A stretch of 64,000 bases of DNA, from NCBI GenBank assembly GCA_036365515.1, contig CM070876.1, positions 126,863,394-126,927,393 on the forward strand, in the 5' to 3' direction. Under the pieces are notes generated by a model. That model saw only the letters and a program-made list of their open reading frames with translations, was not told the DNA's origin and searched no databases. Below, in pieces: positions 1 through 64,000 of this stretch. Made by a program: the position numbers and the translations under genes. This stretch comes from Torymus aiolomorphi (lineage: Eukaryota; Arthropoda; Insecta; Hymenoptera; Torymidae). How positions within the stretch are numbered: the stretch's first letter is position 1; the number at the start of each line of letters is the position of its first letter.

Positions 1-1202
1 TTATTTATTAAGAAAATATGGCCGCAATGACGGTTATTCGGCCCGTTTGCCTTGGCGTCCCCAAAATGGCTGCTTCCGTCGACTGGCCGGCTCTCCGCTA
101 TTGAATCTGAAAAAGTAACACAAGACCGCGATCGAGATATTACTCGCGATAGCCATTACTTCTCGATAGCAACTCTGCTAGTCCCGATTTATCCTACTAC
201 TCGATTCCTACTACAACACGACACGAACCTGCAACACTAATTCTCGCAATACTCCTTCACCTTTCCGACTTGAATATTACTCACGTGATGCAACGGCAAC
301 TGTTAGGTGTAACCTTCAACTATTCCACTACCTTCGTACTTGCGCCACAAGAAATCTCTCCTAACCAAACTGACACTATGACTCTGGAGAGAAATGCGAC
401 TGCTCGCGGTGGAATCCGTTGACGAAGAGAACGCGTTTTCCGGCTCCTCAAAACTCAAACCCTGCATTCATCCCCTCCCGGCCTCGATTCACTGTTCATT
501 GGTTCTTAACTACGCGCTTTGTCCTAATTTCATTAAAGTCCATGACTTGCTATGTCTTTGAGTCATGATAGGCTAAACTAATAGCATGCGCGCTATCTAT
601 TCTGCCCGTTGCGCCACCCACCAACCTGCGCCCGCGACGCGTATCCTATCTATTGCTATACTACCTCTATGCCCATGCTCTAATCTAATCTACTCCCTCT
701 CTGGCTCTCTCTATTCCCATGCGCGCCTGTCTCTCCTATGTTCCCTCTCCCGGCCGGCGTATCGCTATTGCTGCGCGCCCGTCTCGGCCGGCACTCTCTC
801 TCCTCCCGTTTGCTATCGCTCCCACCATTTCATATGCGCGAGCGAACTGCGCGGCGCTCAGTCTGTGCTCGCTCCGCTATCATTCGCTTCGCGCTCTCCC
901 GCGGTCGGCTCTCGCTACCGCTCACCGCGTGGCTTGGCCCTCTCGTGCGCCTGCCCTCTCTCGGCCCCTTCCCCCTCGCGTCTCTCTCTCTCGCGTGTTC
1001 TCGCGACTGTGCTCTAGGTTGCGCGACTCTCCAGAGCGTGCGGCCCCCTCTCCATGTCCCTCGTTCTTTTCGCGTCCTCGACCCGGTGTTGCATACGTGT
1101 GTGTACACCAGTGTATTCACTGCTTGCTCTGCGCACTCGGCGACGACAACAACAACAAGGCATTGCTCATGAGTAGCTGCCTGTGACTCTGTCACAATGA
1201 TA
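1..1202. other. GC-rich, CT-rich stretch without a supported gene
   Basis: The first 580 bases are mixed composition. From about 590 to 1150 the strand is strongly pyrimidine-rich (runs of CTCTC, CGCGCC). Long open frames exist on both strands here, but they overlap one another and are Ser/Leu/Arg/Pro-rich, as biased composition produces, and none shows a domain. Similar CT/GC-rich islands recur at about 21180-21450 and 58030-58440. This could be a host promoter or CpG island, or a decayed LTR; nothing visible decides. Confidence 0.4.
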
Positions 1203-1988
1203 ACATCATTGGAGTTATAAGTTTCTAAAAAAAAAAAACGTGTTTGTTTTTGATGATAACTAAAGAACCGTGATAGATAGAAAATTAATTTTTTTAGAAA
1301 ATATAGGTATTTTAATTCTCTTTCGAATGTCACCCACCTCATTCAGATACATAGAGCCTTTCTCGAGAAATTACGATTTTAAAAAAAATGTCAAAAAATT
1401 TTTAACCTCAAATAACTCTGAAATTTATGGACCAATCATTTTTCCCAAAGAACTCGACCGAGAACTATAAAAAATCTACCTCTAAAAGGAATTTTGAAGC
1501 CATTAAGTCAATTTTACTCTTGTAATCGTTGGACATACAAAACTGATATTTTTCATTTTTCAATTTTTTACTCAAAATCTGGCCTACAGAATGCATTCAA
1601 ATTTTAACAGATTATAGATTTTTATATTCTGTATTATCATGATTTTTCTCAAAAAAATTGATCGTTAAGTTTAGGAGTTATAAGCTTCTAAAAAAAACAC
1701 GTTTTTGTTAATAACAAAAGAACTGTGATAGCTAGAAACTTTTTTTTTTTAGAAAATACAGGTATTTTAATCCTCTTTCGAACGCTGCCCATCAGATTCG
1801 AATAACTCGATCCTATCATTTAAAAAAATTAAAAAACAGTTATGAGAAAATCGATAATTTGAAAAAAAAACAAAAACGCATCGCCCCAATCAAAAAACAG
1901 ATTTTTGACCCGCCATCACGCAAAAAAAAAACAAAAAAAAATGAGACCTGTCCGGTCAAAATCGACCGAGTAGAAGCTGAGATCCAGG

Positions 1989-2043
<55 letters not shown>

Positions 2044-2127
2044 ACACACATACACACACACGCGCGCGCGCGCGCGCACACACACACACACACAGACACA
2101 CACACACACACACATACACACACACAG

Positions 2128-2186
<59 letters not shown>

Positions 2187-2311
2187 CACATCCATACAGA
2201 CATTTTTCAAAAACCATGTATTTTGATTCCTAACACCTCGGAACACAATTATAACATTTTTTTACAACAAATCAAAAATTTACTATCACAAAGCTTCCTC
2301 TAGGAGGAAGC
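1203..2311 (+). repeat. Dispersed repeat family R, copy 1 (uninterrupted)
   Basis: Starts near ACATCATTGGAGTTAT and ends with the hairpin GCTTCCTC-TAG-GAGGAAGC. The same ordered blocks recur at 24013-29711 and 29712-30688. Inside are two related sub-blocks of about 450 bp, each carrying an ACGTTTTTGTT...AAGAACYGTGATAG motif. Then come a stretch with GACCTGTCCGGTCAAAATCG, a long (AC)n tract, CATACAGACATTTTTCAAAA, and the terminal hairpin. No coding capacity is seen. This copy has an uninterrupted (AC)n tract and so serves as an 'empty site' for the LINE that entered the tract of copy 2. Probably a non-autonomous mobile element or dispersed satellite. Confidence 0.8.
1991..2190. repeat. (AC)n microsatellite, interrupted
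   Basis: About 200 bp of ACACAC with scattered interruptions (ATACAC, CGCGCG, CAGACAC). It forms the core of repeat R copy 1. The Thr-His and Cys-Val open frames across it are artefacts of the dinucleotide repeat. Confidence 0.95.
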
Positions 2312-3330
2312 AAAAACCAAAACACTTCTAATTGGTTGAATCTCGGACAACAATTTACAGAGAAGATGCAGGCATTCGAAAGTTGTAAAGGAGCAAAAGA
2401 AATCAGAGAAATAAAAGAAAACAGAAGACAACAAAAAGGTTTTAGTAGCGATGTGCAATAAAACACAAGGGCAATTATATATAGGGATAACAAAAAGGTG
2501 ACATATGTATGTGTATATTAATATTTGAATATAGTATTTTGGTATATATAGGTATGTCTATTTGGGGAAAAATAAAAGGGGTAATATACACAGTGTAATA
2601 TATTTCAGGGTAATATTACTGTAGTAATAATTGCAAGTCTGTTTATATATGTAAACTTATGGAGCAGGCACGTGTGTTCTACCCAAAGGTGTTAAAACAA
2701 GGTGACTGGCCCGAATACTTAAAAGGGCCTTTACTCCTACCAATTATTAGGCTCTTCGTCAACAATACGTATCACACGAGCAGCTAAACAGCAACCGATA
2801 TGCCCGAATCAAGGCTACGAAGAACGGTTAGAAAAAGTCTAAATTCAAAAATATAATAGAAATTTCGGTGAATTATGCGCGCACAAACACTGACGCTGCG
2901 AGCAGTTGACACGCAAATGACTTCTATAAGTTGAAAAGTTTGAAAAACATCAAATATGGATTTTCGCGGAAATTCCTCAGGGTAACAGCATAGTGAGGTT
3001 AGAGCGACTAAACCCGCTCTGCCACCAAATTTTGTTACGTGAGAGTCACAATTAAGATGACGCACACGTAACTTCGATCGTTTCTTTCGAAATTACCGAT
3101 TTCTGGTTGTTACTCTCGGGGCATCTGTCATCCCCGCTTCGATGGTACCTTAACTGCACTATTACTTCGGCCTTAAACTCCCATAAGTATAAGGCTATAT
3201 GAGGATTTCGTACAAAAGGGAAAGAACATGTATGGTAGTTAGAGAGAATTCGGCACAATAACCAATTTATTAATGTAATATTTATTATGTCCCTTATTCT
3301 AATGCAATTTTGTTTGCATTTTAGGTATGG
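2312..3330. other. AT-rich intergenic DNA, nothing recognised
   Basis: Mostly AT-rich, with short local echoes of GGTAATAT around 2580-2630. The open frames are short and show no motif. Confidence 0.5.
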
Positions 3331-3333
3331 CTG

Positions 3334-3384
<51 letters not shown>

Positions 3385-3614
3385 CTGCAACGGTTCGTTC
3401 CGGGACGTTTACACTGTACATCGCTGTTATTTCCGGGACGCGCTGTTTTTTCCGGGACGTCCCGGAAAATCTGTGTCTGCAACTGTTATTTCCGGGACGT
3501 GGTATTAGTCCCACACCCCAGGGATATTATTTCTTTAGTCACGCGCTTATATAGGGAACTCTGAAGAGATAAACTATAGGACCCTGTAGATTACCAGAAA
3601 TAACGTTTATAGGT

Positions 3615-3652
<38 letters not shown>

Positions 3653-3668
3653 CTATATTATATAGTTG
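3331..3668 (+). repeat. Iterated-word cassette, copy 1 (word TTCCGGGAC)
   Basis: Bounded on both sides by (TA)n tracts (about 3337-3380 and 3618-3650). Between them the word TTCCGGGAC occurs four times in direct orientation. One of these continues into an inverted copy, making a perfect 22-bp palindrome centred near 3460. Then follows the block GGGATATTATTTCTTTAGTC (3521-3540), which is shared with the copies at 8046 and 15509. The cassette ends with CTATATTATATAGTTGTAA, also present at the end of copy 3. No coding capacity. Confidence 0.75.
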
Positions 3669-3679
3669 TAAAGGCAAAA

Positions 3680-3870
3680 ATGGGTACCTACCCCCTCCAC
3701 CACCTCCACCCCCCTCCACTACCTTCCACCCCCATCCACGCCCCTCCACCACTCCTCCACTTTTTACCGTTAAATTCTTTCAAATTTTACGTTAATTTAA
3801 AGGGTGACTGCCCCCCCCCCCCCCCACCCCCCCTATACGACCCCTCCACCTACCCCTCTACATACCCCCC
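3680..3870. repeat. C-rich simple tract after cassette copy 1
   Basis: CCTCCACC-type simple sequence plus a run of about 15 C near 3811-3825. The minus strand has many runs of three or more G and could form G-quadruplexes. An equivalent C-rich tract follows cassette copy 3 at 15880-16100. Confidence 0.7.
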
Positions 3871-3924
3871 CACCAACTCGCTACAACTAAACTCTTATAG
3901 ATATGTTGCAGAAAATTGTATATA

Positions 3925-6900
3925 GGGGGTATCGAGATTCGCTGATTAGGAATCTGAACTCAGATTTTGAAAATTCAAAATAGCGGAACGAAAATGTCTG
4001 CCGCATATTGAAATATTACTGAATTTTGCTGATAATTGTATATACGGGATTTCTGGATTCGATTATTACGAATCTGAGCTTAGATTTTAAAAATTGAATA
4101 TAGCGGCAAAATATTTAAATAATACTGGATTTTGCTAATAATTGTATTTAGGGGATTACTAGATTACGAATCTCAACTCAGATTTTCAGAATTCAAAATG
4201 GCGGATCGAAGATGTCGGCCACATATTGAAATATTACTGTATTTTGTTGAAAATTGTATATAAGGATCTTTTGGAGTCGCTTATTACAAATCTGAACTCA
4301 GATTAAGAACTTTCAAAATAGCGCATTCAAAGATGGTGGTCAAATATTGAAATATTATTAGATTTTGCTGAAATTTGTATTACCTTAATACGGGATTTTT
4401 GGTTTCGCTGATTAGGAATCTGAACATATATTGCGATAATTCAGACTGGTGGACGCAAGATCGCTAACAGAAATTGAAATTTTACTCGATTTTGCTGAAA
4501 ATTGTATATAAGGAATATGTGGATTAGCAGATTACGAATCACAACTCATATTTTCAGAATTCAAAATGGCTGATCGGAGATGGAGGTGAAATATTCAAAT
4601 ACTACTGGATTTGCTGAAAATTGTATAAAAGGGATTTCTGGATTCGCTGATTACGAATCTGAACTTAGATTTTAAAAATTAAAAATGGCGGTAAAATATT
4701 TAAATAATACTGGATTTTACTAATAATTGTATTTAGTGGATTACTAGATTACGAATCTCAACTCAGATTTTCAGAATGCAAAATGGCGGATCGAAGATGA
4801 CGGCCACATATTGAAATATTACTGTATTTTGTTGAAAATTGTATATAAGGAGTTTTTGGAGTCGCTTAATACAAATCTGAACTCAGATTAAGAACATTCA
4901 AAATGGCGGATTCGAAAATGGTGGTCAAATATTGAAATATTATTGGATTTTGCTGAAATTGTATATACGGAATTTTTGGTTTCGCTGATTAGGAATCTGA
5001 ACATATATTGTGATAATTCAGACTGGTGGACGCAAGATCGCTAACAAAAATTGAAATTTTACTCGATTTTGCTGAAAATTGTATATAAGGAATATGTGGA
5101 TTCGCAGATTACGAATCCCAACTCAGATTTTCAGAATTCAAAATGGCTGATCGAAGATGGCGGCGAAATATTCAAAAACTACTAGAATTTGCTGAAAATT
5201 TTATATACGGAGTATGTGGATTCGGTTATTACGAATCACAACTCAGATTTTCAGAATTCAAAATGGCTGATCGAAGATGGAGGCAAAATATTCAAAAACT
5301 ACTGGAATTTGGTGAAAATTGTATATAAGGGGTATGTGGATTCGCTGATTACGAATCACAACTCAGATTTTCAGAATTCAAAATGGCTGATCGAAGATGA
5401 AGGCGAAATATTCAAATACTTCTGGATTTGCTGATAATTGTATAAAAGGGATTTCTGGATACGCTGATTACGAATCTGAACTCAGATTTTCAGAATTCAA
5501 AATGGCGGATTCGAAGATGGTGGTCAAATATTGAAATATTATTGGATTTTGCTGAAAATTGTATATACCGGATTTTTGGTTTCGCTGATTATGAATCTGA
5601 ACATATGTTTTGAAAATTCAGTCTGGTGGACCCAATATAACTAACAAAAATTGAAATTTTACTCGAGTTTGCTAAAAATTGTCTAAAGTGGGTTTCCAGA
5701 TTCGGCAATTAGGAATCGTAACTCATATTTTGAAAATTCAAAATAGAGGCCCCAAGATGGATTCCAAAAATTGAAATATTAATAGATTTTGCTGAAAATT
5801 GTATATACGGGATTTCTGAATTCGATTATGACGGATCTGAACTAAGATTTTAAAAATTCAAAATGGGGGCAAAATATTTAAATTATACTGGCTTTTGCTA
5901 AAAATTGTATATAGGAGGTTTCTATATTCGCTGATTATGAATCTGAACTCAGATTTTCAGAATTCAAAATGGTTGATCGCAAATGGAAGCCAAATATTCA
6001 AATATCATTGGATTTTGCTGAAAATTGTACATAGGCGTATCTGGATTCGCTGATTATGAATCTGAACTCAGATTTTGAAAATTCAAAATATAAGACCCAA
6101 GATGACGGCCAAAAATTGAAATTTTACCGGAATTTCCTAAAAATTGTATATTATGGGTTTCCGGATTTGCTGATTAGGAATCTGAAATCAGATTTTGTAA
6201 ATACAAAATGGCTGCCAAAAATTGAAATATTACTGGATTTTGCTGAAAATTGTATATTGGGTATTTTGATTCACTGATTATGAATTCGAACTCAGATTTT
6301 CAGAATTCGAAATGGCGCATCGAAGATGGAGGCCAAATATTCAAATATCACTGGATTTCGCTGAAAATTGTATACAGGGAACCCATCTGGATTCGCTGAT
6401 TACGAATCTGAACTCATATTTTGCCAATTCAAAATGGCTGCCAAATATTGAAATATTACTGAATTTTACAATTGCATATGGGAAATTTCTGGATTCGCAT
6501 GATGATGAATCAGAATTCAGATTATGAAACTTCAAAATGGCATACCCAAGATGGCGGCCAAAAATTGAACTTTTCTGTTTTGCTAAAAACTGAATATACT
6601 GAATTTCTGGATTCGCTGATTACGAATATGAACTCAGATTTTAAAAATTCAAAATGGCAGTAAAATATTGAAATAATATTGGATTTTGCAAAAAAATTGT
6701 ATGTATGGGGTTTTCGAATTAGCTGATTACGAATCTGAACTCAGATATTGAAAATTCAAAATGGCGGAACGAAAATGTCTGCTACGTATTGAAATATTAC
6801 TGAATTTTTCTGAAAATTGTATATACACGGAAAGAAGCATTCAGAGCTATAGGCCGTGAGTTATAACAGAGTAAGCGGGTACCTTCTCTGCCATCGTGTG

Positions 6901-7775
6901 ACGGCGCGACATTCAGGCATGTCAACGATGGTCTCTAGGCAACGCTATACGGGGTGACTGCCGCAGTCGTCAGACGTGCCACTCACGCTTGCTGCCGTGC
7001 GCGTTAAAGTTTCAACTCAGTGATAGTCACGGCCTACAGCCGTGTCACACGAGCACCGTTCATCGAAATGACCACAGTCACAGTCATAGACGCATAAGTC
7101 ACGACATCCGGCGATGCTATATGGCTCGCTATTTTTTTCTTGCGCGTCACGGGCTACAGCTGTGAATTCTTCTTTCCGTATACGGGATTTCTGAACTCAG
7201 ATTTTCAGAATTCAAAATGGTTGATCGCAAATGGAGGCCAAATATTCAAATATCATTGGATTTTGCTGAAAATTGTACATAGGCGTATCTGGATTCGCTG
7301 ATTATGAATCTGAACTCAGATTTTCAGAATTCCAAATTGCCAATCGATAATGGCTGTTACATATTGAAATATTACTGGATTTTGCTGAAAATTGTATATA
7401 CGGGATTTCTGGATTCGATTATTACGAATCTGAACTCAGATTTTAAAAATTGAAAATGGCTGCAAAATATTTAAATAATACTGGATTTTGCTAATAATTT
7501 TATGTAGGGGATTTGTAGATTACGAATCTCAACTCAGATTTTCAGAATTCAAAATGGCGGATCTAAGATGTCGGACACATATTGAAATATTATTGGATTT
7601 TGCTGAAAATTTTAATTCAAACTGGTGGACCTAAGATGACTAACAAAAATTGACATTTTACTCGAGTTTGTTAAAAATTGTATATAGTGAGTTTCCGGAT
7701 TCGCTGATTAGGAATCTGAACTCAGATTTTGTAAATATAAAATGGCGGCCAAAAATTGAAATATTACTGGATTTT
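3925..7775. repeat. Tandem satellite, ~120-bp monomer, with higher-order units
   Basis: About thirty diverged tandem copies. Each carries the landmarks GATTACGAATCTGAACTCAG, then TTCAAAATGGC, then TTGAAATATTACTGGATTTT and GAAAATTGTATATA. Landmark-to-landmark distances measured by eye are about 120 bp (for example 3951 to 4071, 4169 to 4289, 4417 to 4537). A five-monomer block recurs with a 585-bp offset (4144 versus 4729). The array is interrupted at 6827-7179 by a MITE. Short open frames in it are by-products of the monomer. Confidence 0.92.
6827..7179. mobile_element. MITE of 353 bp inserted in the satellite
   Basis: The outer ends are inverted repeats of about 33 bp beginning ACGGAAAGAAG and reading inward to ...TAGSCCGTGA, with a few mismatches. 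It is flanked by ATAC on both sides (6823-6826 and 7180-7183). Removing the element and one ATAC restores GTATATACGGGATTTCTG, the satellite consensus at that point, so both ends and the 4-bp target duplication are well defined. The interior is GC-rich, with no open frame, so it must be moved in trans. The superfamily is not assigned. Confidence 0.85.
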
Positions 7776-8045
7776 ATAATCAATAAGTTACAAATAAAAT
7801 CAGAGCTGACGTAATGAACTACATATATATTATGCATTATTTTGATAAATATAATATACTTAGTATTTTAAAAATTAATTAATGTTAAGTATAATGTTTT
7901 TAAAAAACATTACAGAACTTTTAAATAAAAAAATAAGTGTTTCATGATATTATGTAATAGAAGATTATCCTCATTCATTATTATTAATATTTATCTCTAA
8001 TAATGGGGGTTGGCGAGCGGAGCGAGCAGGGGGCGAAGCCCCCCT
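7776..8045. other. AT-rich DNA ending in a GC-rich hairpin motif
   Basis: Ordinary AT-rich sequence to about 8005. Then GGCGAGCGGAGCGAGC is followed by GGGGGCGAAGCCCCC, a strong hairpin. GAGCGAGC/GAAGCCC words of this kind are common in insect repeat DNA as I remember it, but I cannot assign it to an element. Confidence 0.4.
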
Positions 8046-8400
8046 AGTGTGTATTTATATATATTTCTGTTCACTGCTATGTTTCAGGACATTTGCATGT
8101 TTTCAGGACTGTACTGAATTAGGAATATGTTTACCGCTACCTTACAGGACATTTTTGTATTATTCAGGACATTTAGGGTTTCTTTCACAACGTTTTTTTC
8201 CGTAAAATTTTTCCGAAATCAACGTAAAATATTGCGGAACTGAAAGGGGGCGCCGCAGGCGTCGTGGCGTTAGTCAACACCCTGAGGGATATTATTTCTT
8301 TAGTCACTTATATACTGTTTAACGTTTTATACCTACTTCTATTGCAGAAAACCTGTAGGTATCCTGGAAGGTAGCGGTGTACTAAGTTATATATATATAT
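8046..8400 (+). repeat. Iterated-word cassette, copy 2 (word TTCAGGACATTT)
   Basis: Short TA-rich ends (8052-8062 and 8388-8400). The word CAGGAC recurs four times between 8084 and 8170, usually as TTCAGGACATTT. The block GAGGGATATTATTTCTTTAG (8284-8303) is shared with copies 1 and 3. This is the most diverged copy: it lacks the central palindrome and the C-rich tract. No coding capacity. Confidence 0.55.
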
Positions 8401-10121
8401 GTTAATTCTGTAAGTGACCATTCCAACGACGCCTGACCTTAGACGAGTTACACTTTTATTAACAAGTTCGGTGCGGCGACAAGACACAAAAGTAATTAAT
8501 ACCTTTTTATTATTTTTCGAATATTTATGTATTCTTATTTTATAGTTTCAGTCAACCAAAGATAAATTAGTCCTTTCTTATAGTCTATAATTACATGAAG
8601 TGAAACAATTAAAGGAATTGTTAGCTTTTGTTACTTGCTGCTATCAATTAAAAAGGAAAGATTTTCAATTAATTTCTGGTGAAATGTGTATCATGTCGCA
8701 CTTAACCTGTTAACATAATAAACCTTTATCAGATATAAAGTTATAAACTTGAATCAAATTTATCTATATTCAAGTAGCATTTACTTTTCTATGATGACAC
8801 ATATTTAACGGAATTTAGAACATTATATAAAATTCGCATAAGGCCAGAGTTACCTAAATACCAGTAGTTCTCAAAACAATACTAAATAACCAAAGCTCGC
8901 GCCACTAAAAGAGATTCAATAACATCATAGTACGTCTAACTTTAATTTTTCATATTACTGAATGAGAGATTAATGATAAACATTATATCTACCCATTTCC
9001 ATTGTTAACATATATTATATGACAGAACTATACAATATTACATTATCCAATAATTCTATTTGCCAAATATAACTCAAGTTTATAATTTTATAACGGTTCA
9101 TTTTAGTTGAACCAAAGGCATATTGTCGCCTAGAGAGCATTCGGTTCTCTTTATAAATAATTATTATGATTAAGTTATAAACTTACACATGAATAGAGTA
9201 TACAGACGTAGCCTTGGTTGTTGAGCGGCGCAATTAGGAGAATTAATTCATAGACTTCTGTTCTGGAGAGACGAGAAACTTTTTATTATCCGTGAGTTAT
9301 CAGATTTTAATCTCCTTTGCTCGTTCCCTTTCACATCCCTAAGATCCTTCCAAACAATAGACAGGGCTGGAAATCAGTAATGCAGATCCATTAGAGCTGG
9401 GATATGCATACAGGGCCTAATAAGATACCCTCACTGGGGATATTATAATATTCATGATCAACACCGGAACGTCGAGCCACTAGAATACACCAGAACAGTA
9501 ATATTGTTCTTGGCCACTTAGAATCCTTGGTGTAGAGGAAACACACAAAAGACGCATCGGTGTATGCGTGTGTGTGTGGGTACCAAACGAGCCTCCTTGT
9601 TGCACGAGCATCGCCGATCTGAAACAAAAAACGGAAAGGTAAAATACTACCACAAAGCATCTGCAGCCTTTGAAGAGTAGGACAAGGGTCGCTATGCAGA
9701 AAGCTACTCATCTGATAGTTACTCGGCTTCCTTTTTCCTGCCGTCCTCTTGTTTCTGTCAGCCTCCTCGTGTTTATTCTTCCGCTCTTTGCTCTCGGGCT
9801 CCGTCGTCTCTCTCGTCGCGTAAGGTTAGTTGCGCGCCCATGTGACCGCGTGCTCACTAGTCGCGCGACTCTATACACGCAAGACCGCGGTCTACCGCCG
9901 CAATAGCACTCGCGGCGGGGAACTCACATAAGGGTCAGCGTGTAATACTCGCGCGCGCCTAAAACATTTAGAGCCAATCACACGCGTACAGTCAGTGACT
10001 ACGCGTGCGCGCGTTCCGTTCTACGTCGGAGTCGATTTAACGCAATAACCAGGGCCGGGCCTTTCTTAAATAATTACACTCCTTCGATTCTGAACAATTA
10101 TAGGCAAATACTTATATATAT
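8401..10121. other. Intergenic DNA, nothing recognised
   Basis: 8401-9640 is AT-rich with no repeat or gene I can support. 9640-10060 is more GC-rich, with CGCG words, and is again without a domain. A 106-codon minus-strand frame at 9391-9711 has no recognisable feature. The right end is a short (TA)n tract, which became the target of the Gypsy insertion at 10122. Confidence 0.4.
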
Positions 10122-10566
10122 ATTTAGCGCGTGCTCTTCTATTGAGTTAGAAACAGAAACTAAGACTGTAGGATATCGTGGAACAGGATACGCACAATGA
10201 ACTAGTACTCGTAAGATAAAACTAATCAACTTTATTATCTGCAGACGTCGCGTTAACAATTAAAACTCAAAGGTATAAAAACTAATTAAGATTTCTTCTT
10301 TCTTCTTCGTCGTATCTTCTTCGTTGCGCGAACGATAAAGACCAGCTCGTGGCCGTGAGTACTGGTAAGCGAGCTCGTGATGCTGATGCTAGTCGTTCGG
10401 CGTTCCGACTAGCTCCTGCTGGTGCCGAGCGTCTTGGCGGGAAAACTCATCCTCCTCACACATTTCGGCGGGATACGGAAATTAGTAAATCGGGCGTGTG
10501 CGCAGGACCTGCTTCCTCCTGCCGTGCGGTGCTGCCCTCTGCTGAGACGGTGGGCGAACCGCCACA
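10122..10566 (-). repeat. 3' LTR of the CsRn1-type Gypsy element
   Basis: 445 bp. Read on the minus strand it begins TGTGGCGGTTCGCCCACC and ends ...GCGCTAAAT. It lacks 33 bp that the other LTR has after CCGACTAG. The pol reading frame runs 85 bp into it before stopping. Confidence 0.93.
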
Positions 10567-10581
10567 TCCACTCCCCCCCTA
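10567..10581 (-). promoter_or_regulatory. Polypurine tract of the CsRn1-type element
   Basis: On the minus strand TAGGGGGGGAGTGGA lies directly before the 3' LTR start (TGTGG). This is the expected plus-strand primer for LTR elements. Confidence 0.8.
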
Positions 10582-13500
10582 GAGACATCGTCTCCCGGAG
10601 ACGATGCAGCGACGGTCTCGTCCCTCAGAGAGCTCTCCTGAGGTGCTGCTGCTGATGATGGAGGGCTGCTGGTTGCTGGTGCTGTCTGGTTGGCAGGGGC
10701 GGGTGGTGGAAGAGTGTCTGACGGCGCTGCTGCCGCTGGTAACGGGTCCGGTTGCGCTACCTCCAGGTACGCTGGCTTGAGCGCGTCGGTTGAAAACGTC
10801 CTCTCCACGCCATTGATCCTAATGACGTATGTCCGGTCGTCGATGCGTTTGACAACCTCGTGAGGGCCCGAGTAGGGCGGGTCGAGTGGTTTCCGGATGG
10901 TGTCGACCCTCTTAAAAACGTGCGAACAGCTTGGCAGGCCCTTATGAAAGAACGGCTTTTGCTGGGTGTGCCTGGAAGCTGGCACAGCCTTCATTCCATC
11001 AATCAGCTGCCTCAGCTTGCTGACGAACCCCGGCGCCGATGCGGGGTTGCTGTTGGTGACGAAGAACTCACCTGGGATGCGCAGAGTCGTGCCAAAGAGC
11101 ATCTCCGCTGGAGAAGCCTGAAGATCATCCTTGAATGCCGTACGCAAGCCGAGCAGCACGGCCGGGAGCGCCTCGGACCACGGGACATACGGGTTGCACA
11201 TGAGCGCGGCCTTCAAGGTTCTGTGGAAGCGCTCTACCATTCCATTGGCCTGTGGATGGTATGGAGTAGTCCTCGTTCTCTGCGCTCCGATGAGGTTGGC
11301 GAGAGCGGCAAACAGGGCTGACTCAAACTGAGCCCCTTGATCGGATGAGATGGTGAGTGGCGTGCCGAACAAGCAAATCCAACCCTCGAAGAAGTTTCTA
11401 GCCACTGTCTCCGCATGCATATCCGCCATAGGTATGGCAGTTGGCCACCTGCTGAAACGGTCGATTACCGTGAGGCAATACTGCTTCTCTCGAGCCAGCG
11501 GCATCTTCACGATGTCCACGTGAACATGGTCGAAGCGGTTGTCCGGCGTGGCGAAGTCTCCCAACGCCGCTGGGTTGTGCCGATGTACCTTCGACTGCTG
11601 GCATGGTTCACACTCGCGTGCCCAGCGTGCTGCGTCCTTGCGAATACCAGGCCAGAAGAATTTCTGCGCCAAAAGCCTCGACGTTGACCTCCTGCTGGGG
11701 TGTGATAATCCGTGCACCACGTCGAACGCTGTACGACGAAGGGCGACGGGAACGTACGGCCTGACGACGTTATTGGCGATGTTGCAGAAGATGGTGTGGC
11801 CTTCGATGTCCAGCTGCTGGAGCGCCGGTTGCGCTGCCTGCCGCAGGTGTGGTAGCTCGGGACAAGCTCCTTGTGCCTCGCTGAGTGCGGTGGCTGTCAG
11901 CCGCGATGGCATCTCGACAGTATAAATCCTGGACAGCGCGTCCGCGACGACGTTGTCCTTGCCAGGGATGTGTTGGAAGGTGACTTGAAACTGCAAAATA
12001 AAATCCAACTGTCGTTGCTGTCTCGGCGATGCCTTATCAGAGCGCTGCTGCGCCGCGTAGATGATGGGGCGATGATCAGTCCTGATCACAAATTCTCGAC
12101 CCTCGAGAATCCGTTGAAAGTGCTTCACCGCAGCGAAGATGGCCAACAACTCACGGTCGTAGGTGCTGTACCGCGTCTCCGTGTCGCTCAGCTTCCTCGA
12201 GAAAAGTCCGATGGGGCGAAGCTTACCGCTCGCCACCTGGTCCAAGCTGGCACCTATCTATGTGTTGGATGCGTCGGTTGAAAGAATCAGGGGCACGGAG
12301 GGCGCGATGAACGCTGGCCGCACCGCGGTTACGATGCTGCGCTTGCAGGCCTCGAAGGCCTTGTCCGTCGCAGGTGTCCAGGCAACAGGCTTGTTGGAAC
12401 GTCTCGGAAGGCCGCGCAGCAAATCATGCAGGGGCGCTTGCAGCTCCGCAGCACGAGGGATGCAGGCCCTGTAGAAATTTAAAATCCCTAGGAAGCGGCG
12501 CAGCTGTCGCGCCGTCACTGGCCTCTTATAGTTGCTGATAGCCTCGACCTTGTGCGGCGGTGGCTCGTATCCGTTCCCAGAGAATCTAAAGCCCAAGAAA
12601 TCCACTGCGTCCTTGCCGAACTCGCATTTGTTGAGGTTGATTGAGAGACGAGCAGTGCGCAACTTGTCGAACAGCTGCCGCAGATGCTGAAGATGCTCCT
12701 CTGGTGATGATGACGCGACCAGCAGGTCGTCCAGGTAGCACCTGACGAAAGGTAAAGGGCGCATCAAAGCGTCCATAAATCTCTGGAACGTCTGGGACGC
12801 GTTGCGCAGACCCAGCGGCATGCCCACGAACTCGAATAGTCCGAAGGGTGTTGTCACTGCCGTCTTCCCCACGTCCTCGGGGGCCACTGGTATCTGGTAG
12901 TAGGCTCGGTCCAGGTCGATCTTCGAGAAGATCGTGCAGCCGTGGCAGCCTTGAAGAAAATCCTCGATAATCGGCAGGGGATACCGGTCCGGTATCGTGC
13001 AAGCGTTGAGATGCCTGTAGTCTCCCGTCATGCGCCATCCGGCTGGGTGCTTCGGCACCAGGTGCAGCGGGCTAGCCCACTCGCTGGAAGAAGGCCGGGC
13101 AACACCTCGGCTGAGGTGCGCATCAAACTGTTGCCTTGCCGCCGCCAAACGCTCGCTGCACAGCCTGCGCGGGCGCTCGAAAATAGGTGCTCCAGTAGTG
13201 CAGATCCGATGTTGCACTGGCGAGCCGTCCAGGAGTGCTGCCGCTGTGGTTGGCGCGCCGAGAACTGCAAATTCCGCCAGCAGACGTGAGATGCGCGCGC
13301 CCAAATCTCCGAGTGGCACGTTCGCACGAGCCACCGTGGCCACAGTGTGAATGTGAGTTGATAGCGACTCACCCGGGGTGGACTCAGAGGCCTGCGGGTC
13401 CGCCAGCCTGGCTCGCTTGACATCGATGAGAAGTCCAAAGTGTGACAGAAAATCCGCACCCAGAATGGCCGTCTGGACGTCGGCGACGACGAAATTCCAT

Positions 13501-13753
13501 CGGAGGATGAGCCGCAGCGAGAGGTTGAGCGTCATCAGCTGCATTCCATATGTAGCGATGTTGGTTGCGTTGGCAGCATGGAGGTTGAGGCTGCTCCGCG
13601 TGAGCCGACGGCTCACTACCCTCCTGGGCAGAAGCGAGACGACCGAGCCAGAATCGACGAGGAACCTCAGCTGGGTGTTCTTATCGAAGACGTGTAGGCG
13701 ATTCTCCACAGGTGTGGCGCCGGCGGCAGCCGCCTGAACCGGCGCCGGCGCAG

Positions 13754-14851
13754 CTAGTTTTTCGGCCGTGGCGCTGTATGAAAAGAGCAGGGCCTCTCGC
13801 ACTTCTGCGCCGCAGCGCCGAATTTGAAATGAAAATAGCAGAGCCCTCTGCGCGCTGCCGTTGAGACTGACCGCGACCTTGTCCTTGAGCGCCGTGTTGT
13901 TGTCGGCATTGTTGACATCGGAGCTGATCTTGTAGTGTTTCGAAGCCGCGCGGCTATATGCTCCGGCAAATCCCTCAAGGTTACCGTGACCTGCCCGAGG
14001 GACGCTCGAATGGCCGCAAGCTCCTGTGCCGTTGATCCTGGGGCTGGCCGATGCGATGGCGGTGCTCCGCCGACTGCGCAGTTCTGGGACGCCTCGAAAA
14101 CTCCCGCGGAAGCGCTCGCGACGTTGGAAGTTGAGTCGCCCAGCTCGTCCGCTGCCGCTGCCAACTCGTCCAGAGTTGTCGTCGTCCTGAAAACGCGCAG
14201 GAGACGCTGCATGCTTGCCGGGAGGTAGTCCAGCCACTTGACGTGCAGCACATCCTCCGACACGTTGTCGCCGGCAAGCACCCTCATGTCTCGCAAGAGC
14301 CGCGATGGCTTCTTGTCGCCGAGCTCCAATTGCGTCAGCATCGCGTGTAACTGACGATCGGCCGAGAGCGAGAGCCGCGTTAACATAGCGGTCTTCACCG
14401 CTTGGTACTTGCCTTGTTGCGGAGGGTTCCGCAGAATGTCTGCCACCTCTTGCAATCCTTCTGGGCCCAGCTTACTCAGCACCATGCCGTACTTGGCGCC
14501 GTCGCTGGCGATGCGGTGCATGGAAAAAGTGGACTCGACCAAGTCGAACCACAGCGAGGGGTTTTCCTTCCAGAACTGCGGCAGATGAACGTTGCCGATG
14601 GCTGCTACTTCGCGTTCATTCGGCACTTCCGGCGGCTCCTCGCCAAGCCCAACCGCGCTGAGATTCGGGTCGGCCATGTTGCCGCGGACGTTGAGAGCGG
14701 GTCGCTGGCGGACCGTGCGGTTGCCCTCGTCGGCTGCCTCACCCTCGAGTGAGTGATCGGCGTCGTCCTCTGATCGCAACTGCCGCTCCTGCGACCGTTG
14801 CCGTAATAAGTCGTGCGAGCGCGGCGGCCGAATTGGAGTCGAGTGTTGCAT
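13754..14851 (-). CDS. gag: Gag of the CsRn1-type Gypsy element
   Basis: 365 codons from the ATG at 14849-14851 (first residues MQHSTPIRPP). The frame is also open upstream from a GTG at 14866, so the start is not certain. The middle has the typical arthropod Gypsy Gag core: LPQFWKENPSLWF, then ILRNPPQQGKY, then ELGDKKPSRLLRDM. The C-terminus has an Arg/Ser-rich stretch and the CHCC zinc motif (CYFH...KCERPC), characteristic of the CsRn1 clade, where Gag packages the element RNA. The stop TAG (13754-13756) directly follows GAAAAAC, a candidate -1 slip site into pol. No break seen. Confidence 0.88.
   Translation of the reverse strand: MQHSTPIRPPRSHDLLRQRSQERQLRSEDDADHSLEGEAADEGNRTVRQRPALNVRGNMADPNLSAVGLGEEPPEVPNEREVAAIGNVHLPQFWKENPSLWFDLVESTFSMHRIASDGAKYGMVLSKLGPEGLQEVADILRNPPQQGKYQAVKTAMLTRLSLSADRQLHAMLTQLELGDKKPSRLLRDMRVLAGDNVSEDVLHVKWLDYLPASMQRLLRVFRTTTTLDELAAAADELGDSTSNVASASAGVFEASQNCAVGGAPPSHRPAPGSTAQELAAIRASLGQVTVTLRDLPEHIAARLRNTTRSAPMSTMPTTTRRSRTRSRSVSTAARRGLCYFHFKFGAAAQKCERPCSFHTAPRPKN
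13757..13763 (-). promoter_or_regulatory. Candidate -1 ribosomal frameshift site, gag to pol
   Basis: On the minus strand the last two gag codons AAA AAC, preceded by G, sit directly before the TAG stop. A -1 slip here continues into the pol frame (…AEKLAAP…). GAAAAAC is a weaker match to the X-XXY-YYZ rule than AAAAAAC. The overlap makes a -1 shift necessary; the exact site is inference. Confidence 0.5.
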
Positions 14852-15012
14852 GCGGCGTGCGGCCACAAGTGTAGCGCCGCGTCGCTCCTTCGCTCCTTTG
14901 CTCCGCTGCTCCGATACTCCGTTGCTCCGAAGCTCCGCGGACTTGCTTGAGCTGCTCTCTGCTCACTGGTAACTCTCTTGCCGAGAAATGTTCGCAACTG
15001 TTGCACTCCACG

Positions 15013-15030
15013 ATCACGTCGGGGTCACCA
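15013..15030 (-). promoter_or_regulatory. Primer binding site, tRNA-Trp
   Basis: Minus strand TGGTGACCCCGACGTGAT begins right after the 5' LTR. It is complementary to the 3' end of insect tRNA-Trp as I know it (ending ATCACGTCGGGGTCA plus CCA). CsRn1-clade elements are known for tRNA-Trp priming. Confidence 0.85.
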
Positions 15031-15508
15031 ATTTAGCGCGTGCTCTTCTATTGAGTTAGAAACAGAAACTAAGACTGTAGGATATCGTGGAACAGGATAC
15101 GCACAATGAACTAGTACTCGTAAGATAAAACTAATCAACTTTATTATCTGCAGACGTCGCGTTAACAATTAAAACTCAAAGGTATAAAAACTAATTAAGA
15201 CTTCCTCTTTCTTCTTCGTCGTATCTTCTTCGTTGCGCGAACGATAAAGACCAGCTCGTGGCCGTGAGTACTGGTGAGCGAGCTCGTGATGCTGATGCTA
15301 GTCGTTCGGCGTTCCGACTAGGACTGACTAGTAATGGCTGCTGAGGGACGCTTGCTCCTGCTGGTGCCGAGCGTCTTGGCGAGAAAACTCATCCTCCTCA
15401 CACATTTCGGGGGGATACGGAAATTAGTAAATCGGGCGTGTGCGCAGGACCTGCTTCCTCCTGCCGTGCGGTGCTGCCCTCTGCTGAGACGGTGGGCGAA
15501 CCGCCACA
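15031..15508 (-). repeat. 5' LTR of the CsRn1-type Gypsy element
   Basis: 478 bp. Same ends as the 3' LTR, plus 33 extra bases after CCGACTAG (about 15321-15353). Followed on the right by TATATATATA, the split target. Confidence 0.93.
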
Positions 15509-15755
15509 TATATATATATAAATACATAAATACATCAAATGCAGCTTTTGAGGATCTATGCCAGCACGGATTCGATACTTTGAGGATTTTTCGGACTTTT
15601 GAGGACATCCTCAAAATTCCTTCGGTATGAAACGGTACTTTTGAGGATTTATATTAATACCTTCAACGCAGAGAGGGAGTTATTTCTTTAGTCAAGCATA
15701 TACGAACTCTGGAGAAAAAAACTATAGATCCTCAAAACTACCGGTTTCCGCAATG

Positions 15756-15842
<87 letters not shown>

Positions 15843-15870
15843 TCCTATATTATATAGTTGTAAGAAAATG
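15509..15870 (+). repeat. Iterated-word cassette, copy 3 (word TTTTGAGGAT)
   Basis: TA-rich on the left, where the Gypsy element inserted, and a long (TA)n of about 85 bp on the right (15757-15840). Between them TTTTGAGGAT/TTTGAGGAT occurs four times. One copy is a near-perfect 20-bp palindrome (TTTTGAGGACATCCTCAAAA), at the same relative position as the palindrome in copy 1. The shared block GGGAGTTATTTCTTTAGTCA lies at 15675-15694, and CTATATTATATAGTTGTAA closes the cassette as in copy 1. Confidence 0.75.
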
Positions 15871-15879
15871 TTTACGAAT

Positions 15880-16100
15880 CAGCACCCCTCACCCCTCCCT
15901 CGCCCCCCCCCTCGCGCCTCCTCGCCCCCACAAAATAACGTAAAAAAGTGACTGGTTATACGCTTTTTTGAAAGAAATTGTTAGAGGCTCGCCCACTCAC
16001 CCCCTCGCGCCCCCTCGCGCTCCCTCACCCCCCCTCGCGCCTCCTCGCCCCCTCAGCCCTTCCTCAGCGCCCCCCTCACCCCCTCAATTGTTTAAGTTAT
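15880..16100. repeat. C-rich simple tract after cassette copy 3
   Basis: Repeated CCCCTCACCCC, CCTCGCGCC and CCCCCTCG words over about 200 bp, with G-quadruplex potential on the minus strand. Its position after the cassette matches the C-rich tract at 3680-3870, so it looks like part of the same element type. Confidence 0.65.
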
Positions 16101-16313
16101 AAATCATGATATAATTAATTAGAAGAATTGTCGAGTATAGCAAGTTCTATATAATAATATTGATATTTGTTTATTTGTATATTTATTTATTTTTTTTTAA
16201 ATTGATTTAACTATAAAGATTGGTTGAAGAGACGAACAGTTTTCCACGTCACCCTGGACGTACTGTTCATTGACGCGTTGGATTGTTATTGTGGTATCCT
16301 TCGCCAATAGCCA

Positions 16314-16347
16314 TATATAACCACTCTTATAATAGTATCTCATTGTT
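16314..16347 (+). promoter_or_regulatory. Candidate core promoter (TATA plus initiator)
   Basis: TATATAA at 16314-16320, and TCATTG at 16340-16345 with the A at 16342, 28 bases after the TATA start. This fits the usual TATA-to-initiator spacing in arthropods. An ATG follows at 16356 and opens the 5' part of the Helitron frame. Inference only: AT-rich DNA gives chance TATA boxes. Confidence 0.4.
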
Positions 16348-16355
16348 CTGAAGAA

Positions 16356-16466
16356 ATGGACACTATCGAAGGACAAAAAGTTTTTGTTATCTGGGACATT
16401 TTAGAATAACACAATGATGGATTATATTTACACGTGCAAAATTATAATAATATCAAAGTTGTATAT
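16356..16466 (+). pseudogene. Helitron 5' coding fragment, left of the DDE transposon
   Basis: From ATG 16356 the frame reads MDTIEGQKVFVIWDILE, a TAA, then HNDGLYLHVQNYNNIKVVY up to the ATAT target site. With the 2.8-kb transposon and one ATAT removed, it runs straight into the frame at 19273 (GTDIEIKSFVEIYN...). The joined part resembles the C-terminal half of an OTU cysteine protease domain, ending near GHYDII with a plausible catalytic His. OTU domains are known in some Helitron proteins. The N-terminal Cys half is not seen. One in-frame stop. Confidence 0.5.
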
Positions 16467-17190
16467 GGGAGCGCCCGCCAGAAACCAGCCAGCGGGCGCG
16501 CGGGACGCATTTTTCATGAAAAACGCGCTCTGTTCAACTCGCTTGTAATCGTATTCTGAATCTCTCAGAAAAAAACAAAAGATATATATCGATAGATTTT
16601 TTCCTGCTCTTTCTAATGGTGCTATTGTTTTTACTCCGAAACTTTTTCTTCTGGTCGAAAATTCAAGTTGAAAGTTCAGAGACATTTTTCTCGAAGTATA
16701 TCATGTTTTTTTTCAAAATGCATATGACCATTCGAAAGTACAAGGCTTAAGCTACAAAACCCTAAATTTTCAAATTGGAGAAATGAAGGGCTCAAAAGTA
16801 ACAAGATTAAAAAGACAGCGGTGAGTGGCCGCGCGTGCTCTTCGCGCTGCGCTCGGACGCGCCGCACGCTCGGGCTGGGTATAATGAGCTCGTAATCGTA
16901 TTTTGAGTCTCTCAGAAAAAAAACAAAAGACATACATCGATTATTTTTTCCTGCTCTTTCCAATGGTGATATTCTTTTTACTCCCAAACACTTTCTTCTG
17001 GTCGGAAATTCGAGTGAAAAGTTCAGAACCATTTTTCTTAAAGTATAACATGTTGTTCTTCAAAATGCATAGCACCATTCGAAAGTACAAGTTATAAGCT
17101 ACAAAACCCTACATTTTCAAGTTGGAGAAACGTAAAGCTCAAAAGTAATAAGATTAAAAAGACAGCGGCGAGCGGCTGCGCAAACTTTTT
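16467..17190. repeat. Left inverted repeat of the DDE transposon, tandemly duplicated
   Basis: 16467-16770 pairs with the right arm. A second copy of the inner two thirds of the arm follows at about 16890-17150, starting CTCGTAATCGTATTTTGAG. The inner copy is closer to the right arm in places: both have the CATGTTGTTCTTC form where the outer copy has CATGTTTTTTTTC. Between the copies lies a GC-rich CGCGTGCTCTTCGCGC stretch. Confidence 0.8.
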
Positions 17191-17313
17191 GCGCTGGACC
17201 TGAGTGTGCTTTTATAAACGTAGTGCATATTTTCGTTGTTTCCTATTTAACAGCATTACACAATGTTTTATCAGTGCATCATATATTACGTTTTAAATAT
17301 ATTAATTTTTTAT

Positions 17314-18959
17314 TTAAACCTTAATTCTTTTATTTTTATTTGCGATTATTTTTATTGGTCTTTTCACGATACTCATGTTTTTCTTAATTCGAGTTTTAGA
17401 GGGTTCGGCTTTTTTAACTGGTGGATATAATTGAGAATCTTTGGATGTTGAAAATCGTTTTAGTTCTAACTTTTTAGTGTTAGCTAATAATCTAAAACAG
17501 TGAAACGATTGAGTTCCAGGCACTGTTTTCGCTGAATCTAGCCTTTGTCTTAATTTATCTGTAGCCTTAGCATATTCATCTTTTGATGAAAAAAAGCACA
17601 AAATATTTTTAAAGTATTTAGTCTCCCACTGGTAAAGATCCTGTGGCGTCAATATATAATTATCGGATACTTTCCGCAAACTTGCTCGCCTAGCATTACT
17701 TTTTATAGAAGCACCGATTCCATCGCATGCATTTTTTCCGTGAACAGTCGCATGAAAGTGCCATTCAGCTTCAACGGAAAAATCTTCATAATGATGAAAA
17801 AGATTCTGAAAATTATGTTTATTTTTAAAATGTTGTGCAGCTCCATCAGTAAAGTAAATGATTTTTTTAACGAAATCAAAAGATTTTTTAAGGTAATCGA
17901 TTATAATTTCTTGAATTAGGTAAACTGCCACAGTATCATGAATTAAGTTGTCTGAAGAAACCGCCATACTTTTGTGTTCAATTTAGAATCTGAACCTTTG
18001 TAGTAAATAACTATTGTTGCCAAACTACATTGATTATTATTATTATAGTGGAATGATTGTGCCGCATCTTGTGCAATGAACGCATAGTTTTGCGAAAAAT
18101 CTAGGGAAATTAAAAATTCTCCTTTGCTTAAGGATTCTCGTAAGATTTGAAAATAAGATGACTGTTTGGAAATGAAAGAATGAGTTTTGAGTTTATTTAA
18201 AAGAGGAAAAAAGATATCAGTAAATAAAGAACTAGAAACAATTTCAGTTTGCAATGTTGATCTATCAGTAGTTTTCCACATTTGAAATTTTATTTCATTA
18301 ACCCCAGACCTTTCAAGAAATAGTTCAAGTTCCATTTTTAGAGGTTCAATACCAGGACAATTTTGACACATATTTAAGTAACATTTCGCTGTTGGTGTTT
18401 TACAACCTATTTCAGCTATACAATCTTTGTAAGTATCCATTTTATCAAAAGAAACTCCTGAATTTCTTAAACCAGCTAAGAGGAGTTTGACGTTTTGATG
18501 ATAAATGCACACACACACTGAATGCGTACCACTAGCACCAGCTAAAACACAATATTTAGGGCGACATTCGACAAATTTAGTGAATCCTATTTTTGATTCG
18601 GGATACTGCTGTTTATACTTTAAATATAACTCTCTAAGATTGTACAAAACAAGTCGTTTCTAAACATAGGTCTTTGTGCCATCATCATTTCGTATACACA
18701 TATTATCTTTATAACCTGGCATGATTCTACTATTATCGTCATTTTGATAGAAAAGTTTTACTTCGTTTACAGTATCACATGATATTTTTCGGTTTCCCCT
18801 TTTATCAACTAAAAGGGATTGACTATCTGACAAACATTTTGTTACAAGCCAACGGGATGAATTAGAAAAATTAGCAACTTTACGAGACCTCCAGTTTTTT
18901 GGGAGTAATTTTAAAAGCAACATTTTTTCATTTTTCGACAAATTATCATCGTTAAACAA
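17314..18959 (-). pseudogene. DDE transposase of the ATAT-flanked transposon
   Basis: Three consecutive open pieces: 18660-18959, 17943-18647 and 17314-17967. The first break is an in-frame TAG (18660-18662); the second is a frameshift near 17950-17965. N-terminal part: RPKYCVLAGASG...CVCIYHQN, then a Cys motif (CYLNMCQNCPG), probably zinc-binding. Catalytic part: YFTDGAAQHFKNKHNF, then EWHFHATVHGKNACDGIG. The last piece ends Lys/Arg-rich (KRPIKIIANKNKRIKV). The same blocks in the same order occur in the transposase at 59591-61513, which supports one gene here. Function: cut-and-paste of this element, now lost. Confidence 0.8.
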
Positions 18960-18966
18960 TTTTTGT

Positions 18967-19268
18967 AATGTAGGGTTTTGTAGCTTATAACTTGTACTTT
19001 CGAATGGTGCTATGCATTTTGAAGAACAACATGTTATACTTTAAGAAAAATGGTTCTGAACTTTCCACTCGAATTTCCGACCAGAAGAAAGTGTTTGGGA
19101 GTAAAAAGAATAGCACCATTGGAAAGAGCAGGAAAGAATCTATCGATATGTGTTTTTTGTTTTTTTCTGAAAGACTCAGAATATGATTACGAGTGAGTTG
19201 AACAGAGCGTGTTTTGCATGAAAAATGCGTCCCGCGCGCCCGCTGGCTGGTTTCTGGCGGACGCTCCC
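18967..19268. repeat. Right inverted repeat of the ATAT-flanked transposon
   Basis: 302 bp, inverted relative to 16467-16770: it reads from TGTAGGGTTTTGTAGCTTAT out to CTGGCGGACGCTCCC. ATAT follows. Confidence 0.85.
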
Positions 19269-19272
19269 ATAT

Positions 19273-20765
19273 GGAACAGATATAGAAATCAAAAGTTTCG
19301 TTGAAATTTATAATGTATTTGTTAAAATAAGTTTTAATAACACAGAAGTTGTTCATTTATTTGGAAATAATTCTAATATTTTGAAATTATTTTTATTATA
19401 TATTGGAAGATATGATTCTGGACACTATGATATTATAGATTATGATAACAATAATATTACAAAAAAAATTAATAAAATTAAAAATCATAAATACAATCTT
19501 AAAAGAAAATTAATTAATAATATTTCAAAAGAAAATAGTTGTATAAAAAAAAGAAAAATAATAAAAACAATTAATTATACTAATAAAGATAAGAAGTTAA
19601 TACTTACATTAACATTTGAACAAATGAATTTAAAATACCAATACTGTGGAGCTATCTTTTGGAAACAAGAAGTGAAAAAATTTAACTGTTGTTCAAACGG
19701 TATTATTAGTTTACCACCATTAAGTAAATATGACGAAAAATTAAAATTTTCATTATTAAACGATAAAATATTTAGACATTTAATCCGAAATTAGAATGTT
19801 GTTCATAACAAAGAAAAAGCAATATACAATTTAAAAATTCAAGGACAAATATGTCATACAACACCTAACAATTTATTACCGTCTATTAATGAAGAAGCAT
19901 CATGTGGTCAATTATATACCTATATACGATAATGAAACTGCTATTAAAAAAAGGTTAAAAAATAACGAAAAATTAAGTAATGAACATATGATTATCGTAA
20001 CTAGAATAATGAATAATAATCCATATGGTAAAAATTATAAACATTTACATTATGTATCCAATATAAAAAATCTTCCAAATTATAAATTATATTTCATTCG
20101 AAAAAATAATAAACTTAAACATCTTTACAGGCATTCCAGATAACTACGACATTTATATATATCCGAAAGACGTAGCAGAAAATGAAGTTACTCATACTTA
20201 TATAAACAAATTGTCGCATCACGTGGATCCGATGGTTTTTCCAATAATGTTTCCGTTAGAAGATTTAGGTTGGAGTATTGGGTATAAAAAAAAACAAAAA
20301 GTTAATATGGAAAAAACTTATAATAATAAAAATGTTATTGATACTAACAAACAAAACTATAGTGAAAGCGAAGATCTTACTGCACTTCAATATTATTTAT
20401 TTAGATTATCATATAGACCAGATGCTAATAATTTTAGCCCTTTATTATACGGTGGAAAGTTAACACAACAATTTTTTATACATGCTTATATAATGATCGA
20501 AAGTAATAGAATGAATTATTTTAGAAATCATCAAAAAGAGTTAAGAATTGAATGTTATCAAGGTTTATTAGATCATGTAAAACATAGTGCATCAAATATT
20601 TCCAAAAATTTTGAAAAAGAAAGAATTGGAAACTTATTCATATTACCATCATCATATATCGGAAGTCCAAGATATATGCAACAATATTATCAAGATGCAA
20701 TGGCAATAATGAGTAATACAGGAAAACCAGATTTATTCATAACAATGACATGTAATCCTAAATGG
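19273..20765 (+). pseudogene. Helitron protein, N-terminal part to Rep start
   Basis: The frame opens at the ATAT scar with the OTU-like end (ESSENTIAL part FVEIYNVFVKISFNN, GHYDII). The Helitron-specific zinc region follows (CGAIFWKQE...CC...LPPL), then the N-terminal replication part (DPMVFPIMFPLEDLGWSIGY, YRPDANNFSPLLYGGKLTQQ) and the start of Rep (GKPDLFITMTCNPKW). Breaks: a TAG at 19792-19794, and frameshifts near 19918 and 20120. The Rep domain is cut at CNPKW by the 1.6-kb insertion, and reading resumes at 22389 without loss. Helitrons move by rolling-circle replication; this copy is dead. Confidence 0.85.
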
Positions 20766-22384
20766 TGTGACAATGAATTTACAATGAATTTACTTTGGGG
20801 GAGAAGTGTGTGGGGGAGGGATAGAGGGAAAGGCGATTTTGGAAGGGGCGCAAATGAATGTGCGCAAACACTAACGATTTTGATATAAAAAAAATATAAA
20901 CACTATTTTATTTAATCACTTTAAATACAAAACGTTGAGCGCCAGTCGCACAGACGCGGCACACGATATCGGTGGCTTTCGCACGCGAGAAAAAACTTCG
21001 CGAAGTTTCGCGACGCGAGGCTCGACACGCGCACTTTTCACTCACGGCTCACTAAACTACTTACTTCTACCGTAGAGCGCAAACAATATTTGTGACGATC
21101 GCCGTCGTTCTTGTGTGCACGCAAACTTTTCTAGGCGGATTTAAAAACTATCGCTAAGTACAAAAAAACGTCAAAGCCGAACTAATAGCTGTAAAAGCCC
21201 AGTACAGAGTGAGCGAGCGCGTCTCTCGAGCCCGCGCTGCCGCTCTCGGCCGTAGCTGCCACAGCGCTCTCGCCGGTGCCCCCTCTCACTCCCTTGATCA
21301 CCGCCTGGTCGCTCTCTCTCTCGTCTCTATACATGTGCGCGCGGTGGTATCGGCGTCGCATCGACCGGCGCTCGCGTGCGCACGCGCCTTCTGAGGTTGA
21401 CGACGAGGACGCGCCTCTTCGTGCTTGTTGTCTGCTGCTCTGCTGCTGGTGCAAGTTTTTCGCTTCTCCTCGATGTCGTCTACGAGGATGGTGCCACGCT
21501 TCCACTGACGCTGCCAGCATGAGGTATAAGAGTACTATTCTTGGAGGTTATGTTGGTTTGTTGTGGTTACAGGTAAGGTCTGTGTATCATGCTTAGGCAT
21601 ATAATTTGCCTCTGGCTTATTAGTAGTGTTCTTTTTCAGTGGTGCCCGACAGTAGCTGTGGACGCAGACCATCCAGCTGGTTACTTCAGCTACTATAGAT
21701 GCCGCCTCTGGCTACTCCCTGGGCGAGTCCACCAGTGTTGGTTACCACAACTCTCCACTCCCAAATCATTGCATTGCAGTGCATATTAGCAGGTTAGTAT
21801 CTCTCCAGGTGTTTGTGTAGTCTTTCAGTTGCTTAAGCTAGTGCTCTTCTTCCAGGTGACGTTTCATCCCATCTAGAGACCCTCTGCTCGAGCGACACCA
21901 TCTCCATAGGCATTTGACGGGTGATTACCAGAACAGAGGCTATCGTTCCAAGGCTTATTCCAAATTTGTATTCAACGATTCTCATAGTTAGTGCTGGGAT
22001 ATTTTATTCATGGTTTCTATTTGCTTTCAGGTGCTGTATTAGAGAGAGAGAGAGAAGTAATATAGCATAGTGTGGCGAGAAAAGAGAAATCGTTGGAAGG
22101 CTGCGACAGTTCAACTTCCTCCAAGTCCCAAGTTGTTGTTGCAGTCCTGGATCTTCTTCTTCATATATGTTGAAAGTTCGCATACTCTCTGTGTAAAGTG
22201 TATTTGTGTGTGTAGGGAAACATACGTAAGTATGGTGTTTTAGAGGGGTGTGTATAGGCTACCTAGGGCCTGCTCCTCAACCTAGTGTTTTCTCCGGTTA
22301 CAGGTTTTTCTGTTCGACTACAGTCCGCTGTTTGTAGGTCGAATATATAAATCTGACTATTGTAGCATCAAAGTTGATGTTACA
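20766..22384. mobile_element. 1.6-kb insertion with TG...CA ends, possible solo LTR
   Basis: Starts TGTGAC, ends GTTACA, and is flanked by ATGG on both sides (20762-20765 and 22385-22388). Deleting it with one ATGG joins the Helitron codons exactly (…CNPKW to KEIKTIL…). The interior has a CT/GC-rich block (about 21180-21450) and no convincing gene. TG...CA ends, short imperfect terminal inversion and a 4-5 bp duplication fit a solo LTR; the length is at the high end. A non-autonomous DNA element is the alternative. Confidence 0.65.
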
Positions 22385-22535
22385 ATGGAAAGAAATTAAA
22401 ACAATTTTAAAAAACTTTCCAGATGGAACAACTGTAAATGATATTCCAAACATTACAGTACGTTTATTTTATGCAAAATTTAAAATGTTACTTAATGATA
22501 TTGAAAAAAACCATATTTTTGGTAATGTTATATCT

Positions 22536-22568
<33 letters not shown>

Positions 22569-23492
22569 GAATTTCAAAAAAGAGGTTTACCACACGCTCA
22601 TATAATAGTAACGTTACATCCAGACTATAAATTATTTAACCCAGAAGATATTGATAAATATATTTCAGCTGAAATACCATCTTCAGAAAATTTAGAATTG
22701 CAAAAATTAGTAATCAAACATATGTTACATGGACCACATCGAGAAAAATCTCCTTGTTTACAAAAAAATAAAAATATTTGTAAAAAAAACTTTCCAAAAT
22801 TATTTAGAGATAATACAATACTCAAACCAGATAAATATCCTGAATATAAACGAAGAAATAATTCTTCGGATAACCATATGTATAATTTAAAAAATACGGA
22901 TAAAGTTATTCTAGTAAATAGGTCTATGGTGGTGCCTTATAATAGCTTTCTTTTATTAAAATATAAGTGTCATATAAATATCAAATATTGTGCTTCTGTA
23001 GATAGAGCTTGTTGTAAAATACAAACGAATAATGAAGAAAATGAAGAGGTTTATGATGAAATAACTAAATATATAGATGGAAAATATTTGAGTCCAATGG
23101 AGGCAGCATGGCGATTACAAAAATTTCCATTATGTGGTAGAAATCACACAGTAGAAAGATTATCTGTTCACACAGATAATCAACAGAAAATAATTTTTGA
23201 TGAAAATAATATCAAACAATCATTAAATAATTTAGAAACAACATTAACAACATAGTTTAGCTTAAATAAAATAGATGATTTTGCTAAAAAAATTAAATAT
23301 GCGAACATACCGAATTACTATAAATTTAAAAATAAAGAATGGATAAAAAGATTAAGAAATAGAAAACATATAACAATCGGACGATTAAATGTTGTATCAC
23401 CAAAAGATAGTAAACGTTTTTTCTTAAAATTTATACTAAATAGAATAAAAGGTGCAACATCATTCAAAGATTTACGTACATATGAAAAAACC
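22385..23492 (+). pseudogene. Helitron Rep domain (HUH), two-Tyr motif missing
   Basis: Resumes at codons for KEIKTILKNFPDG. The HUH motif is in IEFQKRGLPHAHIIVTLHP. Later blocks are also Helitron-typical: HMLHGPHREKSPCL, VVPYNSFLLLKYKCHINIKY, YLSPMEAAWRLQKFPL. Between KYCASV and DRACCK (junction at 23000/23001) the region that in other Helitrons holds the two catalytic Tyr is absent, by my estimate about 14 codons with the frame kept. A (TA)n tract at 22537-22561 encodes a Tyr-Ile run. A TAG lies near 23253-23255, and the frame continues after it to about TYEKT (23490), where the 7.2-kb block enters. Confidence 0.85.
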
Positions 23493-24012
23493 GCTGCCAA
23501 TTCATTGGCCCGTAGCTTCCTCAACCGTAATTTGTTGACTCCTTTAATTAATTTTTAATAACAAAATTTATAATTTTTTAAAAAATTTATTGCATAATTA
23601 TAATTAAATTCATTTATGAATATTAAAAATTGTTAATTTTAAAATTTATTTATTTATTTATTATTTATTTATATCAAATTTATATAAATTTTGAGCTGAT
23701 AAATAAAGTTATCATTTGAAATAGAAGTAAAATATCTATATTTTATAATAAAACAAATAGCTATCACGGTTGTTTTGTTATTAACAAATACGTGTTTTTT
23801 TTTATATTTCATAATTCATATTTTTTAAGAAAAAAAAAATTTATAGCTATCATTGTTCTTTTTTTATTAACAAAAACGTGTTTTTTTTAAAAAGTTCATA
23901 ACTCACAAATAAATTATAATAATGCAGAATATAATGCATTCATAATGCATTATTCATAATTATATTAGATTATAATAGATATAATTTTTAAACATTTTAA
24001 TTCATTTTGTTA
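23493..24012. other. AT-rich start of the 7.2-kb insertion, inverted R fragments
   Basis: Separates the Helitron from repeat R copy 2. At about 23760-23795 and 23840-23900 it holds inverted pieces of the R motif (CTATCACGGTTGTTTTGTTATTAAC reads as the reverse of the R block). A GCTTCCTC near the left edge may be a remnant of the R hairpin. No gene. Confidence 0.5.
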
Positions 24013-24789
24013 CACATCATTGGAGTTATGAGTTTAAAAAAAAAAACACGTTTTTGTTTTTGATGATAACTAAAGAACCGTGATAGATAGAAAATTAATT
24101 TTTTTAGAAAATATAGGTATTTTAATTCTCTTTCGAACGCCACCCACCCCATTCAGATACATAGAGCCGTTCTCGAGAAATTACGATTTTTAGAAAATGT
24201 CAAAAAATTTTTAACCCCAAATATCTTTGAAATTTATGGACGAATCATTTTGCCCAAAGAACTCGACTGAGAACTATAAAAAATCTACCTCTAAAAGGAA
24301 TTTTGAAGCCATTAAGTCAATTTTACTCTTGTAATCGTTGGACATACAAAACTGATTTTTTTCATTTTTCAATTTTTTACTCAAAATCTAGCCTACAGAA
24401 TGTATTCAACTTTTAACAGATTATAGCTATTTATATTCTGTATTATCATGATTTTTCTCCAAAAAATTGACCGGTAAGTTTAGGAGTTATAAGCTTCTTA
24501 AAAAAACACGTTTTTGTTAATAACAAAAGAACCGTGATAGCTAGAAACTTTTTTTTTAGAAAATATAAGTATTTTAATTCTCTTTCGAACGCTACCCATC
24601 AGATTCGAATAACTCGATCATTAAAAAAAATCAAAAAACAGTTTTGAGAAAATCGAAAATTTGAAAAAAAACAAAAACACGTCGCCCCAATCAAAAAACG
24701 GATTTTTGACCCGCCATCACGCAAAAAAAAAACAAAAAAAAATGAGACCTGTCCGGTCAAAATCGACCGAGTAGAAGCTGAGATCCAGG

Positions 24790-24860
<71 letters not shown>

Positions 24861-25161
24861 GTGTCGAGTTGCTAGTCTCGCATCAGGCGCCTCCCCAGGT
24901 GGCGGATAGGGGAAAGCTCGTCAGATATGAAGGGCACCGGGGAAATAAAATACCCGGGGTGGACCAAAACTGGCTAGGGGAAGGCATCCCAAATAACAAA
25001 CCAACCATGGACGTAGTGAATGAGAGATACGCATTACCCCAAGTGGGTGCCCTCAATGGAGGGGTTAATCCCACCACCGATTCCGATCGGGTGAAAGCCC
25101 CGGTGGTCGGTGCAGGCTCCACGGATTTTGGGGGGAGCCACTACACTATACCAGGAATAAA

Positions 25162-26310
25162 ATGGAAGAAGAAGACGAAGTAAGCCAGGATAGCGCAGAT
25201 GCAGCTGCCTTCCGAACCCTACAAGCAAAGATAGAGGCTCTGGTGGACTTTATTCTAGATAAAAAGAACATTCACAATGAGCTCAAATCAATGGCGAAGA
25301 CTACCCAAAGAGCCTTAAAAGAATTTGTCAAAAGTCGAAAAAGTCATGAGTCTGGACAAGCTACCAGACCTACCAAGGGCGGAACAAGCCAGACATCACC
25401 GCTCTTTCGGAAAGGGAAGGCATCGGTAGTACACACCGAACGTAACCGCCCCTCACCGCCACCAGAGCCAAACGAAAAGAAGGCGAAGATACGTGCTTCC
25501 TCACAGATACCTGCAAAAAAACCGGAAGCTCAGATAGGACAGACCGACTGGGCAACCGTCGTAAGTAAAGGAATACGCAGAAGATATGAGAGACTCAAGA
25601 CTGACGGCAAGGAGAAAGTAGTGCAGGCACATACCACGGTTAGGCGGAGGCCAGCTCGATCTGATGCCTTCAAAATAAGAAGGTGCGGTGAGACCACCTA
25701 CGCCGACATCCTAGGAACTCTCAAAGGGGCACCTGAGTTGAAGGCACTGCAAGAAAGGGTCACGCGCATCAGGCACACCAAGGCAGGAGAGTTGCTTTTG
25801 GAGCTAGACAAACCAAACATCGTGTCGCATGAACTGCAGACATTGGTCTCGTCTACCCTTGCAGGGTCAGCGATAGTACAAACGTTGTCCCATAAGGAGA
25901 CAATCGAAATCAAAGATTTGGACGAGACAACAACAGCAGAAGAGGTAACACAGGCGATCACTTCAATTATCGGCCCCGAAATGATGACCGCTGGGGATGT
26001 TAGACTCCGGGCGTCTTACAGTGGCACTCAAGCAGCCAGCGTTATGCTACCTGTAGCAATGACAGAAAAGCTGCTGGAAACTAGAAAACTCAGAATAGGA
26101 TGGGTCAATTGCCGGGTCCGGTTACGTGAAACAGTGACGCGTTGCTTCAAGTGCCATGAAATCGGCCACCTGGCACGGAATTGTAAGAGTGTAATTGACC
26201 GGTCGTCCCTGTGCTTCAAGTGTAAAACCGAGGGTCACAAGGCAGTGAACTGCCCGACCAACAACGAGCAGGTAACGATGGAGGTCGTAACAACAAACAA
26301 CGATGGCTAA
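25162..26310 (+). CDS. LINE copy A ORF1 (Gag-like nucleic-acid binding protein)
   Basis: 382 codons from ATG 25162 (MEEEDEVSQDSADAAAF). The same start is available in copy B, which gives an ORF of identical length. The N-terminal half is Lys/Glu-rich. The C-terminus carries two CCHC knuckles, CFKCHEIGHLARNC and CFKCKTEGHKAVNC, as in R1-clade ORF1 proteins, which coat element RNA. The upstream frame is shifted by a 2-nt difference from copy B, so the upstream region is probably 5' UTR. The stop TAA overlaps the ORF2 start: ATGGCTAA, with ATG at 26303 and stop at 26308-26310. Confidence 0.88.
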   Translation: MEEEDEVSQDSADAAAFRTLQAKIEALVDFILDKKNIHNELKSMAKTTQRALKEFVKSRKSHESGQATRPTKGGTSQTSPLFRKGKASVVHTERNRPSPPPEPNEKKAKIRASSQIPAKKPEAQIGQTDWATVVSKGIRRRYERLKTDGKEKVVQAHTTVRRRPARSDAFKIRRCGETTYADILGTLKGAPELKALQERVTRIRHTKAGELLLELDKPNIVSHELQTLVSSTLAGSAIVQTLSHKETIEIKDLDETTTAEEVTQAITSIIGPEMMTAGDVRLRASYSGTQAASVMLPVAMTEKLLETRKLRIGWVNCRVRLRETVTRCFKCHEIGHLARNCKSVIDRSSLCFKCKTEGHKAVNCPTNNEQVTMEVVTTNNDG

Positions 26311-29288
26311 AGTGCTTCAAATCAACATGAACCACTGTGCAGTAGCCCATGACTTGCTACCCCAACTGATCCGAGAGGAGAAGGCGGACGTAGTAATCAT
26401 CAGTGAGCAGTACAGGGACAAAAATGAACCAAACTGGGTAAGGGATCGTGCCAGCACGGCGGCCATCTGGGTATGCGGAGAACTCCACATATCCAAAAAA
26501 ATGGACGTCCTTCAGCCCAAATTCACCTGGGTTGAAGTATCCGGTATAAGATTATACAGCTGCTACCTACCACCCAGCGACTCAATAGAAGAGTTCGAAA
26601 GATCCCTAGATGCTATTGTCACTAGCGTTAGAACCTCCACGCTGCCAGTCGTAATCGGGGGGGACTTTAACGCTTGGGCAATTGAGTGGGGAAGCAAGAA
26701 AACGAACAATCGCGGCCACGCACTGCTTGAGACCTTCGCGATACTAGAGCTAGAGATTGCTAACATAGGGACAAAGCCGACCTACACTAAAGGACGAAAG
26801 TCTTCCATAGTAGATCTGACCTTTGTCGACCCCAGATTAAGTCGGGAAGGCTCATACTGGCAAGTCAGTGATCGGTACACTGGCAGCGATCACCGAGCTC
26901 TCACATACCAGCTCCACCGGACAGGCAAAAGAGCGAATATGACCCGGATGCCAAAGAGAGAGAAATGGGCACCAGCTACTTTCGACATGGAAGCTTTTCT
27001 CTGCTTTTTGGAAGGAGCATCTGTCGAAGGAACAGCGGAGGTTAGGGCTCAAAGCCTCTCGGAGACTATCACAGCGGCATGCGATGCCTTGATGTCCACA
27101 AGGACGAACCACCGGGGACGCTTACCAGTCTACTGGTGGAACAAGGAGATTGCGGTAATACGTAAAGAGTGTCTTCGTGCTAGGAGGCTACACCAAAGAG
27201 CAGTCCGTGGACCGCTGTATGATCAATTAACAACTAGATATGAGCAAAAGAGGAAAGAGCTGAAAATTGCCATCAAGACAGACAAAAGAAAGTGTTGGCA
27301 GGACTTCTGCGAGGAAGTGGACAGTGACCCGTGGGGACGGCCATACAAAACGGTCATAAATAAAATCAATCCCAGAGGCACCAATGCTCCCTCCTGTCCA
27401 ACCTTTCTTGATAGAGTAGTCCAAAATTTATTCCCACAGCACCAGGAACGGCAACATGGCACTGGTCTAACGGAAAGAATCGGTACAGCCGAGCCAACAG
27501 CAGTCAACGAATCAGAAGTGAAGATAGCGGCCAAAAAGATTGCCATAAGAAAGGCCCCAGGACTGGACGGCGTTCCTGGTTTAGCTATAAAGACTGCAGC
27601 TCTAGAAGTTCCTTGCATATTCAAGGACACTTTCAATGCATGCCTAGGTGAAGGAATATTCCCCACACAGTGGAAGATACAGAGGTTAGTACTCCTTCCT
27701 AAGGGAAATAAACCCCCTGATGAACCATCCGCGTATCGGCCACTCTGCATGTTAGATATAGTCGGAAAATTGTTTGAACGTATCATATCCGTCAGACTGG
27801 AGGCAGCTATACAAAAGATCGGCGGCTTGTCTGATAACCAATTCGGCTTTAGAAAGGGTCAATCAACGATCGATGCTATCGCTGGGTGGTGTCAGTAGCT
27901 GAAAACGCCGTTAGTGGTAGCCGGTGCACAAAACGCATGTGTGCTATAATTGGTTTAAAAATCATGCTCGCATTGGAAGACCTAAGCGTGCCACCGTACC
28001 TTCGAAGAGTAATCTCGAGTTACCTAACTGACTGCACGCTTCTCTATGATACCGACGACGGTATGCATTCTTATAAGATCACGGGAGGCGTGCCACAGGG
28101 CTCTGTACTAGGATCCCCAATCTGGAACATCATGTACGACGGATTTCTTAGGCAACTGCTCCCACATGGGGTGTCGATAGTAGCTTACGCAGATGATATT
28201 GCTCTCATTATCATTGGGAAAACCATCGAAGATGTGCAATACCTCGGAGATACGGCAATCGAGGTAGTAGGAGATTGGCTGAGCGACCATGGACTCAGTC
28301 TTGCTGCCGAAAAGACCGAGGCAGTGCTCATTGCCAGAACAAAAAAGAGAGTCTACGCCACTTTCACGGTCAACGACGAGAAGATCAAGACAGGGGACAC
28401 CATGAAGTACCTAGGAGTTACAATAGATGCGCGGATGTCGTTCAAAAACCACCTTAGGAACGCAGGATTAAAGGCATCAAAAGTGGCTCGAGCACTCGCA
28501 AGCATCATGCCAAACATAGGAGGGCCGAAGCAGCCACGACGGTTGCTTCTTTCATCGGCGGTTTATTCCGTGATTCTATACAGAGCCCCCATCTGGGCTA
28601 ATGCTATTCGTAGTAACCCATGCTATGGTGCAGCTTGCCGAAGGGCCTGCAGGACAATCGTGCTGAGAGTGGCCTGCGCCTACCGTACCGTGTCAGACAT
28701 CGCTCTCTCGGTAGTCACCGGACTGCACCCTTGGACCTAATGGCATGTGAGAGAGCTGAGGTGTATCGTGGAGGAGTGATAAGAGAGGAGGGCGAACATG
28801 ATCAGGGACCACGTCAAAACCGATGGTCCAGGAAGACTGTGGAAGAGTGGCAGCGCCGATGGGATATAGCAGATAAAGGTCGGTGGACCCATCGCATTAT
28901 TCCATGTGTCGTGGAGTGGACGGAGAGGAGACACGGACTCGTGACCTTTCATCTCACCCAGGTACTAACTGGGCATGGCTGCTTTCGCAGCTACCTGAAG
29001 AGAATCGGAGTGTACGAAAGCGCGGAGTGCCCAACATGTCCTGAAAGTGATGAGGACGTTGGACACGCTTTGTTCGTATGCCCCAGGTTTCGGGAAGAGA
29101 GAGAAAGGTTTCAGGCCTTATGGGAAGGCCCCCTAACTCCCGAGGGCATCGGGAGATGCTTACTCTCTTCACAGAGAGGATGGGATGCTGTGATTGGTCT
29201 CGTCACCGAGGTGGTGGACAGATTGAACTCCATAAGGCGAGAAGAAGAAAGAAGAGAAAACCGTCTCACAGAGGACCAGGCGGGGTAG
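26303..29288 (+). pseudogene. LINE copy A ORF2 (endonuclease-RT), RT motif A deleted
   Basis: Starts at the ATG overlapping the ORF1 stop. Endonuclease landmarks: LQINMNHC, IGGDFNAW, GSDHRAL. RT landmarks: YRPLCMLDIVGKLFER, FGFRKGQSTID, GVPQGSVLG, YADDIALII. The C-terminal zinc finger is CPTCPESDEDVGHALFVC. Breaks against copy B: a 1-nt loss near 27882; a net 36-nt in-frame deletion at about 27954 that removes the RT motif A (the Asp-containing stretch DVRNAFNTARWD of copy B); and a 1-nt loss near 28726. The motif A loss alone would abolish RT. Confidence 0.9.
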
Positions 29289-29483
29289 AGGGCCGTAGAG
29301 GCTGCGACTGCCCTCCGCGAAGTAATGCCTAACGGCGGTTTCCGCGGTGGGAATTACAGTCGGGGGCAGGCTCTGCTATAGAACAACAGCAGGGGGTTTT
29401 AGTAGGTATTGCCAGAAATGGTCGAGTCCTACATAACATCTCGTATGCGTAAATGCATTTTTCCTAACCTCCTCCTCAAAAAA

Positions 29484-29514
<31 letters not shown>

Positions 29515-29711
29515 CACACACACATACACACACGCACACACACACAGATACGCACGCATGCACGCACACGCACACGCACACGCACACACACCCATACAGA
29601 CATTTTTCAAAAACCATGTATTTTGATTCCTAACACCTCGAAACACAATTATAACACGTTTTTACAACAACTCAAAAATTTACTATCACAAAGCTTCCTC
29701 TAGGAGGAAGC

Positions 29712-30497
29712 AATTAACTATCACAAAGCTTCCTCTAGGAGGAAGCAAAAACACGTTTTTGTTTTTGATGATAACTAAAGAACCGTGATAGATAGAAAAT
29801 TAATTTTTGTTTAGAAATATAGGTATTTTAATTCTCTTTCGAACGCCACCCACCCCATTGAGATACACAGAGCCGTTCCCGAGAAATTACGAGTTTAAGA
29901 AAATATCAAAAAATTTTTAACCTCAAATATCTCTGAAATTTATGGACCAATCATTTTGCCCAAAGAACTCGACCGAGAACTATAAAAAATCTACCTCTAA
30001 AAGGAATTTTGAAGCCATTAAGTCAATTTTACTCTTGTAATCGTTGGACATAAAAAACAGATTTTTTTCATTTTTCAATTTTTTACTCAAAATGTAGCCT
30101 ACAGAATGTATTCAAATTTTAACAGATTATAGCTATTTATATTCTGTATTATCATGATTTTTCTCAAAAAATTGACCGTTAAGTTTAGGAGTTATAAGCT
30201 TCTAAAAAAAAAAACACGTTTTTGTTAATAACAAAAGAACCGTGATAGCTAGAAACTTTTTTTTTAGAAAATATAAGTATTTTAATTCTCTTTCGAACGC
30301 TACCCATCAGATTCGAATAACTCGATCATTAAAAAAAATCAAAAAACAGTTTTGAGAAAATCGAAAATTTGAAAAAAAACAAAAACACGTCGCCCCAATC
30401 AAAAAACGGATTTTTGACCCGCCATCACGCAAAAAAAAAACAAAAAAAAATGAGACCTGTCCGGTCAAAATCGACCGAGTAGAAGCTGAGATCCAGG

Positions 30498-30536
<39 letters not shown>

Positions 30537-30688
30537 ACACACACACACGCACGCACACACACACACACACACACACATCCATACAGACATTTTTCAAAAA
30601 CCATGTATTTTGATTCCTAACACAATTATAGCATGTTTTTACAACAACTCAAAAATTTACTATCACAAAGCTTCCTCTAGGAGGAAGC
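29712..30688 (+). repeat. Repeat family R, copy 3
   Basis: Tandem to copy 2: the hairpin at 29693-29711 is followed by ATTAACTATCACAAA and a second hairpin (29728-29746). Then come the R body, an (AC)n tract (30500-30575), CATACAGAC and the terminal hairpin (30670-30688). Helitron sequence resumes at 30689. Confidence 0.85.
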
Positions 30689-31720
30689 AATTGTTTACAA
30701 CATATATAGAGAAACAGCTATTGCCATGGGTCTAATAGAACATGAAACGCAAATTTTTAATATATTTGAAGAAGCCTGTCAAATATTGCTCCCTGTACAT
30801 TTACGAAAATTTGTTGCAAATTTTCTTACTTCTGAAAATATTCAAGGTAATATTATTTGGTAAAAATATTAAAAGTATTTTATAGAATATTTTATTGAAG
30901 ATAAAGAAAATGAAGCACTTGTACATATAAATCAAATTTTAAGTACTGAAAATATATCATTTAAAGATGTTGGTTTACCTGAACCAAACAAGATTGATAT
31001 CGAAGAAATAGATAAAGATGATATAGAAATGATCAACTATTGTGAACAAAAATTTAACAGCTCATATCCTCAATTGAATGATGGCCAAAAATTTATTTTT
31101 GAAGAAATAAAAAATAGTGAACATAAAATTTATTTTATATATGGTCCAGATGGATCTGGAAAAACATTTTTATATAAAACATTAATTTACTACTTTACTA
31201 TTATAAAAAAAAAATGTTTATCAATGGCATGGACAGGAATAGCTTCTATTTTATTACCTAATAAAAGAATGACAACTCATCGGACATTTAGATTACCATT
31301 AGATTTAAACAATATTGAAAATGCATTTTTAAAACATAATTCTGATAAAAAACGAAGAGAAGCAGATATTATTATTTGGGACGAAGCTTCAATGATACCT
31401 AAAAAAGCATTAGAAATATTAGACAATACTTTAAAAGACGTATGTTCTACGGATTGTAGCTTTGGAGGAAAATTAATTATACTAGGTGGAGATTTTAGAC
31501 AAATTTTGCCAGTAGTGAAACATGGATTTAGAAATACAATCGTAGAAGAGTGTATAAAAAATTCTTATCTTTGGCCTTTGTTTAAAATTTTCCATTTAAA
31601 AATAAACATTCGTACTCAAGATAATGCTTTTGCATCATTTTTATTAGATATTGGAGAAGGAAAAATTGATCACTTTAAAATTCCAGATAAATGGAAAACA
31701 AATGATGTTTCCCTGGCGGA
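30689..31720 (+). pseudogene. Helitron helicase domain (PIF1-like), truncated
   Basis: Begins in the linker between Rep and helicase (IYRETAIAMGLIEHE) and continues into a SF1 helicase of Pif1 type. Walker A is GPDGSGKTFLYKT, Walker B IIIWDEASM, then LIILGGDFRQILPVV and NIRTQDNAFASFLLDIGEGK. A TAA near 30860 breaks the linker. The main open part starts at 31029. After about NDVSLAEN (31720) the match stops abruptly in a T-rich run, so the last helicase motifs and the 3' end of the element are missing. Confidence 0.85.
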
Positions 31721-33164
31721 AAATAGTTTTGCTTTTCTTTGTTTTTTTCTATTTTTTATAATTTTTTTTTTTTTCTGTTTTTTCTGCTTTTTTCTGTTTC
31801 TTTCTGTTTACCGTTGTTCTTCTCTATTTATTTTTATTCCAAGTTGTGTTTTTTTTTGCTTTTTTTAGTACGAATTGGAACAATAGGAATAGAAAAAAAA
31901 CGAAAATAAACAGAAAAAAATTAAAATACACAGAAAAAAATTTGAATATATAGAAAAAATTTTAATATATAGAAATAAACGAGAATTAATAATAAAAAAT
32001 AGAAACTAACAGGAAAATATAACATATAATTTATGAAACAAATTTTTGTTAGTTAATTTTACTTCGAATAAATAAATTATATTTTTATATTTAAGGATTT
32101 TTTAGAAATAAATAAATCATTTTTTAAATAAACTAAGTATTTTATTCTTATAACGTTTTCATAATAAAATTTACAAAGTCGTTTAATATGTTTAAATACA
32201 TTAATCAGTAGCATTTAATCAATTATAGTAATTTTTTAAAATTATTAAATTATTCTTGAACTATTAAAGTTACTTGAATACGTTTAAATACATTAATAAA
32301 TGGTATTTAAGGCCATGTGATACTCCACAAAAATCATGTTGGGTTTAGTCGACAATGTAGGTAGAGCCAACTATTGTATATGGAACAGTAGATGGAACTT
32401 TTAGTTCCAAAAAATAGTTACAGAGGGCATGCATAATATAAGAGAAGTTGTAATTTACCTTTTTGTACAAGATTCTTTTCTTGTAAACTTGATATTTTTT
32501 AAAATCCATTTTCAAATTGGAAATTTGTTTACAAACAACATTATACATTTCAAACTGTATAGAAACATTCTATCATGTACTGTAATTGCATACTAATAGT
32601 AATTCTTTGATACATAATAGTACTAAATAAGGCAACAATACATGCACTAGTATTATTAGACACAACTGTTTTACAACATGCATTATGAATTTTCTTATTT
32701 ATAATATATCATGCATTCTGAATTTTCTTATTTCTAATATCATGCATTCTGAATTTTCTTATTTCTTATAAATCATGCACTATTAATTTTCTTATTTCCT
32801 ATAAATCATGTTCTATTAATTTTGTTATTTCCTATAAATCAAACATTATTAATCTTTAATATCATGCTTTGCTAATAGTAGTAAGCAACTGATCATGTTA
32901 GCGGAGACCATTGAATCGAAATTAGATTTATTAGGAGATTACTAACTTATTCAGAGACAGGAATCTTGCAGAAGAATCTACTTAGTCTCTTTTGAATAAT
33001 GAGTATATACAAAATAATTGTTTTTTTATAAAATTAATATTTTTTTAAATTCCCAAAACTGGAAATTTGGTTACGAACAAAACTTTACATTTCAAACTGC
33101 ATAGAAATATTCTATAATGTAATGCAATACACATACTGATAGTAATGCTGCAGTATATGTATAT
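31721..33164. other. AT-rich DNA with T-rich runs and a ~42-bp tandem repeat
   Basis: 31735-31870 is T-rich with repeated TTTTCTGTTT. 32690-32880 holds about five diverged tandem copies of a ~42-bp unit with the words ATCATGCATTCTGAA and TTTTCTTATTTC. Nothing coding. Confidence 0.6.
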
Positions 33165-33516
33165 AGTGCTCATGTATATCTTACACGAGAGAACGAGATA
33201 ATGTGCATCACACGAGGGTGTCGCGGGTAGGGGGTACGTGCAGTAGTATCTGGAGGAAAACTATATATAGATATACTATCCCAATAAGACCGTCTCAAAT
33301 AATTCAATGTAGTATGCTATTCTTTATGCGAATACTTTATGAGGTAATATTATGTATATAGATATAGTACCTGCATACATAAATAGTGCAAAAATTCATG
33401 GGAATTATTTTGTATACAGTATCTTGCGTACACCAATGGGGGTTAGCCTAGGGAAATTTAAAGGACTAAAATGTTCTAGGGAAATTTGTGGTTGGTCTAG
33501 GGGATACACACACACA

Positions 33517-33568
<52 letters not shown>

Positions 33569-33825
33569 GCTCATGTATATCTTACACGAGAGAACGAGAT
33601 AATGTGAATCACACGAGGGTGTCGCGGGTAGGGGGTACGTGCAGTAGTATCCGGGGGAAAACTATATATAGATATACTATCCCAACAAGACCATCTCAAA
33701 TTATAGAGATCAGTGTGCGCAGATATTTGAATCCAACGCGGGAAAGTACACGTATGCGCAGTGGTGCCTAGGAGAAATACTATATATAGATATACTGCCC
33801 ATGTATAAGAGTGGGGCAGAACCGG
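33165..33825. repeat. 136-bp direct duplication around an (AC)n tract
   Basis: 33165-33300 and 33566-33701 are 136 bp each and differ at only about five positions. They share AGTGCTCATGTATATC, CACGAGGGTGTCGCGGG and AACTATATATAGATATAC. The second copy follows directly on the (AC)n tract at 33505-33566. A third partial copy (ACTATATATAGATATACTGC) lies near 33770-33800. No gene. Confidence 0.75.
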
Positions 33826-34141
33826 CCTAGCTTACCTAATGTTATCGGAATTATTATTGATTAAACCCAAATCATTAAATTATGTTTAATTTGGATTTTG
33901 TTGTTATACCGATGGATTAACGTGTTTAACTCATTATTGATTATTGCATTATTGTCGCAATTACTATTTATTCTCAAAGATAATTATTTAATTAATCCAT
34001 TTGTTATCACCTATTCGGAGAATCACGATTTATTTATTTACGAAACAAATTGAAATTATTTGTCTATAATTCGGTTAATTAACTAATTAGTGATTCTATT
34101 GTTGAAATCTTAGTTCGAGATCGTTGTTCGAGATCGGGTGT

Positions 34142-34142
<1 letters not shown>
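33826..34142. other. AT-rich flank of LINE copy B
   Basis: No gene. The right edge has GTTCGAGATCG twice and then GGGTGTG, which touches the poly(T) of LINE copy B and resembles the GGGTGTG on the other side of the element, a possible target duplication. Confidence 0.45.
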
Positions 34143-34175
<33 letters not shown>

Positions 34176-34363
34176 AGGAGGAGGTTAGGAAAAATGCATT
34201 TACGCATACGAGATGTTATGTAGGACTCGACCATTTCTGGCAATACCTACTAAAACCCCCTGCTGTTGTTCTATAGCAGAGCCTGCCCCCGACTGTAATT
34301 CCCACCGCGGAAACCGCCGTTAGGCATTACTTCGCGGAGGGCAGTCGCAGCCTCTACGGCCCT

Positions 34364-37147
34364 CTACCCCGCCTGGTCCTCTGTGAGACGGTTTTCTCTT
34401 CTTTCTTCTTCTCGCCTTATGGAGTTCAATCTGTCCACCACCTCGGTGACGAGACCAATCACAGCATCCCATCCTCTCTGTGAAGAGAGTAAGCATCTCC
34501 CGATGCCCTCGGGAGTTAGGGGGCCTTCCCATAAGGCCTGAAACCTTTCTCTCTCTTCCCGAAACCTAGGGCATACGAACAAAGCGTGTCCAACGTCCTC
34601 ATCACTTTCAGGACATGTTGGGCACTCCGCGCTTTTGTACACTCCAATTCTCTTCAGGTAGCTGCGAAAGCAGCCATGCCCAGTTAGTACCTGGGTGAGA
34701 TGAAAGGTCACGAGTCCGTGTCTCCTCTCCGTCCACTCCAGACATATGGAATAATGCGATGGGTCCACCGACCTTTATCTGCTATATCCCATCGGCGCTG
34801 CCACTCTTCGACAGTTTTCCTGGACCATCGGTTTTTGACGTGGTCCCTGATCAAGTTCGCCCTCCTCTCTTATCACTCCTCCACGATACACCTCAGCTCT
34901 CTCACATGCCATTAGGTCCAAGGGTGGCAGTCCGGTGACTACCGAGAGAGCGATGTCTGACACGGTACGGTAGGCGCAGGCCACTCTCAGCACGATTGCC
35001 CTGCAGGCCCTTCGGCAAGCTGCACCATAGCTTGGGTTACTACGTATAGCATTAGCCCAGATGGGGGCTCCGCATAGAATCACGGAATAAACCACCGATG
35101 AAAGAAGCAACCGTCGTGGCTGCTTCGGCCCTCCTATGTTTGGCATGATGCTTGCGAGTGCTCGAGCCACTTTTGATGCCTTTAATCCTGCGTTCCTAAG
35201 GTGGTTTTTGAACGACATCCGCGCATCTATTGTAACTCCTAGGTACTTCATGGTGTCCCCTGTCTTGATCTTCTCGTCGTTGACCGTGAAAGTGGCGTAG
35301 ACTCTCTTTTTTGTTCTGGCAATGAGCACTGCCTCGGTCTTTTCGGCAGCAAGACTGAGTCCATGGTCGCTCAGCCAATCTCCTACTACCTCGATTGCCG
35401 TATCTCCGAGGTATTGCACATCTTCGATGGTTTTCCCAACGATAATGAGAGCAATATCATCTGCGAAAGCTACTATCGACACCCCATGTGGGAGCAGTTG
35501 CCTAAGGAATCCGTCGTACATGATGTTCCAGATTGGGGATCCTAGTACAGAGCCCTGTGGCACGCCTCCTGTGATCTTATAAGAATGCATACCGTCGTCG
35601 GTATCATAGAGAAGCGTGCGGTCAGTTAGGTAACTCGAGATTACTCTTCGAAGGTACAGTGGCACGCTTAGGTCTTCCAATGCGAGCATGATTTTATCCC
35701 ACCTGGCCGTGTTAAACGCGTTCCGTACATCTGAACCAATTATAGCACACATGCGTTTTGTGCACCGGCTACCACTAACGGCGTTCTCAGCTACTGACAC
35801 CACCCTATCGATAGCATCGATCGTTGATCGACCCTTTCTAAAGCCGAATTGGTTATCAGACAAGCCGCCGATCTTTTGTATAGCTGCCTCCAGTCTGACG
35901 GATATGATACGTTCAAACAATTTTCCGACTATATCCAACATGCAGAGTGGTCGATACGCGGATGGTTCATCCGGGGGTTTATTTCCCTTAGGAAGGAGTA
36001 CCAACCTCTGTATCTTCCACTGTGTCGGGAATATTCCTTCACTTAGGCATGCATTGAAAGTGTCCTTGAATATGCAAGGAACTTCTAGAGCTGCAGTCTT
36101 TATAGCAAAACCAGGAACGCCGTCCCGTCCTAGGGCCTTTCTTATGGCAATCTTTTTTTGGCCGCTATCTTCACTTCTGATTCGGTGACTGCTGTTGGCT
36201 CGGCTGTACCGATTCTTTCCGTTAGACCAGTGCCATGTTGCCGTTCCTGGTGTTGTGGGAATAAATTTTGGACAACTCTATCAAGAAAGGTTGGACAGGA
36301 GGGAGCATTGGTGCCTCTGGGATTGATTTTATTTATGACCGTTTTGTACGGCCGTCCCCACGGGTCACTGTCCACTTCCTAGCAGAATTCCTGCCAACAC
36401 TTTCTTTTGGCTGTCTTGATGGCAATTTTCAGCTCTTTCCTCTTTTGCTCATATCTAGTTGTTAATTGATCATACAGCGGTCCACGAACTGCTCTTTGGT
36501 GCAGCCTCCTAGCACGAAGACACTCTTTACGTATTACCGCAATCTCCTTGTTCCACCAGTAGACTGGTAAGCGTCCCCGGTGGTTCGTCCTTGTGGACAT
36601 CAAGGCATCGCATGCCGCTGTGATGGTCTCCGAGAGGCTTTGAGCCTTAACCTCAGCTGTTCCTTCGACAGATGCTCCTTCCAAAAAACAGAGAAAAGCT
36701 TCCCTGTCGAAAGTAGCTGTTGCCCATTTCTCTCTCTTCGGCATCCGGGTAATATTCGCTCTTTTGCCTGTCGGGTGGAGCTGGTATGTGAAAGCTCGGT
36801 GATCGCTGCCAGTGTACCGATCACTGATTTGCCAGTATGAGCCTTCCCGACTTAATCTGGGGTCGACAAAGGTCAGATCTACTATGGAAGACTTTCGTCC
36901 TTTAGTGTAGGTCGGCTTTGTCCCTATGTTAGCAATCTCTAGCTCTAGTATCGCGAAGGTCTCAAGCAGTGCGTGGCCGCGGTTGTTCGTTTTCTTGCTT
37001 CCCCACTCAATTGCCCAAGCGTTAAAGTCCCCCCCGATTACGACTGGCAGCGTGGAGGTTCTAACGCTAGTGACGATAGCATCTAGGGATCTTTCGAACT
37101 CTTCTATTGAGTCGCTGGGTGGTAGGTAGCAGCTGTATAATCTTATA
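34364..37147 (-). pseudogene. LINE copy B ORF2, 3' part (end of EN, RT, zinc finger)
   Basis: Continues the endonuclease from the Gypsy insertion site (…LYSCYLPPSDSIEEFE, IGGDFNAW) through the RT with intact motif A (SDVRNAFNTARWDK) and FADDIALII, to the C-terminal CPTCPESDEDVGHALFVC finger. Breaks against copy A: an in-frame TAG at 36379-36381 (Glu in copy A); two extra A in an A-run near 36158; one extra A near 34835; and a 1-nt loss near 34738. Most changes are in short homopolymers. Confidence 0.88.
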
Positions 37148-37151
37148 CCGG

Positions 37152-38215
37152 TGTTACGTCCGGGTTACGTGACAATACAAGAAGAGAGAAAATGAAACTT
37201 CATTAGTCTAATGGCTAAAAGCGCATAATGTGACTTTTCCCGATTCGGACACAACGTGCATTGCTCCAGGATGGGACGGCACGTAGGAAAATGACACGGA
37301 CACGCGGTACGCCTCGAGACAGTGTGTAAAATTTTACTGACTTACCTTAGAATTTCCAACAGCCCTTGTGTGAATCTGTACTCCCGCCGTGACGCTTATA
37401 ATGATAGTGAACGGTTGCCGCTCTGTGGAAGTTTTGGTGTGAAGAACGGAGATACGGAGAGTTTAGGATTCTTATAATCTCGAAATAATGAATACTTAAT
37501 ATGGATTTAAACACAACTTAAACTTTATTAACTTGTCAGTACAAAACTAAGTAAAAATTACAGTGATGAGAGCTGATGTGAAGTCTACGCGAGTTGGCTT
37601 CTGAGTCAGTCATACCAGGAGTCTTCGTCCCCTTTTAAAGGTAAAAAGTTGTAAATCTTCCTGCCGTCGCCTTTTTGATTTGCCTAGGTGTTGCTGCCCC
37701 GCTTTTCTCGATGATCTTTGATGATTTCGGCGGCGCACCCTTTGAGAATATTCGGCGAGTTCGGATACATAAATTATTTTAGAATACGCTACGCATATTG
37801 GGTAGGAGTGAAGGGAAAGGACAAGAAAACTGACTCTAGCTTGATTCAGTATTGTGCGCTGGAGTACTAATGCTTACTCCTCTAATTGGCGGCGAATCTC
37901 TGATGCTTGCGTGGATGTGCGTTTTGGTAATAAAAAACGCATAAAACTGCAGCAGGGGAGTGGCACACACTTAAGAGAGAATGAAAGGAAAACTAAAGGA
38001 AACCGCGTCTTCGTGCCTCCGTTCGAGGATCTTTTTGGTAACTATTCTTTCTGGATGGCGGCATCTTTTGAGCGTTTATGCGTATCCCCCCTTTTTTTAT
38101 CGTGTGGGAGAATATGAAGCAAGCGGCAATGCAGCAGGTTCGTTGGGAAAGATGAAGAGAGGAAGGAAAACAGCGCACACCAGCAACCACATCGGCAACG
38201 TCGCACGACGCGACA
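37152..38215 (-). repeat. 3' LTR of the 16.1-kb Gypsy element
   Basis: 1064 bp; begins TGTTACGTCCGGGTTACG on the plus strand and ends ...GACGCGACA. Same length as the 5' LTR. Confidence 0.95.
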
Positions 38216-38230
38216 CCTCCCCCCTTCAGG
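38216..38230 (-). promoter_or_regulatory. Polypurine tract of the 16.1-kb element
   Basis: Minus strand CTGAAGGGGGGAGG directly before the 3' LTR start TGTCGCG. Confidence 0.75.
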
Positions 38231-38239
38231 TAATTCAGA

Positions 38240-38586
38240 CCCGGGGCTGAATTATCACATTGAATATTGGGATCGTCTCCAGTGTGTTGGCAAGATTTCC
38301 GCTTGCGAGTCCATCTGTTGTGGCCTACGTCGTTCATTAGGTACTCCGCAGGGTTCAGCGCACCTTGTAATTGATCTTGATGCCGGCTGAGTTGTTCCAC
38401 ATGAGTATCATTAACTGGTACCATTGGTCCCGAGGATGTGTGCGGAATCCTGGCATTCTGGGTCCATCGCTGAAGAAAGTCTCGTGCCCCTTCCGTAGTT
38501 GATAACCATAGCGTATCATTGCTTGACGTACACGTTCATCTAATGTTTGTAATATGTCTTGTTGTTGCTGCGAGGTTTGCTCCATG
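38240..38586 (-). pseudogene. Small accessory ORF next to the 3' LTR, unknown
   Basis: An ATG near 38586 opens MEQTSQQQQDILQTLDERV..., Gln-rich and probably helical at the start. The frame shifts near 38420, and the continuation in the other frame (NDTHVEQLSRHQDQLQ, then a Lys/Arg-Cys-rich tail) ends near 38250. Not recognised. It could be a remnant of an accessory gene between env and the LTR, or a chance open region. Confidence 0.35.
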
Positions 38587-38829
38587 TTGAAATTCTCCGT
38601 GACCACTTCTCTTCTGACGTCTCTTTCTTTACTGACCCCTCGTCCTTTAATGGAAACTGAAAACGACCTGCATCTTTCCTAGATGTGGTTGGTGGCGTAG
38701 CGGGGATAAGAACGTCCAAAAAGATGTGGGTTTTCCCTTTTTTTATCTGGTAGGGCGTGACACTGAAGGTAAAAGGAAGGTGGTAGTAAAAATGAGTGTC
38801 TAGGATAATGTGGGACAAAAAACAAAAAT

Positions 38830-39420
38830 AGGTAGTGACTTAGATATGCGTGCGTAGTTGATACGTATTTTCTTAGTCTTGATTACTTATTAATTATTAA
38901 TGACCATGGATTACTTGGATTTTAATTTGCTTACTTCATTTGTAGATAACTATCAAGTATTCGCTGTTAATTTCTAGTGGTTAAACACAGAATTATTTCA
39001 CCATTACACCTGTGGTAAAACACAAATTGTTCGTTGCTACACAGAGTGATTTAATACAAAATTAGTCGTTGTTATACATAGTGATTAAATACAAAATTAG
39101 TCGTTGTTATAAAAAATTATTTGTCATTACCTGTAGTGGTTAAATACAATTTGTTCGTTATTATACAAATTTTTTTTTTTTTTTTACATATCTTATTTTA
39201 AGTTCACAATACAATGTTGCATTTTTATCTGCAAGTTTTTTTTGGAATATATATATTTTACAACTATTTTAGAAATTATTTACCTAGATTACGACATTTG
39301 GTTGTGCTTACTTACTACGTTAATACCTACTGTTTCTATGTTTTGCTTAATTACAGAAATAAATGCTTGATTATACCATGCAAGAAAGTTACCTTGTTCT
39401 AAACCCCTTTTTTTTATCTT
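38830..39420. other. AT-rich spacer with ~40-bp direct repeats
   Basis: 38985-39165 has about four diverged copies of a ~40-bp unit with the words TAGTCGTTGTTATA and GTGATTAAATACAAAA. No gene. Confidence 0.55.
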
Positions 39421-39426
39421 TTGTTG

Positions 39427-41280
39427 CTAAAGGATATTGGAACCTGATTGATTACCGTTTGTATTTTCTTGTTGAACTATATATTCTTCTAATTTATTAT
39501 TTACGTATTCTGCGTCTAGCATATTAAATTCCCTTATCTCTACATTTCGAGACAAAACAGGACTTGGAGGAGGAGCTGGTGGTTCAACTTTAACCGGTGG
39601 AAAACTTGGTGTTGCATAAACATGCGGTGGGGGTGAAAAGTTGTATCGAATGGTCTGATTTAATGGTCCTATTGGCGCGTGTACCGGCTCCTTCTTCTCC
39701 TTTCCTGTTTTCTTTCGTTTACCCTGATACCACCTTATGGTAATTATAATTATGAGGATTACCGTAAATGTAATAATTATAACACTTAAATATACGTCGA
39801 CCTTGGTGTTATCAATACTAATTCTATGATAGGTAGATGGGGGTGCGGAATCCTTTTGTTCCCCTTCTATAATAACAAGTTGTAGAGGAGGTAAAATATA
39901 AACGTTGGATATCCTCATTAGATCAGAGGTACGGTACAATTTACTTTCAATTTCAACATAACATGGTTCAGGGATTATTATTATTCCCGATCGTCCTAAG
40001 GTCATAAATGAAAAATGCTCACCGCAATGTACCCGTACAGTTGTTGGCCGTGGGACTGAAAAGAACCATTGTCTGGGGTGAGCAGTTCTCACCAGCACCG
40101 CTTCATTGACCTCCTCATGCTGTATTTTACAAGTCTGATATGTAGTATATTTTGGATCCACGAGCAATTCGCTTTCACATTGAAGTTTTTTAATAATTGG
40201 AGTTTTTCGTTCACACAAATAGTTAGACCTTAAACCTACGCATTCCCTTAAATCGTCCCGGTTAAGAAAGACAAACTCCTTTTTATCTTTAGAGACAGCG
40301 ATATACTCGCTTCTAGGGCGAATGTAAACCGCTTTCTTTAATTGCGTTAATGATAATTGAAATACTGGTACGGCTATCATTCTGTACAGAAGATATGGCT
40401 GTTTTTCGAGTATAGGCACTGTAATCTGTAATATTACTCTTCCTTGTATCACGATTATATCTGTTCGGGTTCCCTCCTTTAGTGTAGCAGCATTTATTTC
40501 TTCTATGGTAATTGGCGCTCTTCCTGGAGTTTGATGTTCAGCAATTTTAATCGCCTTTTCCATCACTCTAGTTGGTAAGGTAAATCGACGTGCTTCCATG
40601 AATTTGACTATTTCTTTCGCAAGATAAATGTTTTCTCCTACTAGTCGTATTGCCTCGTTCAGAATGTTTTCTATTTGTGATTGTTTAATATCCGTTACTC
40701 CAAATTCCTGCTGTATAATTGTCAAATTACTTTTAAGTAATAACACGTCTGTTGAAAATTGTCGTCTAGCACGGTCTATTGCGTTGTCAGTTATTATTTT
40801 TCGTGTTTTATTTAGTACCATGCTTTCCTGATTCTTACGCCGCAATTGTTCGATATCCTGAAGAGTTTCGGCTGCTGTGTTGTTGCTTAGGTAGTCTTCG
40901 TTTTCTCCCTCCTGGAATGGCACTACCCATGGTGCATAAGAGTGTGCTAGATTCACATAGGCTATTTGTAACTGAGTCAGCTCTTCAATTTTCTCCTGGA
41001 AGACGTATTTTTGTTCAATCAGCACTGGATCCGACAATCTTGTATAAGTATCTGTTTCAGAGATATTTTTCATTGCTTTAATAAAAAAATCTGTTGTAGA
41101 AAATACTACTCGGGCGTTTACTGATGTTATTATCTTCCATTCTTGCTTAATGAAATCCAAACCCCTGTCTTGATTAAAAATAATGCCTGGATTGTTGCGC
41201 TGAAGGATACGCACTTCTGGTGATTTTATGGCTGCTATTAAAGCAAGGGTCATCATGAAGAACACTGTCTTTGTCATCAT
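39427..41280 (-). CDS. env: Errantivirus-type F-like envelope protein
   Basis: 617 codons, unbroken, ATG at 41278-41280. An N-terminal signal peptide (MMTKTVFFMMTLALIAAIKS) is followed by a long ectodomain with helical stretches and RARRQ near residue 175, a possible furin site. Then comes an errantivirus-like segment (VILQITVPILEKQPYLLYRM), followed by spaced cysteines (CVGLRSNYLC, QCESELL, TCKIQHE, VHCGEHF, PCYVEIE). One transmembrane segment (VYLSVIIITFTVILIIIITI) near residue 520 precedes a Pro-rich cytoplasmic tail of about 80 residues. The Cys spacing and the PIL...YR segment fit gypsy-type Env proteins related to baculovirus F. A classic fusion peptide directly after the cleavage site is not obvious. 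Confidence 0.65.
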   Translation of the reverse strand: MMTKTVFFMMTLALIAAIKSPEVRILQRNNPGIIFNQDRGLDFIKQEWKIITSVNARVVFSTTDFFIKAMKNISETDTYTRLSDPVLIEQKYVFQEKIEELTQLQIAYVNLAHSYAPWVVPFQEGENEDYLSNNTAAETLQDIEQLRRKNQESMVLNKTRKIITDNAIDRARRQFSTDVLLLKSNLTIIQQEFGVTDIKQSQIENILNEAIRLVGENIYLAKEIVKFMEARRFTLPTRVMEKAIKIAEHQTPGRAPITIEEINAATLKEGTRTDIIVIQGRVILQITVPILEKQPYLLYRMIAVPVFQLSLTQLKKAVYIRPRSEYIAVSKDKKEFVFLNRDDLRECVGLRSNYLCERKTPIIKKLQCESELLVDPKYTTYQTCKIQHEEVNEAVLVRTAHPRQWFFSVPRPTTVRVHCGEHFSFMTLGRSGIIIIPEPCYVEIESKLYRTSDLMRISNVYILPPLQLVIIEGEQKDSAPPSTYHRISIDNTKVDVYLSVIIITFTVILIIIITIRWYQGKRKKTGKEKKEPVHAPIGPLNQTIRYNFSPPPHVYATPSFPPVKVEPPAPPPSPVLSRNVEIREFNMLDAEYVNNKLEEYIVQQENTNGNQSGSNIL

Positions 41281-41320
41281 TCTTAAAAAGAAAAAAGAAA
41301 AAATGATTGCATATTATGTT

Positions 41321-41997
41321 TTACTCAGTACTCTCTCGAGGGCGTTTATGTGTCGTGGAAAGGTCGCAAGGCGGGGGTTCCATTGACTCTGAGGCATTTT
41401 CTAAAGCTCCTATTATTTCATTTAATATATCCTCGTCAGGGATATTGAGTTCTTCTAACGGGCTTATAACTGCATGGTTTCGAGTACTCTGCCTATCCGT
41501 AATAATCTCTCTCTCCTGCATTCTATATTCTCCGCGTTTCCTCTTATTAGATATGGATGCTTCTCGCCCCGGTGGTAGTTCATATAAATTTTCGCCAAGC
41601 TGGTGACGTACAAAATTAAATAAGGTAGTGTTGGCAGTATCCACCATATCATCGCTTAAAAATGCAACCACCGCGTTTCCTTCTGGAATCTTTAAACCCT
41701 TGATTTTTCTATCGCGCAGCCTTGTATCTCTACATCCAATCTCCCTTTATTTACAAATGTTTGTTTTACGTTTTGTTTCAGAAAAGTTATTGGGATGCGA
41801 CATAGTGAACATATTTTTACGTTGATTTTTATGCATGTGGCAATGGTAGCCCGTACCACTACTTGATTGTACAAGATGCGAGTGTATGGTCCAATTCTGA
41901 ACTTGTAGCAATAGAGACATATTCTTGCTCCCACATGTTCATAATATACTAATTCGCGGTTCCTTAGTGGTATCTCATTGTAGTTGGCTCCTTCCAT
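41321..41997 (-). pseudogene. Unknown accessory ORF region (Cys-containing, then charged)
   Basis: Two open pieces that abut. 41692-41997 starts at a good ATG (MEGANYNEIPLRNRELVYYE) and has a CLYC...C...CSLC pattern, possibly metal-binding. 41321-41671 in another frame holds a charged, Glu/Arg-rich stretch with KRKRGEYRM. The second frame is open upstream across the first stop, so they may be one gene of about 220 codons with a frameshift near 41700. Not recognised. It lies between the Gag-like ORF and Env. Confidence 0.5.
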
Positions 41998-42075
41998 TCT
42001 TTTAGAGGTGATGGGTTAAAAGTAACTAAAGAAGAAAGAAAAAATAAAAAAAAAGCGGATAAATGATAATGTTAA

Positions 42076-42453
42076 TCAAAGATGTATGGAATATCTATGT
42101 TTAATTTTTCGTAAGTCTTCTAAACTGGAATGAATACGTTTCGCGTGTCCCATCGCTTGATGTAGAGAAACGTAAATGTGCGGTTTACATATATAACGCT
42201 TAATCTCCGGACGCAGTCCGCGTAAAAATGTTTCGATAGCCATTTTTTCTCTAACTAACGAGGAATCGCATACCTCCCTAAACTCAACCTGTGATATTTT
42301 TCCTAAATTGTTGTATTCATGCAACATTTTTTCCATTCTACCGCAAAATTCATAAAAATCCTCATCACTTCTTTGAGCTGCCCATGCAAGTTTCATTCTT
42401 AAAGTCATTAGATTAGAAAACATGTTATGTTTTTCGGAGGGAGTTAGAGGCAT
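42076..42453 (-). CDS. Second Gag-like ORF (capsid C-terminal-like)
   Basis: 125 codons from ATG 42451-42453 (MPLTPSEKHNMFSNLMTLRM). It has the layout of the C-terminal half of a Gypsy capsid: ...DEDFYEFCGRMEKMLHEYN, then IETFLRGLRPEIKRYICKP, then SLHQAMGHAKRIHSSLEDLR. The element's own gag has a similar FIRGL...A...AIEIERDF stretch at about 50950-51060, so this is a second, diverged Gag piece far downstream of pol. It has no zinc knuckle. It could be a captured fragment of another element or an accessory Gag; a role in interference is only speculation. Confidence 0.55.
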   Translation of the reverse strand: MPLTPSEKHNMFSNLMTLRMKLAWAAQRSDEDFYEFCGRMEKMLHEYNNLGKISQVEFREVCDSSLVREKMAIETFLRGLRPEIKRYICKPHIYVSLHQAMGHAKRIHSSLEDLRKIKHRYSIHL

Positions 42454-42660
42454 TTTCCTTTATGAAAATAAAAACAAAAGTAATAAAAATGAAAAAATCT
42501 TGCTTACAAGACGGCTCAATCTACTTATTACTACGGTAATTACCCTCTTCTTTTTTTTATTAAACTATTATTACAAAAGAATTAAACAAAATTACATTTA
42601 ATAGATTTACATAAGCGCTACCATTAATCTAATTTCTTATTATTTATTTACTTTAATCAA

Positions 42661-44762
42661 TTATTCATTGTCATTTGTACGATTATTCCGCGGTGGTAAG
42701 GATGGGATATCTGGGTCAGTTGCTAAAGTTGGATAAATTCTTGGTATTGTTGGAGCAGTACAGTTTACTTGTACTCCCTCCCCTCTCGCCGGAACCTGCA
42801 CCACCGCGTGCTGGCTTTGAAATTTCGAAAAATCAGAAAATGACGGAGGCGGGGCTAGTGGTGTTGTTGGTGGAGCGCTCGGTGGTTTTTTTACAGAGCT
42901 ATATTCTTCTTGAGCCCGCTTCTTTTCTTCCTTTCGAGTGGGCTTATGCCATGCAGTGTGCAATAGCAATTGCGTTACCGAATTCCAAATGGCTCCTATA
43001 ATATGAATTGACCAGCCATATAAACTATATAATGCATATCCATGCAGAATTGTATCAATTAAAAATTTTATTACACGACCTATCATAATTATTCCTATTA
43101 TTCCTGCACTTATAGAACCGAAAGATAGAAATTGACCCCATATTTTTTTCCATGTATCGTTCGCAAGTGCAGTTAATGCTTCCTCATCGAACAAGCGTGC
43201 TATAGACATACCATTTTTGTCCGTTGATCTGCCTGACATACCCATGGCTAAAGAATTCAACATTGCACCTCGCTCGACTGGAAACATTAAATGATGTCTT
43301 AACGCTTGTATGTCTGACTGTGTGTAAATACCGCTTTTTGCTAATTCGAGAGGTTCAGTATAATTCCAATTGTTTTTTGTGGCTGGTTTGAGGATAGCGG
43401 GTTTAATTCCTTTTGTGGTACCATGAGGCAGTACCGTGTACCAATCTTCGCCTAGTAGAAACATAGGTGGGATCAATGGGTTGCAAGTAGTTTCAGTACC
43501 GTATTGCTTTAAAATATGTGTTTTAGGAGATAAAAAATAATTTTTTTCGTCTTTTACTACAGGCAACTCTTGATAGCACCTTGGTGTTTCTCGTCTTTGA
43601 ACATCTATTTGTACACATTTCATTAAATGAACTACTTCCCCGCTACCAAACCCATATAACCACTTTTTTCATTATTTGATAGGCGAACAGATCTGGTTCG
43701 GTACTTGCGATACTTAATGCGTTCGCTATAACTCTTTTTCTAATTCGCATTTTTGCATAATTAAATCTCGATATAAGCGCTTTAATTCCCCTTTTATGTG
43801 TTTTTCGACATAAACAAATTTAGAATTAACATATGCAAAGATATCCAAGTTATGTACTGTAGGATGTTTAATCTTTCCAAATGCTTCTATAGCAGGACCC
43901 TCAAAGAAAAATAATTTAGGATGTTCTGTGCGTATTAAGTCATATGAGCAAACTGAAATAGTACCGACTGCCGTAAATGCAAAAGTTATTTCGCTTGACT
44001 CCATTACATAAACTGGATGTTTCTCATTTCCTTCCTCTATTATTTTATTTACATACCCCGCGTATAATTCTGAATACTTATGTTCTTCGCATGATGACAC
44101 CGGTAATGGTTCCCAGAAAGCGTACCCTGCTTCAATATCTATACATATGTCTTCATTAAATTTGCAACGAGTACCTGATTTTAGTATAACCTCATTAGCA
44201 TTTAAATTCACAGGAGTATAATAATCTTGTAAGGTTATTGTGACATAACCCATGACTACCGCATCATCGAATACTCCATACGGGTCGGAGTATGTACCTG
44301 GATTACTACAATCTCCCGCCTGATCTATTTTCCCCACAAAAGTCATTGGATAAACGATAGTCCCATTATGTTTTAAATTTGAGATAAGCTCGTCGCGAAC
44401 TCTATGGCTGCGATGCACATGCATTCGCCGACATTCTTCATTAGTAATTTCGTCTAGAAACTTAACTTCCCCCTATTCTTGTCTTTTCGATGCGAGAATG
44501 CCCCACAATATGTAACTGAACGCTTAATTTCTACCTTACATAGTCTTACATGAGTGCTTCCGAAATCGTTCAATTGTAATAATCTAACATAAACCTTGGT
44601 AGTATTGACCACGGGCTCCGCTATGTCACATTCCCCGACGTTTATTAATGAAAATGTGGTGAGGTTCGAGACTTGCTGAGAGCAGTCGTAACCAATTATG
44701 GTATTAACTGTTTTTGATGTTAGCAGCAATGCTAGTACACAAAAAACGATTTTCATCTGCAA
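42661..44762 (-). pseudogene. Chuvirus-like glycoprotein gene, frameshifted
   Basis: Three open pieces in order: 44454-44762, 43726-44424 and 42661-43623. They have the order expected for one protein of about 700 residues. The N-terminus is a signal peptide (MQMKIVFCVLALLLTS), then VGECDI, LLQLNDFG, YCGAFSH. Middle: FNEDICIDIEAGYAFW. C-terminal part: FLSPKTHIL, SGIYTQSDIQALRHHLMFPV, a hydrophobic segment (SAGIIGIIMIGRVIKFLI), YGWSIHIIGAIWNSVT and a basic, Pro-rich tail. From memory this pattern matches glycoproteins of Chuviridae, whose genes are known to have been captured by insect retroelements. Breaks: a frameshift near 44440-44460 and at least two more between 43620 and 43740. The parts are described only, not joined. 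Confidence 0.55.
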
Positions 44763-45164
44763 ACATTACAAAGTATTAATCTTTTTGATTTCAAGAAAAG
44801 AAAATGGCAAAAATGCTCTATTTATCATAAAGAAAAAGAGAACATCATAGAAACTGCACTAATGTTAAAACAGTAACATATATCAAAATTAACTTAAAAA
44901 AAATAATAGTTGGTTTAAAATAATAAAATTAATAGTATTACTAGTTTTCTCTTTTTCGCATTTTTGCTGTTTATTAGTTATAATATATTTTGCGTTATAT
45001 TTATAGTTATAATAATATTTTTATAGTTATAATAATATATTTTGCGTAGTAAATATTAACCTACTACAACGTGCCATTATCAAAGAAATCGTGCTTATTA
45101 TCCTTATTTATATATAATGTAACTTAGAAAGCAAGCGTAGGATTAGGTATGTTAAAGCAACGAT
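44763..45164. other. AT-rich spacer between pol and the first glycoprotein
   Basis: About 400 bp with no open frame of note. A repeated TATAGTTATAATAATAT near 44980-45040 is the only structure. Confidence 0.5.
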
Positions 45165-48100
45165 TTAAGCTTGTTTTTGCTCTACATGTGATTTGCGCAG
45201 GCGATTAATGTGCACTATTTTACTTTTAGTACTACTTAATTGTATCCTCACATTTCCATTTACAGAAACGTCTAAAACTAAATACGGCCCCGTATATTGA
45301 CTATCAAATTTGTGTGGTTTCGGTCCCTTTTGCAACCACACGTAGTCCCCAATTTTTAATGTTAAATGATTTACTTTTCTGTCATAGTATTTTTTGATCT
45401 TATTTTGGCTCGCAATAAATTTTCTCTTGCTATATTTTGCAAGTAGTTTATTCGTGTTATGAGAGTTTCCATATAGCCCTTATAAGTAGGCGCTAGATCC
45501 TCACTTTCTATCGGCTCACTACCTGGCGTTCGAGCTAAACGACCAAATACTAATTCGAAAGGTGAGTGCCATGTTGCCTCACTTATGCCTGTGTTAAAAT
45601 TAAATGTTGCTAACTCTATATAGTCATCCCAATCCGACTTATTTTCTTGCACGAAAAATTTTAAAAACTCGATAAGACTTGAATGTGATCTCTCCAAGGA
45701 CCCATTTGTTTGTGGATGAAAAGCCGTAGTGTTGACTTGTTTGATTCTAAATCTTTTTGCCACTCGTTTCATTAATTTGCTCATAAAATTAGTGCCCTGA
45801 TCCGTTAAAATAACTCGCGGTGCCCCGAACACACATATGACCCTCTTAATTAGACTGTTTGAAACGTCTATTGCTGTAGTTTGTGCTAATGGTTCCGCTA
45901 TTGCAAATTTCGTAAATAAATCTTGGAAGGTTAATATATACTCATTGCCTTTATTAGATCTAGGCAATGGCCCTACAATATCCATACTAATGCGATCCAT
46001 CGCATGTGCCCCAGAGTTAGTAATAATCATTGGCACACGTGTTTTTACCCTGACTAATTTTTTTAATTGACACTGCACACATTTTCGAATAAAATCCTGT
46101 ACATCTTCTTTTAAATTTTCCCAGTTGTGAGCTTGTTTAATTCTTTTGTATGTCTTAGTAACTCCCCTATGTCCGCCTATTACCGAGCTGTGTGCTTCTT
46201 GCATAATGGGGTCCCTTTCCTCGAGGGGAGGATACCTGACTATCCCTAAACACACTACTAGTTTGATGGTACTCTTAGAAAATGGATCTCTTAATTTTCT
46301 TATTACTTGTTCCCATTCTAAATTTTCTATTATTTCCGTTTTTGCTATACTTATCGACCGCGCGTCGATTTTGTTTAAGATTGGTAGTAAATTAGTACAA
46401 AGTAAACTTAAATTATTGTTTATTATGCTCAAGCCTACTCTGTTTTGCGTACGTAGTGGCATGACTATGTGTATTTTAGAATTTGTTTTTATAACTTCTG
46501 GTATTCCTATTGTTAAATTTTTAAAACGTGGGAGCTTGTTCTGTAATTTTAATTGCATGGCACCGTCGTCGCATGGTTCACCTTCGGATGTAACAAAATA
46601 CAAATAATTATCTTTTCTCATAAATAATTTTTCACGGCAGAAAATAGTTGAATGAGTCGGGTTTAAATTTTCCAACATAATTTCATCTTCCATCTCCCCG
46701 TTTTCTTTCGATAGTTTGTCTCTCTCCTCTTCCTCCGAGAGAAGGTTACTCTTATTCATGTTGGTCTGTGGGTCACCCCTACTTCGTGTTTCGTTCAGTA
46801 TGCTATTGTCTTCCTCGCCTTCGGTTCCCGCTGATGCGGTAATATGTTGTGCATCTCTATCGCTGACCTTTTCCTTTTCTATTACGCATTTATTTTTATC
46901 GTTTTTCGGCAGTTTTTTCTTTTCTGCTTCAATGTTTTCTTTGTTCCGCTCACGGGCTATGCGTCCCCTCGTGACCATATTATGAACGCACTCCTCCCCA
47001 GTTTGTTCGGTGACCGCCTCTTTTTCTTGCTCTTGCTCTTTTAGTTTTTCAGCCAGGGCAGCACTTCTTGTGACAATTAACACTCGATCCACCGGATTTC
47101 GAGAGAGAGCATCCGCTACATTCATTCTCCCTGGTCTGTATATCACCTCAAAATCATATTCGGCCAGTGTTAAACGCCACCTCATAACACGTGAATTTGG
47201 ATCTTTATGTGTCTGCATCCATACTAGAGGGCGATGGTCAGTAATTACATAGAATTTTCTCCCAAAAAGATAAGGTCTAAAATGTTTTATAGAAAATACC
47301 AACGCTAGTCCCTCTTTATTGAATGTATCCCATCTTCCCTCTACCTTTGATAACACACGTGAGACATATGCAACTGGTTGATCATAGCCTATTTTACCCT
47401 GAGATAAAATTCCTCCTATCGCATAACCCGATGCGTCTGTAGTTAGGTTAAAAGGTAGTTCGAAATTTGGAAAAGCTAATATAGGTTCTTTACATAATTT
47501 ATCACGTAGAATTTCAAAAGCATACTGCGTATCATCGGTCCATTTAAATTCCATTTCTTTTTTTAATAAGTTTGTGAGAGGTTTAGCTATTTTTGAAAAT
47601 TGATGAATGAAGCGTCTGTAATAGCCTGCTAAACCTAAAAATTGTTTAATATTTTTTGCGTTTTTTGGCACTGGATAATTCCGAACAGCTTCCAGCTTCC
47701 TTGGATCTGGCCTTACGCCCTCTGCGCTTATTAAATGCCCTAAATAAGTTACTTCTTTTTTGAAAAATTCACATTTTTCCGGTTGTACTTTTAATACCGC
47801 CTTTCGTAATCTGATGAATAATCTTTCTAATCTTTGTATGTGTTCAGCAAACGTGCGTGAGTAAACAATTATATCGTCAATAAAACAAAATAATTCCTTA
47901 TTAACTAAACCCGCGAGCGCTATAGATAGTGCTCTTGAAAATGTCGCCGGCATAGTTCTTAGCCCAAAACTACCTCGATTAAAGTGATAGAGCCCACCAT
48001 TTGTCACAAAAGCTGTTTTGTGGCGGTCGCGCTCATCGATTTCTAACTGATGGTAGCCTGATGCGAGATCGAACACAGAGAAGTATTTTGATCCTCCCAA

Positions 48101-50350
48101 CTGGTCAAGTATTTCGTTAATATTTGGAAGAGGAAATTGATCATCGAGTGTTTTTTCGTTTAATTTTCGATAATCAATTACCATTCTGTACTTTCTATTG
48201 CCATGTATATCTTCTTTCTTTGGTACTAAAAAACAAGGACTAGAGTATGAAGATGTAGAAGGCTCAATTATGCCATTTGCCAATAACTCTGCAACTTGTC
48301 TTTCTATCTCGTTTTTATGCACTGGTGGCAATCGAAACTGTTTTGAAGTAACTGGCACTTCATCTACGGTTGGGATAGTTAATTTTAATATAGGTGTAGC
48401 CGTTAATTTTTCACCCGGAATGTGAAAAATATCGCTAAATCTTTCTATTAATTTTGTTATCTCTGTACGCTCTTCTGACAGCAAATGTTCAAAACGCAAT
48501 AAAGATTTAATCTGACCGACGCGTTCGTTTGACAAAACTCTTTCTACCCGACAAATTACATGTTTCTCAATTTTTGAATTTGTAGATTTCCCTTTAAGAA
48601 GTTTTTTCCACTTTTCTATTACTTCTAAACAATCATCAATCAGATATGTGCACGATGAGTCGTCGAATGATCTAAGCTCAAAATGCGTTTTTAAATCGCG
48701 AAACATTTTGTAGTGCTCGTTAAAAAACTCATTCTTATTTATTATCTTCAACAATATTTCAATTAATATTTCTATATCTTCGGCATTATCATATAAAATA
48801 CTGTAATTTGCTTGGCTTTGATTGAGTAACTTTTGTAACATTATCAATCTTTCAAAAATGAACTCCTCATTAATTCCTTGATTGTTACTTGTATTAAAAT
48901 TTGCTTTGTCTTTCTTTTTCTTAGAATTATCTCCAGAATTTAATTTAGCATTTATATCCAAACTTGATTCCTCTTTCCCTTTTGAGTTAGAATTTTTATT
49001 TTGTTCTGAATTTCTTTTCGAATTTTCGTTTGCACTCGAGTTTGTTTTAATCCAAGACGAAAAATTTTCTTTAGAGTTTGATTTCAAATTTTCTTTTGAA
49101 TTTGAAAAATTTTTATTAGAATTTGGATTTGAGCTAGGATTTTTATTAGAGTTCGCACTCGAGTTAGGATTTTGATAAAAATTCGCAATTGAGTTAGAAT
49201 TTTGACAAGAATTTGCATTTAAGTTAAAATTTTGATAAGAATTTGTAATTGGGTTAGCGTTTTTACAAGAATTTGTACTTGTATTGAGATTTTGACAAGA
49301 GTTTGTACTTGAGTTAGGATTTTGACAAGAATTTTTATTCAAGTTAGAATTTTGATAAGAATTTATGATTGAGTTAGAATTTTGACAAGAATTTGTTCTT
49401 GCATTAGGATTTTGACAAGAGTTTGTAACTGAGTTAGAATTTTGATTTACTTTGTGATTTTCTTTTGAATTTAATAAATTAACGTCTTCATTAGAATTTG
49501 ATATAAAAGTAGAATTTAATTTAGAATTTTCATTTGAATTTGATCTAAAAGTAGAATTTGTTTTCGAATTTTCGTTTGAATTTAACAAACTAAATTTCAC
49601 ATCTCTCAAGTGGAGATTTTCGTCAGCGTTTGAGCTAACTCCAATAATTATTTTTAAATTTTTATAAGAGTCCAATTTTAATGTGGCATTTTGATTTGCA
49701 AAATTTATTTCTTTTATATTATGTAAACTTAAAATCTCTTCTGTTTCAAGTTTAGCTTGCTCCCGGTTGCTGGTGACCGTTCCTATTTCGATAAAGTTAC
49801 TTTTGACCTGTGTTGGAGTTTGGGGTTCCACGGGAAAATTTATGAGTCGAAAAACTTCCTCTTTATTCTGACTTAGAATTTTTTTTATAGCTTCAGCCGT
49901 ATCTTCAGTTTTCTTTTCACTCCTATTTTTATGTTTTATAATTTCCGAGTATACTTCCTCCGCTGTATCATTCTGGTCTACTTTGTGTGCGTAATTAATG
50001 CGTTTACTAGAATTTACTAAAGTTTTTTCATTTTTTTCATAGAACGGAATAGACAAATCACCAATGATCAGTTGTTTAGTTCCATAGTCGATTTTTGTTC
50101 CTAACTGAGAGAAAAAATCACTCCCTAGTATCCATCTTCGTTTATTGGAAAATCGTTATTCACAATATGAAATTCAATGGCGAATTTAAAAAAATATAGT
50201 TTTATTTTACCTAAAGTAAAAATGCTACTGTCTGTTATGCCTTTCAATTCCAAAATTTCATTTTTATTAATTGCTGTTTTTTCAGCTAAATTGTTCTTTT
50301 TTAACAGATTTGGTCCCGCGCCTGAATCTAATATTAAAAACATTTCTCTG
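45165..50350 (-). pseudogene. pol: pol of the 16.1-kb element (PR, Asn-rich insert, RT, RH, IN)
   Basis: Protease with FLILDSGAG (about 50320-50343), broken by a 1-nt loss near 50130. The long frame 45371-50056 (1561 codons) carries the rest. A 300-residue Asn/Ser-rich stretch comes first, then RT with FIDDIIVYS (about 47872-47885), RNase H (TTDASGYAIGG near 47420, TDHRPLVW), and integrase with the HHCC finger (CVQC near 46090) and D,D-35-E: Asp 45980-45982, Asp 45800-45802, Glu 45692-45694, spacing 59 and 35. A second 1-nt loss in an A-run (plus-strand T at 45390-45395) shifts out the GPY/F module (YTGPYLV), which then stays open to a stop at 45165. RT and IN are gypsy/17.6-like. Confidence 0.9.
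49160..49445 (-). repeat. 30-bp minisatellite in pol encoding Asn-rich decapeptides
   Basis: About nine in-frame copies of a decapeptide of type N-S-C/Y-Q-N-x-N-x-x-x (for example NSCQNPNSST, NSYQNSNLNK). It is flanked on both sides by further Asn/Ser/Lys repeats (about 48900-49600). It lies between protease and RT, a place where Gypsy polyproteins normally have only a short linker. Confidence 0.85.
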
Positions 50351-50399
50351 TTATTACTCGGATTACTAAAGGAAATTATTGGTGATTTGCTATTTTCGC

Positions 50400-52095
50400 T
50401 TAACCGAACGTGTCTTTGGATGATTGCGGATTGTTCTGCTTTTCGTCTGGGCGCTTTACTAAGTCCGTCTCCCGTCTCGCGCCTTGTTGACGGGGACTCT
50501 GACTGTTTCCCGCCTGTACTTGTGTATTTCTCTGACTATTGTTGTATGCGAGTTTTCGACAGTTTATTATTTCATGCCCCTCTTTTTTACAATATCGACA
50601 AAATAATTTCGTTAGTTCATTATTTGAAAATGTGGCGTTCTGTCTTTGTACATATTGGTCCCCCGTATTTCGTGGAGCCTGCGCGGGTCTATCCTGTGTC
50701 CATTGTGTCGGCGCGCCCGATCTCCGCGGGTCCACCCAGGTAGGTAATGGTTGCCTATTTTGGAAGTTTGGTGGTTTCCTGTGTATTGCCAGCAGTTTAA
50801 AGCAATATGACCTCTTCTGTTACATATTTGACACGTTTCTATAGTTTTACTATCCACTAAATATATTTTATCTTCTCTTGAAGAATTAGTTTTCTTTTCT
50901 GTAATTATTTTAATAGTGTCATTTAATTCTTCTCATAACATGCGAAGTCCCTTTCGATTTCTATTGCTTCCGCAGTGGCCTTTTCTAAAGTTCTTGCTTC
51001 TCCCATACGTGCTTTAATTACCCAATGTAGACCTCGAATAAAAAATTTTACCAAGTCTTTTTCCAATGCTTTTTGAGAATCTCGCGTAGATCTCTTCTCA
51101 CGATGTTCTGACTCAGTAATTTCGTGTCCTATCGCACTCTATTTGAAAAACTACTACGCTTTCATCGCGTTTTTCTTTTACACTACCTAATTCCCCGTGT
51201 AGTTGGTGATACGTTTTAGCCGAACCGAAAATATTGTCGAAAAAATTCGCTATATCATTTATTGATTCAAATATCTTTTTTGCTGCACTTTTTAGTGCCT
51301 CGCCGTATAAACGTAATTTTATTAATTTTGCTAAATCTACCTCAAATTGTTCTGGGATAATGCTACATGCTTCCCGACAGCCTTGTATAAATTGTGTTAA
51401 AGGAATATTTACTCCATTATATTTCGGAATTAATTCTAACGCGTCCTTAATTGACAACGGCCTAACTTGCCCTAGGGTACTGTTTCCGGAAAAATTATTC
51501 ATCCTTTGTGACAAGTTATACTTTGGATTTATCAAATATGTATCCGAATTAAATGGTGTGCTGTATTTAAGCTGATCGTTAGGTAAAAAAAAAAATTTTC
51601 GCCGTTTCCTGAACTTATTTTATTTTTTTCCTCGTCTGATGATTTTTGTAAAGATGTTTTATTATTTTTTAATATGGAATAAAATTTTGTGTTGTCGGCC
51701 GTAATTTCTGGATTATCGAAACTTATGTTGTTGATTATTAATTCCGATTTTGCTGTTACAGCCCCCGTGATATATTCGATAATATATTTTGGATCGATTC
51801 TTTGATTTATTAAATCTCCGAGCGCTTCAATTAAATATTTATCTTTACAACATTCTATTATATCGTCTTTACTAACATGATCTGTTAAAATTTCAATAAG
51901 TGATTCTATTCTTTTATCCTTTGTTTGCACTTCCGCGTCTAGAAAACCGCTTTCGTTACGGCTTTTAAAGAAATCTAAAATATTTGTTAGCGTTTGTCCC
52001 TCTGGTAAGTTAGGTTTTAGTTTTAACGCCTGTTTTAGCAGAATAGCCTCTGCTTCTTCATTACGCCTATCGTCACCTTCCTTGGCTACCGACAT
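50400..52095 (-). pseudogene. gag: gag of the 16.1-kb element, several frameshifts
   Basis: Open pieces in order: 51532-52095 (ATG at 52093-52095, MSVAKEGDDRRNEEAEAIL), 51113-51535, about 50865-51112, 50612-50857, 50400-50735. The second piece has a gypsy-type capsid start (PLTQFIQGCREACSIIPEQF, LAKLIKLRLYGEALKSA). The end has two zinc knuckles, CQICNRRGHIALNC and CRYCKKEGHEIINC, then a polar tail before the protease. Breaks: one at an 11-base A-run (51585-51595, plus strand), one near 51115, others near 50930 and 50700. Function in the family: assembly of the particle and RNA packaging. Confidence 0.8.
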
Positions 52096-52140
52096 ATCAT
52101 TCAAGCCCGCAAAACAAAAACTATCTGCCTAATCCTTTCT

Positions 52141-52157
52141 AAGGAGGGGCCCCCAAT
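52141..52157 (-). promoter_or_regulatory. Primer binding site region of the 16.1-kb element
   Basis: Directly inside the 5' LTR the minus strand reads TTGGGGGCCCCTCCTT. TGGGGGC matches the start of a tRNA-Pro primer site, but the match does not extend further, so the primer tRNA is not settled. Confidence 0.45.
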
Positions 52158-53221
52158 TGTTACGTCCGGGTTACGTGACAATACAAGAAGAGAGAAAATG
52201 AAACTTCATTAGTCTAATGGCTAAAAGCGCGTAATGTGACTTTTCCCGATTCGGACATAACGTGCATTGCTCCAGGATGGGACGGCAGGTAGGAAAATGA
52301 CACGGACACGCGGTACGCCTCGAGACAGTGTGTAAAATTTTACTGACTTACCTTAGAATTTCCAACAGCCCTTGTGTGAATCTGTACTCCCGCCGTGACG
52401 CTTATAATGATAGTGGACGGTTGCCGCTCTGTGGAAGTTTTGGTGTGAAGAACGGAGATACGGAGAGTTTAGGATTCTTATAATCTCGAAATAATGAATA
52501 CTTAATATGGATTTAAACACAACTTAAACTTTATTAACTTGTCAGTACAAAACTAAGTAAAAATTACAGTGATGAGAGCTGATGTGAAGTCTACGCGAGT
52601 TGGCTTCTGAGTCAGTCATACCAGGAGTCTTCGTCCCCTTTTAAAGGTAAAAAGTTGTAAATCTTCCTGCCGTCGCCTTTTTGATTTGCCTAGGTGTTGC
52701 TGCCCCGCTTTTCTCGATGATCTTTGATGATTTCGGCGGCGCACCCTTTGAGAATATTCGGCGAGTTCGGATACATAAATTATTTTAGAATACGCTACGC
52801 ATATCGGGTAGGAGTGAAGGGAAAGGACAAGAAAACTGACTCTAGCTTGATTCAGTATTGTGCGCTGGAGTACTAATGCTTACTCCTCTAATTGGCGGCG
52901 AATCTCTGATGCTTGCGTGGATGTGCGTTTTGGTAATAAAAAACGCATAAAACTGCAGCAGGGGAGTGGCACACACTTAAGAGAGAATGAAAGGAAAACT
53001 AAAGGAAACCGCGTCTTCGTGCCTCCGTTCGAGGATCTTTTTGGTAACTATTCTTTCTGGATGGCGGCATCTTTTGAGCGTTTATGCGTATCCCCCCTTT
53101 TTTTATCGTGTGGGAGAATATGAAGCAAGCGGCAATGCAGCAGGTTCGTTGGGAAAGATGAAGAGAGGAAGGAAAACAGCGCACACCAGCAACCACATCG
53201 GCAACGTCGCACGACGCGACA
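52158..53221 (-). repeat. 5' LTR of the 16.1-kb Gypsy element
   Basis: 1064 bp, about five mismatches to the 3' LTR (for example GCGCGTAATG versus GCGCATAATG). A minus-strand TTTAAAAGG near 52637-52645 is a possible TATA box for element transcription. Confidence 0.95.
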
Positions 53222-53225
53222 CCGG

Positions 53226-53463
53226 ATACTTCAACCCAGGTGAATTTGGGCTGAAGGACGTCCATTTTTTTGGATATGTGGAGTTCTCCGCATACCCAGA
53301 TGGCCGCCGTGCTGGCACGATCCCTTACCCAGTTTGGTTCATTTTTGTCCCTGTACTGCTCACTGATGATTACTATGTCCGCCTTCTCCTCCCGGATCAA
53401 TTGGGGCAGCAAGTCATGGGCTACTGCACAGTGGTTCATGTTGATTTGAAGCACTTTAGCCAT
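53226..53463 (-). pseudogene. LINE copy B ORF2, 5' part (endonuclease start)
   Basis: Starts at the ATG overlapping the ORF1 stop (MAKVLQINMNHCAVAHDLLP) and runs to QPKFTWVEVSG, where the Gypsy element enters. It continues at 37147. Nearly identical to copy A. Confidence 0.88.
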
Positions 53464-54604
53464 CGTTGTTTGTTGCTACGACCTCCATCGTTACCTGCTC
53501 GTTGTTGGTCGGGCAGTTCACTGCCTTGTGACCCTCGGTTTTACACTTGAAGCACAGGGACGACCGGTCAATTACACTCTTACAATTCCGTGCCAGGTGT
53601 CCGATTTCATGGCACTTGAAGCAACGTGTCACTGTTTCACGTAACCGGACCCGGCAATTGACCCATTCTATTCTGAGTTTTCTAGTTTCCAGCAGCTTTT
53701 CTGTCATTGCTACAGGTAGCATAACGCTGGCTGCTTGAGTGCCACTGTAAGACGCCCGGAGTCTAACATCCCCAGCGGTTATCATTTCGGGGCCGATAAT
53801 TGAAGTGATCGCCTGTGTTACCTCTTCTGCTGTAGTTGTCTCGTCCAAATCTTTGATTTCGATTGTCTCCTTATGGGACAACGTTTGTACTATCGCTGAC
53901 CCTGCAAGGGTAGACGAGACCAATGTCTGCAGTTCATGCGACACGATGTTTGGTTTGTCTAGCTCCAAAAGCAACTCTCCTGCCTTGGTGCGCCTGATGC
54001 GCGTGACCCTTTCTTGCAGTGCCTTCAACTCAGGTGCCCCTTTGAGAGTTCCCAGGATATCGGCGTAGGTGGTCTCACCGCACCTTCTTATTTTGAAGGC
54101 ATCAGATCGAGCTGGCCTCCGCCTAACCGTGGTATGTGCCTGCACTACTTTCTCCTTGCGGTCAGTCTTGAGTCTCTCATATCTTCTGCGTTTTCCTTTA
54201 CTTACGACGGTTGCCCAGTCGGTCTGTCCTATCTGAGCTTCCGGTTTTTTTGCAGGTATCTGTGAGGAAGCACGTATCTTCGCCTTCTTTTCGTTTGGCT
54301 CTGGTGGCGGTGAGGGGCGGTTACGTTCGGTGTGTACTACCGACGCCTTCCCTTTCCGAAAGAGCGGCGATGTTTGGCTTGTTCCGTCCTTGGTAGGTCT
54401 GGTAGCTTGTCCAGACTCATGACTTTTTCGACTTTTGACGAATTCTTTTAAGGCTCTTTGGGTAGTCTTCGCCATTGACTTGAGCTCATTGTGAATGTTC
54501 TTTTTATCTAGAATAAAGTCCACCAGAGCCTCTACCTTTGTTTGTAGGGTTCGGAAGGCAGCTGCATCTGCGCTATCCTGGCTTACTTCGTCTTCTTCTT
54601 CCAT
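53456..54604 (-). CDS. LINE copy B ORF1 (Gag-like)
   Basis: 382 codons from ATG 54602-54604, unbroken, same length as in copy A and only a few residues different. Two CCHC knuckles at the C-terminus (CFKCHEIGHLARNC, CFKCKTEGHKAVNC). In this copy the upstream frame is also open to near the 5' end (an alternative TTG at 54898), so an N-terminal extension cannot be excluded. In copy A that region is out of frame, which favours the ATG. Confidence 0.88.
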   Translation of the reverse strand: MEEEDEVSQDSADAAAFRTLQTKVEALVDFILDKKNIHNELKSMAKTTQRALKEFVKSRKSHESGQATRPTKDGTSQTSPLFRKGKASVVHTERNRPSPPPEPNEKKAKIRASSQIPAKKPEAQIGQTDWATVVSKGKRRRYERLKTDRKEKVVQAHTTVRRRPARSDAFKIRRCGETTYADILGTLKGAPELKALQERVTRIRRTKAGELLLELDKPNIVSHELQTLVSSTLAGSAIVQTLSHKETIEIKDLDETTTAEEVTQAITSIIGPEMITAGDVRLRASYSGTQAASVMLPVAMTEKLLETRKLRIEWVNCRVRLRETVTRCFKCHEIGHLARNCKSVIDRSSLCFKCKTEGHKAVNCPTNNEQVTMEVVATNNDG

Positions 54605-54909
54605 CTTATTCCTGGTATAGTGTATGTGACTCCCCCCAAAATCCGTGGAGCCTGCACCGACCACCGGGGCTTTCACCCGATCGGAATCGGTGGTGGGATT
54701 AACCCCTCCATTGAGGGCACCCACTTGGGGTAATGCGTATCTCTCATTCACTACGTCCATGGTTGGTTTGTTATTTGGGGTGCCTTCCCCTAGCCAGTTT
54801 TGGTCCACCCCGGGTATTTTATTTCCCCGGTGCCCTTCATATCTGACGAGCTTTCCCCTATCCGCCACCTGGGGAGGCGCCTGATGCGAGACTAGCAACT
54901 CGACACGGG

Positions 54910-54912
54910 CGG

Positions 54913-54945
<33 letters not shown>

Positions 54946-55003
54946 GGTGTGGGTGTGGGTGTGGGTGGGTGTGTGTGTGTGTGTGTGTGTGTACAGGCGA
55001 TAA
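54910..55003. repeat. (GT)n microsatellite, target of LINE copy B
   Basis: GTGTGT with GGGTGT variants over about 90 bp, directly at the 5' end of LINE copy B. It is followed by ACAGGCGATAACTTTGGAAC, which resembles the border of (AC)n in repeat R (GTACGCCTGGATCTC...). Confidence 0.9.
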
Positions 55004-57540
55004 CTTTGGAACCGATCGACCGATTTACATCGGAAAAGGCTTATTCTCTTCGTTTCGGAGGAGAATAGAGAGAGCAATACCTACTTTTTGATTTTACCGA
55101 TTTTTTTTTTTTATAACCAAAAAACGATTTTGAATTTTTCTTTTTTTTAATTTTTTAATTTGTTTCAGCTAGTATTACTTAATCAACTAATGTTTTATTA
55201 GAAGGTCTTTAAATTACATACAATTTCTTTTTTTTAAATATAAATTATTTCTAGCCTGTCATTTGTTATTAATTATAATATGGTTTATATTTCTTGAATT
55301 AATTATCTCAAAAACTTTTTCATTTTTCTACTCAAAATTTTTACCACTTATTACACTTATCGAGTACAACATTGTGTTAAAATTTGAAGAGGTTATGTTT
55401 TTTTGTTTCCGAGAAAAAAATTATTTTTCAAAAAATGTGCGTTTTCTTTCCTTTACGATAGCAGGAGTAAAAGTCAATGAATCGTTTTGAAGTTTGGCAG
55501 AGAATTAGCTTTTTTTATATCTAAGGAGTTAGTTCTTTGCCCGAAAAAAGCTGACAGTTGTTACCAAAGATATTTGAGGTTAAAAACTTTTTATAAAATT
55601 CTTATATTTGCATTTTTAAAAAGAATATTCGATTGATTGATTCAAAATTGTTACCACTTATCGAATACAAAATTATGTTATAATTTCAAGAGGTTATGTT
55701 GATTTGTATTTGTTTCTGAGAAAAAAATTATTTTTGAAAACAAGTGCGTTTTCAGTCGTTAACGGTATCAAGAGTAAAAGTCAATGAATCGTTTTGAAAT
55801 TTGGCAAAGAATGTTTTTTTTTAGACAAGACCGCTACTCGGGACAGCCTTATAATTTCCCCAGAGTGAAAATTGTAAGATTTAAGATAATGAAAATTTAA
55901 AGTGTAAAAACCATTATCCACTCAGAATGAGTGCGCTTTAAGCGTTTTCTGAGATGTATGTTTGTCTGTACATCCGCATGTAATCAAGTTTCCAGATTAT
56001 CTCGATGAATTTTCAACCGCTTCCATCGCGATTGCGGTAAAATACTCCTCTAATTATACCTAAGTGCTGGTTCTCTATTGAGATAGAGCGATGAAAAATT
56101 AAAAAAATGCGAGCACAAAGAAACATTTCAAAAAATCGATTTTTAAGCCTAATGTTTAGAAAATTAATTTTAAGCTAATATCTACAGACTTATCTGCTAA
56201 AATTAATTAAAATACACCTTATTTCTGTTGGACACTTTTTTGTACGAGCAATATTTGCCAAGATAACTTCGAAAAACGGCAAAAGAGACCAAAAATTGAC
56301 GATTTTCGGCTATAACTTGACAGGACTTGATTTTACACAAAAATGTTAAATACAAAAGTTGTAGATAATATTTAAATAAAACTTTTCCCTATTTAACATT
56401 TTCGTTTAGTATCAACTCCTGACGAGTTAAACTTATAAAAACGATTTCAAACGCCAAAGTATACATAAAATAGACGATTTTTGGCTACAACTTGACAGGA
56501 TTTGATTTTACACAAAAATGTTAAATACAAAAGTTGTAGATAATATTTAAACAAAACCTTTTCTCATTTAACATGTTTATGTAAATTGAATTCCTGATCT
56601 GTTAGACCTATAAACACGATTTTTAACGCCTCAATACACCCCGTCTAGTGAATTTTCACTTATTATTTAACAAAGTTCGATTTGACATATTCGAAATATT
56701 CGATACAATATCTATAAATAAGATCGGAAAAATCGATATAACATTCCAGAAATAATATAGATATTACAAAAACATAATAATAAGATACAAAATTACATTT
56801 GATTACAATATTCAATGGAAAACACATTGGAAAAATAATTAAAGAAACGAAATATTTTATACTCTCACTTTTTTACAAAAAAGGAAAATATTATGCAAAC
56901 GAAAACATTTTGGATACTATATTATGCTCTTTTGAATAGCATTAAAAATTATGGGATAATAGCTTGGGGTGGTTTATACATGAATAGTCTAAGATCATTA
57001 TAAATCTACAAAATAGAATATTTCAAATAAATATTGAGTAATTAGTTTCTGATGAGAGCGTTTTTTATCATTATCAGAAACTAAATATCAAAAACAAACA
57101 ATTAAAATACAAGAAATAAAAGTATACGGATACCAATAAAAAAACTAAAACAATAACTAACAAAAACTGTTAGATAGAAGCAAACAGAACTTATAATTTC
57201 TTGTCAATGATCTAGAGAACTTAGTATTTAGTAGAATTAAAATTAGAAGAATGTTTAAGAATTGGTTTGTTAAAAATCTATAATTATATTATCTTACTGT
57301 TTTGATAACAAATAGAAATTTGATATAAGATTACACAGCGTAACCTGTTAACTATGTTCACAGGACCTAAGTGATTAAACTAAAAGAATCAAAATTGTCT
57401 AATATTACCTAAGTACTTGTTAAAGTAATATCATATTTACAAAAAAAAACTCTAGGGTAATGTATGTGCTATAGATTTTGTAATATGGTAAATTTCAATG
57501 TATAAAGAATGCAATGTTCTAGCTGACTCTGTCAGTCTTA
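55004..57540. other. AT-rich DNA with local tandem repeats, no gene
   Basis: A ~300-bp unit is loosely repeated around 55400 and 55700 (TCAATGAATCGTTTTGAA in both). A 174-bp unit is repeated at 56308 and 56482 (CTTGACAGGAYTTGATTTTA, AAATACAAAAGTTGTAGATA). Old repeat DNA. No coding frame with support. Confidence 0.6.
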
Positions 57541-58242
57541 CAGTGTGCTAGAAAATAATCAAATATGCAAATCTCACTTGGTAGAAGTCTGCGAAATACA
57601 TAAGCATTCTAACGGGATGGCTAGTGGAGGAAAATCCCAACAAGCCACAGGCCAGCGATACTCTAGAACACGGTGCCGCGGGTGTCAGACTAAAATGAAT
57701 TGCCCGGGGATCTGTTCCTGGAATCCCGAAAACAACGCGAAGATCGCAAGCGAACTTCGCTTTCCAACTAATTGGGTCGCTGAGTGAAAAGCGCGTGCTC
57801 GAAGAGTAAAGCGCGCGGCCGCTACGCTCAGATATGAAAACGACCGGCGGAGTCGCTTTCCTGTGGAGGCGGCGGTATCCGGGAGAAGGACAGGTTGTAA
57901 TGAACAACGCGACGAGTAACTAGATATCACAGTATATTAAAATCACTGATAAATACAATTACAACGCACGTGCTGAATAAAACAATGAGTTAGTTCGCGC
58001 GCGACAGTTAAGATTTAATCACGCGATCGATATGGCGCACGACAAAGCTGCTACTCTCGCGCGCGGTGTTAAAGTACGGCGGGCTGACACACACCCGCGC
58101 GTACACGGTACAGCAAGTTTGCACGGGGCGATGTCCGTGCAAACCTTTACATTTAACGCGAGAGATGAGAGTATAAGACTTACTTTAAGAAGGAGCAGTC
58201 GGTGCACTCGACTCTCTCGCTCTCTCTCGCTCGCACAGTAGT

Positions 58243-58295
<53 letters not shown>

Positions 58296-58487
58296 TCGCT
58301 GTATCGGGTCAGCAGGCGGGCTGGCTGCCGGCTCCTCTCTCGCTGTCTCGTGTGGCTCACGCGGCTCGGGATCGCTCTCTCTCTCTCTCTCTCTCTCTCT
58401 TTCACACGTATACACTATCTCGGCGCCTCCACTACACTCGCCGTAACTCTAAAAAGAGAGGACGGCGCACAATGATGTCTATCTACT
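57541..58487. other. GC-rich island with (CT)n tracts, no supported gene
   Basis: GC-rich from 57700, with CGCGCG words and two (CT)n microsatellites (58247-58291 and 58374-58401). Short frames on both strands (for example 57545-57787 and 58032-58241) have no domain. Similar in style to the island at 590-1150. Could be a host promoter region or an old LTR. Confidence 0.4.
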
Positions 58488-59635
58488 CAAAAGTGATGAA
58501 AATTCGTGCTTTAGTACAATAAGGCTCAAAAAATTTTTATAAAATACCTTTGGGACTCCTGAAGTAATTTCCTACGATAAATCGTTTCCCTCATGGCTGT
58601 AGCATTGCTCATTTTTTTTAGTAATGAATACGTTAAATGCCGTTTTTTGGAGTTTTTTTTTTTCTTTTTGTTTTTAAGTAGGATTAATTTTTTTTTGTTT
58701 TATAATAAGCGCCCATTTTTTATAAATATAATTTTTTTCAAAATTGTAGGACTTATGCAGTTGTTTGAAAAAAATTATATTTATAAAAAATGGGCGCTTA
58801 TTATAAAACAAAAAAGAAATTAATCCTACTTAAAAACAAAAAAAAAAAAAAAAATAAATAAACTCAAAAAAACGGCATTTAACGTATTCCTTACTAAAAA
58901 AAGAGCAATGCTACAGCCATGAGGGAAACGATTTATCGTAGGAAATTACTTCACGAATCCAAAACGTATTTTGGCCGAATCCATTTCAAATCAGGTGGAC
59001 CGCGTATGCCTATGTCACCGATCATTTTGGAATTAAAGTATTCATGTTCTTCTCCAAAAATTATTTGACCCTTATATTTTTATTTTTTTGTTGCATCAAA
59101 ATTTCATGCATTCAGCAATGGCAAATAATTCCGAGAAAAACCTTACTTAGAAAAAAAATTTTTCAATGTAATTTTCAAACCGCTACTGCTTCACCAGTTT
59201 TTTAAGCTTTTTAGCGTGTAACACATAATTTCACTAAGATTTGAGCCCTCTTTCACGTTCTTTATGTTATTTAAAAAAAAAAATAAAAAATGCACGAATT
59301 ATGTACTTTTTACTGAAAAATGCACTTTTTAGAAAAGTGCATTTTTCTCAAAAACGCCATTTTTTTTTTGCTCAATTTTTTTGTCCTGATAGAGGACCTA
59401 AATAGCTATCTAGACGTATTTGTGAAATTCCCGATCCGTGCCCGTGAATAGCGATCATTAATGAGATAATACACAAACAAATTTTTCACGCTTAACCCTT
59501 ACATATATTCAATGGTATAACAGTCAATATAAAGGTTTTTATCTTTGTGCGTAAGCAATATACAAGTACACATAGTATCTGTTGTATTTTTTATTTTTGT
59601 CTTTTAGATTTTTTATTTTTATATCTACCTTTCTT
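58488..59635. repeat. Left long inverted repeat of the second DDE transposon
   Basis: Matches the reverse complement of 61936-62653 through CCGAATCCATTTCAAATCAG, AAAAAGTGCATTTT-type hairpins and TGCGTAAGCAATATACAAGT. The match is broken only by the foldback element at 58541-58972. Its inner part overlaps the 3' end of the transposase gene. Confidence 0.85.
58541..58972. mobile_element. 432-bp foldback element nested in the left inverted repeat
   Basis: Near-perfect palindrome with arms of about 200 bp around a centre near 58756. Outer ends are AAAATAC.TTT.GGA and the inverse ...GTATTTT, and TGAAGTAATTTCCTACGATA reads inward on both sides. It is absent from the right arm of the host transposon, which defines the insertion. 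No coding capacity; the target duplication is unclear because the site is A/T-only. Confidence 0.8.
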
Positions 59636-61513
59636 TTTCTGCTTCATTGTTTTTACTTCAGTAAGAGGACAATCAGCGGTCTTTGCTGTTAAACAATGTA
59701 CTTTATCATTGCACGTTTCTTTAATCCATAAATGAGTTTTTTCTATTCCAGGATACTTAGGAGTAGTAAGCCAATCAACATTTTTTACTTTTCTAAACTC
59801 TTCTACGTCAACGTCTTGTAAATGTATTATTTTAATTGCATCTGTATATTTTTGAACGTGCTCTACAAAATTATTAGCATTTTGAATGGATTTTTCATGG
59901 GGACCTCGAAGATTATGCGAAGTAGCATAATGCTTTATAAGTCCACCCACACCATCTACAGTTCCTTTGCCGTGCCCAGTAGCAGAGAACAACCATTTTA
60001 TATCAAATGGTGCTCGTTTTAATTCATATAATTGAAAGCGATTTTTAAAGTGGCTAGCGGCGCCATCTGATACAATGGTAATTTTTTTTATTGAATCACG
60101 ACAATTGTCTTTCAAGTAGATCATAATGTTTTCTATTGCTAGCAAAGCATACGCTGAATCATGTTTTCGGTCATCACTTATGAGTGCGAAACTTTGTGTC
60201 GAATCCCCTTGATAAGATACTGCTGTGAAAATAGAAATTTGATCATTAACCCAATGATTTCCTTGAACAGCTTTATTATGAATTACAGCCCAGTTTTCAG
60301 CGCAGTCTATTTGAAGAACTAAATGATGTGTGTCTTTTTTAGCATTTTCTCTTTCTGCTTTTATAGCTTGCGTTGTATATTTTTTACATACATGTGAGTG
60401 CTAATCTTCATGGTCCAAACCGAAAGTTCCTCTTTAAAAGCAGAAATTGACACTGTTTTTAATCAAGTTACCATTTTCCCACAAAGCATACGTAATTTCT
60501 TCTGTGCTTTCTACATCTTGCAGTTTTAGAACATGAAACGTAATTCCGTTACTGCCTGGACAAATTTTACATTCCTGCAAATAACATAAATCAGATGGCT
60601 CAGAACACTTTGTTGTGTTTATTATTTCTGATCGAAGTTCATCCAACTCTGTAATGTTACTCCCTCTGAAATTAATCAAGCTCGTAAGAAATAAATCATA
60701 ATTTGCGCAATAGATACAGAGACAAACTTCTTTGATGGGGCTAAGTAAAACATATTTTGGTCGCAAACTATAAAACTTCGATTTACCAATTTTTAATTCC
60801 GGATAATCATTTTTGAATGCTTTATACGTTGCTTTCAGACTTTGAGTAAGAAAATGTTTAACTTTCTTCTCTTTTTTATCATTTGTTTTAACGGTAATAA
60901 CGTCACTCTTATTAGGACTCTGTCTTGAAGAATTAAAATCGTCATTTATATAATATTCCATAACAATTTGTTCGGTCCTTTCGTCAATTGGATGGCCTGT
61001 GTACGCTTCTGGTTCTGAATAAACTCCCTTTTCTTGTGCAAGACTTTTCGCTCTTTTTATCATGTACAATGTTATGTCTGGAAATAAAGATAAAATTTCA
61101 TTTTTCGTTAAGGATGAGGGTAGCAAAGTCAGAATTTTTACTTTCTCTGATCCCGTAGAATACTTTTGCAAAGCTAAACCAACATTTTGTACCCATTCTG
61201 TACAACGGCATGCAGTTGATTCGTTTGCTTTTATAGAAACGTCATAAACATTATTCAACTTCACATCGAGGGCATTAGACAATGTTGAAAGTATATTTTT
61301 CGTTTTCTTTTTTACGTAATTTTCAATTGATTTTTCACGTATAAGATTTTTCCTCTTAAGAGGCGATACACATCCTGAGAAAAATGTACTTATTTTATTA
61401 TTAAATTCTTCCACGCGTTCTGGAGTACTTGGCAAAAAATCTTCATCTCTATCGATTCCGTTGTCGATAAAATTATCATCCGTTGAAAATTCATTGTCAG
61501 TGTTAGTCACCAA
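59591..61513 (-). pseudogene. DDE transposase of the long-inverted-repeat transposon
   Basis: One frame with two in-frame stops, TAA at 60434-60436 and TAG at 60401-60403; sequence on both sides is clearly the same gene. The N-terminal ~360 codons are acidic first, then have CRCTEW, LKIGKSKFYSLRPKYVLLSP, CLCIYCANYD and a Cys motif CYLQECKICPG. The catalytic part has LQIDCAENW, ISDDRKHDS, IVSDGAASHFKNRFQ, then KWLFSATGHGKGTVDGVGG. The C-terminus is very basic (KQKKKGRYKNKKSKRQK) and lies within the left inverted repeat. No ATG was found at the N-terminus; the frame opens at a TTG. Same family as 17314-18959; a Sola-type assignment is tentative. Confidence 0.8.
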
Positions 61514-61935
61514 TTCTCAAGCATGCCCGTAACAACGTCTACACAGATATGTAGAGGGGGTCAAAGGTAAATCAGGATAGAGAAGCTTCAATGAATGAGC
61601 AAGATTTTCAAGTTGTTTAAGACGCACGGAATTAGGTTCGTAAAAAATTTTGTTGTGCTTATTTAAAAAATTTACTCATTTGATTCTCTTCGTTGAATAA
61701 TTTTGAGACATCGTAGTTAAGTTAATTAGGTGAAATATACAATAATTTTTAAAAATATGATAGTTTTAAAAAATACTGGAGGTGTACTTATAGCAGAAAC
61801 CGAACTTTTCTTGGTACATAAAAGATCTAACGATAGCCATCTAGCGGACCAATGTATAAGTACATAAACTCATACGTGTACATATATGTATTACTTACGC
61901 TCATGTACATATATGTATTACTTAACTACTAAAAA

Positions 61936-62653
61936 CAAAGGTAGTTATAAAAATAAAAAGTCTAAAAGACAAAAATAAAAAATACGACAGATACTATGTG
62001 TACTTGTATATTGCTTACGCACAAAGATAAAAACCTTTATATTGACTGTTATACCATTGAATATATGTAAGGGTTAAGCGTGAAAAATTTGTTTGTGTAT
62101 TATCTCATTAATGATCGCTATTCCTGGGCACGGGTCGGGAATTTCACAAATATGCCTAGATAGGTATTTAGGTCCTCTATAAGGATAAAAAAAATTGAGC
62201 AAAAAAAAAATGGCGTTTTTGAGAAAAATGCACTTTTCTAAAAGTGCATTTTTCAGTAAAAAGTACATAACTCGTGCATTTTTTATTTTTTTTTTTAAAT
62301 AACATAAAGAACGTGAAAGAGGGCTCAAATCTTAGTGAAATTATGTGTTACACGCTAAAAAGTTTAAAAAACTGGTGAAGCAGTAGCGGTTTGAAAATTA
62401 CATTGAAAAAATTTTTTTCTAAGTAAGGTTTTTCTCGGAATTATTTGCCATTGCTGAACGCATGAAATTTTGATGCAACAAAAAAATAAAAATATACGGG
62501 TCAAATAATTTTTGGAGAAGAACATGAATACTTTAATTCCTAAATGATCGGTGACATAGGCATACGCGGTCCACCTGATTTGAAATGGATTCGGCCTTTT
62601 ATAAAATTTTTTCGAGCCTTATTGTACTAAAGCACGAATTTTCATCACTTTTG
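61936..62653. repeat. Right long inverted repeat of the second DDE transposon
   Basis: 718 bp, uninterrupted, the reverse complement of the left arm without the foldback element. Ends ...ACGAATTTTCATCACTTTTG. Confidence 0.85.
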
Positions 62654-63439
62654 CATCGATCGGCACCACTGTGCTGCGGCGGCCGCGTGCTCTTCTCGCC
62701 GGCCTTGGGCCATTCCGACCCATTTGCCGGCTTGCCGCTCGCCGGCCTTATCGTGGCTCTGGAGAAAATCTTCCAGTGCGGTCGGGGCAGCGTCCTCCGC
62801 AGCGCGCGAGGACTTGCTGAGGCGCCGCGCCTCCTCAAGGGTCTGCTCCACCGGGACCCAGGCCGCACCGACTTCATCGGTCGGTGCTCCTTTTGGGGCC
62901 TGATTCGGAGCACCTTCTCCTTTTCCTTTTGCGGCCCGAGCCGCGCCGGCGTCAACTTCCGGCGCACAATGATGGGCTCGGGCCGTCTCCTCTTCGGGGA
63001 CGCGGCCAGCACCAGTCGTCTCGGCTGGTGCCACTTCTTGAGGCCGGGTCCCACTCTCCTCCCGCTGCTCCTTCGGGGAATGAGCTCGCCAGAGCGGGGA
63101 CGGACCGGCGCCTGTGTCGACCGGTCTCGAAGGTCCCCTCCTTGGCTCCGGTGCCTCTATCTCCTCAATAATGAGGGTGGATGGTTCTTCCACTGGCGGA
63201 GATTTCAGCGTTACCGCATCAATCTCCTCCACCACCTGCTCCAGGAAGTCGATGATGGCGGGGGCAGGTTGACACTGGATTAAACCAGCGATCACCCGCT
63301 TCGCCGTCTCCGCTACCTCTGGAGTCAGTCCTGGCATGTCTTGCAACAGGCAAATTGATCCCGGAAAGAGGTGAGTATGAGGATCGGAAAACAAGGACGA
63401 ACACGGGTTAGTATGGACGGCACAATTCTTGGACGGCAC
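62645..63439 (-). pseudogene. Pro/Ala/Glu-rich coding remnant, Gag-like?
   Basis: 264 codons open from an alternative GTG at 63439. The N-terminal part has a helical stretch (LTPEVAETAKRVIAGLIQC, FLEQVVEEIDAVTL), followed by about 150 residues of Pro/Ala/Glu/Gly-rich sequence. The frame runs into the end of the transposon at 62653, so the end is artificial: the transposon truncated it. GC-rich, unlike its surroundings. It could be the N-terminal part of a retrotransposon ORF1/Gag. Not recognised further. Confidence 0.35.
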
Positions 63440-63441
63440 AG

Positions 63442-63762
63442 TTAGCGCTTTTTGGACACTCGGGTTCGTCGGGGGCTAATTGGCCCGACAGCAGTAGGTG
63501 CAGGCTTCTTCTTCGAGCCCTTTGGCCTCCCTGGGCCTCGCTTGGGCTCTGTTGGACCGACCACACGCGGAGGTCGGTCGTCGCTCGTACGATTTCCTGG
63601 CCTAACTAATAGCGGAGTCTTACGAGGTGGACCGCGCCTCTTAACCGTCGCCCGAGGCTGTACATTCCTCTGGCTACCTCTATCGTCTGCTGGTGCGCCA
63701 CGTTCGACTGAAGAGTCCCTCGGTGGTAGCGATTGGGCTACTTCCGGACTACTTTTGTCCAA
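63442..63762 (-). pseudogene. AT-hook protein fragment
   Basis: 106 codons from a TTG directly after an in-frame TAG; no ATG. It contains an AT-hook (PKRGPGRPKGSKKKPAP), which binds the minor groove of AT-rich DNA, and two more basic Arg/Pro clusters. It ends three bases before the alternative start of the frame at 62645-63439, which is in another frame, so the two may be one gene with a frameshift near 63440. Same GC-rich composition. Possibly the N-terminus of a retroelement ORF1. Confidence 0.4.
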
Positions 63763-63793
63763 GTAGTCCTTACCCTACTGAAAAAGATCAACT

Positions 63794-63890
63794 GATTTTC
63801 AGGTGAAAATCAGCTGAAAATCAGCTGACAATCAGCTGAAAATCATACCAAAACGTCACCTGATGATCAGCTGATTTTCACCTAAAAATC
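63794..63890. repeat. Small palindromic element with 11-bp phased CAGCTG sites
   Basis: AGGTGAAAATCAGCTG (63801-63816) and its exact reverse complement at 63868-63883, inside a slightly longer inverted repeat with one mismatch. CAGCTG occurs at 63811, 63822, 63833 and 63868; the first three are spaced exactly 11 bp. No gene. Probably a tiny MITE or foldback. Confidence 0.65.
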
Positions 63891-64000
63891 ATAATTTTTA
63901 TTTAGATGGTATTATTACATTAATAGGTGAATTTTATGTATATTATTATTATTTTTTTCAGATAAAGAATATTATACTATGCCCCTAGCGAGAAAAGTAG
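63891..64000. other. AT-rich window end, nothing recognised
   Basis: AT-rich sequence without structure I can name. Confidence 0.4.

What the first reader, a model, noticed from the sequence alone, without database searches (positions are those of the whole stretch)
37152..53221. Retroelement carrying two unrelated envelope-type genes
Seen: between pol and the 3' LTR lie two membrane glycoprotein genes with no visible similarity. One, at 42661-44762, has its own signal peptide and a C-terminal hydrophobic/YGWS...GAIWNSVT region. The other, 39427-41280, has a signal peptide, spaced cysteines, one membrane span and a Pro-rich tail. Known: errantiviruses carry one F-like Env, and chuvirus glycoprotein genes have been captured by insect retroelements. 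Inference: this element carries both, with the foreign glycoprotein in the usual env place and the F-like Env pushed downstream. At 16.1 kb it is far longer than typical env-bearing Gypsy elements. If copies with intact genes exist, this would be a dual-envelope endogenous retrovirus-like lineage.
Basis: partly seen in the sequence, partly recalled or inferred. Interest (0 to 1): 0.88.

Follow-up and report, generated by a model that had tools for sequence, protein, structure and literature searches.

The report
Retroelement carrying two unrelated envelope genes
A virus-like jumping element, probably from an insect genome, carries two unrelated genes for surface proteins of the kind viruses use to enter cells, instead of the usual one, which suggests that a newer entry protein was added while the old one was kept.

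Summary
Confirmed in this copy. A 16,070-bp LTR element lies on the minus strand (37152-53221). Its LTRs are 1,064 bp with 5 differences and no gaps, and CCGG flanks it on both sides. It sits inside a LINE; joining the flanks gives back an open endonuclease frame. Pol is Gypsy-type. Behind pol lie a chuvirus-type glycoprotein (Pfam Monjiviricetes_fusion; 96, 228 and 296 bits in three pieces) and an intact 617-aa baculovirus-F-type Env (Baculo_F, 68 bits): different Pfam families. No internal terminal repeats mark either gene as a separate insertion.

ORF-A, ORF-B and F-Env each follow a strong acceptor-like site, the glycoprotein a weaker one; a consensus-like donor lies in the 5' LTR. This suggests retrovirus-like alternative splicing. 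F-Env has a furin-like site but no recognisable fusion peptide. I favour a takeover of fusion by the foreign glycoprotein with F kept, as in group I baculoviruses.

Limits: one copy, with frame changes in gag, pol, the glycoprotein and ORF-B; no other copy could be searched; the key prior paper (Chary & Hayashi, eLife 2025) was not readable.

The parts
37148..37151 (.). target-site duplication CCGG (one copy)
53222..53225 (.). target-site duplication CCGG (other copy)
52158..53221 (-). 5' LTR, 1064 bp, TG...CA
37152..38215 (-). 3' LTR, 1064 bp, 5 differences from the 5' LTR
52143..52155 (-). presumed primer-binding site, 2 nt after the LTR; resemblance to tRNA-Pro is recalled and imperfect
   Evidence: sequence
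38216..38226 (-). polypurine tract abutting the 3' LTR
   Evidence: sequence
52343..52356 (-). consensus-like splice donor in the 5' LTR (intron would start at 52351)
50400..52104 (-). gag: capsid-like and CCHC-like stretches (named by eye; Pfam found no Gag family), spread over several frames
45371..50056 (-). pol: RT, RNase H, integrase (1561-aa ORF); a protease-like DSGA stretch (by eye) lies just upstream in another frame
45168..45479 (-). end of integrase with a GPY-type motif (by eye), in another frame than the pol ORF
42661..44762 (-). chuvirus-type glycoprotein (PF24664), three pieces; signal-peptide-like start and one membrane-span region
42076..42453 (-). ORF-A, 125 aa, faint Gag capsid C-terminal resemblance
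41321..41997 (-). ORF-B, two overlapping frames (101 aa with two CxxC pairs; then a frame with basic stretches)
39427..41280 (-). F-type Env, 617 aa, intact (Baculo_F)
42458..42482 (-). acceptor-like site 4 nt before ORF-A (rank 6 of 765 AGs)
42026..42050 (-). acceptor-like site 28 nt before ORF-B (rank 1 of 765)
41282..41306 (-). acceptor-like site 1 nt before F-Env (rank 2 of 765)
44757..44841 (-). acceptor-like sites before the glycoprotein (ranks 9, 29 and 30 of 765)
38355..38585 (-). possible ORF-C, 76 aa; weak, own frame not the best by codon score; an acceptor-like site (rank 3 of 765) has its exon start at 38762

Best explanation
A Gypsy-type (Metaviridae) retrovirus-like element that moves as one 16-kb unit and carries two unrelated envelope-type genes. 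Shown here: the borders, Pol type, gene order and the family of each glycoprotein. Supported by sequence statistics only: the downstream genes are expressed from spliced RNAs using one donor in the 5' LTR and several acceptors. Inferred: the chuvirus-type glycoprotein, standing right behind pol, is the membrane-fusion protein. The F-type Env, which keeps its membrane anchor and F core but has no recognisable fusion peptide, is retained as a second surface protein (attachment, superinfection control or fitness). ORF-A and ORF-B are accessory genes. This copy itself is probably unable to replicate as it stands, because gag, pol and the first glycoprotein have frame changes (unless these are assembly errors).
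For: LTR pair 99.5% identical, TG...CA, CCGG duplication, polypurine tract, open LINE endonuclease frame at the joined empty site. Pfam: RVT_1, RT_RNaseH, Integrase_H2C2, rve in pol; PF24664 on three pieces; Baculo_F on 39427-41280. PDB sequences 9w4c, 9w4d/9w4e, 'fusion protein', match the F-Env core, E 4e-5. No terminal repeats inside 38216-45370 that would mark a nested insertion. All genes on the element strand. Acceptor ranks 1, 2 and 6 of 765 stand 28, 1 and 4 nt before ORF-B, F-Env and ORF-A; the summed score of four ORF starts was reached by 2 of 100,000 random sets of control ATGs. Donor-like AAG/GTAAGTCAG at 52351. Between the two glycoprotein genes 0 of 500 shuffles have an ORF of 125 codons. 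After the furin-like RARR (170-173) the next 20 residues have mean hydropathy 0.3 and hold a glycosylation sequon.
Against: Single copy; no other copy, transcript or relative was found (five viral-contig scans and one genome-contig scan gave nothing; the genome search did not complete). The first glycoprotein has at least three frame changes, so it may be dying rather than in charge, while F-Env is the intact gene. F-Env keeps a furin-like motif, unlike the F-like protein of group I baculoviruses, and a fusion peptide elsewhere is not excluded. The glycoprotein's own acceptor sites rank only 9 to 30, and 37 of 215 control ATGs do as well. Three of the eight best acceptor-like sites (ranks 5, 7, 8) lie inside pol or the glycoprotein, where none is expected. 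The splice score was written after I had seen the tracts by eye. By codon score ORF-A and the first frame of ORF-B lie below 4 and 3 of 6 antisense ORFs.
Confidence: 0.62

Rival explanations
1. Chance chimera: template switching between two element RNAs (or insertion of a fragment) made a one-off product, and this locus is its only copy; the dual set never functioned together.
For: ORF-A faintly resembles a Gag capsid C-terminal piece (local score 44 against the element's own Gag piece, 7 of 1000 shuffles as good), as a leftover gag-to-env stretch of another element would. Only one copy was seen.
Against: ORF-A, ORF-B and F-Env each sit just behind their own strong acceptor-like site, all on the element strand and with start codons; no shuffle of 500 gave an ORF as long as ORF-A. 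The LTR pair and target duplication show that the whole set was copied by retrotransposition at least once.
Confidence: 0.2
2. The F-Env is the working fusion protein and the chuvirus-type glycoprotein is a decaying passenger.
For: F-Env is open for 617 codons; the glycoprotein has at least three frame changes. Furin-like RARR is present in F-Env.
Against: Gag, pol and ORF-B also carry frame changes, so broken frames are not special to the glycoprotein; its three pieces still match the family strongly (about 620 bits summed). Indel errors of the assembly would look the same. No fusion-peptide-like stretch follows RARR.
Confidence: 0.25
3. Two nested elements: one glycoprotein came in with a separate later insertion.
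For: The element is unusually long. One imperfect inverted repeat (22-nt AT-rich arms, 82% complementary, at 39111-39132 and 43525-43546) was found.
Against: One arm of that inverted repeat lies inside the glycoprotein gene and the other downstream of F-Env, so it bounds neither gene, and it is weak enough for chance. No other inverted repeats of 22 nt or more in 38216-45370; the direct repeats there are short. Same strand; intergenic stretches hold acceptor-like sites.
Confidence: 0.06

Closest known systems
Errantiviruses / insect endogenous retroviruses (Gypsy with F-type Env; PMC12992720, passages seen)
   Same: Gypsy-type Pol, F-type Env downstream of pol, Env expected from a spliced RNA
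   Different: In the passages seen they have one env, and its most conserved motifs include furin site, fusion peptide and cysteines; here a second unrelated glycoprotein, extra ORFs, no recognisable fusion peptide, a GPY-type integrase end
Anakin (BEL/Pao element with chuvirus glycoprotein, mosquitoes; PMC7642597, passages seen)
   Same: Chuvirus-type glycoprotein in an LTR element
   Different: Other superfamily of Pol; the words baculo and F protein do not occur in that paper's main text
Gypsy elements with type III fusion glycoproteins (mentioned in PMC13172572, passages seen; primary paper Chary & Hayashi eLife 2025 not held)
   Same: Gypsy plus a glycoprotein kind shared with RNA viruses
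   Different: The passages seen name no element with both kinds; the primary paper could not be checked
Group I alphabaculoviruses (GP64 plus remnant F; PMC4864199 and PMC4741009, passages seen)
   Same: A foreign fusion protein beside a resident F-type protein that has lost fusion
   Different: DNA virus; GP64 is related to thogotovirus glycoproteins; there the F-like protein lost its furin site, here a furin-like motif remains but no clear fusion peptide

Membership tests
Metaviridae / Gypsy LTR element | Pol order RT-RNaseH-integrase with matching Pfam profiles | tested here: met
Metaviridae / Gypsy LTR element | LTRs TG...CA with 4-6 bp target duplication, polypurine tract | tested here: met
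Errantivirus | F-type Env (Baculo_F) | tested here: met
   68.3 bits against cut-off 24.1, over residues 277-445 (profile 297-469 of 609); the N-terminal half is not matched
Errantivirus | furin site followed by a fusion peptide in Env | tested here: inconclusive
   RARR present; the following 20 residues have mean hydropathy 0.3 and a sequon; no alignment of this part to F proteins was obtained
Errantivirus | integrase without GPF/Y motif (as stated in PMC12440569) | tested here: not met
   a TGPYLV stretch, seen by eye, in the integrase end in another frame than the pol ORF
Errantivirus | position in a Pol tree | not tested
   no reference sequences at hand
Chuvirus-type glycoprotein (PF24664) | profile match over most of the length | tested here: met
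   three pieces cover profile 2-98, 115-343 and 382-632 of 653
Anakin (BEL/Pao) | BEL/Pao-type Pol | tested here: not met
   six families listed for pol at E up to 1, none specific to BEL/Pao
Group I baculovirus-like fusogen replacement (analogy) | foreign fusion protein active, F without fusion activity | not testable with these tools
   needs function tests

The most novel reading that the evidence does not exclude
A lineage of retrovirus-like elements with a complex-retrovirus layout (one LTR donor, several acceptors, two accessory genes) in which a chuvirus-type glycoprotein took over membrane fusion while the resident F-type Env was kept as a second, non-fusing surface protein: an independent repeat of the GP64/F replacement in baculoviruses, caught in a mobile element.
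Probability: 0.33. Interest if true: 0.82.

Novelty: new variant of a known kind. Interest (0 to 1): 0.62.

Why it matters
Retroelements gain infectivity by capturing viral envelope genes, and single captures are known. One mobile unit with two unrelated envelope-type genes would show envelope replacement in progress and make it testable whether the old protein is kept for another task. Dezordi et al. 2023 (PMC10084718, parts 1-2 of 5 and passages seen) found no clear capture of a chuvirus-type glycoprotein by a Gypsy element; here one lies inside a Gypsy-type unit with clean borders.

Tried and rejected
Structure prediction of ORF-A and of the first frame of ORF-B from single sequences gave mean pLDDT 45 and 37, too low for a fold search, so none was run. 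ORF-A against Pfam and PDB: only weak, scattered hits (best E 0.025 and 0.026). Its Gag resemblance rests on a 29-residue local alignment (7 of 1000 shuffles as good; the Gag N-terminal piece gave 355 of 1000), and blastp between ORF-A and the same Gag piece found nothing of note. ORF-B: no hits (first frame; second frame). The element's Gag pieces matched no Gag family. A PDB search of the third glycoprotein piece gave glutathione S-transferase kappa at E 0.001, which I regard as chance; the second piece gave nothing. ORF-C: own-frame codon score not the best of its three frames, so not counted as a gene. A nested second element was rejected for lack of inner terminal repeats (region 38216-45370, repeats of 22 nt or more; the rest of the element was searched only for repeats of 60 nt or more). 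Troyka (PMC12440569, parts 1-4 of 5 read) was considered and dropped: 3-bp duplications, CG...CG ends, no envelope. No relative was found in viral contigs or genome contigs; a single-sequence query finds close relatives only, and these collections are viral contigs and prokaryote genomes, so this says little.

Print: none of nine searches of the held library showed me a retroelement with both envelope kinds, but I saw titles and abstract starts of the listed papers only, and searches listed 20 of 24, 20 of 3,621 and 15 of 47 papers. A tenth search was for the baculovirus precedent. The most relevant paper (Chary & Hayashi, eLife 2025, doi 10.7554/eLife.108449) is not held; a meeting report's summary of it (PMC12859917, passages) mentions no double envelope. 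The claim of novelty is therefore weak.
Full report
Borders. The element lies on the minus strand. The two LTRs align over 1066 bases with 5 mismatches and no gap; the LTR proper is 1,064 bp (TG...CA). CCGG stands on both sides. Joining the flanks with one CCGG gives an open reading frame that runs through the joint. Its downstream part matches Exo_endo_phos_2 (E 1.9e-25), the next ORF RVT_1, and the ORF upstream a zinc knuckle: a LINE. The element therefore entered a LINE cleanly and as one 16,070-bp unit. A polypurine tract abuts the 3' LTR. With a mutation rate recalled for insects (about 3e-9 per site and year) the LTR divergence would mean somewhat under a million years; this is only a rough figure.

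Pol. The 1561-aa ORF at 45371-50056 matches RVT_1, RT_RNaseH, Integrase_H2C2 and rve. By eye, a protease-like DSGA stretch lies just upstream and an integrase end with a GPY-type motif just downstream, each in another frame. It is a Gypsy-type element. I could not place it in a Gypsy lineage; the GPY-type motif speaks against the errantivirus clade as described in PMC12440569.

Glycoprotein 1. The stretch 42661-44762 falls into three pieces that match Pfam PF24664 (Monjiviricetes_fusion; that this is the family of chuvirus glycoproteins is recalled) with 96, 228 and 296 bits, covering profile positions 2-98, 115-343 and 382-632 of 653. The first piece begins with a signal-peptide-like stretch, and the third has a membrane-span region. 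At least three frame changes lie along it. No solved structure was matched by the second piece, and by the third only likely chance hits.

Glycoprotein 2. The ORF at 39427-41280 (617 aa, intact) matches Baculo_F with 68.3 bits (cut-off 24.1) over residues 277-445; the N-terminal half is not matched. It also matches PDB sequences 9w4c and 9w4d/9w4e, named fusion protein, with E 4e-5 over residues 270-419. It has an N-terminal hydrophobic start, six cysteines at 347-440 and none elsewhere, one span at 492-520 and a Pro-rich tail. A furin-like RARR stands at 170-173. The 20 residues after it have mean hydropathy 0.3 and include a glycosylation sequon, unlike a fusion peptide. The most hydrophobic 15-residue stretches of the ectodomain begin at residues 457, 274-277, 297 and 422, not near RARR. 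In Drosophila elements the furin site, fusion peptide, membrane span and cysteines are among the most conserved motifs of Env (PMC12992720, passages).

Between the two. ORF-A (125 aa) and ORF-B (101 aa, then an overlapping second frame) lie in the 1.4 kb between the glycoprotein genes. In 500 dinucleotide shuffles of that stretch none had an ORF of 125 codons and 3 had one of 101 or more. Each one's own frame has the best codon score of its three frames, but ORF-A (-0.014) and the first frame of ORF-B (0.023) score below 4 and 3 of 6 antisense ORFs; the second frame of ORF-B (0.169) is above all six. The first glycoprotein piece (-0.030) is also low, so this score is weak for short pieces. ORF-A faintly resembles the element's own capsid C-terminal part (not seen by blastp). 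ORF-B has two CxxC pairs and, in its second frame, basic stretches.

Splice signals. Of 765 AG sites between the pol start and the 3' LTR, the best-scoring acceptor-like one lies 28 nt before ORF-B, the second 1 nt before F-Env, the third and fourth upstream of the doubtful ORF-C, and the sixth 4 nt before ORF-A. Those at the glycoprotein rank 9, 29 and 30. Ranks 5, 7 and 8 lie inside pol or the glycoprotein and fit no gene start. Among 215 control ATGs, 1, 4, 8 and 37 do as well as ORF-B, F-Env, ORF-A and the glycoprotein; the sum for the four was reached by 2 of 100,000 random sets. I had noticed the tracts by eye before writing the score, so these numbers describe rather than test. A consensus-like donor lies in the 5' LTR at 52351; the pattern scan of 53221-50000 also listed sites at 52079 and 50213. 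The donor's copy in the 3' LTR (37345) lies 184 nt beyond the only AATAAA of that LTR (37529), so the RNA would carry it only near its 5' end.

How it likely works. Unspliced RNA makes Gag and Pol; spliced RNAs make the chuvirus-type glycoprotein, the two accessory proteins and F-Env. The most likely division is that the captured glycoprotein fuses membranes while F-Env is a retained surface protein. The closest precedent is group I alphabaculoviruses: GP64 fuses, and the remnant F-like protein has lost fusion but still affects pathogenicity (PMC4864199 and PMC4741009, passages). None of this is shown by experiment here. The opposite division (F-Env works, glycoprotein decays) is the main rival, because F-Env is the intact gene.

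State of this copy. Open segments change frame up to six times from gag to pol (some may be natural frameshifts), once near the end of pol, at least three times in the glycoprotein and once in ORF-B, and not in F-Env (the pol end). Whether these are real or assembly errors cannot be told from one sequence. No statement about working copies can be made.

Known or new. Gypsy with F-type Env is known. Chuvirus glycoprotein in BEL/Pao (Anakin) is known (PMC7642597, passages). Gypsy with type III glycoproteins is mentioned in PMC13172572 (passages). Dezordi et al. 2023 state that they found no clear capture by Gypsy (PMC10084718). My searches showed no element with both (titles and abstract starts only, three of the lists capped), and the paper most likely to hold one was not readable. 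I therefore rate it a new variant of a known kind.

Noticed in passing
10485-14962, minus strand: A second, different Gypsy-type element (RT, RNase H, integrase; an upstream ORF matches DUF7041); GC 0.56-0.60 at 10001-14000, well above its left-hand surroundings; its Pol shares 33-40% identity with the element's over the longer aligned pieces.
   Followed up: partly
34364-37151 and 53226-54898, minus strand: LINE with a zinc-knuckle ORF1 and an endonuclease-RT ORF2, interrupted by the element; its ORF2 also changes frame between endonuclease and RT.
   Followed up: yes
25069-29285, plus strand: A second LINE (zinc knuckle, endonuclease, RT) whose RT is split over two frames; frame changes in several elements of the window could mean assembly errors.
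   Followed up: partly
20067-23252 and 30873-31865, plus strand: Helitron pieces (Helitron_like_N, PIF1 helicase).
   Followed up: no
49079-49473, minus strand: About a dozen 30-bp tandem units inside pol, coding an Asn/Ser-rich spacer between the protease-like stretch and RT.
   Followed up: no
58541-58972: Nested inverted repeats of 63-99 nt (83-94% complementary), perhaps a foldback element.
   Followed up: no
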